In this document: piece after piece, positions 1-64,000 of the stretch
Numbering within the stretch: position 1 is the first letter of the stretch
Layout: each line of letters starts with the position of its first letter
From: Liolophura sinensis
Lineage: Eukaryota > Mollusca > Polyplacophora > Chitonida > Chitonidae
NCBI RefSeq assembly: GCF_032854445.1
Contig: NC_088304.1
Location: 26,301,704-26,365,703, forward strand
Length of the DNA: 64,000 nucleotides
Reading direction: 5' to 3'
Translations under genes and position numbers: made by a program
Notes under the pieces: model-generated
What the model saw: only the letters and a program-made list of their open reading frames with translations
Database searches by the model: none
Told to the model about the DNA's origin: nothing

Positions 1-1100
1 CTGACCCTACGTAACGTAATCTCTCCATTGTTCACTGTAAGCGAGTTAAGCTTATAATACCATTGATCAATATGTTAACAGGCAGATTGGCAATCGGGCC
101 TCAAATCCCTTTCGGTATAAGCGGTGTAGCGCCTGATGAATGGGCTCATAAAGCGGTCATCACCGGGAATCAAGCCTCTGTGTCAGCATCAGTATACCTA
201 TACGGTACGATGAGCCAAACCCTCTGGACACTAACTAGATCTATTGTTAGGAGTTACATCCCTAATCAATAGGCCCATGTCAGTGCATGTGTCTGTTTCT
301 GACCTCGGCGCGTATGAAGGTCTACATCCCAAAGGGGTATTGGGAACGAATGGGGTGGATATACTTAATCGACTAAGTTCTGTACCGAATATAGCATACA
401 CACAGTTCAATCTTCACCATGCGCCTCACTGTTTGAACATTCATACGAATTGCCACGAAACTCCTCGTTCATTGTTTCAGTGTAAGCCTAACATGGCGTG
501 CCAAACGCATTTAAGAGATTTCTGATTCCATGTTTTCGCATGCAGGAATACTCAATCACGGAAGTCTGCTACGAAGATCTCACACGCACAACTCTTAGGT
601 ATAAAACAACATGTAACATGCCATCATTTTTTTTTTCATTTTTTAAATATTCAAACTAATAATAAAGAATTTATAACGTTCTGCCATTAGTGTACCAATT
701 AAGAATTATTTACCGATCGAAATAGCTGTTTTAAATATTCCCACAAATCAATAGCCATGAATTTTTACGCAAGACCGTCACCTGTGGAGTCAAGTATAGG
801 GTACTCACAAATGGTGATTCATGCGAATCATAACCGTATAATGGTTCAGCATAAATAATGTTCAGTGCGTCAAAGTTGCAACTTTTTAATTGAAACATGC
901 GAACTAACTGGAAGAACGACGGTGTAGAATGTGTTAAGGTGTAAAAATGTAACAAAAGCGTGAAAATTCAAACAACTTGTTTTGCATGATGAGTATAAAT
1001 CACACATGAACATTTTAACGTCATATATATATATATTACAATCCCAAGATAAAATGCATACTATGTGGCCCGCGTAGAGTCTTAGTGGGTATGGTACCTA
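1..1100. other. No gene recognised
   Basis: Open frames at 63-272 and 244-525 start at non-ATG or weak codons, overlap, and match no family I know. A (TA) tract lies near 1025. Confidence 0.5.
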
Positions 1101-1104
1101 CATT

Positions 1105-1240
1105 TATTATTTATTTGATTGGAGTTTTACGCCGTACTCAAGAATATTTCACTTATACCCTGGCGGCAAACATTATGGTGAGAGGAAACTGGACATAGCC
1201 CGGTTGCTGGCAGGCCTTCCCACTTACAATCAAAGAAAAA
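1105..1240 (-). mobile_element. SINE family 1, truncated
   Basis: Body hallmark GTTTTACGCCGTACTCAAGA and the ATTATGGTG box; head missing. Confidence 0.8.
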
Positions 1241-2016
1241 ACCAATATTAGCTTGAACTGGTACGTATATACGCAATGCTGCAAACAAAAGACTAATATT
1301 GCTACCGTTATAGCAATACATGTAATGCGGTATAAGTCGTGATAAGGTTTGCGAAACGCTGGCCAGATCAGTCGTTTAAAGTCGGCCACAAGCAATCCGC
1401 ATGTCCAGCGGGGCATTCAGACTTTATCCTCTCCTTGAGATATGTTTGGAGCTTATTCAGTTTTTGTATAGGACTTTGCCAGGAATATACCTTTCAAGAA
1501 GAGCCAATTCTGTGTTATTTCTGCAATAGTTCTGTCATCGTATTGCGGTGCCAGTTGGCTTCATCCCATTCCGTGTCTTCATGCTGGATGGTCAATACTG
1601 GTCGTACTCGGTAATCTATAAGATCGGCTAGCCTGTCTGAGATTATAATGTAACAGGTGTTTGTTGTCCAGGAAAAAATGAACTTCAGAGGCTGAATACG
1701 TGTGTGCATCAGCCGTACAATCGCTTAACACGAAATGACATGTCTTCACTGGCTACTGTATATACCAGTTTGATAGCTGACCACTATAAGTCACTCTATC
1801 AACTATATACATAGACGGCATGTTAGAGATGGGTTTCTTGGATTGTACACGATAGAGGTAGAAGTACTTCAGTTTTTACCAATATGGTTGTGCTGTAGTT
1901 ACACGAGCAATTCCAGTGCATTCCGGGCGCATTAGGTCACATAATCCGTTTTACAACATGATTTGAACAGTTTAATATATAATTAAAGGAAAATTTGCAA
2001 ATGTAGCGTATATCGT

Positions 2017-2072
2017 AGAGATTCGTCGTCATGTGACGAAAAAATTGTTAAGTACGACGTTAGACCATCATA
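2017..2072 (+). mobile_element. SINE family 2, 3' end fragment
   Basis: GTCGTCATGTGACGAAAAAA then TTGTTAAGTACGACGTTAGA, the family 2 3' end. Confidence 0.7.
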
Positions 2073-2888
2073 CTGGAAGAGTCGAATGAAACTAGTAGTG
2101 CTCTATTTGCTAAGCCGGGTTCACAAAGTACGACTTGCTCAATTTTGCAAATCGTATTCATCAGTACTAGTGGTATTTGAATTCGATTAGTCGAATGAGA
2201 CGAATTGACTCGAAAAAACCCGGACAGTGTAAACGCAGCCTTTAATTTGCAAGCCAGTAAACAGTAGGACAACAGACGGGAATTAATGACAGCTTCAGCT
2301 AAACAGCTGGTGTAATTGTTTACCTGGTTCATACCAGCTGAACGGTGTTGAAAGTCGCCAGTTCAGCATCTGTGGGATTCGAACTCTTACGGATTGGTAA
2401 GATGTTTATTGTGAATCCATACATAAGTGTTTGATATTCTGAGCCAGTGATATGTGGCACTCATACACAACAGATGTAGACATAGAAGTGTAACACCAAT
2501 GGGGAGCCATCTGTCTTCATGTAGTCCTGCAAATCTGCATTACCAGTTACACGGTTACTTAGTGAGAGGATACGGAAATATTTGCGGTCAGTAACCCTCA
2601 TATTGGGAGAGACGTCCACATGTCCAGACAGGGAGATAACCTAGTCACCAAATATGGCATCGGCTGCACGATACGGGAATTTACACGTTCCCTACGTGGT
2701 CGTTGCTTTCCAGTAAAACGTGGGGTAATTTGTCTGATGCGGAACAAAGAATAATTTGCTTGGTCTTATACACCAATCAAACAAGTACATATACGAGACT
2801 ATGCCTCCATATTGATACATATCTGCCTCCTTCTGGCAGGTATAGGAGGAGATGTATTTGCGCTATAATATGTGTGTGTGTATGTATA

Positions 2889-3170
2889 GTTGGGGTTTTA
2901 CGTCGTATGCTTAATTGGTCAGCCATATGGCGACGAAGAGTCATAAGATGTGTGTTCATATACTGCAGGTCAGGGCGAGTCCATGCACCAAAGTGCTTCT
3001 GCCACTGAACGGCCACTGAAGTATCATGTGGAAGACACCAGACATGACAACCCACCTAGTCACATTATACTGACACCAAGCCAAGCAGTCCTGTTTTCTT
3101 CCTCTCACAGCTCATGAGCAGTGCTGAGCGCCAGGCGAGGCAGTAACAAGCACCATTCTTTGGTGTGACG
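2889..3170 (-). mobile_element. SINE family 2-type element
   Basis: Begins (antisense) GGGGTTTTACGTCGTATGCT and CCATATGGCGACGA, the reverse of the family 2 3' end, and continues into GACACCAGACATGACA and ACTGACACCAAGCC motifs. Confidence 0.7.
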
Positions 3171-3299
3171 TTCTAATATGTAATAATAATAATAATAATA
3201 GTGTAATAACTCAATTATTTATCCACTATCTACCTCAATCATTCATTTTTTATTCATTTTTTTATTATTGTTTTTTTTTTTTTTTTTTGTTTTTTTTTT

Positions 3300-3517
3300 T
3301 TGGATTAGCCATTTAGGCAATACTAAAGAATATTTCACTTTTACGACGGCGACGGGAGGAATACGGACAGAGTCCAGGGGAAACCCACGACCGCTGGCAG
3401 GCATTCCCACGTAGGCCAGAAGAGGAGAAGAGAGCATGAACTGGACTTGAACTCACAAAGACTGCATTAGTGAAACGTTCCCAGGACATTGTGCTGAACT
3501 AGCACGCTAACCACTTA
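3300..3517 (-). mobile_element. SINE family 1, diverged, with long T-rich tail
   Basis: Retains AAGAATATTTCACTTTTACG, GGGGAAACCCACGACC and GGACTTGAACTCACA; T tracts at 3255-3301 are the antisense A tail. Confidence 0.8.
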
Positions 3518-5440
3518 CTAAATCAAAATGCACATTGATTAAAAACCCTTTTGAAGAGCAGAGTTTTATGATCAAACTTCACTATAACTTTGCGTTATAG
3601 GTCAGTACGTATTTTATGTTAAAACTACATAGCCAAACATATATCCAATCACAAAACGGAGGGTATTTATTACGCTTGACCATTGGCTGACCACTTCAAT
3701 TTGGCAGCATGTGAAGAAGTACCGTAAGACATTTCACGAAGTCTCGTAAACTATCATGGTAACCTATATTCATTCAAAACACGGAATGTATATTAATGGC
3801 ATTTTTCAGTGGCTGACTAGTTTAATTGGGCAGCATGAGAAATAATTGCGATAAGAAGCGTGCATAGATCGAGATTCAACATCTGTTGAGTTTTTTTTCA
3901 CATATACCATGTTAACCCCTATCCGATTGGCTGATTAGTTTAATAGGGCCGCATGAGAAACACATGCGCTTTGCAGCCTGCAATGAAATCATCTGTAAAA
4001 TCTGTGTCTGTTGAGATTACCATAGTCCAATGTGTGCAGGTGTTGAACGTTGATTTATATGTACATCGAGGAAGGTAAAACCGGTTCATGTCGATAGGGA
4101 TATCTATATACAGTCCACGCAGTACAGTAACGTCAAATTCACACGGTCAGGGCGATACATCTACACTGTGTAACAAGGATAAATGTCGATCAATAGAGAT
4201 AGAGCACATTAAAACGGGCTTGATGTGATTACAACCGCCGAATACTTCCTCCTATCAGAGTGTGTTCTGTACGTGTGCATTTATCAGTTCTCACAGTCAT
4301 AGTACTTATATCGATTGACCACTCTAGTCTGCCTATAAGCGGGCCATTTCGTGCGTGTGAAAACATTAGAGCTACATTACACCACGGCAAGGGACTTCGG
4401 CGTTTACAGGTTTGTGACAACGTTATTTAGGCGACATACGCAATCGGCAAACAGTATACGAATGGTATGGCGCCAAATGCATCCGAAGCCTTACATAAGC
4501 ATCGATTAAAGCAGTTAATTATTTATGCTAATTTGCGTACCGAACCCAAGGTTACCACTGACATAATGGGTTCGCAAGAAGTTAATAGCTGTGTAGGCCC
4601 GCGCCTTATTCCGTTGCCGTCTTTAATTAGTCATAAAGTAGAATACCCGATGGGAATCGGTGGGACAGTAAGCTTACCGACTGCACGCCAATACGGTGGT
4701 TTCATGGGGTGGCCAAGTTCAACTCGGTCAGTGGATTGTGGGGATAAAAACAGCCGAAGGCTTTCCAGGTGTATGATAAGTTCGGATGATTCCTGAGACT
4801 GAATTAATAGAAATGGCACAGAAGACTACAAGATATAGCGTGGTGTGTCTACATTTGCATTTATAATCAGGCAATTCTCGAACGATTATACCGCTTGGAA
4901 TAACCAGGCTATTGCCTAAAGCGTGTAACACGCCATTTACCGTGAGTGGGGGCAGTGAAGGTGGGTGGTAGCTTGGAAGGGGTGGGGGATACGTCGTGAT
5001 TATGAATATAACTTACATAAAGCCTTGCATAAAAAAAGAATGCTTGTAGGGAGGTGAGGGGAAAATGATAGGTCTAGATGGAAGTATTTGAATTATTCCG
5101 TCTTAAGCAAGGGTTTTTTTTTAGCATAAATGCCAGTTCTTGATGGCGGAGGAGGAATTGAGCGGAAATCTGTGTAGATAATCTGTAGAGGTTCCCTAGA
5201 CACCCGGCCTCGAGCTCTTAAAGCGTCAGAGAGATTGCAACTCTAACTCAATTGTCACTTAACTTACCCTTCTGCGTTTCGTCAATTGGATGAGAAAAAA
5301 GTTAGAAAGGCTACGGGGAAAAATCGATGTAGCAGTTTTTGGAAATCAGAATTGAATACAAACAACGAGTAATGCTTTCCGGGAAAAGTGGTAAAGCACT
5401 AAAAAAATTAAAAAGTTATGATATACTAAACTGTTCTTAC
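3518..5440. other. No gene recognised (probable LHFPL-like intron)
   Basis: Includes a 109-codon frame at 4467-4796 of no recognisable family. The stretches at 3595-3720, 3755-3850 and 3905-3965 share GGCTGA(C/T)(C/T)A(C/G)TT and GGGC(A/C)GCATGAGAA motifs, so an old degraded tandem repeat lies here. Confidence 0.4.
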
Positions 5441-5843
5441 CTGCAACTGTCTGGAAGTATCCTCCATAGGTGGCGGGTTTTTGGTCGTTGATGTCCGCTA
5501 TAAAAATACTGAGAAAGGCGAGACAGGCTCCTAGAGACAAGAAGACACATCCGCCGCCGAACAGAACACAAGCGGCGAGCCAAGCTCCCGATGGCATTCT
5601 GGAAAAGTTAAAGTGTCCTCCATATACCATGCACACCTGGCGGCTAACCCGAGGGTCGCTGACACAGTAATTGAACACACCGAAGGAGTGGACATTGTCC
5701 GGATGGAAGAACCAGAAAGGCTGGAGAAAACTGAAGGTGCACGTGGCGGCGACCATGATGGATAGGAACGTCCAGAGTATCCGCAGTGCGGAGATCCGTG
5801 CAACGCGACAGTGTAGTAAGGATATAGGGTACGTCAGAAGCAT
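5441..5843 (-). CDS. LHFPL-like tetraspan protein, first coding exon
   Basis: Encodes 134 residues from ATG at 5843 and stops at donor GCAG|GTAAGA (phase 1). The sequence has a first membrane helix (ILWTFLSIMVAATCTFSFLQ), then PFWFF, FGVFNYC, a Cys-containing loop with NFSRMPSGAW, and a second helix (FGGGCVFLSLGACLAFLSIF). The order F-QP-W, G-F-YC, C-G-F-S-PSGA matches the LHFPL3/4/5 branch of lipoma HMGIC fusion partner-like proteins, four-helix membrane proteins that act as auxiliary subunits of channels and receptors. The exon with helices 3 and 4 was not found down to position 1, so it is either outside the window or unrecognised. Start chosen as the first Met upstream of the helix. Confidence 0.75.
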
Positions 5844-7785
5844 TGCGACGGACTGAGAGACACAACTAACCGTTAGTTTCGAAGTCGGCAGAAGGTAGTT
5901 GTAATGACCTTTCCGGTCGATATGGTTTCACGCTTGACGTTTGCAGAGACACCGACCAAGGCGGCAGTGATGGCAGATATTCGGATAGCTAATGGCAGTG
6001 AGAACTGTTGTTGATACAACTGAAGAAGTCGCCGTTAGTCAAGATACTGGCAAGAGGCGGTAACTACTGTTTATTAAGATAACGATTGTAGATGTGACAA
6101 TTTGTCGAGACTGCGATGCAAGGGGGCTGCCGGAACCGTTGCTGGACACCGCCGATTTGTTGATGGTCTATATTGCACACGTAACTGTATCTTCTGTGTC
6201 CCAGACGTTTTCTATCTTCTAGATGCAAATTTTAAAAAAAAGTTGAAACGATAGTATTAAGAGCGTGTACCCAGAGTCCCTGGTGTTGTCAGTTAACTGA
6301 CAGTTATTCTATGTTCGTAGCCATGATCCAGATCAAGTTGTAGGTCAAGTAACTGATCGACCAAATCAATCACTAAACAGTACACTGACACGACGTCTCG
6401 ACTTCCGTCGGTATCTGTATTGCTGGTTGAAACAACTGCTGGCTAAATATCCTTAAACACAATGACTGTCGTGACCACTGTTTTTATATCCCACTCAATG
6501 TATAGCCCTGGGTGACTTCAGGAATGACGGTTTCTGAACGACAATAAATTTGACGGCACGTGTCCCCTCTGACCTCAGCCGGGTACAAGAGCCCAGTGAC
6601 GTCCGAACACCCCACGGTCGTGTTGCGTCATCAAGGCATCAACAAGTCACCGGCTACCGGAGGCAGGTGTCCGGCTGCCCGGAGAGGTGTCGGAGGTTTC
6701 TCCAGAAGACGTTCCGGTCACAGTAGACAACTCGGGCCTCTTTAGCACTTGGGTAGAGTAGTTAGCACTTGGGGGGCAGTGTGGACTTTAGGCAGGGCTC
6801 CATGTCATTTCGCATAGATGATACAACGGTTGGAGCATACGGCATTTGGTTAGATCCTCCTGAAGTTACTCTACGTACTTATTTACATGTATACATATAT
6901 ATAGATAGATAGATATACAAGACAAAACTATACCAGATTACCTAATAACTCAAGCGTTGACAGCTTCCCGGTCACCGTCCCAGACTTGTCAAGCCAGCGA
7001 TATTGGTTTGTATCCTGCACGGTCGCCAGATGTCCTCATCTGGTACTGCCTCCTGCACAGCTTCCTGTATCAAAGCAGCGCACGATGTGTCCGGTGTACG
7101 GCTTCTAGCAGGGATCTGTTGCTATCCAGTACCGATAAGCGACAGGCCGATGGCGATTCGCCCTGGCTTCGGTAGCTCGCGTCGCCCACAAAGTATTTCA
7201 CCAGCCGCTCCTGCCTCTACGGCCTGTTCCACGCTACTACCAACAAGCACTATGAGCACAACTGTAGCTTCAACGTCCACCTATCCCGTTCTCTCGTCTT
7301 CCCAATGCCTGCTTCGGCTCAACAGTCCGCCTTGCCGATGGAGGCTCTGGTATTCAATCAAAACACCGCGTGCCAATGTTTATTCTCAACCCTGTTGGCT
7401 GTCACGTGACAGAAGCCGAGTCAATAACGATGTGAATACGGATGCCAGATTGTTGGAGCTGACCAGTGTTACTTGAAGACGTCGAAGACAAAAACAAATC
7501 CAGTAGTTGTCGAGTGTAAAGTGACGTAAACGTCTCGCGGAAAGGAAAAGAGGCTTTAGCATTACGAAGCGGCCACGGGCGTCACCGCTATATCCTCGGT
7601 GCACGACTCAAAACTTCGCATATGGCATCCTTAGGTTAAATTCTATATACTGGACAAATTCTACCTCTAAAATAACATAAGTGTACATGATTCTTAACAA
7701 TTGTTACAGTCCACATATATGTGAATCATCCTAATATACAATTTAAAGTCTTTAATTTACGCTTTTTCATTATTATTCTTTTACA
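5844..7785. other. No gene recognised upstream of the LHFPL-like exon
   Basis: Likely 5' UTR and promoter region at the left. A Ser/Thr-rich 157-codon frame at 7003-7476 has no domain I recognise. (GATA)n at 6901-6917. Confidence 0.4.
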
Positions 7786-7971
7786 AGTCCAGCTCATGCT
7801 GGCTTCCTCTCCGGCCGTAAATGGGAGGGTCTGCCAGCAACCTGCGGATGGTCGTGGGTTTCCCCCGGGCTGTGCCCGGTTTCCACCCACCATAATTCTG
7901 GCCGCCGTCATATAAGTGAAATATTATTGAGTACGGCGTAAAACACCAATCAAATAAATAAAATAAATATT
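7786..7971 (+). mobile_element. SINE family 1, 5'-truncated, plus orientation
   Basis: Reads from CCAGCTCATGCTGGCTTCCT through GTACGGCGTAAAACACCAAT to an (AATA)n tail. Confidence 0.9.
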
Positions 7972-8845
7972 ATTCTTTTAAAGAGCGCATTCTGATCGAA
8001 AACTGTGGATTCACAAATCGTTACTATAACAGGTGTAACAAGTTATGTTCAGGTTTACGTCATATTAATTCCAGACTAGAGATGTGTAATAAATTGCAGT
8101 TAACAACACTATTTAAGCCATGGTGCTGGAGGGCGTGTAATTTGCTAGTATTTATGCACACAGAAAACACAGAACACATAAATGTACTATCCCAACACAA
8201 ACATGTGTTAAACAAATCTGAAGTTCACATGTTTGTGCTTCAAATACGTAAAACACAAGACCTTGAGTTAATTTCACACAAGATACGGTTGTTCAAATAT
8301 GACACTAGACTTTTGTTGGAAAGAACACAGGTTTGTGTGGTGTGTTTTGATTGTGCATTTACATGAACTGGTAGAATAAAACTGTAACTACGTGAGGTAG
8401 GTTCGTAAGCTGCGGGATTTCACCGGTTACGTGTGACCATTTGTCTGTATTTCACCGGTTACATGTGACCATTTGCCAACTATCGCACTGTCGTCGCTTC
8501 CTTGGTTTTGCTGCCTAACCTGTAAGCCTTGTATTGTACCAAATACCAGGAAAGAAAACATGATATGCCTATCTTAATCACATGAAATTGTCGCATTAAT
8601 TCAACATTAATTCTAGTTTGGTTAAGGATTCCGGGAAAGTATTTTTGCCAGTATTATGTCATTTCTAGAATGCAACGGCTGAAGGCGTCATAACATGCTG
8701 CACAAGTTCATAAATGATTAACATCTGATTTGTTGATCTGGTACTGCTATATTTATACTCTCAATATTCTTTGCCTTTTTTCACCAAAAAGCAACGACGT
8801 AATCTCATTTTGACATTTAGTTAGCCATGTATTAGACATAGCGCA

Positions 8846-9085
8846 TTTTTAACTAGATAGGGTTAGTGCTGGGAAGTTACAGCGTCAGTTTAAAAACCTG
8901 GAGGCCCGTGGTTCAATCCCAAGTCTGTTAAGGCCTACTACAGTCTCTGTAGTATCTGGACTTTGGTGTTGTATACCTTGACTGGTTATGCACCTTGTCA
9001 GCACGGTGTCTTCGGCATGGCGTTACACTGGGGCAGCATTGTAAGCATATCATCAAGTGACCAGTATGAATCACAGCCTTGAAAT
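8846..9085 (+). mobile_element. tRNA-headed SINE, family 2-like, old
   Basis: B box in GTGGTTCAATCCCAAG, then GTCTTCGGCATGGCGTTACA, also found in the copy at 10983. Confidence 0.6.
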
Positions 9086-10230
9086 GACCGCATTCGAGTT
9101 GAAAACGGCGCTAACCGCACTTATCTTATCGTTATATGTAATTTCTTTTCATTTATACAACCCGTCACACAATCTTTTATACAGCATACAACAAGTCTGA
9201 TCAACATTACAGGGTCATTAGTATGGATAATACGTTGGATTTACGATCCAAATACCATTATTTCATGACAATCTGAGTCAAATGTTATCTCAAACAAGTT
9301 AGTCTATACCTTTCTAAATAACAGACACACGTTTGTTTCCTGGCTGTAATATATTGACAGAGGAGGCTGTAAGTCACACTTGTGCCCCTGGATGAACACG
9401 CTAACTCTGCCCTGAAGCAAACTTGATTAACATGACCCAGGTATAGAAAAGAAACTTTAAACACAAAACAGAATTTGCTGAGAATAGATTCATCTCACAC
9501 ATAATTGGAGATTGTTAGTGTTTAGGTTATCATCAGCGCAGAAAATCCAGATCAGCTGATTTTCAGAGTGACTAAAGGGAGACAACTTTTGATTTTATGG
9601 CTTTGCGTTTCAAAGGCAGACTCGTGATCGAGCTAAAGTTTCTATGTCTGGTCCCAATATGGCTAAATCGATCGTAAATTCAAAGTTTAATGTGTTAACA
9701 CATCAAGAACAAAATAGATACTGACTTAAAAATTTACACCCGAGTGTTAAAATACATTTACCAGGAAAATATCATTTTTTCAGCTTTTCTGAGACCAAAA
9801 GTGTCAGCGTTTTCAGCAACCATCTTCGTCAAACATTGACATTGAGTTGGTATGATACTTGACATCTGCTGAAAATATACAACATTTTAAATTGAATTTA
9901 CTCATTGCATATCACTACAGACAAGCACTGTAAAAACCCAGGACTCTGATGAAAATAAAGTTACCGTGAATAAAGTTATATGCATGTTTATTGTATTGGT
10001 ATTTTTATAACATACTTCACAGTATAACAGTTATTTTAACATATCTGCAGTGCATTCCGCGTTTTATAGCTGGAACAGATGTATCATTCGCATGAAAAAT
10101 AAGTGTGAGAGGTAAAACGTAAATGCATACCAGAAATGTGATTTAATTGCTGTTTTTGAGGCGTATTCAATATAAAACGTCAAAATATTGCGAAGATATG
10201 TTTGTTTGTTTTTCTTTCCTTCTTAATACA

Positions 10231-10423
10231 CAGGGTGTCCCAGAAGTCGCGCACCATCCAGGTTGAGGTTGAATACTTGAGCTACAGAGTGGTGTGTTGC
10301 CCCATCTCTTCCAAACATAAAAACCAATTCAACTCTTTCTTGTACTGTTAGTTTAGTATTAAATCTGAAACACAGAAAAAAAAAGTGAAAATCAGGATGG
10401 TGCACGACTTCTGGGACACCCTG
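10231..10423. mobile_element. 193-bp MITE with 29-bp inverted repeats
   Basis: Ends CAGGGTGTCCCAGAAGTCG...CACCATCC, matched in reverse at 10395-10423 with a single mismatch. Flanks TACA / TACT hint at a TA or TAC target duplication. The minus-strand interior encodes NTKLTVQERVELVFMFGRDG and SVAQVFN, which resembles the N-terminal helix-turn-helix of a transposase, so it appears to be an internally deleted copy of a larger element. Confidence 0.85.
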
Positions 10424-10982
10424 TACTTGTATTTTGCATAAACCAAATTTAAGGTTAGAGGTGAATTTCTGTGGCTCATCTCTGGTTTGTGTAGGATACA
10501 GTTCATTATTTAACATCTACCCACAGCCAATCTGTCGTATAAGCTATCTTAATACATCCGTAGGACCCACTTTAATCATGGTACCGGTAGGTCCTGAACA
10601 TAATATTGGATATGTGTGGCCTTTTGTGATTCTTAATTTATGGACACATTTCGCTAGATCCAAAGCTTAGATCAGATAAAGATTGCGAGTTCCTTATTGC
10701 AACCTTTATCTCGCCGCAAATGAGCCACCAAACTCTGGCAAATAACTGACAAACTTTTCCACATCTGACACACATTACAATTCAACCCAGAGCGAGTTCA
10801 ATATGTATCCCATATACAAGCTTGTAGTGAGAGGCAACTGAGCTCAAAAGAAATTCATGTAAGACTACATAATGAGCCCTGATAGTCAGGTGTCCCACTC
10901 TTACGCTCAATTACGCCTCCTTTCTTTACTCATCCACTCACTCTTTGTTCTTCCATCCTCCGGCTTTCTTGGCCACTTTCTT

Positions 10983-11315
10983 GGTGGTCTAATGGTTCGA
11001 GCGTTGGTCTCAAATTCGGGAGACCTGGGATCAAACTCCAGGTAGGGCCATACCACAGAAAAATGGGGCTTGTCGCTACGTGGCTTGCCGCTCAGCACTG
11101 AGAGGTTAGAGCAAAGAAACATGACAAGTTTCCCCGCTGCCAGTGTACTGTGACTGGATAAGGTGTCACGTTTGGTATCTTCGGCATGACACTTCAGTGA
11201 CGGCAACTGAGGCGGCATGGATTCTCCCTGTCACAAGAAGACACGGAATATTCTCACACACTCCTCGTCGTCATATGACTGAAAATTGTTTAGGACGACG
11301 TAAAATCCATGCTCA
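10983..11315 (+). mobile_element. SINE family 2 with tRNA head
   Basis: A box GGTGGTCTAATGGTTCGAGC, B box GGGATCAAACTCC, 3' end CGTCGTCATATGACTGAAAA then GGACGACGTAAAAT. Confidence 0.8.
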
Positions 11316-11384
11316 TATACATATACATATTCCATCTTTCTTTCTTTGCTTCATTGATGGATATTTCGGTCTCAAGGTGGTGTC

Positions 11385-11490
11385 TCCGTGTAGCAGGCCA
11401 GACCCGACATACACTGCTACCTCACTGGAACGCCTGTGGCGAAGACACCAGATAACGACGCCCAATCCCAGTTACATTAGACTGACATAA
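11385..11490 (+). mobile_element. Fragment related to the 2889-3170 element
   Basis: GAAGACACCAGATAACGACG, CCCAGTTACATTAGACTGAC parallels the GACACCAGACATGACA..ACATTATACTGACACC block. Confidence 0.5.
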
Positions 11491-12920
11491 CAACATGATG
11501 GCAAAATTTTGGATTACTGTACAGTCAACTTGACTGACGTACACACGGCTAGGTGTGGTATCATGATGGAGAGAGTGTTTGATTTCAATCCCGAGTGAAA
11601 CCATAGGCGAAATGGAGTCTTTCAAATCGGTAACGTCGACATTACCTTTCTTCGCGCTTAGTATGAGAAAAAAAGGTTTAGTATTGGACAGCCTATTCTA
11701 AGAATTATTTGTTTTGTAGCTGGATATATGCCTTTGTTGTTGAAAAAGATTTCAGTACTTGGTATAATCACTCAAGACATCCGTATATCAGTTCTTCATT
11801 CAGTCTTGACTGAAAATGTCGAAACATTGATGTTAAACTGTAACAGTGTCTCCTTTAAGTGACCATCGTCATTTGCTGTGCGGAAATTTCACCATGAGCA
11901 CATGTCTGCTTCGGTCCCTACCTTGTTGATCGTGCATATAATGCATTTACAAATGAATCAGTTTGTTTACCACATATATGCAACATGTGGACGAGTGTTT
12001 CTTGCTCATTCTGTTCCAGCAAGACAGATTGACAGCCTCTTCTGGAGTGACCCTGTAGACATATCCGAAAAAAATGGCTGAAACTGCCCAGCAATTTCTC
12101 TCACTTTATAGACGGCTCTCCTTTGGGAGAAGACAAGTGAATTAGATTAGGTAAATCGATATGGGTTTTGTTGTATATGCTGGAAACACATTATCGGCTT
12201 GTTTATCTGTTACACTATACATGTACATACGCCTCCTCCACACCCAGCATGATCGAGGCGATCATCTGGTCTTAACAGGAATCCATATATAGAGGATTAC
12301 GTTCAGAGCGAGTTATACAGATGATTGGCAAAAACCGAGTCTTCTCGCAGAATCTCGTATAGTCTATTTGAAACCAGGCACTCCAGTTTCTTTAATTCAC
12401 CCAGGCAACTGACCGGCTTCGCTAAAATGCAATTTCCATCGTCTTGATGGCGTTTTCATTTTGATCGATTGTTTTTATTTTTGTTTTGTATTGTATTTTT
12501 TTTAACTTAAGAATTCTTTACTTATACTATTGCGATCTTCAGTGTGAACGAAACCGGAGTATACAGTGTGAACCACAGGCCATTGGTAAGTTACTGAGCA
12601 ATTTTCCCACATATGACGTACACACCATGTCACGTCTCACCACATCGGTGGAAAACAAGTGGCGTTCAGCGACTTCGTGAACAGTCACGCTGGTGTCGTC
12701 CACCACCTATACATGTATTGTCACGAAGGCACCACGAATAGTGGGAGCGGTGAAATCCACAAATTCTCTGTCCCAGGCCGGAATTGATTCCAAATCTCGC
12801 GTGTCCTGGCGTTACAAGGCGTCTTGGCCACTCGGACACGATAGTCTGCTCACTGCGGATTAAGCTGTAGATTATTGTGGATTAACCATTTAGGCTTACT
12901 ACACAACTGTGGCTTAACTA

Positions 12921-14431
12921 AACTGACGGCCAAAAGAAACTTTGCGACTCCGTGAATTAAAATTAACAAACCTTTTCAGCAAATTAATCCCAAAATATTG
13001 TAGGAAAACATTGTACGAAGCATATTCCCATGTGCCACAAGCCTCATATATGCCCACACGAATTTGTTTTGAGACAAAGAAGAAAGTTGAAAAATCACCT
13101 GGCCCATGGATGGCCGCAACTGCACATGTTATAAATGTATGAAAAGGTGCACACATTGCGCTGGACTTGCACACTGACAGAAAACCACCAAAGTAATATC
13201 TCGATGGACTCCAGAACAACGCGAGAGGGCCCTGAGTATGGTAGCCATGGCAGCCTCTCATGCCCACATTGCAAGGACCTTCGGCTGCTCTCGTGTAACT
13301 GTGTCAAACTTGATGCAACGTTACAGGCAGACAGGGCAGATATCTGACGCCCAGAGAAGAAGGGTACCTGAGCACCTTACACCTGAGGAAGCGCTTCCTG
13401 ACAGTGACGTCATCGTCAATCAATGCCATAGATCACCGGGTCAGTCGGCAGACCGTGTCCAGGAGACTCATGGCTCACGAAATTAGGGCCTATCGACCAT
13501 TCAGAGGGCAGTTGTTGACAGCCCAACATCGTCGCCAGAGGTTGCGATGGGCTCGAATTGTACGCCGTTGGCAGAGACGAGATTGACAGCGTGTTGTTTT
13601 CACGGATGAAAGCCGCTTCTGCCTGTTCCAAGCCGATGGCAGACAGCGAGTTTACCGTCGAAGAGACGAATGAACGTCTACATCATGCATACAGGAGGTG
13701 GTACCGTTTGGTGGCGGCAGCGTGATAGTGTGGGGTGGGATTTGTTGACAAGAACGGACACCACTGGTTATCATCTACGGGAACCTACCAGCTCAACGTT
13801 ACATGGAAGAAATTCTACGTCTCGTTGTCCTGTCATTTCTTCAACAGCAGCCGCCTGGTGTCATGTACCAGCATGACAACGCCAGACCCCATACAGCCCG
13901 AGTTGTGCAGAACTTCTTGCACGCCAACGACGTCAACGCCTTGCCGTGGCCTGCACGTTCCCCAGATATGTCCCCCATAGAACACCTTTGGGATACCATG
14001 GGTCGTCGAGTAAGACAAAGGCCACACCTTGCAGCCAACCGACAATAACCGGCGTTCGCTCTCCAAAATGAATGTCATCTCATCAGATGATTGACTTTTT
14101 CTATGCGTCGGCGAGTTTTTGCACGCATTGAAGCAAGGAGTGAGCACACGCAATATTGATGGATTTTGATATTGACTGATTTTAAAAAATAATCAACTTT
14201 TTGTATACCCAGCCCACTGTTAACCAGGATGGAATGGTTATTTTTCTACTCTTGCTCTGTTTGTTCACTTGTAAAATGATCTGAGAGCTGCTTTATCCGT
14301 TCTTACTCAAGACTTTCAATATCTAAAGTTATTGGTCTTTTCAAGATATTAAACTTCAGTCATCCTGTTTTTTTGCTTTGGCAAAATAAATTGATTTGAA
14401 CTCTTTGTAAAGTTTGTTTTGGCCGTGAGTT
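12921..14431 (+). mobile_element. Tc1-like DNA transposon, 1511 bp, inactive
   Basis: Terminal inverted repeats start AACTGACGGCCAAAAGAAAC at the left and AACTCACGGCCAAAACAAAC (reverse complement) at the right; 22 of 25 bases agree. TA flanks both ends (12919-12920, 14432-14433), as expected for Tc1/mariner insertion. Length fits a full-length element carrying one transposase gene, here decayed. Confidence 0.92.
13199..14159 (+). pseudogene. Tc1-like DD34E transposase pseudogene
   Basis: N-terminal helix-turn-helix region (WTPEQRERALSMVAMAASHA, ARTFGCSRVTV) in frame 2, a frameshift near 13375, then frame 3 to the end. Catalytic residues are all present: Asp in FTDES (13605), Asp in QHDNARPH (13875), Glu in SPIEHLW (13980), with 34 residues between the last two, which defines DD34E. 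Premature stops at 13584, 13671, 13746, 14046 and 14088, three of the five TGA; natural stop at 14157. The protein cannot be made; the copy has drifted for some time. Confidence 0.93.
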
Positions 14432-14433
14432 TA

Positions 14434-16986
14434 CATGTGTCCACTTCTATAGCTTTGTTTTAGGCTTCCGCGAATAATTCCGCGAGTTTTACGTCCCGAG
14501 CCATTTAAATCATTCCCCCAAAAATATGATGTTATAAAGACCTCATTGAAGCTTTTATTGTACTGAAAGGTATGAATTCACTGGACCCGTGCTGCATCGT
14601 ATTTTCCCAAAGCAACACACCATCGTCATCTACATGTATAGTGTAGCTGTTCTCTCGGAATGATGTTAATCACTTCTCTTTTGATGGCTGGCAATGCTTT
14701 GTTACCAAAACCTTCGTGTTGACTGCCACTTAACTCTGTTTGTCCTGTATGAGCCATACACAATATCCAGTCCATCGACAATTGGGAGTTCCGCTGATCT
14801 GACAGAACATCAATTTACCAAACACAGCGATTCATGGATGATTCCGAGCATGCACAAAAACACAGCTAATCCAGTTACCCGATCAGTTCGGTCAACACCA
14901 AACTTTCATGCTAAGCTCATCTGATTTTGTTTCATATCAGATTTAAATCGGTGTATCCCAGCATTCCATACGCCTGGCTGATCCGCTAGTATCGTCATGT
15001 GCAGATCGGATCAGCTCGTCAGCTGTCAGTTCGGATCAGCCGATTATTCCCAAACGACCGACCGACATCACCTTGGCAATCTTCGGTACTTCAGCCAGAG
15101 CGGTGTCATCAAGAATACGTGGTACACACTCAGCAGGATCTATATACAGCCACTATTATGCCTGTCAAAGTTGACTAGATCTGAAAGCATAAGCTGCTGA
15201 CATCACAGGAAAAGCGTTATGGAGTGTCTTTAGCTCAGCATATGGAATCCCCGCGGGTGATTGTAAAACTGGGTTTCAGACCAGTGTGCCAAATTATTAA
15301 AGGAGAAGAAAACATAAAAATGATGTCAAAATCAGAAGAGCGTCCAAACTTATCTGCAAAAAAGGTCTTTAAAGTTTTTTCGATTTTTTTTTGGCAGATT
15401 TGAATATGTTTTTGTATGGTGGTTATTTGGGATCACCTTTTGCTATTGATCGTCGTTGCATAATAACATTCAAAACAATGATTTGTTACATGTCTGATAA
15501 ATATATTTGAATGGAAATTTGTTTTTTATATCCAAACATAGGCAATTAATCTGAATTATGATTATATTTATGAATATATTAATTCAGAGAAACGGTGCAA
15601 CAGATCGCATCGCGAAAGAACGTGGATTTAAGATTTCCATATAGTGCCAATAAACGCTTGTAATGTTTTAGTCAATGCATAAATTGTAGGTTAGTTCCCA
15701 AGGTTACAATCAATGTGCAAGGTATCAAGGGTTCACTCCACCCAACTTTTTCCGACTTGCAAGACGATTTTAGAGCTTACTTTTTAGCTTTAGAGAAATT
15801 TAAATATTGACGTGCACCTAAGCAATGTTATTTTTAAGACAAATGTGTCAAAATCTCAGCTCCCAGCATCAAAAACTTGGCTTTTTGACAAGTTTAAACG
15901 TTTTTGACTCAAGTCAGACAGGATATTGCGGAATCGGCCAAAGTTCTGTTATAATACTTCAAGCTCAAAGCGTCCTGTAAGTAAAACAACAATTTAATTG
16001 CGTTTTATTTTCAACAATGCCAATAACAACGTATACGTAACCAAAACTAGGTGCAAAAGAAAGCATCCAAAACAAAACAAGAATTCTGGTAAATTTACTA
16101 AGCCTAATTCAATCCGACCACTGGCTCTAGAGGAAGCCCCTTTGCTACAAACAAACATCAAATTGATCGATGGATACGATATAGTCCGTATCTCCTTGAA
16201 GGATGCTCCTGACCTCTCTCTTGGCTGATGGTAGTCGATGTCAAAACTGTCACTTCCGATTAGTTCATCATGATTTCGGAACACGTCCACTGACAGGAAC
16301 CAATCCGATTACGCCAATACTGTCACGTGTTATCCCTGCCGATGTCATGACCTTGAGATGCCACTTGAACTAGCCAGCTAAATGCCATTTAAAGATGTGT
16401 TGTTTCTGATATAGCCTACAAAGATTTTTAACTCATTTACTTTGAAATCTGTCATTATTAAGCAAACAAACAAAACAAAAACAAACAAAAAAAATGAATG
16501 AAATCTCACAATTGAGGGATTAGGTTTTTCGTGTTAATTTCAATCTTTCTGCCGATTTGGACGATGAGATACTATAAAGAGCATCGTCCAAAGGGAACAC
16601 ATAAATCACTTAGTACAACAGCACTCATTCAAAATTAATAGACCGCATAACATAACTGTCAGCAAAGTAAAAAACATCTCATTGTGCCACTCAGATACTT
16701 ATTGTTTAAACTGGACATCGTTGGATTTAAAAACGCGATCGACGTACATGTTAAAACGACAGTGACGCCTTAGATCAATGAGCCAACGAAGCGGAAAGGC
16801 CCTTTTCGGAATCCAGCTGGATTCACTGGATCGGCGGTGGCTTTAAGTCAGGAGGTCTATCAGGTGCCTGACGAAGGGCGGTGGTTTTCGGGCCATATAT
16901 AATATACTCTTAAGTATGTTAAGCATCAGTGAAATATATAAATGATTGCTGTCACCGCTCATAATGCCACGAACAATCATTAGTGT
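14434..16986. other. AT-rich intergenic DNA
   Basis: No gene seen. 14970-15050 has several GGATCAGC / GATCAGCTC repeats. One TTAA-element end at 15297. Confidence 0.4.
15297..15320 (+). mobile_element. Single end of the TTAA/AGGAGAAGAAA element family
   Basis: TTAA followed by AGGAGAAGAAAACATAAAAA, the same terminus as the 24256-24780 element. No matching right end was seen nearby, so this is a fragment or diverged copy. Confidence 0.45.
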
Positions 16987-17454
16987 TCACGCTCCCATGA
17001 ACACATGTAATACTATAATGCTGACTAGAAACACGAGTGCCAAAATGAGCGTGACCCATAGGGGTGCATATTGCTCTATATAGTACACGATGTACACGAT
17101 CAAGTGAAGAATCCAAACCCCTGTGAAGATGTATAAGGTAATCCTGAAGACTCGACAAGTAGTGTTCTCTCCCCACACATCTATATCAACAGTCTTCATG
17201 TTAGGGGAGACATACGCTGCCGCCATAAGGACCCCCGCTAAAGCGCCGGCCAGGAGGAGCGTCAGAAGGAGTAGGATTTGTGCAGGAGTCAGTGCAGGTC
17301 GGAACTGGCTCCGGTACGCCCCCACCAGACGGACCATGGCTGCGGTAAAACTGTTGTTACCCGACAGGCTGTCCTCGATGAATTTCACGTTTAGCTCGCT
17401 AACAACATCTGGGTGTATCAGTGTGCCGACGGCATATCCAATGGAAGTGTAGAT
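16987..17454 (-). CDS. TPM-domain gene exon 4 (TPM end and three membrane helices)
   Basis: Acceptor TTCCCTGCAG, 155 codons and stop. Begins IYTSIGYAVGTLIHPDV; helices around ILLLLTLLLAGALAGVLMAA, ITLYIFTGVWILHLIVYIVY and LWVTLILALVFLVSIIVLHV. Confidence 0.75.
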   Translation of the reverse strand: MYTSIGYAVGTLIHPDVVSELNVKFIEDSLSGNNSFTAAMVRLVGAYRSQFRPALTPAQILLLLTLLLAGALAGVLMAAAYVSPNMKTVDIDVWGENTTCRVFRITLYIFTGVWILHLIVYIVYYIEQYAPLWVTLILALVFLVSIIVLHVFMGA

Positions 17455-19398
17455 CTGCAGGGAAATGTAAAGAGGAGGACGCATTGATGTAATTTGTTAT
17501 TTGTAAAGATTCGCGCTTGAAAGAGTGAGAAGAAAATCTCCGTCTTTCGAATTATCCTGGAGACCAAGAAAATGGCTCCATATTATAACTGTAGATAATT
17601 AGCCCAGATCAATAATTTGAATACCTATGTTCACTTTAGGTGAACGATTTAAAGTATTTTAAACATTATTTAACAGTATTTATACCGTACTAAAAAGTAA
17701 TACCTATGCGCATGTGCCAGAACCAAAAAGCTTTAGATCTTAGATCGAAATATGACCAGTTGGGATTAAACGTCATTTACGGCTGTAACTGGAAAGCAAA
17801 GTAAGAAACCCAGATAAACAAACTGACAATGTTCAATCGAGATTAACGAATCTAGTAGAAGCTCTGAGAAACATAATCTACAATAAACCAAATTCTGACT
17901 GTGGTTTGAAATATAAAAAAGATTTTCAATTCAATACTTAATATACAGCAGGAAAACAAATATTGAACTGGGTTTGACAAAAAAAAACAGCTGAGAAAGT
18001 TGTATACCCTGTATATCCCATATAAAAATATCACTTCCTGAATACGTAGACTTTGAACTTTAGGGGTTTAATTCACCGTCACACCCCACTGTATTAGGTA
18101 ATTTTGTTAATTTTAAAACCCGCACACCGAGTTATAAAGTTTTCGGCTCATTTTATGGTAAATCATAAATGTCCATATACATGTGTCTTTTTCTTTAGTT
18201 TCCTTACCCGATGATATCGCTGGCTATATACTACAACAACGTCGTTCTCGCAGTGGCCCAGATTTAAGTGCGATCTAACGCCGTCAGCAAAAGTCACCAC
18301 GGCAGCGTCTATTTCTTCCATCCTTGCGGAACGCTGGCTAACATTTAAAGTCGGTTGTACTTCTCCGCAATCGTTAACGCACCTGAAATTCAGTTGACAA
18401 TGGAAATTATAATTTTGGAAATAAAGTCCAAGTTGATTACCGCTATCGAAACAATTATTTCAATTGGAGAAATTTGTTTCAATCACAGTTGCAAAAATGC
18501 CACGTAGGCCAATTGGCTACACATATCCTCAATGGAGTTGTTGGAGCAAGATTACAAACTTACGATGCCCGCCGCATATTTTCTCTGACATGTAGCTGTA
18601 GGCAAAATGACATAAGTTTACTGGTAGAACATACAAAAGAGATAACAATTAACAAAGTAGGACAAAGTACAATATAAACGACACAGCCTAGAGTGTAAAA
18701 CCAAAGCAGTGACGACAGTGTGAGAGCTGGCATACATAGTTGCACGTAATGGATGAAATGTTAATGTTAATGCTAACAATGTTAAGATTCCGTTCTAATT
18801 ATCCATGCAAATACATAAACAGTGGCAACTTACAATTCCCTAGTATTTTGGCTTAATCAGAAATGCGTAAAGAATACTGTGACGTTAACTGTGATTTATT
18901 AGACGTCTCTGGTCTAGAATTACTCAAAATGCTGTGTTGTCTTCGCATTGAACACGCAATGACCTGAATACAATGTAAAGGAACCAGGCCTCTGAGATGC
19001 TTAGTCAAATCCTGGTTTATGTAGGAATACAGTGTAACATATGACAGCTTGCAGAATAAAACCAGGGTGAACAAGACAGGCATATGGGGTGATTGAAGGG
19101 GGGGGGGGGCGTAGTTTGAAATGGCGTTTTTCACACCCGAAGGAGCGATGCACGCCACAACTTAGCGTAGCATTGAGTTTGCTTTCATATTCATATTTGG
19201 CCATTAATTTTATGGCAATGTTTATCGAACGTGTGACGACAACACATCATTTTGAGTAGTTTTAATTGTCTAATAAATTCCAATTTACGTGTATTTCACT
19301 TCATATTTACCCGATTCTGCTTAAAATACGAGCTTTGGGGTATCATGCGTTGCTACTATTTAATCATTTACAAGAACATTTACGACAAAAACCTTAAT

Positions 19399-19434
<36 letters not shown>

Positions 19435-20764
19435 ATTGGTGTTTTACGCCGTACTCAAGAATATTTCACTTATACGACGGCGGCCAGCATTATGGTGGGT
19501 GGAACCGGGCAGAGCCCGGGGGAAACCCACGACCATCCGCAGGTTGCTGACAGACCTTCTCACGTACAGCCAGACAGGAAGCCAGCATGAGCTGGACTTG
19601 AACCCACCGCGACCGCATTGGTGAGAGACTCCTGGGTCATTACGCTGCGCTAGCGCTTTAACCGACTGAGCCACGGAGGCCCCAACCTTAATTGAAGTTA
19701 ACTGACAACAGGTTGGATTTCACCGGTTACGTGTGACCACTTGCCAAATACCACACCATCGTCACTGCTCTGGTATATATATACACACACTCACGTCATA
19801 TCGGTTGACAGATCAGGTACCCGGATGTTGTCGATAAGGATGACTGTCATGACGACTCTCTCTGCTTGTGCGTTGTTGTTAACGCATAATGCGTTGATGT
19901 TTGTATCGTTCACCAGTGTCTTTAGGGCATTATCAACTGACAGGGCTGAAGAAGTTTGTGACAATATAAATGATAACTGGGTGCATGAATACACCATACA
20001 ATTCATCCGCAGGCCCACAATTGACAAAACTCACCAATTACTTTAGTCTGTATAAAATTGTGGAGTTGATGTGCATGAAGGCCCAAGATACATAACCCGA
20101 TAGTATTTATCTAAATCGAAAAATACAACAATGACAAAGACGTTCTAATCCCAGAAATGATTGATTGCTTGAGACTCTTAACTTAACTGGTATTGGTTGA
20201 AGGACGCGACCTGTCGTAAGAGAAATTACGTGGACATTCACCAATATTCGTAGACCTTTATCATAATTTAATCGTCAAACGCCGGTTTCCTGCGCTGTTA
20301 ATACTATTTTATACAGTTGTCATATACAGGTGAAATATTTGTCGTCATACATCAATGAATAAAATAAATGAATAACGTCTGCCAATATGATATAAATTAA
20401 GGACTAACTGATTTGGGTTTCACATACACTTCCTTGGCTGGATCTTATTCCCGACAGAACATTCATCTGTGCATTTTTAAATCTATATTTCTTTAGACTA
20501 CTTACCATCTGTCTGGCTAAGGAGGTTCTCCGGGTCACAAAGGTAATGATATCCGTCAATCTCTGGCATCCCGCAAAGGGCGTGGTCATACTTGGGGTTA
20601 GGGAAGTTACAAAACGACCAGGTTTTAGCAGGTGTGTTCCGGTCCACTGTGTACGTATAGCCTGTGCTCCGGAAGTCCGGGTAGCGACAATCCGGATAAC
20701 CGAGAATCGAGGATGAAAAAATCAGGAGGAGTAGGCCAATGGCGACAACTTGTTCCCGTTTCAT
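16987..20764 (-). CDS. TPM-domain (MOLO-1-like) secreted/membrane protein, four exons found
   Basis: Exons: 20506-20764 (signal peptide), 18564-18595 (32 nt), 18208-18382, and 16987-17454 (stop). Exon 1 gives MKREQVVAIGLLLLIFSSS as a signal peptide, then a Cys-rich lead-in and YHYLCDPENLLSQTDG, the typical opening of TPM domains. Exons 2-4 supply VRENMRRAS, CVNDCGEVQ, RMEEIDAAVVTFADGVRSH, VVVVYSQRYH and YTSIGYAVGTLIHPDVVSEL, the rest of the domain. Three hydrophobic helices follow. In C. elegans MOLO-1 the TPM protein is an auxiliary subunit of levamisole acetylcholine receptors and has one helix; three here is unusual. Phases agree between exons 2-3 (2) and 3-4 (0). Exon 1 leaves phase 1 while exon 2 needs phase 0, so a small exon is missing between 18600 and 20500. 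Confidence 0.72.
18208..18382 (-). CDS. TPM-domain gene exon 3
   Basis: Acceptor AATTTCAG, donor CGG|GTAAGG. Encodes CVNDCGEVQPTLNVSQRSAR through ENDVVVVYSQRYHR. Confidence 0.72.
18564..18595 (-). CDS. TPM-domain gene exon 2 (32-nt microexon)
   Basis: Acceptor TGCCTACAG, donor ATC|GTAAGT. Encodes LHVRENMRRA plus two bases, which join in frame to exon 3 (TC|G = Ser). Confidence 0.65.
19402..19683 (-). mobile_element. Full-length tRNA-derived SINE (family 1) with 12-bp target duplication
   Basis: Minus-strand head GGGGCCTCCGTGGCTCAGTC has a pol III A box (TGGCTCAGTCGG) and B box (GGTTCAAGTCC), then the body and a 33-base poly(A) tail at 19402-19434. Flanks AACCTTAATTGA at 19390-19401 and 19684-19695 are an exact target-site duplication. 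This is the best reference copy for the family in the window. Confidence 0.95.
20506..20764 (-). CDS. TPM-domain gene exon 1 (signal peptide, CDPENLL)
   Basis: 86 codons plus one base; donor GATG|GTAAGT. Signal peptide about residues 1-22; C at PDCRYPDF, WSFCNF, HALCGM and YLCDPEN suggest disulphides. Confidence 0.75.
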
Positions 20765-21624
20765 TTTTAAAATATTATTTTCACAGTACTGAAAAACGCG
20801 TGTACGTCTGCCTTGGCCATGTATTGTCTGAAAATAATGTATACTATCAATGATCTCGTCCCAAATACTCTAGAAGTCGGCATTAAGACACGCGTGGTCA
20901 AATCACTGCATCACTCATTATAAAATAACGTTTAAAACTCGCACAGTCTTAAATTGAGTGTGAAAAGTTACATGTTTTCTCTATAACTCAACAAAAAGGT
21001 TACAATAAAATGCTCTACAAACATCTGAGAGACAAACGAACCAGCACAGATGAGTCGGCGGGATCCACGGCTAAGACGGTGTATGCCTCTACTCTACGTT
21101 TTACCTACACGCTGTGGTGGGACAGGCAGAAATATATGTCAGCGGTCAATCCTTGTTGACTCAGAAAAGGTAAACTACATTGACTATCGCTTTATTGACT
21201 ATCGTATATATGTGAACAGTCCCATGGTTAAGCAAATAGTTTAAGGTTGTGCTGTAGTAGATCAGTGACGTTAATGCCTGTTTCAATCTGGTAGAGAACA
21301 GGTCAAATATTGACAAGTCCAAACGAACAGAACACAATTTGGACATAGGTGCTGTTGACTACGCCCATACCGATATCTATGCTTATGCCTCAAGAATATT
21401 TCAATGTGAAACACATTCAAATAATCTTGATATCTTTAAACGCGTGTAGTCCTCAAGTATTCAAAAACTGCTTTGCTGAATCCAGTAATGATGTTGTGCC
21501 GGATTGACTTTTATCGTTCTTATTTCGGTTACTTTTTGGATTGATGTTTAATGTTGCCTTAGTTATGATATTGTTTAACTTATATGACGGCGGGGCGGTC
21601 AGCTTTGGACGAAGTAGAGTACTA

Positions 21625-21805
21625 CCTTCGCCCTACCAAAGCACTATCACCGCCCTACCATAGAACTACCACTGCCCTACCAGAGCTCTTCCACTGCCCT
21701 ACCAAAGCACTACATCCGCCCTACCAGAGCACTTCCACTGCCCTACCAGAGCACTTCCACCGCCCTACCAGAGCACTACCACCGCCCGACCTAAACATGC
21801 ACTTC
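21625..21805. repeat. 22-bp minisatellite, about 8-9 copies
   Basis: Unit CCCTACCAGAGCACTTCCAC plus CG/TG. The open frame through it is a repeat artefact. Confidence 0.9.
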
Positions 21806-22214
21806 CACCGCCAGATACCTGACCAACCTCGTGTCTCACGCAGGCTACGTTCGAATTAGTAGAATCTGCTACCTCACTGATAAAGGACTAATGGACCTCC
21901 GACAGAACCGATACATCGCTTGTTCAAATGCAACTTTGATTGTGTTTTCATGCAATGCTGCCTCACTAAAACACTTACACTTGAAAGCCAACCAGTCGCC
22001 ACACACTGGGGCATCGCCCATCATGTTTTTTCCCAGAGACTTTACTGCATGATGAGAATGAAAGTCTGGGATAAACGCGGGAATAGCGGTATTTTAGCCA
22101 TAACTTGGCTTTACAGGTAGTAAGTAGCCACAATAAATATGTGTATTTGATTTCAATCGATTTTAATCGAGGACAGACGTTATGACACATTGAGAGGGAA
22201 AATTTCTCTAATGT

Positions 22215-22400
22215 CACTTTAAATTATTTCGAGCATATGACGACGATGTTTCATGATTACAGGCCAACAACAATGTGAAATGCCTCACTGCAGGGTCATG
22301 CCAAAAACACCGGGCACGAAACTTTATCCAGTCACAGTATCCGGACCCAAGGTCCACCAGTAAACATTGTCTATCGATTTTAAAGGCTTTGACATAACCC
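22215..22400 (-). mobile_element. SINE family 2, diverged
   Basis: Antisense CATATGACGACGATGTTTCA and CTTTATCCAGTCACAGTATC match the reverse of the 10983 copy. Confidence 0.65.
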
Positions 22401-22514
22401 ATCTCACCACCACTTTAGTGTTCAGAATTCAAAGGGGGTCCTCAATTCTCATTGGGAAAGAAATTTTTTATTGTTGTTTACCGCCACTCAGAAATATTTC
22501 ATTTGTACGCTGAC

Positions 22515-22746
22515 GGCCAGTATGTCTTGGGTTGAGAACTATAGTGCCCAAGTACAGCGCCCAATACTTTTCGCAAATTGCATTGGAAACTTTTTCACTT
22601 GTGACATACGTATATGTAGTATTGATGCATGGCCAGTATGTCTTGGATTGAGAAATCTTAGTGCCCGAGTAAAGCATCTACTATTTTCTAATTATACTGG
22701 ACACTTTCTCACTTGTGACATACGTATATGTGGTATTCATGCATGG
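22515..22746. repeat. 116-bp tandem duplication
   Basis: Copies start GGCCAGTATGTCTTGG at 22515 and 22631 and end in GACATACGTATATGT(A/G)GTAT; diverged by perhaps a fifth. Confidence 0.85.
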
Positions 22747-22988
22747 AAAACAAATGGTCTCAAGAGAAATTCATTTAAGACTACATGAGCACGACCAACC
22801 GCGTATTGCCACTGAAGCCGTGAGAACAACAGAAGCATGGAAGTATTGAACACTGCGTGTCAGAGAAAGGTATAGAACCCACATCTCACGTGACCTAGCG
22901 ATTGGGAGGCAATTAAGCTCCTGAACAACACGGTCAGGAGCCGTCTCTTTCTACCGTCTCTACAACCCCAGAGTATGTTTGATCTGTT

Positions 22989-23175
22989 TTGACAGGAGTT
23001 TTACGTCGTACTCATGAATGTTTCACCAGTACGACGGCGGCCAGCATTATGGTGGGAGGAAACCACGAACATCCGCTTCTTGCTACCAGACATTCTCACG
23101 CATGGCCGGAAATGAAGCCAGCATGGTATTGACTTAAAAACAGCGACCACATTCACCGCTGGTGAATGAGAGGCT
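22989..23175 (-). mobile_element. SINE family 1
   Basis: GTTTTACGTCGTACTCATGA and GCGGCCAGCATTATGGTGGG, ending near GGTGAATGAGAGGC. Confidence 0.85.
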
Positions 23176-23725
23176 AAACTGTGCTACATTTAGTATGTAT
23201 TTTGATTTGGAAATAGAAATATGGTGATGTTACTTGCCTTTTAGTAGACGTCACTGGCCTAGAATTATGCCCTTAAAATTTCCCTCTTTTTTTCCTACCT
23301 TGAATGACATTTCCTACATAAATATATTTCCCACTGTTTCAGAAATAATGCATATTTCTTTTAAATGTCATCACAAAATGATGTCCCCACAAATGCCACA
23401 TTACATGTATTCAGGGCAGACATTAGGCTGGAAGAGCATATGCTTAGAAACAACCAGGACCCAGGATCACTAAGTTATCCTAACTTAGACTTGAGTCAAA
23501 ATTTCAATCATTAAACATGGTATATGTTCCTTCCCGTTATTTTAGCTTTAATTTGTTTAACATAAATTACGCAGAATTTCCGTTGTCAAGCAATATTTTA
23601 ACCTTGTTACATAAGAAATAATTTCAAAGTGATTTGAAATTTTGACTCCAGTCAAAGATCGCTTCATAATACTGGGGGCCAGAAGAACAGCACACCCAAA
23701 ACTGTAAAGGCATGTTCTGATATTC

Positions 23726-23731
23726 TTTATT
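23726..23731 (-). terminator. Candidate PPIL2 polyadenylation signal
   Basis: AATAAA on the minus strand about 340 bases past the PPIL2 stop codon. Position is right for a 3' UTR; use is inferred. Confidence 0.5.
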
Positions 23732-24073
23732 TACATTATAATACATATGCTTACAATTCTATGAGATGAAATGTACAAAGGACACGATTATTTAATGATC
23801 AGAAATCACACGTACCATGCTCTTATTCTATAACGATGTCAATGAATACTGAAGCAAAATATGCGCAAAAAAAACAAAGTTTGTTTTCTGCTTCATACAA
23901 ATCTTTTCATATCATCACGTGATTCAATTATAATATGGTTTACTAAAGATGGATCTGAAACACTGACGAAAACTCTTACTGTAATAACGCCTGGTTGAAA
24001 CGACTGTCCACAGTGCTCATGGTAGATGGGATGAGAGTCGGAAATACAATGTATAAAATTGTTCTTGATATGA

Positions 24074-24173
24074 CTACCAAGAGCTAAAGTCGCTGAGGCT
24101 GTACGAGCCTGAGGCTTTCGTTTTCGCCCTCTTCTCTGGTACTGGTCCTGAGTCAGCATCATCAGAACGTTTT
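24074..24173 (-). CDS. PPIL2: PPIL2 exon 20 (stop)
   Basis: Encodes [20 protein letters not shown] then [12 protein letters not shown] and TAG. The terminal DFSSW matches human PPIL2. Acceptor TTTACAG, phase 2 in. Confidence 0.93.
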
Positions 24174-27100
24174 CTGTAAAGACAAACCAGACTATATTCT
24201 GCCATTTGTCCCTTAAACCAAATACATGTGATAAAGAATGACGTTATTTTCTTAAAGGAGAAGAAACTTTAAATATCAAACAAATACCATTAAAAACAGT
24301 ATGCATCTCCTATGGTGCATGCCATAAAAATTCTAATATGTATCTCAAGTTGATAAATCATAAATAAAGTCAGCGCCAAAATCCGCTGTGAGCGACTCCA
24401 TTTTGCCTAAGAACTAGTCCTGAAGTCTTCTCTGTTAGGAGGGGAACTTCCTTCTTCCCAGAAAGTAGCGAACAGCACAGTTCGTTTTCCGCTTGACGAT
24501 CGGGAAACCGGAATGTTGAACGTAGGTTCCGAGTTTACACGAACAAGCTGGCAGTTTAACGACTCTCATTGGCTGAGAGGCAACACATCCCCAGCATAAA
24601 TTACAGGGTGTTAAAGATGGAGGACGCGACGAATTCAGAGATTTATGCCAGCTTTGTCGTTTTCAGGCTTTACGTGTATGGCGAGGAAAAAATCTCCAAA
24701 TTATGCAGCAGGCACCACCAGATGGGAAAATATGCTCTTTTCAGCCTGTAGTGTCATTTTTTTTTAAATTTTCTTCTCCTTTAAGTAGAGTTCAAATAAC
24801 ATCTCAACTGTAATCTATCTAAACAAGGCTTTTAAATGCAAATAGCTAAAGGGAATGGACAAAAGTAGGCATTATCAATTGGAAAATAAAAATACCTCAC
24901 AGTAACCTGACCAAGATAAAAAATCTCTGATGGAATGTTAAAGATTATTCAATATTTCTTCCACAACAAAAGGAAGTAATGACTGGAATTTTTTCACCAA
25001 TTCACAGAAGGTCATGATTCACAGGAGGTCATGTTCTCAGGTAAGAGCTAATTATTGGTGGGAATTATGGAAGTACACTCGTACCCGGTGTCTACTTCAT
25101 AGAATGAAAACGTTTACATTCATCAATAAAGAATAAATTGTCTGCAAACAAATCTTATGATACATGTACATTCACACTGGAAAATGACTACTGTTTTGGA
25201 CAAACCAGGCTAGCTATTGAAGGCATGAAATTATCTAACTTCCACCTCTGACTCCAACATTTTCCTGCAGTACCATTTTGAATAATGTAAACTTCTACAA
25301 TCTTATTCCACAAAGTGATTTTGTGAACTCAAAATTCAACTAATAAAGATCAAACTGTGACACATGTATATCTCGTTATTACGCTTGTCGGGTGTTTTCA
25401 ATTTTGTACTTTGGGGTTCAAATAAAAGCACTTAAATCGAATTTTTAAACATTGACTGGAGTCAAAACTGGCAAAATCAGCCCAAACTCCACAGCTACAT
25501 TGTACTTACACAGCAGCAGGGTTGATGTATTTGCCAACACCAGATTTATACAATTTCGGCCCTTTCTCCTGTTCCTTTCTCACAGCTTTTCTCTTTTCTT
25601 TTTCCCTCTCCTCCTGATCTTTCTGCTCAGATTCATCTCTCTCCTTCTGAAGCTGAAAACAGATTGATTGATCGGTGTTTAATGTCTTACTTAGAACTTT
25701 GTCATTTATGTTAAAATCATCATCCCTATGTGGGAATGTGTGTCAGCAACCTGTGGATGGTCACTGGTTCCCCCAGGGTCTGCCCGGTTTCCTTCCACCA
25801 TAGTGCTGGCTGCCGTCGTATATGTGAACTATTCTCGAGTACGGCTTACAACACCAATCAGATAAATAAATAAATACAACCATCAGGCTTATGGGTGAAA
25901 GGAACCAGAGTAAATCACCAAGCCTGGGAAGCTGGGAACTGATCAGCGTTGCCAAATTTTAATCTTTTATCTTTTCATGGAAACTTTTTAATAGTCTCAA
26001 AAATCTTATTTGGACATGGACTGTTGAAGGCTTTTCACATTGTATGCATGTCTGACAAACATACGAGAGAAAATTTCTGCACAACCCTCCTTTCACATGT
26101 TAACAGTTTACCTTAAATGACCTCAAATTCCCCCCACAAATGTGCATTTTTAGACGCAAATAAATGTCACAAAATGTAATTTTTGGAGCTGAAACTTACA
26201 ATTTCCCAGTAAAATATCACAACATGTTCCAAGCAAACCTCAAAACGCCTTTCTAAAACCAAGAGAACTCTCAGAATCAGGAAAAATGGGCAAATTAGTT
26301 ATGGGCGTAATTTATGGTTATTTGGGGTAGTTATGCTAAGATACTCAATTCCATTCACATCTGACTAATTTTTTACCTTTAAAATAAAACAATTAAATTT
26401 CACTACCCAGAAAACCATGAGCCATAATTACCTGTTCATCAGCCTCTTCATACGGATTCACAAAAATGGTTGTCTGGATAATTTTTATTTCCTCCTACAA
26501 CATAAATGCATTTTTAGATACAAATGAATACAGAAATACGCATACAGATTCAATGCTGTGAAAATAACTGTTTCCGTTCTTAAAAATACACTGTGATATG
26601 TACATGCATTTGATGTAAAAATCACTTTTAGTTCTCCATACTGATTTGTGCTCTAACATTTACAAAAAACCTGAGAGAGCTTATCAAAATTTAAAGAAGC
26701 TTCATTTTATTTATTTATTTATTTGATTGGTGTTTTACGCCATACACAAGAATATTTCACTTATACGACGGCTGCCAGCATTGTGGTGGGAGGAAATCGG
26801 GCAGAGCCCGGGGGAAACCCACGACCATCCGTAACAGTACATGTACATGTAGTCTTACTTACTTTGGGTTTGTCATCTTTCCCTGTCTCTACTTGCTCCA
26901 TTTTATCTAATGTGTCCAGCCCTCCTACTACCCTGATGAAAGAATAATGCCAAATAATTCTATTACACTTTTACTCTCACATTTTATTTAATTATCTTTT
27001 ATTTGATCGATGTTTTACGCCGTACTCAAGAATATTTCACTTATACAACGGCGGCCAGCATTATGGTGGGAGAAAACCAAGCAGAGCCCAGGGGAAACCC

Positions 27101-30100
27101 ACGACCATGCGCAGCTCCCACGTTTTAATACTGGACAAAATCAACCATGTCTGCATCTAAAAAAAATAAATCTTTGACCATATTTAATGTTCAGAAACAT
27201 CCGACAGTGTATACTTCCTCTTACTACATACCTACATATGTATAATACTTGTATAATACCATTCCATAACGTACAAAACACTTCACAATAACCTAATATT
27301 ATTTCATACACTTAAACAAATAACTAGGGTATTAATACCCTTAATGCCGTTAACTGGGATCTATAACCATATTTAATAATAAAAAATAGGAGATATGGCA
27401 CAGTTATACCATAAATATTGCTGGTGAGAGGTTGAAATAATTAACCATGAGACATGAAGTGTCAAGTGGCTTATCATTTCCATCTATCACACCAGCTACA
27501 CTTACTTTCCAAACACTGCATGTTTCCCATCTAAATGTGTGCATGAACGGAAAGTTATGAAGCTGAAAAGTAAATAAAATTTAAGATAAACATTTATGCA
27601 GGGACAGTTTGTATTAATACTCCTACATTCATGCAGTTGTAGAGTCAAAGCTCTCTGTATTGCTGCAGACCGTACAAATGCAACATGACAGTAGGAATTT
27701 ATTTGATGTCTGAAGCTTTCATAAAAACATGCCCTGATTTGTTGGCATCCGATAACTTAGAGCTCTGCCTTGTTGGCATCTGATAACTTAGAGCTCTGCC
27801 TTGTTGGCATCTGATAACTTACGGCTCTGACTTGTTGGTGTTGGTGACTTACAGTTCTGACTTGTTGGTGTTGGTGACTTACAGTTCTGACTTGTTGGTG
27901 TTGGTGACATACAGCTCTGACTTGTTGGTGTCTGATAGCTTACAGCTCTGACTTTTTGGTGTCTGATAACTTACAGCTCTGACTTTTTGGTGTCTGATAA
28001 CTTACAGCTCTGACTTGTTGGTGTTGGTGACTTACAGTTCTGACTTGTTGGTGTTGGTGACTTACAGTTCTGACTTGTTGGTGTTGGTGACATACAGCTC
28101 TGACTTGTTGGTGTCTGATAGCTTACAGCTCTGACTTTTTGGTGTCTGATAACTTACAGCTCTGACTTTTTGGTGTCTGATAACTTACAGCTCTGACTTG
28201 TTGGTGTCTGATAATTTACAGCTCTGACTTGGTGGTGTCTGATAACTTACAGCTCTGACTTGTTGGTGTCTGATAACTTACAGCTCTGATCTGTTGGTGT
28301 TTAATGACTCCTACATGGTAGCTGTCACTGATACCTTACAACTGTATCTTGTGAGTGTTTACTGACTCCCAACTGTGGATTGTTTGTCTTTGAGAACTCA
28401 CAACTGTGGCTTGTTGGTGTTAAATTAATTTATTCATTGGATTGGTGTTTTACCCCATGCTCAAGAATGTTTCGCTCATATGACCATCGCAAGTGTTATG
28501 GGGGTGGAAACAATGAAGAGCCCGGGGTTAAACCCACGACCACAGGTTGCTTGTAGGCCTTCCCATGTACAGGCAGAGAGAAAGCCAACATGAGCTGGAC
28601 TTGAGCTCACAGTGACCACATTAGTAGATGCACAAAGCTCCACGATCATTGAACCATGCTGGCATGCTAAACCCCTGGTGTCAAATGATTCCCAGCCGTG
28701 ATTTATTGGTGTTTAATGACTCACAAATTTGCCTGATGACTAACAAGTGTGACTTCTTGGTGCTTTATGACTCACAAGTGTGACTTTTTGGTGTTGTCTG
28801 AAAACTTACAACTGTCACATGTTGGTGTTTAATGACTAACAGGTTTGCCTGATGACTTACAACTTTGTCTAATGACTTACTACTGTCACTTCTTGGTGCT
28901 TTATGACTCACAGGTGAGACTTTTTGGTGTTTAATGACTCGCATTGTCTGATGACTTACAACTATCACTTCTTGGTGCTTTATGACTCACAAGTGAGACT
29001 TTTTGGTGTTTAATGACTCGCGTTGTCTGATGACTTACAACTGTCACTTGTTGGTGTTTAATGACTCACAAGTTTGTCTGATGACTTACAACTATAACTT
29101 GTTGGTGTTTAATGACTCATAACTTTGTCTAATGACTTCCAACTATGACTTGCTGGTATTTAATGACTCACAACATTGTCCGATGAATTATAACTGTCAC
29201 TTGTTGGTGTTTAATGACTCACAGGTTTGTCTGATGACATACAACTGTCACTTGTTGGTGTTTAATGACTCACAACGTTGTCTAATGACCTACTACTGTC
29301 ACTAGTTGGTGTTTAATGACTCACAGGTCTGTCTGGTGACTTACAACTGTCACTTGTTGTTGTTTAATGACTCACAGGTTTGTCTGGTGACTTACAACTG
29401 TCACTTGTTGTTGTCTAGTGACTCACAACTTTGTCTGATGACTTACAATTGTGACTTGTTGGTGTTTAATGACTCACAACTTTTTCTGATGACTTACAAC
29501 TGTGACTTGTTGGTGTTGGGTCCGCTGTTAGCCATACTGAGTATTCCTCTCCCAGAGTGAGTCAGGTTTGGTTTTGTCTCATCCTTGAACGTTCCACCCC
29601 AGGCCGATTCTCCCCCTGGGAACAGACAGCAGGGAAACAATCAGAAACGCACATGAATTAAAGAGTCAATGCCACAGTCTATAGAGATGGACTAATTGGC
29701 TGTACTTGTACTGTATTTCACCAGATGTTTAGCAGTTTCCAAGCGACACAATGCCACAGTATATAGAGATGGACTAATTGGCTGTACTTGTACTGTATTT
29801 CACCAGATGTTTAGCAGTTTCCAAGCGACACATTCTCCTAGATTCTGAATGATTCATCCATCTTACACAGATCAACATGTCATATTGAAGTGTGTTTTGC
29901 ATGAAGCATGATATATGATTTATTTATTTGAATGGTGTTTCATGCAATACTCAGGAATATTTCACTTCATATATGACGACAGCCATATTGTGGAAACAGG
30001 CATGTATCCCCATGGAGTCCATGGTGTTTAATGGATACCCCTGTCCCGTGTAATAATGAGGGACATACTTCAAGTGCGTATAGTGTAAACATAGGGGAAG

Positions 30101-33100
30101 AACTGCCTGGAAGAACTGCCTGTTACAAGAAACTGATTTAACTGAAATGAAAAAATAATCCTCATACAGTGTGTCAGGAAGCTCTGGCTTTTCTGTTGAG
30201 CACAATCACTCATAACCCCTCACACATAGGGAAATAAACGCAATGAACACACACTATGAAATCATGTGTTTTTACAGGTTGTCAACAGAGGCAAATTGAC
30301 ACCTTCCTCCATTTAACATGTCTAAAAGGAATATGACGTATTTTATCTGCGACAAATTCTGCTCAGCTACATTGTATGTTTTGAAACACTCATAATACTG
30401 ACAGCCTAGGTATTGAAACACTGGTAATACTGACAGCCCAGTTACTGAAACACTCGTACTACTGACAGCCCGGTTACTGAAACACTGGTAATACTGACAG
30501 CCTAGTTACTGAAACACTCGTAATACTGACAGCCCAGTTACTGAAAAACTCGTAATACTGATAACCTGGTTACTGAAACACTCGTAAGAACTGACACCCT
30601 GGTTACTGTAACACTTGTAATACTGACAGCCCAGTTACTGAAACACTCTTAATACTGACACCCCAGTTACTGAAACACTCATAATATTGACAGCCCAGGT
30701 ACCGAAACACTCGTAAGAACTGACAGCCTGGTTACTGAAACACTTGTAATACTGACAGCCTGGTTACTGAAACACCCGTAATACTGACACCCCAGTTAAT
30801 GAAACACTTGTAATACTGACAGCCTGGTTACTGAAACACTCATAATACTGAGAGCCTGGTTACTGAAACACTCGTAATACTGAGAGCCTGGTTACTGAAA
30901 CACTTGCATTACTGACAGCCTAGTTACTGAAAAACTTGTAATACTGACAGCCCAGTTACAGAAACACCCGTAATACTGACGCCCCATTTACTGAAACACT
31001 TGTAATACTGACAGCCCAGTTAATGAAACACTTGTAATACTGACAGCCCAGTAACTGAAACACTTGTAATACTGACAGCCTAGTTACTGAAACACTCGCA
31101 ATACTGACAGCCCAGTTACTGAAACATTTGTAATACTGACAGCCCAGTTAATGAAACACTCATAATACTGACAGCCTGGTTACTGAAACACTCTTAATAC
31201 TGACAGCCCAGTTACTGAACACTTGTAATACTGACAGCCTGGTTACTGAAACACTCGTAATACTGACATCCCGGCTACTGAAACACTTGTAATACTGACA
31301 GCCTGGTTACTGAAACACTCATAATACTGACATCCCGGCTACTGAAACACTTGTAATACTGACAGCCAGGTTGCAGAAACACTTGTAATACTGACAGCCC
31401 AGTTACTGAAACACTCGTACTACTGACAGCCTGGTTACTGAAACACTCGTACTACTGACAGCCTGGTTACTGAAACACTCGTAAGAACTGACAGCCTGGT
31501 TACTGAAACACTCGTAATACTGACAGCCCGGTTATTGAAACACTTGTAATACTCACAGCCTGGTTACTGAAACACTCGTAACACTGACAGCCTGGTTACT
31601 GACACACTCGTAAAGCTGATAGCCTGTTTACTAAAACACTCATAATACTGACAGCCCGGTTACTGAAACACTCGTAATACTGACAGCCCTGTTATGTCAA
31701 AAATACAAACTATATAAAAGAATGGCATAACATGCAAAACATATGTTAATAAATGCCCTAATTCTTCAACCTTTCTTACCCTGTCGGCCGCCAATATTTT
31801 GAAACATTCTGAAAGAACTATAGCGTACGTGTAGAGAAATAATTTGGACAGTTTTATGAAGCTTGCATCTTTAGTGACACAAAGAAATCATTTTAGCATC
31901 ACTTTTATAAATGACTGTATGCACAGTATGCATAAATTCCATTATAATAAGTGCTAAAAGAGAATGAAACGGTTGAAGCTTTCCAGTAATGAGAACTGAA
32001 AGTTTTCTGCATACCTTTGCCTGTACCAGTAGGATCTCCACCTTGTATCTGAAACACAGACAGAATCCCATCAGCTGAGAAATAAAGTATGGCCATGTTT
32101 ACGTCTTGGTTCTTGAATCTAATATAAGTTGATTGTAACTACCACACTTACAATATGAGTTTGGAGCAGTTACTATCAATTTTATATCAGCTTATGACAA
32201 TTTTTTAAAGAAAACAATGGTGTTGACTTTAAATTTTATCTGCACATGTTACTGTTCAAAATAGGCTATTGACTTTCTAAAATTTCATAGAGCGTCCGCT
32301 TCGGGACCAGTAGATCCAGGATCAATCCTTGATCGAGTCACACCTAAGACTTTAATAGAGGAAGTTGTAACTTCCTCGCTTGGCGTTCAGCATGAAGGGG
32401 ATAGTGCAACGACTGGTTGACCCGTATCAGTATAATGGCTCGGGCGGGGCGGCTTACTTGCCTTCGGTAAGTCGTCTCAGTGAAGCAGCACTAAATAAAA
32501 GAGCGGTGGAAATCCGTCCTGCAACAAGGAGGCACATTATACGTACATGCACCCTAATGATTCCTTCGTCGTCATATGACTGAAAAATTGTTGAGTACGA
32601 CGTTAAACCCCAAGCACTCACTCACTCACTCTAAAATTTCAGGATGGATTGTAACTTTTTCAAACTTTAAACCATTTTAAAATTACAGTTCAAGTAAGCA
32701 TGATATTTACTGAAATTCAGCAATTTAAGCTATTCTTGGAAAATACAAAAAATTTAATTTGCTATTAGCCAATATGAACCAAAATTTCTGCTATAGCCTC
32801 TTTAAACTGAAATCCACCATAAGCATAACAATGTGACCAATGTTAAAAAAACATTTCTGCATCTGAACCGAAGATGATTAAAATATGGAACGTCACCATT
32901 TGGCAGAAGCAGAAAGAGACAGGTGACACAATACAATATTATTAATCTCTTTTTTTTTATTCAATGAGAAACAAACAAGAACAGAATAAGAATGAAATAC
33001 ACACTGTATCTTCTTACTTTCCCATAAGTGTTTTGTCTGCTAGTTTTCATTTTAAACTTGTGCGTACCAACAGCTTTTAAGGTCAAGTCAAGGCTAACTG

Positions 33101-36100
33101 TAACAAGTGAAACGCACAGGCATATACACACCCTAATTCCTCAACCTTTTCATATGTGAAAGAGCAACTTTCAGTTTATGCGCATTTTTAATTTGATTTT
33201 GGAGACAAAACTACATTATTTGTGTTGCCCAATTTCCAGCCTTCACAAAAAGTTTATCAGTCTACACAGAATAATACCAGAATAATGCCTACACAATATG
33301 CTTAAATAAACACCTCGAAAACACGCGAAAAGGTTGAAGAATTAAATTATACCCCACACCAGCCATCCAGCCGCTTTTACATGTACACCTAACTTAATAC
33401 TTTAACATCTACCTTTACATATTGATAATTCCGTCACTTACCATGAAGTTTCTAATAGACCTGTGGAATATGGTGTTGTTGTAGTAACCACTGGCACAAT
33501 GCTTCAAGAAGTTCTCACATGTCTTAGGCACCTGTGCGGAATAACAAGTGCTGAAGAGATTTACTGTAAGTTCATGCAAGTACATGTATCTCCACATCCA
33601 GACAATAAGGATTAACTTATTTCTTTGATTTCTGTTTTACAACGTAACCACTTTTATGATGGCAACCAGCTTTATGGTCAGAGGAAACTAGTGCGAGGGG
33701 AAATCCACCAGCCCTGGTGGCTGGCAAATCTTCCCAGTTACGTACAGACAGAAAACCAGCATGAACTGGACTTGAACTCACAGCGACTGCATTGGTGACA
33801 GGCTCCCGAGTTATTGTACTGCACTGATTCCCAGCACAATATTAGTCACCTTTGAGATGTCATAATTCATACTGTTTCACCTCCAAAACGGTCACATTCC
33901 ACGAATCCTTTATCAAACAGTGTCATGCTCTTGAATACCATGTAAACCATCAATAAGTTAATTACACAGACAAGCAAACTTACCATGTCTGAGAAGAGTT
34001 CCAGGTTAAGCTGACCATGACTGGTGACAATCCTCACGTACGCCTTCTTCTTCACCCTCTCATACCTCAGCAGGTCTTCATCAATAGCAGCTATAACACA
34101 GAAAAATGAAATGTTGTCCTGAAGTTCCAAATCTCAAGCCAGTCAAGAAAGCTTCTTTATTTTTTTTAATTTCTCAATGTGTAATGTGTGAAGAAAACCT
34201 GAATACCTGGAGTAAACCACCAGCCTAACGCCACATTTGTCTGTATCCTGTCACTGAGTAAACCATGTAACTAACAGGGCCTGACTGTAAACCACCAGCC
34301 TGACACCATATTTGTCTGTATCCTGTCACTGAGTAAACCATGTAACTAACAGGGTCTGACTGTAAACCACCAGCCTGACACCATATTTGTCTGTATCCTG
34401 TCACTGAGTAAACCATGTAACTAACAGGGCCTGACTGTAAACCACTAGCCTGACACCACATTTATCTGTATCCTGTCACTGAGTAAACCATGTAACTAAC
34501 AGGGCCTGACTGTAAACCACCAGCCTGACACCATATTTGTCTGTATCCTGTCACTGAGTAAACCATGTAACTAACAGGGCCTGACTGTAAACCACCAGCC
34601 TGACACCATATTTGTCTGTATCCTGTCACTGAGTAAACCATGTAACTAACAGGGCCTGACTGTAAACCACTAGCCTGACACCACATTTATCTGTATCCTG
34701 TCACTGAGTAAACCATGTAACTAACAGGGCCTGACTGACTGGCTCAACTTACTGTTGATGTGAAGGGTGCTGTCACTGAGTAACCATGTAACTAACAGAG
34801 TCTGACTGACTGACTGACTGACTGGCTCACCTGCCTCGTGTTCAGTCTGGGGTATGGCTGCTGTTGATGTGAAGGCTGCTGTTGATGTGAAGGATGCTGC
34901 CGCTGAGTAGCCGTGTAACTTAAATACAGCCTGACTGACTCACTCACCTGCCTCGTGTTCAATCTGGGGTGTGGCTGCTGTAGATGTGAAGGATGGTGCC
35001 ACTGAGTAGCCATATAACTTAAATACAGCCTGACTGACTCACTCACCTGCCTTGTGTTCCGTCTGGGGTGTGGCTGCTGTAGATGTGAAGGATGGTGCCA
35101 CTGAGTAGCCATATAACTTAAATACAGCCTGACTGACTCACTCACCTGCCTCGTGTTCCGTCTGGGGTGTGGCTGCTGTAGATGTGAAGGATGCTGCCAC
35201 TGAGTAGCCGTATAACTTAAATACACCCTGACTGACTCACTCACCTGCCTCGTGTTCCGCCTGGGGTGTGGCTGCTGTAGATGTGAAGGATGGTGCCACT
35301 GAGTAGCCATATAACTTAAATACAGCCTGACTGACTCACTCACCTGCCTTGTGTTCCGTCTGGGGTGTGGCTGCTGTAGATGTGAAGGATGGTGCCACTG
35401 AGTAGCCATATAACTTAAATACAGCCTGACTGACTCACTCACCTGCCTCGTGTTCCGTCTGGGGTGTGGCTGCTGTAGATGTGAAGGATGCTGCCACTTA
35501 GTAGCCATATAACTTAAATACAGCCTGACTGACTCACTCACCTGCCTCGTGTTCCTTCTGGGGTGTGACTGCTGTTGATGTGAAGGATGCTGCCACTGAG
35601 AAGCCGTATAACTTAAATACAGCCTGACTGACTCACTTACCTGCCTCGTGTTCCGTCTGGGGTGTGGCTGCTGTAGATGTGAAGGATGCTGCCACTGCAC
35701 CTGTGGAGTAATGAGCCTACAACAAAAGATGGCTCGACTGAGAGACTGGCTGAATCATGGATTTATTGTAAGACGCAGGTTTACGCCTGCAACTGCACCT
35801 ATATGTACAAACATTACTGACTGATCCTAACTTTAGGATGGCTCTACACTTATACAAATAGCGCTGACTGATCCTAATTTAGGATGGCACTACTATTATA
35901 CGGACATCACTGACTCATCTTAACTTAGGATGGCACTACACTTATACAAATAGCGCTGAATGATCCTAATTTAGGATGGCGCTACTATTCACTGACTGAT
36001 CCTAACTTAGGATGGCACTACTCTTATACACACAGCACTGATTGATCCTAATTTAGGATGGTACTATACATATACATACAGCACTGATTGATCCTAATTT

Positions 36101-39100
36101 AGGATGGTACTATACATATACATACAGCACTGACTGATCCTAATTCAGGATGGCACTATTCTTATACAAACATCAATGACTGATCCTAATTTAGGATGGT
36201 ACTACTCTTATACAAATAGCACTAACTGATCCTAACTTAGGACGGCACTACTCTTATACATACAGCACTGACTGATCCTAGCTTAGGATAGTGCTACACA
36301 TATACATACAGCACTGAATTGTCCTAATTTTTAGGTTGGCACTACCCTTGTACATACAGCACTGATTGATCCTAATTTAGGATGGTACTATACATATACA
36401 TACAGCACTGACTGATCCTAATTTAGGATGGTGCTACACATAAACATACAGCACTGACTAGTCCTAATTTAGGTTGGCACTACCCTTGTACATACAGCAT
36501 TGATTGGTCCTAATTTAGGATGGTACTATACATATACACACAGCACTGACTGATCCTAATTTAGGATGATACTGTACAACACTCAATGATCCTATATTAG
36601 GATTTTACAACACAGATCTACAAATGCACATCACTGATTGGTATTATACATAATGTATACATACAGCACTGATTTTGTCTGCTTTCCTCCCCTTGTCATC
36701 GGTCTTCATCAAATACTGTGAACAACAAAGAACAAACTGACTGAAACATTTATAAAATACAACATAAATGTGTTATTCATTGTGTTAAACATTTTGGCTT
36801 AAGGGAGTAATCAAGGTCTAAAATTTGTCTTTATATAGTAAGAAAAACACCAGGGTCAAAATTATCACCTTCCATTTTTATGATAAATGTACTTTTGTTT
36901 TCGATATCTAATCTACTTTCATCTGGTAATTCATGTTTAATACCAAATTCAACAATGTTTTGCTTATAAGACATGTCAGGTTTATGTGTGGAAAAAACAT
37001 GGCATTCTCTCTAAACCATTGCACCTGCATGTCAGTACCGAAAACATCTCCTGACTTCATGAGCAGGGTGTGAACATCTTGCCACTTGATTGAAGGATTA
37101 GTTTTATCATAGGCAGTCTTGACCATTTGCGTGTATCTACAAACATTTAAATATTGTTTTACGGTAAAGAAATGTACCTACTTCTGGGGTCTTGTAATCT
37201 CTGTCTAGCTCATTGAGAATGTCTCTTGTCTCAGAGTTGATGGTTTTTAAATTATATTTTGGATTCTTCTTGGCATCTTCATCTGAAATGCACAATTAGC
37301 CAAAAATGAAATGGAATCAGAAACATTGTGGTTATATTTCAGGTTATAAATACATTTCTGATTTTGTAACAGACTTATACTTCATGTTATAATTATATTC
37401 AGATCTTGTAACAGACTTATATTTCAGGTTATAAATACATTCAGATCTTTGTAACAGACTTATGTTTCAGGTTATAAATACATTCAGATCTTTGTAACAG
37501 ACTTATGTTTCAGGTTATAAATACATTCAGATCTTGTAACAGACTTACATGTATATTTCATAAATACAATCTTTGTAACATTCTTTGTCCTCTGTTCAGA
37601 GAAGAATGCTTTGCTAAGATATGAGGACAAGCATTGAATTTCATCTAAAGATTGGTATTTAAAAATACATTTTATACAGAACACATAAAGGCCTAAAGAC
37701 GACATGTTTGATCCCATCGGTACTTCACAGAAGAAATTCACACAAAACTCTTTGGCACCATAATAAAGTTGGATGAATCAATCGAAATCAAGCACAACGT
37801 ATTAACTCAAAAATGTATTAACTCAAAAACGCTAAACTTTAGATGAAATACGCTAGGTCATATGCTATACACTATATTCACATAACAGAATTCCTCATCA
37901 ATATGACCTTCACATGTACAAAAAGCTTACACAACCTATTCTCCGATGAACGAAATAAATATAGTAAATACAGTACTACAATTGTCCAACCAATATATAT
38001 TTAACTGACTTTTGATCACGACACTTCATAACCTGTCCACCGACTCTACAGAAAAACATATAATTCTTTCCGCTCAACATTTGTAAACCATGCACACAAA
38101 AAAATCAACCAATTTTTTTTTTCATGACTTTTTTTTTCCATCATGAATTTTTTTAAATTGCATTTCTCTTTCCACATGACTAGTGCTCAGATATATTTCA
38201 CTTGTGCAAGACCAAATTTTACTCTGTCAAACTGTGTGGTTTGAACATGGCATCACCATCACAGAAGGTGAAATATTAATAAAGAATTAGATAAATATTT
38301 ACATTCATATCAACATGGACCAATGTTGAACAACTTTCCTCCAACATGGCTGCCAAAATATATATATACGTAGGTCTAGCAAAACTTATGCTGGTAGATC
38401 ATACTCATGGAAAGCACAGTATTTGATTGGTGGTATACGCCGTACTCAATGATATTTCACTTATACGACAGTGGCCAGCATTATGGTGGGAGGAAAGTGG
38501 GCAGAGCCCGGCGGAAACCCACGACCATACCCTGGTTGTTGCCAGACCTTCCCCTAGTATGGCCAGAGAGGAAGCCAGCGGGAGCTGGGCTTAAACTCAC
38601 ATGAACTGGTGGGAGACTCCTGGGTCTTAGCGCCGTACTGGGGGAAGACTTGTTAACATTTGACTGACCTATCTCATTTATAATGCAGCCTTTAATAAAG
38701 CTTTCACACAAAATGGATGCTTTTCAATTTCATGAATTCTGAAATCAGTCTACAGAATGAAGATTCACACTCTTATAACAATATATGATATTAAGTACAT
38801 TGTATCCACAATGAATCACGTCAAGTCAACATACCATCTTCTACTTTGAGGTTGTTTTTCACATGATAAAAACTTGAAATGTTGAACTTATCCAGATTGG
38901 GTAGGATCCTGTAAAGAGAAATAGAAATTAAGACAGTAAAATTAAGACAAAAATATACTCTGTTTCAAAAAAAAGTGATGGTTGTCTGTCAGTACTTCAG
39001 TGATATAACTCACCTTTAGTGTGATCCAACCCTTCTTGGTAAGTGTCTCATCTGTCAGCACCTCAGTCAAACTCACCTTTATTGTGATTCAACCCTTCTT

Positions 39101-42100
39101 GGTAAGTGTCCTCATCTGTCAGTACCTCAGTGACGCAACTCACCTGTATTGTAATCCAACCCTTCCTGGTAAGTGTGTCATCTGTCAGTACCTCAGTGAT
39201 ACAACTTACCTGTATTGTCACCCAACCCTCCTGATAAGTGTCTCATCTGTTAGTACCTCAGTGATAAAACTCACCTTTATTGTGATCCAACCCTTCCTGG
39301 TAAGTGTCTCATCTGTCAGTACCTCAGTGATACAACTCACCTGTATTGTGATCTAACCCTTCCTGGTAAGTGTCTCATCTGTCCGTACCTCAGTGATACA
39401 ACTCACCTGTATTGTGATCCAACCCTTCCTGGTAAGTGGCTCATCTGTCAGTACCTCAGTGATACAGCTCACCTGTATTGTGATCCAACCCTTCCTGGTA
39501 AGTGTCTCATCTGTCAGTACCTCAGTGATACAGCTCACCTGTATTGTGATCCAACCCTTCCTGGTAAGTGTCTCATCTGTCACTACCTCAGTGATACACC
39601 TCACCTTTATTGTGATCCAACCCTTCTTGGTAAGTGGCTCATCTGTCAATACTTCAGTGATACAACTCACCTTTAGTGTGATCCAACCCTTCCTGGTAAG
39701 TGGCTCATCTGTCAGCACCTCAGTCAACTCACCTGTATTGTGATCAAATCCTTCCTGGTAAGTGGCTCATCTGTCAGTACCTCAGTGATACAACTCACCT
39801 GTATTGTGATTCAACCCTTCCTGGTAAGTGTGTCATCTGTCAGTACCTCAGTGATACAATTCACCTGTATTGTGATCTATCCCTTCCTGATAAGTGTCTC
39901 ATCTGTCCATACCTCAGTGATACAACTCACCTGTATTGTAATCCAACCCTTCTTGGTAAGTGTCTCATCTGTCAATACTTCAGTGATACAACTCACCTGT
40001 ATTGTGATCAAATCCTTCTTGGTAAGTGTGTCATCTGTCAGTACCTCAGTGATAAAACTCACCCGTATTGTGATCCAACCCTTCCTGTTAAGTGTCTCAT
40101 CTGTCCGTACCTCAGTGATAAAACTCACCTGTATTGTAATCCAACCCTTCCTGGTAAGTGGTTCGTCTGTCGGCACCTCAGTGATACAACTCACCTTTAT
40201 TGTGATCTATCCCTTCCTGGTAAGTGTGTCATCTGTCAGTACCTCAGTGCGCAACTCACCTGTATTGTAATCCAACCCTTCCTGGTAAGTGTGTCATCTG
40301 TCAGTACCTCAGTGATACAACTCACCCGTATTGTGATCCAACCCTTCCTGGTAAGTGTGTAATCTGTCAATACTTCAGTGATACAACTCACCTGTATTGT
40401 CACCCAACCCTTCCTGGTAAGTGGCTCATCTGTCAGCACCTCAGTGATACAGCTCACCTGTATTGTCACCCAACCCTTCCTGGTAAGTGTGTCATCTATC
40501 AGTACCTCAGTGATACAGCTCACCTGTATTGTCACCCAACCCTTCCTGGTAAGTGTGTCATCTGTCAAGCACCTCAGTGATACAGCTCACCTGTATTGTG
40601 ATCTAACCCTTCCTGGTAAGTGGCTCATCTGTCAGTACCTCAGTGATACAACTCACCTGTATTGTCACCCAACCCTTCCTGGTAAGTGGCTCATCTGTCA
40701 GCACCTCAGTGATACAACTCACCTGTATTGTCACCCAACCCTTCCTGGTAAGTGGCTCATCTGTCAGTACCTCAGTGATACAACTTACCTGTATTGTCAC
40801 CCAACCCTTCCTGTAAGTGTGTCATCTATCAGTACCTCAGTGATACAACTTACCTGTATTGTCACCCAACCCTTCCTGGTAAGTGTGTCATCTGTCAGTA
40901 CCTCAGTGATACAACTCACCTGTATTGTGATCCAACCCTTCCTGGTAAGTGTCTCATCTGTCAGTACCTCAGTGATACAACTCACCTGTATTGTGATCCA
41001 ACCCTTCCTGGTAAGTGGCTTATCTGTCCGTACCTCAGTGATACAACTCACCTGTATTGTAATCCAACCCTTCCTGGTAAGTGTGTCATCTGTCAGTACC
41101 TCAGTGATACAACTCACCTGTATTGTGATCCAACCCTTCCTGGTAAGTGTCTCATCTGTCAGTACCTCAGTGATGCAAGTCACTTGTATTGTGATCCAAC
41201 CCTTCCTGGTAAGTGGCTCATCTGTCAGCACCTCAGTGATACAACTTACCTGTATTGTCATCTAACCCTTCCTGGCAAGTGGCTCATCTGTCAGCTCCTC
41301 AGTCAACTCACTTGTATTGTCACTCAACCCTTCCTGATAAGTGTCTCATCTGTCAGCACCTCAGTGATACAACTTACCTGTATTGTCATCTAACCCTTCC
41401 TGGTACGTGTCTCATCTGTCAGCACCTCAATCAACTCACCTGTATTGTCACCCAACCCTTCCTGGTAAGTGTCTCATCTGTCAGCACCTCAATCAACTCA
41501 CCTGTATTGTGATTAAATCCTTCCTGGTAAAAGGCTCGTCTGTCAGCAAATCTCTCATGAATTTAGCCTTCAAGTTCAACCTCTCCACAGCCTGTAACAA
41601 AAAAATATGCAGTAATCTTGTCAGATTTCTCATTTGAATGTTATTTAACACCAACACCTGATTCAAGAGAATGAGATAAAAATATAAACAGAACTATCAA
41701 CAGGTAAAGAAAGCCCACCATTGACAACTAAATGTATATCCAAAAATGCTAAAAAGTTTATTTTGCAAATATTTTCCTCTGTTAGTTTTGGATTGAAGTC
41801 TGAGATGGGTTAAAAAAAGTAGTTTTTGCAACTTTTCAGTGTTTTTTCTATTCATACTTTTCGGTTATGAGAAAAATGAACAACATATGGGGTTCTATTC
41901 TGTGCCTAGTGCGCATTTAACAGAGGTGTTAGAATTCGGGGTGTAAGGCATTAACTTCTGGTTTCTTAATATCTGGAAATAATTTTGTGAAAATTAATCT
42001 TGACAAGAAAGGTGCCCAAATTAGAAATCTCTTATTTGGCCCTGCATGTCCTTTTATGTAATAATCTGTGATCAAATGAGGTTGATTTCCCCAGAGAAGG

Positions 42101-45100
42101 AGAGCCTTATTGCAACCCACTACTCTTTTCAAAATGTACATAGTTTTTCACACTGATTATTCCAGCTAAAACAAAATATACTTACATCATATGAAAACAC
42201 ATTTCCAGTGACCTTTACAGCTACTATGTGGGAGTTCTCATTTAGGACTTTGTATGTTACTGGACAATGGTACTTTCCTGAAATTAGGAGGAAAGCTTGC
42301 ATGTGTGTACTGATATACACTGCACATGTATAAAGTCACAGGGCCAGGTTTTGTACCTGATCATTTGGTAATTTGGTCCACCACTTTGTATATGATATCT
42401 ATGTTTTATATGAAGATACAAGTTCCACATGTTTAATAAATACATTTGAGCTAGAATTTTGTCTCTTCTCCTAAAAGATGTGTTCAACCTGAGTTTTAAT
42501 CATACAGTATTTATATTTTTAATATGTTCATAAATATAATCATAACTCAGATTAAATGCATGTCTTTGGATATAAACAACACATTCACATTCAAATAAAT
42601 TTATTAGACATGCATCATTTTTTAGAACATTATTATGCAAACATGACAAATGTACGTGGTGGTCCCCAACACCCACCATACAAAAATATTTTCAAGTACC
42701 CTTTAATCTTGAAAGAAAAAAACTTTTCCCTCTGTTTCATTTGGTATTTGTCTCATTTTTGTGTTTTCTTTTCCTTTAATACAAAACTTACCATAACACA
42801 AGAGCAATGAGACTTACAGTCAGACTTTAATTTTTCTATGTTACCATATAACTGGTGTTTAATGTGGAACCACACTAAGGATTTTTACCTTTAATACAGT
42901 GGTCAGCTAAATGCAAGGAAGAAACAAGGAAGAGTCTGGAGAAAATCTCTCCTGAATGTCAGGCACTGATGAATGAACTGTTTTCATAGAAATGACTTCT
43001 ATTTGTGACAAGAAAAAATGTTCTTTTTGCTCTGAAGACATGTAAGTTTTATTGTGAAAATGCTTCCAATCAACACGAAACCCTAATTTTTGTCTAAAAC
43101 TAGGGATCAAATATATTTAAAACATGAACGAAAAAGTCTGCTTTTTATACATATACATAAAATTATCTCAGATTGCTATCAAAACTTACCCTCTGCATTT
43201 TTATGAAAATGCAACTTGATTAAATCCTTTGCTGTCATTTTCTGGAAGTGTAATCAATGGAAGATTGATAAAATTAGGAAACGCAGGGTTTCATGTATCC
43301 ATAATGTACAAAAGGAAAGAAGGGATGCAGCCACAATCAACTGGGTTATCTCCCTTTTTTCCTGACACGTTTCCACACCGTTGAAAATGTGCCACAAGGC
43401 ACTATAGAGCACAGAGATATGATAAGCTATCACTCTTTAGGGAATGACCATTCACCTTAAGATTGTCTTGAAATAGCTAAAACTCATGACCGAAAAGATG
43501 TTGAGGTTTGTGCGTAAGGTAGTATGATACACTGCATCTCACTGGAAAAATGTAAGTTTCAGTAACAAAAGTAATATTTTAATGCATTTATTTGCTCCTA
43601 AAACTGCACGTTTTCAGATGAAACTTTAGTCCCATTACCGTAATTACGTTAAGTAGGCATTAATATGTACAAGACATATACACACTTCAACAAGACATAT
43701 ACACACTTCAACACACTTCAACAAGACATATACACACTTCAACAAGACATATACACACTTCAACAAGACATATACACACTTCAACACACTTCAACATCAC
43801 ATAATCAGTGATTTTGCCAGTGCAATTACAAACAACTGTTGCCAGCTCCTGATACAGGACTTCTCAAGATCAGGATATTTACTGGGTATGCCCTAGGGTT
43901 AAGATCTCAATCCCACGCATACCCTGGTGAATAACTAGCAGCACTCAGCAGCAGATTACCATTTTATAAATTAGCGTGTATACCCTAAATGACTACAGAT
44001 TTTGTCCATGATTAACTTGCCCATTTCTCCTGATTCTGGATGTTTTACTGATTTTAGAAGGTGTTTTGAGGCTTGCTAGGAACACAGGATGATTTTCTGC
44101 TGGAAAATTGTAAGCTTCAGCACCAAAAAAAAATATTTTGGACATTTATTTTCCTCTAAAAATGCAATTTTGTGGGGAAATTTTAGGTCATATAGGCTTT
44201 ATTTTGTACCTGCACCGAAAAAAACCCCAAAAGCTTCTGATTAACGTTACAATGATTACAATCTCAAATCATTATTTTCTTAATCGCAAACAACTACTTT
44301 TACACTGATTTAAAATGATACCAGGTGCTGTCCCATAAGGCTGTTGTACACTGTTAAAGTTAATTGGTTTAAAAAGAGAAGTATTCTCATCTTATGTTAT
44401 CATTGTTGGTTGAGGGGGAATACACAGTATTTACATGGTGAGTGGTTCAAAACAAACTAAGAGTATAACCTAGCTAATACACACTATAGATATCGCATGT
44501 ATACTCAAAAATATGTGTTTAAATATTCTTTTATGAATTTCTTTGCTAGAGCAATGTAAAGTCTATACTTTCTAGTAAAAGGCTGTTTTTATTCAGTATC
44601 TAGTAAGTGACCACATTTATGCATGGACGTGCATGTGTCTGACAACTGCTACATCATTTGTGAAATTAGACAACAAAATCAACATCCACTGAAGACAACT
44701 AGCCCCCATTTCGCTGAAGGGCATATTAAAGTCGCAACTCGTGTCCTAAGTTAAAGCTTACAACATACAACCATTTCCCAAAGCAATACTACCCAGGCCT
44801 TATTGTGTACTGAGGGGCAAAACTTACATCTTCAGACTAAATCATGATTTGTTGGTAAAATGCAGCACATACATTTAGTGGAATGTACTACACTCCCCAG
44901 TCCAAGCAGACAACACAGAAAATAACCCAAATATGGTTGCTGTCAATCAGATATGCTTCATTAACGATTTATTATCACTGAAGTGATTCGTAAAAAAAGA
45001 AATACCTTTAATATATAAATGTGTGTGTGATGTAAACAAATTATAAATTTGAAACATTAAAGTTACAAACAGTAATGTAGATCGCTCAACTGATATACTA

Positions 45101-45745
45101 CTAAGTACAAAATGTTAGGCCATGTGCTTTTCTTTTGACAGTCTATGAATATTTTGTGTAACTTGAGCCAGCAATCCTCTATAACCTTACCTCTCCTGTC
45201 GTTGGATTGATTCCGTACTTCTTTAGGAACGGTACAATATTCCTGCAAATTTGAAACTCAAAATTAGCCTTTATTTGCCCAGTACTCAATTACAATTTAC
45301 CCAAATAATTAAAATACATGAATACTCACCTACCACTACAAACTTCATTTATGATACAAGGGCTAAATTTCTTACAAAACTGACTTCAGTTCTATACGTA
45401 CATGTATATTTCTTCTCTGATTGTCACATAAATGTAATATTTATTTATTTATATGGTTGGTGATATACACTGTACTTAAGAATATTTCACTTATACCACA
45501 GCAGGCAGATATCGAGGGAACATAAATGTACCAAAACATCCCTTTGTTATTATTGTGACACCACACTTTTGCTCACTACCGGGACACAGTACAGCTACAT
45601 GTATGCTAGGCCCACCATGGTGGGATGGTGATTGTTTGTCCACTCACTATAGGCGTAAGATCTGATCAAGATGTGAGTATCATGGCGTAACTATGGTACT
45701 ATCGTGGGTGTATGATTGCGGTATGGTTTTATCACCTTAAAGCGA

Positions 45746-45797
<52 letters not shown>

Positions 45798-48711
45798 TTT
45801 ACATATAACTGTGTCTATTGCTACAACAGCTGCGTGTTCAATATATAAATAAATTTGTACATATAGAGAAAAAGTTATATGGCTGAGATATTGCTGCAGT
45901 GGCATTAAGCCATAATCATTCATTCATTCATTCATTCAACCTCTGCCTACGTAGCTTGTGTAAAGTCAGCATGAAAACCCTACAATAATGTAAATATTTA
46001 GTTGTCTGCAGATTTATCTACAGTAGCTAATGGTGACATCACAGCATCATTCGCCTATATGATCCTAATGTATACAAGCCTACAAGTTTAAAACATACAT
46101 TGTATTACACGTATGCTGGGTGCATGTGCACTATTATCAGGAAAGTCCAAAGTACAAAGTAGCAGATTACAAACACTGGTGGTATAGACTCAAAGTTTGT
46201 GAGAAAATGGTGAGCATGAAAAAATATTTCTTGCCATTACATAAAGATATAATGGATTTACCGTAATAAGTTCATAACACTGGCAAATTTTGAATAGGAT
46301 GGCAGGATGACAATTATTCACCACTTGACACACATGTAAATATATTGCATTATATCCGACATAAAAAAAATTTCTAAAATGACCACATATACATGTAAGT
46401 ATTATGGTTATAATAAGTCTGCCGGATTCTTAGCATGACAGTTCTACTGATCTTAGAAAGGTACTTTGAGGTTTGTTGGGAATATCCTAGTCAAATAATG
46501 CATTAAAACATATCAACATGGCCACAGTAGCAACCAGTGACAAACAGTATACCGTTTCTATACGAAACCTGCAGTCCAAAACAGACGTCAACTCTTACCT
46601 TTAATGCATGAAAGCTGGCTAATTACTATATTTCATGTAAAGTTTTCCACTTTTCAAGTTACACACTTTGTTCGATTCTGATTGATTCAACCACATTATG
46701 GGGCCAATTAGGTGTTTTGATTAAGTTAATTTCTTAATCAGACAAACCTAACTGTTGGCAGGAAAACTATCATTGTAAGCCCTTTATGTGCTTTCTTACA
46801 TACCTAAATTTAGGTGAAATACCAAAATTACAAAAATGACTGGCTGGGGTCTTAAGAAGACTATAGTTTCAAAGTATAACCCACCCCCAACCAGACCCCC
46901 ATGAACAAGACTAAGAAGCTCTTTTTTGTCCTTTAATGTCATGATATGTCCTTCACTGCACATCAGGAAGTAAAACCCTCAGGTTTAATAAATACTTTAA
47001 GATTCATATGTATGTCAGCACACATACTTGAGCAGAAAAGCTGCTTTTTGATAACAAAAGAGGAAACTTACATGAGATCATAAACAAATCCTTCTTTGGT
47101 ACAAAGTGGATGCTCGAATGGCTGCATGGATAAACTGAAACAAGACAATGTGATACCATACAATCTTCTCTTACATTCTCAGTTCATTACCACAATGGCA
47201 ACACGTAAATCTAGTTCGAATGGCTGCATGGATAAGTTGAAACAAGACAATGTGATACCATACAATCTTCTGTTACATTCTCAGTTCATCACCACAATGG
47301 CAACACCTAAATTTAGTTGAGATAAAATGAAATATGTCAAATTCACCCAGAGTAAATGTATATATTCAAAAAATGCTAAAGCTTACTGTGAAACATCTAC
47401 ATGTTAACACAATAAGTCCTATTGCATTAATAGATGAAAGGGTATCAATTAAACAGATAACTGTGGAGAAGTCAGAGGTGTATAAATCCAATATCCAGCC
47501 GTACATGTAGAATGATCAAAAGTCAAAGTTGGACTAGATGTTAGAATCACAAACTCACCCGCAAACCAAATGATCGCTTGATAGACAGTGTCACATCACT
47601 TCTACTAGACACCATGTGTCACTGAGACACATGTAATGAATTTCCAAATGATTCATGAAATCACGTGTCGTTTGGTAAAAATTAGTCTAAACATGAAGCA
47701 GGGACTGAAGTTAATGAAACAAGTTTTTCTCTCAACTGCCATTGGACCAATACGATGTAGTAAAGTTTAAAGGTGCGGATGCAGACCCATTCTAGTCAGA
47801 CAGAAGGAGGTAGGACATGAATGAATGCAGTTGTGCACATCCCTTTAAATTCATTTATTTGCATGATTGGTGTTTTCCACTGTATTCAAGAATATTTCAC
47901 TGACAGAACAGGGCCTGCATTATGGTGGCAGCAAACCGGGTAGAGCCTGGGGGGAAACCAATGATCATCTGCAGCCTGTTGGCAGGCCTTTTATTTGTAT
48001 GACCGTGGAGGAAGCCAGTATGAGCTGGACGTACTTAGAGTGATAGTATTGGTGAGAGGCTCCTGGATCACTAAGCTAACTGCCAAGCCCACTTTTAATG
48101 AGGCTGTCACATGATCTGTAAAATTTCCTCAGGACACCTAAACTTTACCACTCCCAACAAATGATGTCTTAAATTCTTCATATGAGCATACCTGCAGCAG
48201 TCAAACGGGAGCCTTCTGAATTTGGCTGCACTGCCAGCATTCTGGGTACCTTTGTAACCCCCATAATGGTTCTTCCATTCAGTTGTGGTCAGGTATCTGT
48301 AGCAGAAAAAAACACTCTGGTTTCATTTATTTTGAACGTCTAAAGACAAACTTAATTTACAACAACCACATGATTTCGGGAGGGGAATGCAAGTAAACTG
48401 GGTTTAATGTTAACAAGTAGGAGCCAAATTCAGCGAATTCTTTCGGTGGTTAGATACGGTGGTGATTCAAAGCATCCTAAACATATTCACTGTTACATGC
48501 TATAATGAAGCTCAAAATACCACGCCAGAACAGATAGAATAACACGTGTTGTTGTTGTATCAAGACTGGACCCGTCTTCCGAACTCGTTTGACGTGCAAG
48601 CACTATATCTCCAGTGTCACTGATATTATGACGATAATTTAGTGGTTTATTGTTGGCATAATTCAGGAAAATTTCATACAGTTTGTCCTTCTGGTGCTGT
48701 TTCTTGCCCAT
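24074..48711 (-). CDS. PPIL2: PPIL2 orthologue: U-box / cyclophilin peptidyl-prolyl isomerase-like 2, 20 exons
   Basis: Whole coding span, ATG at 48711 to TAG at 24074. The 20 exons sum to 1570 nt, or 522 residues once one surplus base in exon 8 is discounted; human PPIL2 is about 520. The protein opens [11 protein letters not shown], has a U-box at roughly residues 38-110 (exons 2-6), a linker, a cyclophilin domain at roughly 278-433 (exons 12-17) with FHRSIRNFM and [12 protein letters not shown], and ends in SDFSSW like the human protein. The U-box is an E3 ubiquitin-ligase fold; in the family the protein is nuclear and spliceosome-associated. All splice phases agree except into exon 8. The cyclosporin-contact tryptophan of cyclophilin A is His here ([11 protein letters not shown]), and is already non-Trp in human PPIL2. 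Introns hold unusual minisatellites built from the gene's own splice donors. Confidence 0.95.
24256..24780. mobile_element. 525-bp TTAA-flanked inverted-repeat element in PPIL2 intron 19
   Basis: Starts AGGAGAAGAAACTTTAAAT and ends with the reverse complement of AGGAGAAGAAAATTTAAAA, flanked on both sides by TTAA (24252-24255 and 24781-24784). TTAA duplications are typical of piggyBac-type elements, but the ends do not show the usual piggyBac CCY/GGG. The only open frame (24569-24751) resembles nothing I know, so this looks like a non-autonomous element. Confidence 0.75.
25510..25652 (-). CDS. PPIL2: PPIL2 exon 19 (charged tail, [10 protein letters not shown])
   Basis: Lys/Glu-rich, probably helical stretch followed by [13 protein letters not shown], a PPIL2-specific motif. 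Acceptor TTTTCAG, donor GT|GTAAGT. Confidence 0.93.
25722..25876 (+). mobile_element. SINE family 1, in PPIL2 intron 18
   Basis: CAGCAACCTGTGGATGGTCA to ACAACACCAATCAGATAAAT; plus orientation, antisense to the gene. Confidence 0.88.
26432..26494 (-). CDS. PPIL2: PPIL2 exon 18
   Basis: Encodes [20 protein letters not shown] and Q, like human VFVDPYEEAD; acceptor TTGTAG, donor CAG|GTAATT. Confidence 0.93.
26709..26836 (-). mobile_element. SINE family 1, truncated, beside PPIL2 exon 17
   Basis: TTTATTTATTTGATTGGTGT through ACCCACGACCATCCG, ending 27 bp from exon 17. Confidence 0.88.
26863..26932 (-). CDS. PPIL2: PPIL2 exon 17 (cyclophilin C-terminus)
   Basis: Encodes [20 protein letters not shown] then KPK; acceptor TTCATCAG, donor AAA|GTAAGT. 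Confidence 0.94.
26996..27116 (-). mobile_element. SINE family 1, truncated
   Basis: GTTTTACGCCGTACTCAAGA to CACGACCATGCGCAG, in PPIL2 intron 16. Confidence 0.88.
27506..27562 (-). CDS. PPIL2: PPIL2 exon 16 (cyclophilin)
   Basis: Encodes [18 protein letters not shown] after completing Phe from exon 15; donor GGAA|GTAAG. Confidence 0.94.
27735..28310 (-). repeat. 31-bp minisatellite derived from the same exon 15 donor (about 18 copies)
   Basis: Minus-strand unit ACACCAACAAGTCAGAGCT|GTAAGTTATC with a variant GTAAGTCACC. A block of about 184 bp is itself duplicated (27826-28010 and 28010-28200). Separated from the 51-bp array by a SINE at 28427-28680. Confidence 0.88.
28427..28680 (-). mobile_element. 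SINE family 1 splitting the exon 15 minisatellite
   Basis: Diverged copy (GTTTTACCCCATGCTCAAGA) with most of the tRNA head; the two exon-15-derived arrays lie on either side. Confidence 0.85.
28684..29497 (-). repeat. 51-bp minisatellite made of exon 15 tail + donor (about 15 copies)
   Basis: Minus-strand unit begins with ACCAACAAGT(C/G)ACAGTT|GTAAGTCATC, the end of PPIL2 exon 15 and its donor, followed by a second donor-like GTGAGTCATTAAAC. It begins immediately at the exon 15 junction. Confidence 0.92.
29498..29615 (-). CDS. PPIL2: PPIL2 exon 15, founder of the 51/31-bp minisatellites
   Basis: Encodes [20 protein letters not shown] then [18 protein letters not shown]; acceptor TTCCCAG, donor CAGTT|GTAAGTCAT. 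The exon tail AACACCAACAAGTCACAGTT plus donor is repeated through 27735-29497. Confidence 0.94.
29667..29830. repeat. 82-bp tandem duplication in intron 14
   Basis: Two copies starting CAATGCCACAGT at 29667 and 29749, one mismatch noticed (CTATAG/TATATAG), so recent. Confidence 0.9.
29917..29995 (-). mobile_element. SINE family 1 fragment
   Basis: TTTATTTATTTGAATGGTGT and AGGAATATTTCACTTCATAT. Confidence 0.7.
30375..31695. repeat. 32-bp minisatellite in intron 14 (about 41 copies)
   Basis: Unit CTGACAGCCCAGTTACTGAA plus ACACTCGTAATA, with scattered 31- and 33-bp variants. On the minus strand each copy has GTGTTTCAG, acceptor-like, but no recognisable exon sequence. It starts about 320 bp downstream of exon 14. 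Confidence 0.9.
32015..32048 (-). CDS. PPIL2: PPIL2 exon 14 (34 nt, [11 protein letters not shown])
   Basis: Short exon with the cyclophilin QGGDPTGTG loop; acceptor TGTTTCAG, donor AAAG|GTATGC, phase 0 in, 1 out. Confidence 0.94.
32287..32633 (+). mobile_element. SINE family 2, full length, in PPIL2 intron 13-14 region
   Basis: Head GCGTCCGCTTCGGGACCAGT, B-box-like GGATCAATCC, body with GGATAGTGCAACGACTGGTT, 3' end TTGTTGAGTACGACGTTAAA and (CACT)n tail. It sits in intron 13. Confidence 0.88.
33442..33531 (-). CDS. PPIL2: PPIL2 exon 13 (cyclophilin active site)
   Basis: Encodes [20 protein letters not shown] then [10 protein letters not shown], carrying the catalytic Arg of FHR and the hydrophobic-pocket Phe and Met. 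Donor ATG|GTAAGT. Confidence 0.95.
33619..33835 (-). mobile_element. SINE family 1, old copy
   Basis: GTTTTACAACGTAACCACTT, GGCAACCAGCTTTATGGTCA, CTGGACTTGAACTCACAGCG; heavily diverged. Confidence 0.8.
33984..34090 (-). CDS. PPIL2: PPIL2 exon 12 (start of cyclophilin domain)
   Basis: Encodes [20 protein letters not shown] and on to NLELFSDM; acceptor GTTATAG, donor ATG|GTAAGT. Confidence 0.94.
34228..34735. repeat. 75-bp tandem repeat with higher-order structure in intron 11 (about 7 copies)
   Basis: Unit includes GAGTAAACCATGTAACTAAC, AGGGCCTGACTGTAAACCAC and TTGTCTGTATCCTGTCACT. Variants (CACTAGCC, CCACATTTAT) recur every third unit, giving a 225-bp higher-order period. The half reading CCTGACTG..GTAACTAACAG resembles the intronic half of the adjacent 99-bp unit, so this array seems to have budded from it. 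Confidence 0.85.
34800..35640 (-). repeat. 99-bp minisatellite made of exon 11 + splice donor (about 8-9 copies)
   Basis: Each unit repeats the exon 11 segment [17 protein letters not shown] (minus frame), its donor as CAG|GTGAGTGAGT, about 45 intron bases, and an acceptor-like GGCTACTCAG just before the next exon copy. Units are 90% or more alike by eye. A 302-residue open frame across the array is in a different frame from PPIL2 and is a repeat artefact. Confidence 0.92.
35641..35716 (-). CDS. PPIL2: PPIL2 exon 11, founder of the 99-bp minisatellite
   Basis: Encodes [20 protein letters not shown] then TEHEA and one base; acceptor TTGTTGTAG, donor CAG|GTAAGT. Matches the human AHYSTGKVSASFTST region. 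About 52 nt of it are amplified downstream, where donors read GTGAGT instead of GTAAGT. Confidence 0.92.
35825..36660 (-). repeat. 46-bp minisatellite seeded at the exon 10 donor (about 18 copies)
   Basis: Plus-strand unit runs CTGACTGATCCTAATTTAGG then ATGGTACTATACATATACAT and ACAGCA. On the minus strand each unit holds ATCAGTGCT|GTATGTATA, the last exon 10 bases and its donor. Each also has the inverted repeat ATCCTAATTTAGGAT. Confidence 0.88.
36665..36715 (-). CDS. PPIL2: PPIL2 exon 10, founder of the 46-bp minisatellite
   Basis: Encodes [17 protein letters not shown]; acceptor GTTCACAG, donor GCT|GTATGT. The exon end and donor (ATCAGTGCT|GTATGTATA) open each unit of the 35825-36660 array. 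Confidence 0.9.
37182..37282 (-). CDS. PPIL2: PPIL2 exon 9 (linker)
   Basis: Encodes [20 protein letters not shown] and on to DRDYKTPE; acceptor ATTTCAG, donor GAA|GTAGGT, phase 1 in, 0 out. Confidence 0.92.
37330..37560. repeat. Short tandem array in PPIL2 intron 8
   Basis: About four copies of a 43-55 bp unit containing CAGGTTATAAATACATTCAG and AGATCTTTGTAACAGACTTA. It lies just upstream (in transcription) of exon 9 and shows no exon-derived sequence. Confidence 0.75.
38424..38640 (-). mobile_element. SINE family 1
   Basis: GATTGGTGGTATACGCCGTA through GGTGGGAGACTCCTGGGTCT; PPIL2 intron 8. Confidence 0.88.
38835..38908 (-). CDS. PPIL2: PPIL2 exon 8, with a one-base frameshift
   Basis: Acceptor TTTACAG, donor GATG|GTATGT. 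The family sequence here is DPTNLDKFN; the DNA reads GATCCTACCCAATCTG, one C too many, so entry in phase 0 gives DPTQSG then a TAA stop, while the rest of the exon is open in the shifted frame ([20 protein letters not shown]). Exit phase fits exon 9. Either an assembly error in a C run or a real inactivating change. Confidence 0.88.
38995..41501 (-). repeat. 66-bp minisatellite made of exon 7 tail + splice donor (about 38 copies)
   Basis: Minus-strand unit: GTGAGTTGTATCACTGAGGT, then CTGACAGATGAG and on to CACAATACAG. It translates as [22 protein letters not shown], a close copy of the last 15 codons of PPIL2 exon 7 ([15 protein letters not shown]) plus 21 intron bases. Nearly every copy keeps CAG|GTGAGT or CAG|GTAAGT. 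The 66-bp length is 22 codons, which produces long spurious open frames on both strands. The copies next to exon 7 are 62-bp variants that read a TGA directly after the donor. Confidence 0.93.
41502..41591 (-). CDS. PPIL2: PPIL2 exon 7, founder of the 66-bp minisatellite
   Basis: Encodes [20 protein letters not shown] followed by [10 protein letters not shown]. Acceptor TTGTTACAG, donor ATACAG|GTGAGTTG, phase 0. Its last 45 nt plus donor plus about 21 intron bases recur about 38 times downstream (38995-41501). Confidence 0.92.
42186..42277 (-). CDS. PPIL2: PPIL2 exon 6 (U-box end)
   Basis: Encodes [20 protein letters not shown] and on to TGNVFSYD; acceptor ATTTCAG, donor GAT|GTAAGT. The KYHCPV and GNV-Y motifs are family hallmarks. 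Confidence 0.93.
43190..43241 (-). CDS. PPIL2: PPIL2 exon 5 (U-box)
   Basis: Encodes [17 protein letters not shown] plus one base; acceptor CTTCCAG, donor G|GTAAGT. Matches the human KLDGRSLIKLNFSKN region. Confidence 0.92.
43671..43797. repeat. 21-bp tandem repeat in intron 4
   Basis: Five to six units of AAGACATATACACACTTCAA with an intermittent ACACTTCA insertion. Confidence 0.85.
45191..45242 (-). CDS. PPIL2: PPIL2 exon 4 (U-box)
   Basis: Encodes [17 protein letters not shown] with the first base completing Met; acceptor TTTGCAG, donor GAG|GTAAGG, phase 0 out. Confidence 0.93.
45442..45515 (-). mobile_element. SINE family 1 fragment
   Basis: TTATTTATTTATATGGTTGG and AAGAATATTTCACTTATACC. 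Confidence 0.7.
45560..45945 (+). mobile_element. Probable SINE remnant split by a (TA)n microsatellite
   Basis: Ends ATATGGCTGAGATATTGCTG then TGGCATTAAGCCATAATCAT and (TCAT)n, a 3' end like those at 52190-52245. (TA)n occupies 45747-45791. Confidence 0.55.
47072..47134 (-). CDS. PPIL2: PPIL2 exon 3 (U-box core)
   Basis: Encodes [20 protein letters not shown]; acceptor TGTTTCAG, donor AT|GTAAGT. Its acceptor region is tandemly duplicated on the upstream side (47114-47317). Confidence 0.93.
47114..47317. repeat. 102-bp tandem duplication of the exon 3 acceptor region
   Basis: Copies at 47114-47215 and 47216-47317, both starting TCGAATGGCTGCATGGATAA. The first contains the working exon 3 acceptor (minus TTGTTTCAG|TTTATCC). 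The second reads TTGTTTCAACTTATCC, so its AG is lost. Confidence 0.93.
47852..48095 (-). mobile_element. SINE family 1
   Basis: TTATTTGCATGATTGGTGTT to GGTGAGAGGCTCCTGGATCA; PPIL2 intron 2. Confidence 0.85.
48192..48296 (-). CDS. PPIL2: PPIL2 exon 2 (start of U-box)
   Basis: Acceptor CTACAG, donor AG|GTATGC. Encodes the [13 protein letters not shown] to FRRLPFDCC segment, which aligns with the human stretch before and into the U-box. Confidence 0.93.
48680..48711 (-). CDS. PPIL2: PPIL2 exon 1 (start codon)
   Basis: Encodes [10 protein letters not shown] plus two bases of the next codon; donor CT|GTATGA. The MGK-QHQKDK opening is diagnostic of PPIL2. Phase 2 out matches exon 2. Confidence 0.93.
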
Positions 48712-49400
48712 GATTTGAGACCAGCACCTCTTGTTTACAAATCGTCTTCACGTTCACGATCTCTCGCGTGATTTTACGTGATGTGAAGTTTGCGAAATAC
48801 GGAAGGCGAGTTGCGCCATCAGGGCCGCGTATCGATCCTGCTGGCCCAGTCATCATGTGTGCTGTAACCGGTATATAAAGAAGGAGTAATGTCGGAAACA
48901 AAGATTTACCGATTTCAGAAATAAAGCATTGCTCCGTTGGTTTCACACCCATGTGTACTTCATGGTGTCGGGCGAGAGTGGACAGACTCTATCAAAACCG
49001 AAGCACGTCTAAACACAGTGTCTTTCTTTTCTGACTGACACCATGAGATCACCTGTATCACATTATGGGAGAGGGCTAGAGAACGGTAAATGGCCTAAAA
49101 TGTCACACAAGGAATGTAGTTTAGAGACAAATAAATACACGTGTATTCTGCTGTTATGGTGCTGAAATATATTTTGCCAGTTGAATATCATCCTACCTAG
49201 CTCTGCAGGGCTGTGATAACGTATACTGTCACAGCCCTGTCTTGTTCCATAAGTTTACCTTGAACATCTCAGTACTTTCCCTTACTGGCTTTCTGGCTTT
49301 AATATACTTTAATATACTACTGCTGGGCACCAAATAATTTGTCTGTCCGTAGATATAGTAGATAGGTATAGATGTCATTTAGAAAGTGGATTAAGTAACA

Positions 49401-49530
49401 GTATTATCGTTAATAGGGATTACACTTTCTGAATATAGCACAGATTCTAGTGCAGAAATTTTAAACTGTAAATTTCTGCTCTAGAATTTGTGCTATATTC
49501 AGAAAGTGTAATCCCTATTAACGATAATAC
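49401..49530. repeat. Near-perfect 61-bp inverted repeat (hairpin)
   Basis: Left arm 49401-49461 and right arm 49470-49530 pair at 59 of 61 positions around an 8-base loop. Arms start GTATTATCGTTAATAGGGAT. A 14-bp direct repeat CGTAGATATAGTAG lies at 49348-49361 and 49531-49544, abutting the right arm and 39 bases left of the left arm. Confidence 0.93.
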
Positions 49531-49544
49531 CGTAGATATAGTAG

Positions 49545-52500
49545 TTTCAGCTACTGGTTACAGTGTCCGTATTAAATGCAATCAGCAGAATTTTATTGTC
49601 AGCAACACCTGTTGAAAGTTAATCAGACAATCATGTGAAAACAGATGGACTACCATGTATATAACATATAGCTCCATGCTCCACCGTCAGTGTCAGGCTG
49701 ATATGTCATTTAATGCTCAGTGCAATGTATTTCAGAATGATGCGGGTTTGTAGCCTGCCGCAAGATAAAGCTTAATTAAAAAAAATAACACACTTTTGTC
49801 TTGGAAATTCCTTTCATTGTCAAGAAGTGTATATCTTCAGGAGAAAATTTACTCTGTGTCAGATTTTTTTGTATGAAAATTTTACTGATGTGAACAACAA
49901 GTTTATCTGAACCCTAATCGCCTCCTTGGATGCCGAACACTTGTCCGGGTCACAGAGCTAACCTTAATTTTATTTGTAATATACGATGAGGCCACGGGTG
50001 AACGCTATAGCATGGGCTGAGATAAGTTGTTTTGCCTTCCTTTTGCCTTCCTTTTAAATTTTGGCCGTTTGTCTTTGTTGCATACAAGGGATGACTTTTT
50101 TCTGTTTTCTTTTATAAAATACAGTAAAATTATTGAAACGCCGTGTTTAAGCCTCTGACGTCCGCGATAACTAGGCCAGCACTGCTCTTATCTTAAAAGC
50201 CACCGCCACAAAAGTGAAGCATAGAATTCAGCGACCGTCGAATGTCCACATCAGCCTTAGTGGTGCTGGGATTTATTTCCATTTATTTCAGAATTGAGCC
50301 TGAATCTAGTTGTACAACAATCCTATTGTAATTTTGTAAATATTTAATAGGAGTCAAACTCACTAGCACAACGCCTCCGGAGGCTACGACCTGAGGAACA
50401 CCTCGGCCGTGCATCTATCTGCCGACTACTTAAAATGTAAATGATATAGCAGGCTTACTGTATCAACAGTTCAAGCAGTGGAAGAAATATCGTTCCAGTA
50501 TATATCCACCTGCCACTTTTATCTGACATAGGCTACTTCTCTGACTATCATACGGATAATAACTTCGACGTTAGGGAACTAGAGTAAACGTGACGTCACC
50601 ATGCTGTCGATAATGGAGACACTCTGACGCTGTGTCAATACGAAGTTTCACTAAATTTTTCTGGGTTGAAAAAAAATCTAATATAATATTTAATGCGGGT
50701 TTAAGGTAATTATAATGGTAGTCTTTCAGTGGATAGAAACATTAGTCAGGTGCTGTCTTTCACTTTAACGACAAAAGTTTTTTCCAGTATTTCTTAAGAC
50801 TACGCACGATTTGAACTCCTAACCGCTGTTTTACCTTGACCTGTTTCGATTTTACACAACTTGCAGTCGATATCGAAGTGTTTGTGGATATATATTTTAC
50901 ATTCACCTTATGAACTGTAACTTTGCATGGCATGAGTTTACTAGGAAAACATCGAATAAATATTTGCTGTTCATTGAATCTTTTTTCCCCCAACTACAAC
51001 ACGTGTTGTTTCGACAAAGGTTTAGCCCAGGCTGTATAGGTTCCTGCATGTATCGGTAATGTTTGTTTTCATGAAACACATAAATGTTCTTTGCTCTAGT
51101 CTTCCTGTAGAAGTAAACTTTCAAAAAAGTATCTTTTATTTCAAGTTATTCTTATGGGCTTGATTGTAATGCCGTTTGTTTAATTATTACATCAACCTCT
51201 CTTGCCAGCGTAGTTCGAGGTGATGTTTTACCTTTTCAAAGAATTGATACTCTATGGTCTATACCGGTATAGTAATTTACCTGTTTGGTTACTTGTTTTG
51301 TTTTAATTTACTTGTACATATGTGTTTAGATGTTTTCTGAAAGTTTGCTTAAATTGGATTGCCATCATCATTTTTTCGGTTTTTATTCAATAATTTTTCT
51401 GCATCTAATTGCTTTAATAATAGTAACTTTCAGCATTGCACATATTATAATGTGTATGTGTACAATGTACATAGCTCATCCTTATCACTATTATTTTACA
51501 GGTGAACGTTTTAGGAGACCTAGGGGGAAGGACCATGGATGAATACACAAAGCAAACACTGAGCCACACTGCTTCAACAAATTTGTGCGCTAAGCTCAAC
51601 AATAGTGTAATCAACTTGTTTATATATAAATAAATCCAAGTCAAGAAATTTTACAGAAGATGTTTTTAACTTTTGTTATTCAGTGTCTTTGCAGGATCAA
51701 TAAAGAACAATCCACAGTCTGTACCAAACTTGACATTGAAAGGAGAGTTACACAAAATGGCTGATAGGGGGACGAGACTGAGATGGAAACAGGGCAAAAT
51801 GTGCTGAAAAGTGAACACATTCAGCTGATGCACCCAGTCAGGGATTGAACTGGGGACCTAAAGAGTCTTCCATTAAACATAGTGCATTCCTATTGCCAAT
51901 TTTTAGGTTGGAATTTAAATTTCAAATAAAAAACTTTTTATTTTTATCTGTGAAATTCTGGTTTATTTATTGGTTTGATTTCTGTATATTGGGGTACGCC
52001 ATTTTCTGATTATCGTAGATGTACCCAAATATTAAGTATCAGTGATGCATGTTTCTTAAAGTGTCAATACAGTTTTGCCACTAGGGAACTGAATTCCTAA
52101 GAACGGATTTATAGTTAATGTTAAACAGGAATAAGAGCTGGATTATTTTGTGTACAGGTATATAGGTTCTTCTGTGATCAATCCTCCACGATATATGGCT
52201 GAAATATGCCAGAGTTGTGAAACACTAATGCAGTTATTCATTCATTCCCGTGATTATTATTTTGGTTCCTTCGACTATCATTATTGCAGCTGCACGTATA
52301 AGTGTTAATATTTCAAGGTTGCCGCAACATGGCTGAAATATCGCCAGGAAAAGGTAAATTTGTTCATACTGTGCATTCATGGTTGGAAGCTTGAACAAAA
52401 TCTCGTTCATATTGACAAACAACCTAGAAAAACTCCACATACCGCCCAAGCGATGCCCATATTCAACCTATCTGAGACACACAGACACCCTACATGGGCC

Positions 52501-53093
52501 CCACCAAGTGACCCCATGTAAGCCCCAAATTCACTCCACTTAGGAACACTGGTCCCGTACCAGTCCGGACATTAATTCTTACGGGCCTGGCCTGTAACGG
52601 ACAGCCGGGGAGGCGGGTTATCCGCTTGCCCGGGTTAACAAGACAAGCAGTGATACAATAATGGTAAAGTTCGCTTACATGTGATTTCCGCCAAGAAATG
52701 ATACAGTATTATAACATTTATTTGATGGAGGGATAGTCAATTCAAAAGTTCAGCTGACACAGAAATAAAATTTTTTTACAAAGTATTCGCTACTATAAAT
52801 CGGAATCATCCCACGTAAAAGTGGCAAGTAACATTTCCAATTTTATAAGATGCGTCAGCCCATTTAACAGCTTCCATTTGTCTCTATCAATATTTATGCA
52901 CAAAACGAACTTTTCAGACTTTCTTGCACGGGAACCCAGAAAACTTCTAAGATTAGGACTGCTGACTTAAACGACGACGGGAGAAAAGATGGTCTTCAGG
53001 ATGTCGCTATTTTCTTTAAAATATGTTAAGTAGGAGAAAAGATTTTCAATACTTTCTCGTATGTTTTATAGAAAGATATCTCACTTGAAATCA
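49545..53093. other. No gene recognised upstream of PPIL2
   Basis: Scattered short frames only. A tRNA-like B box (minus GTTCAATCCC, near 51850) suggests an old SINE. Confidence 0.4.
52185..52250 (+). mobile_element. SINE 3' end fragment
   Basis: CACGATATATGGCTGAAATA followed by (TTCA)n, same ending as the element near 45870. Confidence 0.45.
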
Positions 53094-53570
53094 CTACAAG
53101 AACGGGTAACATTGAGTGATGTATCTGATTGCTTTTTCAAGCCATGCAAATTTCTTCATTAACATATACCATGGCGTTTGGTTTCCTCCACCTATAAAAA
53201 TTAATGCTCTCAGATAAGTGAATAATTCTTGAATATTCGTGAAGCGGCGTAAAAAAAAAAAACAGACAATCACATAAATCAAATAGGTACAATGGTGGTC
53301 GGTTTTTCCCTGGAGGAAACTGGTATTTCCTCGCGAAACACCGGCCGTCAATAAGTCACTACAGCAAACTTTAACACCTCTAACGAATATCTTGGTGAGA
53401 AACAAGTGATCTTCAACGAACTTAAAATTACGCATCTGACCACTTATTGTCACTAACACTGGAACTGAGGAGAATCGAAATATCCCCAGTCCAATGCACG
53501 AATTGAATCCGTTTCTCCATCGAGTCTCCCATTGATTTCTGCGATGAAGAATCGTCATGAAATAAGGCAT
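53094..53570 (-). other. 158-codon open frame of unknown status
   Basis: Contains FRFSSVPVLVTISG and MRNFKFVEDHLFLTKIFVRG then VKVCC. The F-K-V-D-L spacing and CC recall the front half of a PAN/apple domain, and it lies just 3' of the PAN-like gene. No convincing splice sites or start; may be a relic exon or chance. Confidence 0.2.
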
Positions 53571-53860
53571 TTTTTAATGAACAAAATCTAGACTGAGGTT
53601 AAAATGCATATAGATCAATGATATTATTAACTCAATGTGTGTTAATCAACAATTAAATAAATAAATAAATAAATAAATGTTACATCAGAAAATCTGTTGC
53701 CTGAGTGATGTTATACAGAATGTATTCTGTTATTATAACACAAAATTCTGTCATATTAAACATAATATCCTGTTAATCTAAAAGAAACTATACACTGAAT
53801 TAATAGAATATGTGTTATATTTAACAAAACAATCTGCTGCAACAGCAGAATGCATTGTAT

Positions 53861-54005
53861 TTATTTATTTATTTGATTGGTGTTTTACGCCGTACTCAAG
53901 AATATTTCACATATACGACGGCGACCAGCATTATGGTGGGAGGAAACCGGGCAGAGCCCGGGGGAAACCCACGACCATACGTAGGTTGCTGGCAGACCTT
54001 CCCAC
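53861..54005 (-). mobile_element. SINE family 1, truncated
   Basis: GTTTTACGCCGTACTCAAGA to AGGTTGCTGGCAGACCTTCC, little diverged. Confidence 0.9.
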
Positions 54006-54124
54006 TTCCGAATTAATTCTAGCATCGCTTTCTGTGAATGTACATGGATGTGTATCAGCGAGATTGTACCCAAGTTATATATTGTGATATATAGACATTT
54101 GTCAGGGTAAAATTGGAATCAGTT

Positions 54125-54345
54125 TCACGTCGCAACGATTTCCCATGTGTCCCATGCTGTATTCTTCACGCCGCTAAGTTGATATTTCTTGTCTGCAAAC
54201 CCACGACATTGTCCTGTTTGCGTGTTGTAGTTGAAAACCCGGCATGGGTCCTGACAGTATCGCGAACACATGGTACTTGCATACGTTTTCTTCTCGAACA
54301 GGGGTTGATCTACAATCAGGAAATCCCCGATTGCAATCCTGGAAA
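54125..54345 (-). CDS. PAN/apple-like terminal exon
   Basis: Acceptor CGTTCAG, 72 residues and TGA. Cysteines at MCSRYC, DPC and QCRGF; acts as the C-terminal module. A decayed relative lies at 59020-59206. Confidence 0.55.
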
Positions 54346-57300
54346 CTGAACGAGTAAGGTATTTAGAATTAACAGCAAAACGTGAAAATGACCACCAACG
54401 GACAGTTCCGTTCCACCACGGTTACAACGTGTAAATGAAATTAATTGCTTGACTGCCGTCTAGACAGATGGTGCTTTGGGTGGGAAAATGTTGTTCATAC
54501 TTTTGTCAGTCTATCTTTCGTTTCAAAAGCCATTTGGATTACTTCCCCTACTTGGGTATTAATAAATACTGTTGTTTTTATAAGCACAAATTCTAAGAGT
54601 AAAGAGTGGACTGCCAGAACAGAGAAGATGCTGAGAGTATAAGTTACTTCAGTTTAGGTATTTATTTATTTCTTTATTTAACACTGATCTCAATAATTTC
54701 TTTATCTACATGACTCGGTATGGTTCGTGAATGAAGGAAACCGAAGTTCCTGGGGCATCGCCCTTCGCAGATTTGACAAACCTCTGACATAAAACCACAG
54801 CCCCCAAACGAACCCGCGACGACATTTGACAAATGTCTGGATGTCGCAGTGAGATTAAGTCGTCTGAGCCAGCGACAGCTTCATGCAGATATGATAGCCA
54901 ACACATCTATGGAGCTGTAATTGTCAGATCTGAAATTAACCACTGAGAAGATTCCTACCACATCAAAGGATATTTTTAGGGTGTGAAAAGATGTTGGCTA
55001 AAGTTAAATTCTTATAAGAGAATGTTACTTAGATTCCCAGACTTACTAATTCTCTTTTCCGACTTGCGCTTTTCTAGACGAGAACGTCGAGATAACTTTG
55101 ACTCTGTTAGAGAAAGATCCAGAGAGACTATATAGCCACATGACATTGAACCATTTCATTAATTAATTTAGAACAGAGAATGTCAGAAGCCAGAAGTGTA
55201 CTTTCTGCCACCCACAGCTCCCGCCTTATGAAAGCAGTTAAGAAAAGGAACTGGATGGTTAATATATGTTTAGGTTTAAGGTTTAAAAGAGCAAAACGAC
55301 ACAAAACATTTGACACACAACTTACTGCTTTCCACCGGTGGTGTCGGGTCTGGGGCAACAGCATCTGTTGGACAAGAAATGAAGGTACATGTATGTGGCT
55401 ATGTGGATAAGCGAAAGTCATATAATGAAACTAATTAATTCCTGTCATATAATTAATTCTAATTTAATTTCGCTTTCACCCTCTTTAGAGTGAGTCAGTG
55501 CTTAGGGTTAAAGGTCGTACAATTTTTCGGAGGAGAAGGAGTCCCTACAGTGCTTGTACGTGTAACGTGCCTCTTTGTCGCAGGCCGGATTTCCACCTCT
55601 CTTTTACCCGGTGCTGCTTCATTGAAACGACTAATCAAGTAAGACGCCCACCCGAGCCATTATGCTGATTCGGGTCAACCAGCCGTTGCACTATCCCCTT
55701 AATGGTAAACACCAAAAGAAGAAGATACAACTTCCTCTTTTAAGGTCCTGGGTGTGACCTGACCCAGGTTTGACCTTCGATCTACCGCCCCCGAAGGGAT
55801 CAGCGCCTTTAGACGGTGGGTGTCTCACTACTAAACGGACGATTCTTAACGTTATATGTATATATATATATATATATGATGCTGCCTCATTACAACATAG
55901 ATGAAAACAAGGTTTTCTAAAAGCTTCTCTCCAGAGAAACGTTTAGGATGAGAGGAAAACCAGATTTCCTGAAAGCTTCTCTCAAAAAAACTTTTATAAT
56001 GAGAGAAAAACCAAATTTTCTGAAGCTTCCCTCACAAAAACTTTTATAATGAAAGGAAAAACAGATTTTCTGAAAGCTTCTCTCACAAAAAACTTTTACA
56101 ATGAGAGGAAAACCAAATTTTCTGAAAGCTTCTCTCCAAAGAAACATTTGCAGTGAGGGGAAAACCAGATTTTCTGAAACCTTCTCTCCAAAGAACCTTA
56201 CAATGAGATGGGAATCTAATTTTCTGAAAGCTTCTGGGCAAGGAAATTTTTACAGTGAGATGGAAACAAGATTTTCTGAAAGCTTCTGTCCGAGGAAACT
56301 TTTACAATGAAATGAAAACGACATTTTCTGAAAGCTTTTCCTCAAACCTTTACAACGAGAGGAAAACCAAATTTTCTGAAAGCTTCTCTCCAAAGAAACT
56401 CTTACAAAGAGAGGAAATCCAGATTTTTTGAACGCTTTTCTCCAAAGAAATTTTTTAAAATTAGAGGAAATTCAAACTTTCTACAAGCTTCTCTCCAAAG
56501 AAACTTACAGTGAGATGAAAACCAGATTTCCTAAAATCTTCTCCACAAAGAGGCCTTTTGCAATATGAGGAAAACCAGATTTTCTGAAAGCTTCTACTTA
56601 AGAAACTTTTACAATGTGATAGAAAGTAGATTTTCTGAAGGCTTCTCTCCAAAGAAGCTTTTATAAAACCAGATTTTCTGAAAGCTCCTTTGTAAGGGAA
56701 CTTTCGCATTGAAAGGAAAACAAGATTTTGGGAAAGCTTCCCTCCATAGAAACCTTTACAATAAGGGGGAAAAGCAGATTTTCCGAAGGTTTCTCTCCAA
56801 AGAAACTATTACAGTGAGAGGAAAGCCAAATTTTCTGAAAGCTTCTGTCCAAAGAAATTTTCACAACGAGAGGAAAACCAGGTTTTCTGAAAGCTTTTCT
56901 GCACGGCAACTTTTAAAGTGAAAGGAAAACAAGATTTTCTGAAAGCTTCTCTCCAAAGAAACTTTTACAACGAGAGGAAAACCAGGTTTTCTGAAAGCTT
57001 CTCTGCAAAGAAACGTTTACAATGAGAGAAAAACCAGATTTTCGAAAAGATTCCCTCCAAAGAAACTTTTACAATGAGAGAAAAACCAGATTTTCGAAAA
57101 GATTCCCTCCAAAGAAACTTTTACAATGAGAGAAAAACCAGATTTTCGAAAAGATTCCCTCCAAAGAAACTTTTACAATGAGAGAAAAACCAGATTTTCG
57201 AAAAGATTCCCTCCAAAGAAACTTTTACAATGAGGTGAAAACAAGACTTTCAGAAACTTCTCCCCAAAGAAACTTTTTAAAATAGCCGTTACTGCGCGAA

Positions 57301-59750
57301 AGTGTTGGTATAATATCATTTAAGCAAAGACACATACCTGAACCCTGAATACCCCCCCCCCCCCTATAAGATTGACCTTTATCAGATATTAAAATATTAA
57401 ATCCTACAAGGAGCAAGACAATCGATCATATCTACAAACGTTCAGCCCAGAACATGATGTCATCGGGCTTCGATCATTGAGTAGAGGAGGCAAGTAATGC
57501 ATGGAGGGAAGATTATGGTCTTACGAGACCGCAGAAAAATTATGCTGATTGTCGTGGGCTTCCCCCGGTCTGTGCCCGGCTTACACCCACCATAATGCTG
57601 GCCGCCGTCGTATAAGTGAAATATTCTTGAGTACAGCGTAAAACTCCAATCAAATCAAGTAAATAAATGAAAGAAATCTTACTTACCACTGTGGAAATAA
57701 ACCAGTAAGTTTGCCATCCATATAACTGTACCAGTCACTGCTACCTGAGGCGAAATAGTCGACATTTATACAACTGTAAAAGCTTGACGACTATTTTTTC
57801 TCTCTTTTAACTATTGCATTTCTTATGTCACCTAATGTAAGCTATCCGAATATGGATGGAAGGTCCTGTTAATGTGTGGATGCCTGTGCACGAGCTCACG
57901 TGATATACACGGACGTCAAAACTAATCGTCTGCTGTTATTGTTGTTTTCGGTCTTAGTCAATTTTTTATGACCTCTGTCTGTGTCGAAAGCGTTATTATG
58001 TGAATGAATGAATGTGGGATACAGTATGCTTTCAAACCACAAACAGTAAACATGAATATAAGATGACATGTATGAAATATTAATCTGCGGAAGATTAAGA
58101 TTCTAGTCTTTGTAGATTTCCCTGACCGAACAATTGCTGGAGCCTTGGTAACGATAAGCAGACGACAGTGCCCGTGGGAGCGCTTCAGTGGCTTAGTGCT
58201 AAGAACCTACTCATGGAATTCGGGAAACCTCGGATTAAACCCGGGTCGAGTCATACCAAAGACTTAGCGCTCATTTCTGAAAGGTCATGTCTGTGTCTAT
58301 GATGTCTCCGGGATGTCGTTACTTTGAATAAAATGTATGTAAAGTAAAGATTTTTTTCGGGAATAGTTTATGTCGCTTTTTATAGATGATGACCGAGTGT
58401 CTGCTGAATGATGTCACACTGAAAATCATTACATGACATTAGAATCGGCAACGAATGAAAGCATCTGATCTCCGGCCGTACGTGGGAAGGTCTATCAGCA
58501 ACCTGCTGATGGTCGTGGGTTTCCCCCCGGCTCTGCCAGGTTTCCTCCCACCATAATGCTGGCCGCCGTCGAATAAGTGAAATATTCTTGAGTATGGCGT
58601 AAAACACCAATCAAATAAATAAATACAGTGTTGGCCTGATTGGTGAAAAGCAAGTCGTCTCCAACCATTCCACTGGCAATGGAAGACATATAAGAAAGAA
58701 ATATTACATATTTATTTATTATTTGAGCGGGGTTTTACGCTGTATAGTGGGAGGACAGAGCAATACTTCTCCATTGCACATAAATGATTACATGTAAGAT
58801 GTATTGTTTGCGTCACCCTACTCAGAAGTATTGTATGATAATATGCGTGTAATGTGAGGTGGAATCAGTTGCGGATGGTCGTCGGATTCTTCTAGCCATA
58901 ATGCTGGCCCCCCTCGTATAAGTGAAGTATTCTTGATTAAGGCGTAAAACGCCAATCAAATAAATAAATAAATAAATACATTACTCTTACTGACAATCCC
59001 ATAAAGCCATGTTTGCAGGTTCAAATCATAACAATTTCCCATGCGTCCCACGCTGACCTCTTCGCGCCATCCAGTTTGTTTCCTCAGCATTTGCCATTTT
59101 GCCAGATGTAGTTGAAAACCCGGTATATGGGGTAGATGCACAGTCGAGGACACATCGTAATGGCAGGGACTCTCTTCTCGAACACGTGTTGTTCAAAAAA
59201 CCAATCCTGGAGACAAAAACGATCATCTTTCATCAAACCGTGTATTCTCGCAACAGTTCAGACTGTTTGGCGTTTGCAAGGTAGGGTGGCTAGGTTACAA
59301 CATATAAAACCCCGACAAAAAATCAAACAAACAGTGTTTCCGGTCCCAGGATCACGAAACTGTCTTAGATTTAAGTTTAAAGCACTATAAAATTGTAAAA
59401 CTGTGACTTATAGTGATAGTTTTTATTTTAATAGTAAGAGTTATCTCACATTTTCTTGACAAAATATTAAAAGTTGGACTGTAAATTCACTGTGAAAATC
59501 AGCAGAAGAGTAACTCTAACACAGTCCCATAATTCTGCAGCCAGCGAAAAATACATTCATTAAGTTGTGATTGAATTTACACATTCAAAGTATCTATGGA
59601 AGTTTTAAATAAATTTTAAAAAGCATGTGAAGTAATACCTGCTCCTAACCCTTTACACGACTCTTCTTTGGATGCAGACATTATATTTAAAAAGCAACCC
59701 AAAAACAGGGAAGCAAACACAATTTCTTGAACTATGGAAAAGCTAGCCAT
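54125..59750 (-). CDS. Secreted PAN/apple-like protein, partial exon model
   Basis: Firm pieces: terminal exon 54125-54345 joined in phase to linker exon 55326-55364. Likely further exons upstream: 57687-57773 and signal-peptide exon 59639-59750. The terminal exon reads MCSRYCQDPCRVFNYNTQTG then QCRGF and ends AWDTWEIVAT, a Cys pattern like PAN/apple domains, which bind proteins or carbohydrates outside the cell. The linker gives DAVAPDPTPPVES. Phases do not join between 59639 (out 1) and 57773 (in 2), or 57687 (out 2) and 55364 (in 1), so at least two exons are unfound; one gap contains the 52-bp minisatellite. Could be two genes. Confidence 0.4.
54650..54885 (-). mobile_element. tRNA-derived SINE, family 3
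   Basis: Minus head GCTGTCGCTGGCTCAGACGA with A box, B box GGGTTCGTTTGG, and an (AATA)n tail at 54658-54682. Its body differs from families 1 and 2. Confidence 0.75.
55326..55364 (-). CDS. Proline-rich 39-nt linker exon
   Basis: Acceptor TGTCCAACAG, donor AGCA|GTAAGT, phase 1 in and out, encodes DAVAPDPTPPVES; joins in frame to the PAN-like exon. Confidence 0.5.
55478..55845 (-). mobile_element. SINE family 2, full length, opposite strand
   Basis: Reverse complement shares GGATAGTGCAACGGCTGGTT, ATGGCTCGGGTGGGCG and GAGGAAGTTGTA with the 32287 copy. Confidence 0.85.
55915..57285. repeat. 52-bp minisatellite, about 25 copies
   Basis: Plus unit GAGAGGAAAACCAGATTTTC, TGAAAGCTTCTCTCCAAAGA, AACTTTTACAAT. 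Units at 57005-57225 carry a shared variant (TTTTCGAAAAGATTCCCTCC) and are virtually identical, so that end expanded last. In the minus orientation each unit has ATT|GTAAAAG and CTTTCAG, donor- and acceptor-like. Confidence 0.93.
57350..57364. repeat. C15 homopolymer
   Basis: Uninterrupted C run in the intron of the PAN-like gene. A G12 run lies at 19098-19109. Confidence 0.9.
57545..57672 (+). mobile_element. SINE family 1, 5'-truncated
   Basis: GTGGGCTTCCCCCGGTCTGT through GCGTAAAACTCCAATCAAAT; ends 15 bp from a candidate exon. Confidence 0.88.
57687..57773 (-). CDS. Candidate 87-nt exon
   Basis: Acceptor CTTTTACAG, donor CAGTG|GTAAGT; encodes CINVDYFASGSSDWYSYMDG then KLTGLFPQ. Splice sites and composition look real; the family is unknown to me. 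Confidence 0.45.
58174..58310 (+). mobile_element. tRNA-derived SINE head
   Basis: A box TCAGTGGCTTAGTGCTAAGA, B box GGATTAAACCCGGG, then a short family 2-like body. Confidence 0.65.
58468..58625 (+). mobile_element. SINE family 1, 5'-truncated
   Basis: CTCCGGCCGTACGTGGGAAG to GGCGTAAAACACCAATCAAA and an (AATA) tail. Confidence 0.9.
58700..58978. mobile_element. Pair of SINE family 1 fragments in opposite orientation
   Basis: A minus fragment at 58705-58752 (ATTTGAGCGGGGTTTTACGC) and a plus fragment at 58865-58978 (GGCGTAAAACGCCAATCAAA). They could fold back on each other. Confidence 0.75.
59020..59206 (-). pseudogene. Decayed copy of the PAN/apple-like exon
   Basis: Acceptor GTCTCCAG is kept; reads DWFFEQHVFEKRVPAITMCP then RLC, YRVFNYIWQNGKC, an in-frame TGA, and SAWDAWEIV. 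The parallel to FEKKTYASTMCSRYC, CRVFNYNTQTGQC and TAWDTWEIV in the 54-kb exon is clear. One Cys position is lost (IYPIYRVF for DPCRVF). Confidence 0.6.
59639..59750 (-). CDS. Candidate signal-peptide first exon
   Basis: ATG at 59750; MASFSIVQEIVFASLFLGCF then LNIMSASKEESCKGLGA, donor GCAG|GTATTA. Hydrophobic core and a likely cleavage after the SAS/Ala region. Lies 143 bp from a start codon on the opposite strand. Confidence 0.45.
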
Positions 59751-59893
59751 GAATGACGCTGTCTGCTTTTTTATATTTAGACTGATGCTCGCAGAGTCAT
59801 AGATTGCTTCCATTCACTGCTATAGGATACTTAGTAAAATTTAGGAACGCACTTGACTATAACTTTACTGGCTTGTCTAATTACTTCTTCACA
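59751..59893. promoter_or_regulatory. Candidate bidirectional promoter
   Basis: Only 143 bp separate a minus-strand signal-peptide ATG from a plus-strand ATG. No clear TATA motif. Depends on both gene models being right. Confidence 0.25.
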
Positions 59894-62432
59894 ATGTCTG
59901 GGGCCCTAAGGAGTGCCCGGCTGTTAAAATCCCGATCTGTTGATCACACCAAAGGTAAATATTTATCTATATTTCCTGAAGTTCAACGCCTCGGGTGATT
60001 TAAAGTTTCCAAAATGGCCGCTGCCTTCAGTCTGTAACTATGTTGTTTACATCTTGATGGTTATCATGGTTCAAAAGCCTCGCGGTTTCAAACGGTAGGA
60101 GTGTGTGACCCAGGAACCCAGATGGCATATATAATGGGCGACCCTTCTCGTGAAGTTTAATCGAGCGGAGAAATTGAATTTACCTTTGGGATGATCTATA
60201 GTCTGGTAGCGACTTGCTCACAGTTTACAACATTTTGTATTTCGAACAGATGCTGTTGCAAATGACCAAACACCTCCTGTGGAAAAGAGTAAGCTATGAA
60301 ACGCTTTTCTTATTTGCTATGAAGATATGGTTTTTTTTTTGGTTTTTTTTTTTTTTTTTTGGCTTTTCGAAGTTAGAATTGTATATAAACACTACTTTCT
60401 GCATACTTTGTGTAGTGCGAACTACTGTAGATACTACTAGCTTTGTCTACGGCCGTATTTAGGACGGCTTTTCAGCAACCTGCGGATGGTCGTGGGTTTC
60501 TCCTTGACTGTGCACGGCTCTGACGTTTGTTGTAAAATCAAAAGCAAATCAGGACCGACAAGGCTGAGAAAATGCCAAAGTACGTCACAGAGACCTTTGG
60601 ACAAATGAATTGCTTAGATTCCGCTTGTGGCTTTACGTTTCTCAGATAGCTGACCAAAGAAAGTCTTTAGACAGGGCTTTCTATAAGGTTCTATGTTAGG
60701 TTCCGGCTTCCTTTTTTTCTTTCGACAGAGCCTAAATCAACTCAGGGCTCTCGTCCAGGAAATCCCAAGACTGCAAAGAGAAAAAGTAAGTGATCAGTTG
60801 TTTCTCTAAAAGCAGTTTCTTGTCATCTACTTAAAATTTATTCCATCATGAATGTAATACTTCACTCCTACCTCACTGTTCTCACTGTAAGTCAGTTCTG
60901 GTCGCCGCTTCATGTACTACTATATTCCTAGCCAGATCTGATGTAAAGTATATCCCTAGCCCCTCCATAGCCTTGAATGACTATCTTTGCTTTTCATACT
61001 TGAACAGGCTCTCCCATAACCATGGTTTGCTCTCATTTGAGCCCTGTGGGGCTCTTTGTAAAATTTGGGAAAACGGTCCACCAAATAAATAATCATTCTG
61101 TGAGAGGGGATTTAGCAGTGAGCAAGGCACTTCCCTACACTGAAGTAGGCGGCCCCATTTGATTTACTTATTTATTTATTTGATTGGTGTTTTACGCCGC
61201 ACTCAAGAATATATATTTCACTTATACGACGGCAGCCAGCATTATGGTGGCAGGAAACCGGGTGAGCCCGGGGGAAACCCACGACCATGCGCACGTTGGT
61301 GTCAGACCTTCCCAAGTATGGCCGGAGAGGAAGCCAGCATGAACTGGACTTGAACTCCCCGCGACCGCACGGCCCCATTTCTGTCTAAAATTGATCTCAT
61401 TGATGAGATTTCGTCATAATCTTTGTGTATTTTCGGGAGGACGTGAGCTCTTGCTGGTTTGGCACCACGTGGTCTTATAGCGTGGGAATCTTCCTCAGCT
61501 GTCTCGACTTTTTAAAGATTTTTCTTTAATCTTTACTAAACCAGGTTAATTGATCTTATTTTGTTTTGTTTTGTTTCTGTCTGTCACCATAGGTCCTGAT
61601 ACCTTCTTGCTTATAAAATCGTATGTATACTATACTACACAAGTACACTGTATTTTTGTTTGACCGATAAATATGTATTTAGATATGTTAAGCCTACTCT
61701 TCCTAGACTAATATGTGTTGTTGCTCCTAATGATGTCATAATAAAATGCTAAAATATTGAGTCATAATGAAGCTTTCGTTTTTCGGAACTACACCACTTG
61801 TGTGTTGTTTGTGTGTGTTGTTTAATTTACTTACTTGATTGGTGTTTTACGCCGTACTCAAGAATATTTTATTTGCATGACGGCGGCCAGTATTGTGGTG
61901 GGAGGAAACCGGAGAGAAAACCTGCCTCCATTCCGCAGGTTGCTGCAGACCTTTCCTCTTACAATCGGAGAAGAAGCCAGGTAGAGGTGGACTCACAGCC
62001 TCTCAACTCAACTCACAACTCACAGCCTCTTTCATGAGAGGCTTCTGGGATGTAAACAGTTATTTATCTACTTATTTATTTGATTGGCGTTTTAGGCCGC
62101 GCTCAAGAATATTCCACTTATAGGACGGCGACCAGCATTATGGTGGGAGGAAACGGGGCAAAACCCACGACCATCCGCAGGTTGCTGAAAGACCGTCCCA
62201 CTTACGGGCGGACAGGAAGCCAACATGAACTGGACTTGAGCTCACAGCGACCGCATTGGTGAGAGGCTCCTGGGTCATTGCGCCGTGCTGGCATGCTTTC
62301 CCCCTCGACCACGTAGGCCCCCTTTAAACAGCCAAACCATAATTATATTTCATATATTTGACAATTTTCTGCAGTGGCAATGAAAAATGTGGGAACAGGA
62401 TTTTCGAGATATCCTTGAGTGACAGACGCTAA
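59894..62432 (+). CDS. Candidate small basic protein, four exons, 67 residues
   Basis: Exons 59894-59954, 60729-60785, 61593-61620 and 62375-62432, all with GT-AG borders and matching phases (1, 1, 2). Reads MSGALRSARLLKSRSVDHTK, E, PKSTQGSRPGNPKTAKRK, S, PDTFLLIK, S, GNEKCGNRIFEISLSDRR, stop TAA. The Arg/Lys-rich first half suggests a nuclear or nucleic-acid-binding role, but I do not recognise it. The start lies 143 bp from the opposite-strand signal-peptide ATG, a possible shared promoter. Exons 3 and 4 are short and rest on phase agreement alone. Confidence 0.35.
60474..60526 (+). mobile_element. SINE family 1 remnant
   Basis: AGCAACCTGCGGATGGTCGT and GGGTTTCTCC only. Confidence 0.6.
61163..61378 (-). 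mobile_element. SINE family 1
   Basis: GTTTTACGCCGCACTCAAGA to ACTTGAACTCCCCGCGACCG. Confidence 0.9.
61827..62042 (-). mobile_element. SINE family 1
   Basis: GTTTTACGCCGTACTCAAGA to TGAGAGGCTTCTGGGATGTA; has a local CTCAACTCA duplication. Confidence 0.85.
62064..62325 (-). mobile_element. SINE family 1, near full length
   Basis: GCGTTTTAGGCCGCGCTCAA through the tRNA-like head to GACCACGTAGGCCCCC. Lies directly next to the previous copy in the same orientation. Confidence 0.9.
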
Positions 62433-62580
62433 TCACGTTATATTGTTCACTCACCATTGGTCCATCTCCACTCGCCTTCAGTCTGTCAATCTGATAGACC
62501 GAGCCATGCACACTTGTATCAACACAACTCATAAAACAGCTGTCGGAAAACGGATCCATTTTTGAGAAGAGTTTTGTCAA

Positions 62581-63923
62581 TCATATCAAGATGTCCAGAG
62601 TAATAGTCACAATGTCTTTTGGAGTCATACCATGACTGTAGTTCAGCGTGTAGCATTTACCGGCGAACTCGAACTTGCTCGTGGGAAATTTTCCTTGTTT
62701 AGTGCACGGGGAGTGGAGAAGGTAGGCTGAAAATAGCACATGTTGTTCAAGAACAGTTCATGATGACAAAAATATATCTTAAAAATTTTTTAAATTATAA
62801 TAAATTTATTTTTTAGAAGAATACGGAGGACAAAATCTTCCACATCAGACACACAGTCGAACATATTACATGTATATCCACTCTATTTCCTGGATATTTC
62901 GATTCACGACCTGTGACACGTTTTTCAAAATGGGTGTAATGCAGGTCCTAAAGTCAAACACAAATTGTCATGATGGCGCAACCTACGGCGGCTGAAAGCA
63001 TCTATCACGCAGACGCAGATCCACATGGTTTGCGAGCTTTGTGGGAGAATGAAGGTGGTACTCTGTGTTCCGCGTGTTCCGCGTGGGGGGAGTCAGAAAA
63101 CGGACCCCAGCTTTGTATATGCTGTGAATTGGCGTGTTAACACCTTCATTTGTCAGTCTGCCAGTCTGCCTGGCTGCCTTTCTGTCTGCCTGCCTGCCGG
63201 CCTGCCGGCCTGCCGGCCTACCAGTCTGTCTGTCTGCCTTCCTGCCTTTCTGTCTGTCTGTCTGCCTGCCCTTTCTGCCTTCCTGCCTTTCTGTCTGTCT
63301 GTCTGCCTGTCTGCCTGCCTCTCTGCGTTCCTGCCTGTCCGTCTCTCTGCCCGCCTGCCTGTTCGTCTGTCTGTTTACATACCTGTCTGCTTATCTGCCT
63401 GTCTATCTGTCTATGTGTAAATTTACTAAGAGGTATTGAAGGAATTTTGTTGAAATTTGGTGCAGTGGTTCAGTTTTGCCTTAGGTTAAGGGCCACTGAA
63501 TTTTGGTTTGTAATTTGGTTGTGAATATGGATACATGGAATTTTTAAACTATTTTTCACCATTGTTAAACGTGTGTCAGTACCTTTATGGTAAAACATGC
63601 ACCCAACTTGACCTTGGCACAAGGAACAGTCCATTCTATTTTGATGGGTATCGATCCTGGATTGTTTTACTTGAGATACGATACAAATACACAGTATTAT
63701 CCCTTTATATGTTGTAAATGATTTACGTATATAGCTGTGGCAGCGGTTCGATCACTCCGCTTGTCTCCTAGATACTGACATTTTTTTAAAAATTTTATCG
63801 TTTAGATCTGAACTGGTTAATTAAAGAGTCTCGATTTTTTTTGTCTGTGAATTAAGCACATAAAAACATACCTTTACTGAGGAAAGCCACGAAATATTTC
63901 ATCCAATCAACGGCACTAATTAG
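62581..63923 (-). CDS. Last two exons of an unidentified gene
   Basis: Exon 63872-63923 (acceptor GTTTCAG, donor AAAG|GTATGT) encodes LISAVDWMKYFVAFLSK. The next exon starts at 62726 (acceptor ATTTTCAG) in matching phase and encodes AYLLHSPCTKQGKFPTSKFE then FAGKCYTLNYSHGMTPKDIV, TITLDILI, stop TGA at 62583-62581. GKCYTLN followed by a TITLDI strand recalls the CYTFN segment of DEG/ENaC sodium channels, but the protein would end there, before the second membrane helix, so that identity is weak. Earlier exons lie beyond the window. Confidence 0.5.
63155..63418. repeat. (CTGY/CTGT)n tetranucleotide microsatellite
   Basis: Imperfect CTGCCTGTCTGT tract of about 260 bp. Three overlapping Cys/Leu/Ser-rich open frames across it are artefacts. 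Confidence 0.95.
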
Positions 63924-64000
63924 CTGAAACAAAATACTGATTAAAGCTTCCATTCGAAGTAATCATTAACATAAGCAATAGTTTTCCGCTGGTAATTTTG

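Follow-up and report, generated by a model that had tools for sequence, protein, structure and literature searches.

How did four splice donors of a single chiton gene each come to be repeated within a minisatellite of its own, and how is such a gene still spliced? The window, a 64,000-nt stretch of the Liolophura sinensis genome, carries a PPIL2 gene on its minus strand:

25510..48711, minus strand, PPIL2 gene, coding exons 1–19, from the exon model with GT-AG borders and the match to human PPIL2

All 19 coding exons are bordered by GT-AG. The assembled protein, in which an X stands for the exon 8 frame break, aligns with human PPIL2 across query residues 1–489 (E 2.4e-204), and this match assigns the gene to PPIL2. 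Its C-terminal last exon is missing from the model; a search with loose patterns did not recover it.

The original prediction was that the introns following exons 7, 10, 11 and 15 are filled with copies of each exon's end, its GT donor and the first intron bases. A survey of the 37 junctions at E 1e-3 gave extra copies of four of the 19 donors (38, 6, 8 and 34 copies for exons 7, 10, 11 and 15) and, among the 18 acceptors, a single copy of that of exon 3. The observation of four donor arrays is confirmed. Tandem Repeats Finder (TRF), with alignment of units to exon-intron borders, recovered the arrays and junction copies with the predicted exon numbers and unit sizes (66, 46, 99 and 51/31 bp), and the aligned exonic content per unit, about 47, 8–10, 53 and 20 nt, bears out the claimed 45, 10, 52 and 20 nt. 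Units span the exon-intron boundary at all four donors and at the one acceptor, the limits set by TRF falling short of the donor at exon 10. Donors are not the only junctions involved, since the exon 3 acceptor is duplicated as well:

47114..47318, minus strand, 102-bp two-copy repeat across the exon 3 acceptor, from TRF, the junction survey and the sequences

The upstream copy of this repeat has CAA in place of CAG, so that the decoy acceptor has lost its AG.

In the junction survey, copies are most numerous in intron 7.

41502..41591, minus strand, exon 7, contributing its last ~47 nt to the 66-bp unit
38985..41546, minus strand, 66-bp minisatellite occupying most of intron 7, TRF score 3895

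After removal of one of 40 pattern matches (at 39230, out of register and lacking GT), this array comprises 39 units with a donor, the true one among them; all have GT and 31 have GTRAGT. The junction survey counted 38 extra copies. Of 38 units, 37 are distinct in sequence, and the 66-nt form, which accounts for 28 of 38, is 91–92% identical at every lag tested. Signs of concerted evolution that spares the edge unit are mixed. The 62-nt spacing of the true donor is found again in units 1, 3 and 27, placing three of its four occurrences at the exon end, but identity is flat with lag and the units closest to exon 7 do not resemble it most: over 34 exonic bases, units 1–4 match at 25–27 positions and unit 27 at 31.

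Two arrays were found in intron 11, the first spanning the donor and the second having no exonic part.

35641..35716, minus strand, exon 11, contributing its last 53 nt to the 99-bp unit
34874..35697, minus strand, 99-bp minisatellite of intron 11, TRF score 1494
34212..34737, minus strand, 75-bp minisatellite of intron 11, from TRF

Decoy donors number 8 in the 99-bp array, and the last of them, at 34830, falls slightly beyond the TRF limits. GT is present in 9/9 donor sites with the true donor counted, and the exon 11 end equals the decoy consensus at 53/53 positions, with a 4:4 tie in one column. In a laxer comparison, the 75-bp array is related to the intron-derived portion of the 99-bp unit (75.6% over 45 nt) and to the sequence separating the two arrays (92.5% over 40 nt); its link to the 99-bp unit is not among the matches at E 0.05.

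The intron 15 arrays combine two unit lengths.

29498..29615, minus strand, exon 15, contributing its last 20 nt to the 31/51-bp unit
27734..29517, minus strand, 51-bp and 31-bp minisatellites of intron 15, from TRF

The 51-bp unit consists of the 31-bp unit plus a 20-nt partial copy, and most partial copies have a GT of their own. The junction survey returned 34 copies of this donor, and GT is present in 43 of 50 units with the true donor left out. Array does not make up the whole intron: positions 28301 to 28864 are occupied by degenerate units and a dispersed repeat, the latter extending, as judged by eye, over about 28420–28690.

Exon 10 is the weakest of the four cases, the array being linked to the donor by the junction search alone.

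36665..36715, minus strand, exon 10, whose last 8–10 nt and donor are repeated
35816..36568, minus strand, 46-bp minisatellite of intron 10, TRF score 870

By TRF limits this array starts 96 nt inside the intron and leaves the donor uncovered, and the junction survey gave 6 copies at E 1e-3. A looser scan gave 17 matches, true donor included, of which 13 retain GT; the donors here are weak, and some lack GT altogether.

These arrays appear to be separate events. A blastn comparison of one unit per array at E 0.05 revealed no relation between the four donor loci, the two intron 15 units matching only each other, and a common origin was rejected. At this threshold the four donor loci are mutually unrelated, as predicted, and the idea of repeated occurrence in one gene also stands, with tandem duplication across donors arising independently at four introns. 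Four more families in PPIL2 lie off all junctions, with units of 32 bp and 82 bp ×2 (intron 14), 43 bp (intron 8) and 21 bp (intron 4). A sample of five arrays away from junctions, including one outside PPIL2, was compared with the exons ±30 nt, and no match was better than E 0.14. Outside PPIL2 the Pfam scan covered ten open frames, which leaves the window's other arrays without a proper gene context.

An assembly artefact is highly improbable as the source of the arrays. A one-base frame break in exon 8, relative to the later exons, suggests base errors in the assembly, and the 75-bp array holds a 301-bp block repeated at 98.3%; against this stand the distinct sequences and flat identity of the intron 7 units and the presence in unrelated arrays of copies of four different junctions. 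The copy number in the assembly may nevertheless be wrong.

Could junctions have been hit by coincidence? If PPIL2 is simply rich in minisatellites and tolerant of them, random duplications would sometimes fall on junctions, with no special role for donors or intron size. Listed arrays do occupy 7914 of the gene's 23,202 bp, and of the nine families in this one 23-kb gene, four are off all junctions. Random placement was simulated with these nine families, excluding TRF rows under score 100 inside PPIL2 and counting the 31/51-bp arrays once and the 75/99-bp arrays once. It gave an expectation of 0.59 donors, with P 0.0016 for four or more donors and 0.0062 for five or more junctions. These values argue against coincidence, which we regard as unlikely, and are to be read in the knowledge that the window was chosen after the fact for its striking look.

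The same test favors a mutational process that targets 5′ splice sites, through donor-proximal R-loops, a paused polymerase or slippage at the donor sequence, with four independent hits in PPIL2. Four donors against one acceptor are repeated, and P for four or more donors falls to 0.00026 for the seven families with three or more copies; a binomial calculation gives 0.0028. However, by TRF limits alone three arrays cover a donor, and with the exon 10 array omitted P(3 or more) is 0.017; the duplicated exon 3 acceptor indicates that the process is not strictly donor-specific, and the choice of window weighs here as well. The R-loop mechanism of the original prediction is not supported, since coding-strand GC skew is inconsistent across the donor arrays (+0.27, +0.15, −0.06 and −0.03/−0.16) and is strongest (+0.78) in the 21-bp array of intron 4, which is not at a donor. 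DNA hairpins fared no better: none of six sequences folded, five of them from donor arrays, was clearly more stable than its shuffles (z −1.56 to +1.04 for the five), and the best, the 46-bp unit, was equalled by 19 of 200 shuffles. On balance, targeting is a doubtful explanation.

We next consider the consequences of the repeated donors for the message. Reading through exons 7, 10, 11 and 15 meets in-frame stops 6, 18, 5 and 1 nt into the respective introns, so that normal protein would require the first donor in each case; it is from these stops that we infer first-donor choice. The exon that follows intron 7 raises a further point.

38835..38908, minus strand, exon 8, the next after intron 7, with a one-base frame break relative to later exons

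Exons 8–19 are open in frame 1 only and exon 7 ends in phase 0. Restoration of the exon 8 frame by intron 7 decoys was ruled out by the stop 6 nt into that intron.

How the spliceosome might select the first donor is not apparent from base pairing. In intron 7, predicted U1 pairing of 22 of 38 decoys is within 0.1 kcal/mol of the true donor, with 13 of the remainder at −10.1 to −11.5 kcal/mol and 3 weaker, and gives the true donor no advantage. In this array, the only one so tested, we saw neither purging nor special conservation of decoy donors: mean major-allele frequency is 0.933 in donor columns and 0.918 in exonic columns (P 0.84). The decoys could in principle serve a function, holding U1 snRNP along the intron against premature polyadenylation or generating regulated poison isoforms. 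Looser scans put about 100 decoy donors in PPIL2, most intron 7 and intron 11 decoys have strong predicted U1 pairing, and in each of the four introns an isoform spliced from a decoy would meet an early stop; yet donor columns in intron 7 lack extra conservation and the intron 10 donors are weak, some without GT, and we consider a function very improbable. The suggestion that decoys are tolerated or used is accordingly divided. Tolerance seems to hold, with the intron 7 donor columns neither decayed nor extra conserved, while productive use of 'spare donors' is unlikely, since splicing from a decoy would insert a stop codon. As a whole, the original interpretation is partly supported.

We think it fairly probable that the arrays are minisatellites of the mirage type, formed by tandem duplication across the donor, amplified, and removed by splicing from the first donor, and that, if the introns were short, their donor bias needed no targeting. 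In each of the four introns, a tandem duplication would have captured the exon end together with the donor and the start of the intron, after which the unit would have multiplied by slippage or unequal exchange. With the true exon and its 5′-most donor intact, and the acceptor side intact, splicing from the first donor would remove the whole array and leave the mRNA unchanged. Short introns would have left little room outside the constrained acceptor side, and a surviving duplication would then have tended to reach back over the donor; this step, drawn from intron sizes, is the weakest. The account as a whole is supported by the junction copies, the in-frame stops, the 62-nt spacing gathered at the end of exon 7, the ordinary variation of the donor columns and the amphioxus precedents described below; the U1 pairing in intron 7, which does not single out the true donor, and the edge units there, which resemble the exon less than unit 27 does, count against it. 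Minus their whole repeat stretches, introns 7, 10, 11 and 15 measure 76, 195, 121 and 171 nt, shorter than all others among the 18 (368 nt or more), although an array abutting a donor leaves a tail only and biases these lengths downward. When strict TRF limits (a score of at least 100) are applied, the residuals become 76, 195, 257 and 735 nt; introns 7, 10 and 11 remain the three shortest, and intron 15 becomes tenth of 18. Distances from array to acceptor are 76, 99, 121 and 171 nt. If the final 50 nt are kept constant, a unit would overlap the donor with probability 1.0, 0.26, 0.80 and 0.23 in introns 7, 10, 11 and 15, respectively. These values multiply to about 0.05, or about 0.03 when 30 nt are kept, so that geometry by itself does little for the short-intron account. 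An intron tile control, in which 35 of 610 tiles had a near copy, is unusable as a baseline because tiles reaching arrays were dropped and dispersed repeats were counted.

Repeats of this anatomy have precedents. Amphioxus mirages (Adh3, the globin genes BflGb6 and BflGb9, PGBD5 and TnC) are described as tandem repeats across exon-intron borders, on both donor and acceptor sides, with units of 10 to about 160 bp, splice signals within many repeats and no disturbance of splicing (PMC3087553, PMC3902484). The PPIL2 arrays share their boundary-spanning units and repeated splice signals, and by anatomy are mirages, a rarely described kind of repeat known before from lancelets. They differ in their number, with four donors and one acceptor in one gene and up to 39 units as against 6 and 3 in two BflGb6 haplotypes, and in their host, a mollusc, where they are known here from one sequence alone. 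Among the titles and abstract openings listed for the search terms used, we found no molluscan mirage. With alcohol dehydrogenase, globins and PGBD5 among the amphioxus genes affected, there is no need to invoke PPIL2's connection to the spliceosome, to which significance had been attached.

Other systems resemble the arrays in part. In the Rogers model of intron gain and the potato RdRp case, tandem duplication of an AGGT segment likewise bears splice sites (PMC4974935), whereas the PPIL2 duplications, in the single gene considered, appear to lengthen existing introns, and no new intron was seen. Human internal tandem repeats in segmental duplications are also minisatellite expansions at exon-intron boundaries that can alter intron structure, but are shorter and fewer (30-bp units, 4 times on average); for 66% of intron-type repeat changes there is also a repeat-retaining transcript (PMC2812944). 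By analogy with these changes, tolerance of the PPIL2 arrays by splicing may be incomplete. The minisatellite in intron 3 of an abalone TSSK1-like gene, which varies between individuals, also lies inside a molluscan intron and, unlike those of PPIL2, is not described there as being on a splice junction (PMC6905558).

Mirage arrays are now seen outside lancelets, larger and in four introns of one gene. The PPIL2 introns provide natural constructs for an old question, the choice by the spliceosome of one donor among dozens of near-equals, and suggest a testable route of intron lengthening. We raise only tentatively the idea that donor-spanning tandem amplification is a general route from short introns to long. 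The reason would be that, in introns of ~100–200 nt, donor-side duplication is almost the only kind to spare splicing, and the long introns of such genomes would then hold fossil donors of the upstream exon.

A PPIL2 gene model was built from tblastn matches joined at GT-AG borders, and its assembled protein matches human PPIL2 as far as the last exon, which is missing from the model. Two open frames, exons 1–7 and exons 8–19, are separated by a one-base break in exon 8 (38835–38908), for which a base error or a null allele is the simplest account. The window's dispersed repeats seem to be of molluscan type. The following features were located.

48711 to 25510, minus strand: PPIL2 gene, 19 coding exons from tblastn and GT-AG borders
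47114–47318: two-copy 102-bp repeat over the exon 3 acceptor, AG lost in the upstream copy
30382–31688: 32-bp minisatellite, about 41 copies, within PPIL2 intron 14, touching no junction
55899–57277: 52-bp minisatellite, about 27 copies, outside PPIL2
5346–5927, minus strand: LHFPL-matching open frame (PF10242, E 3.4e-13)
13178–14048, plus strand: transposase pieces with helix-turn-helix and DDE_3 matches

We searched the full coding strand of the window with each of the 37 modelled junctions plus 30 nt of flank to either side (E 1e-3). Copies were found for the donors of exons 7, 10, 11 and 15 (38, 6, 8 and 34, respectively) and for the exon 3 acceptor (1), all spanning the junction; the other 32 junctions had none at this threshold. 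Looser scans gave approximately 100 decoy GT donors, that is, repeated copies of the donor within an array (38, 12, 8 and 43 in introns 7, 10, 11 and 15). The exonic part of each unit, read from alignments, is about 47, 8–10, 53 and 20 nt, in agreement with the original prediction of about 45, 10, 52 and 20 nt. Its claim that the four arrays are unrelated was likewise upheld, as single units from different loci gave no match at E 0.05; the 75-bp and 99-bp units of intron 11 are, however, related to each other. In intron 15, 20 exonic and 11 intronic bases make up the 31-bp unit, to which the 51-bp unit adds a 20-nt partial copy that in most cases has its own GT. By the limits of Tandem Repeats Finder (TRF), the expected inclusion of donors held for exons 7, 11 and 15, three of the four, and also for the exon 3 acceptor, but the exon 10 array begins 96 nt into the intron and its donor is tied to it by homology. 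The palindrome TCCTAAATTAGGA is frequent in the 46-bp units of this array (35816–36568; about 16 units, with 9 exact occurrences and 13 with at most one mismatch) and absent, at up to one mismatch, from the first 96 bases of intron 10.

In a random-placement test on the gene, reduced to 15,936 bp by collapsing its arrays, 9 array families reached a mean of 0.59 donors and 0.60 acceptors. The probability of 4 or more donors, a count that includes exon 10 by homology and not by TRF limits, was 0.0016, or 0.00026 when limited to the 7 families with at least three copies; 3 or more donors gave 0.017, 5 or more junctions 0.0062, and a binomial count 0.0028. Because the window was selected for its striking appearance, these values do not extend to the genome.

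Targeting of 5′ splice sites by some process, including R-loops, had been proposed, and received no support from GC skew or DNA folding. We also considered intron length. Counting whole repeat stretches as array, introns 7, 10, 11 and 15 retain 76, 195, 121 and 171 nt, and the other 14 retain 368 to 1829 nt; the rank probability for the four shortest would be 1 in 3060. This argument is weakened, since the residual is biased down where an array abuts the donor and leaves no head segment, and since the count for intron 15 takes in the stretch separating its two arrays, where degenerate units occur along with a dispersed repeat. When array extent is taken strictly from TRF, 76, 195, 257 and 735 nt remain, so that introns 7, 10 and 11 still have the three smallest residuals while intron 15 ranks tenth. 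Between array and acceptor, 76–171 nt are left in the four introns. With duplication of the final 50 nt of each intron assumed impossible, a unit would reach the donor with probability 1.0, 0.26, 0.80 and 0.23, jointly about 0.05, with ancestral lengths estimated. Short introns, together with an intact acceptor side, would favour donor duplications among survivors.

Within intron 7, the 62-nt spacing of the true donor, at the exon end, recurs in units 1, 3 and 27, and 28 of 38 units have 66 nt. Resemblance to the exon is not greatest at the array edge: of 34 exonic bases, units 1–4 share 25–27 and unit 27 shares 31. At all 53 positions compared, one of them a tie, exon 11 agrees with the consensus of its decoys, so the intron 11 array would be young or exchanging sequence with the exon.

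GT is present in all 39 accepted intron 7 units, and GTRAGT in 31. In this array, donor columns are neither more nor less conserved than exonic ones (0.933 versus 0.918, P 0.84). U1 pairing of the true intron 7 donor is −12.2 kcal/mol, and 22 of 38 decoys lie within 0.1 kcal/mol, 13 at −10.1 to −11.5 and 3 weaker. The true donor of intron 11 has −12.9, and its eight decoys have −13.0 except for one at −11.1; in introns 10 and 15 pairing is weak for true donors (−3.5 and −5.4) and decoys alike. A read-through stop begins 6, 18, 5 and 1 nt into introns 7, 10, 11 and 15, and a decoy isoform would therefore be truncated. The sole decoy acceptor, at exon 3, reads CAA; unlike the donors, it has lost its splice-site dinucleotide, a contrast of one case only, and its use would likewise give a stop.

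By anatomy, the PPIL2 arrays appear to be mirages, the amphioxus tandem repeats that span exon-intron borders. PMC3087553 describes these in globin genes, citing Adh3, with both border kinds affected, two haplotypes carrying 6 and 3 units, and regular splicing suggested by RT-PCR. PMC3902484 reports repeats of 60 and 108 bp at splice sites in the lancelet PGBD5 gene and cites Adh and TnC; the setting of intron gain is treated in PMC4974935. In human genes, according to PMC2812944, transcripts that retain such repeats are common as well, and silence of the arrays is therefore not to be taken for granted.
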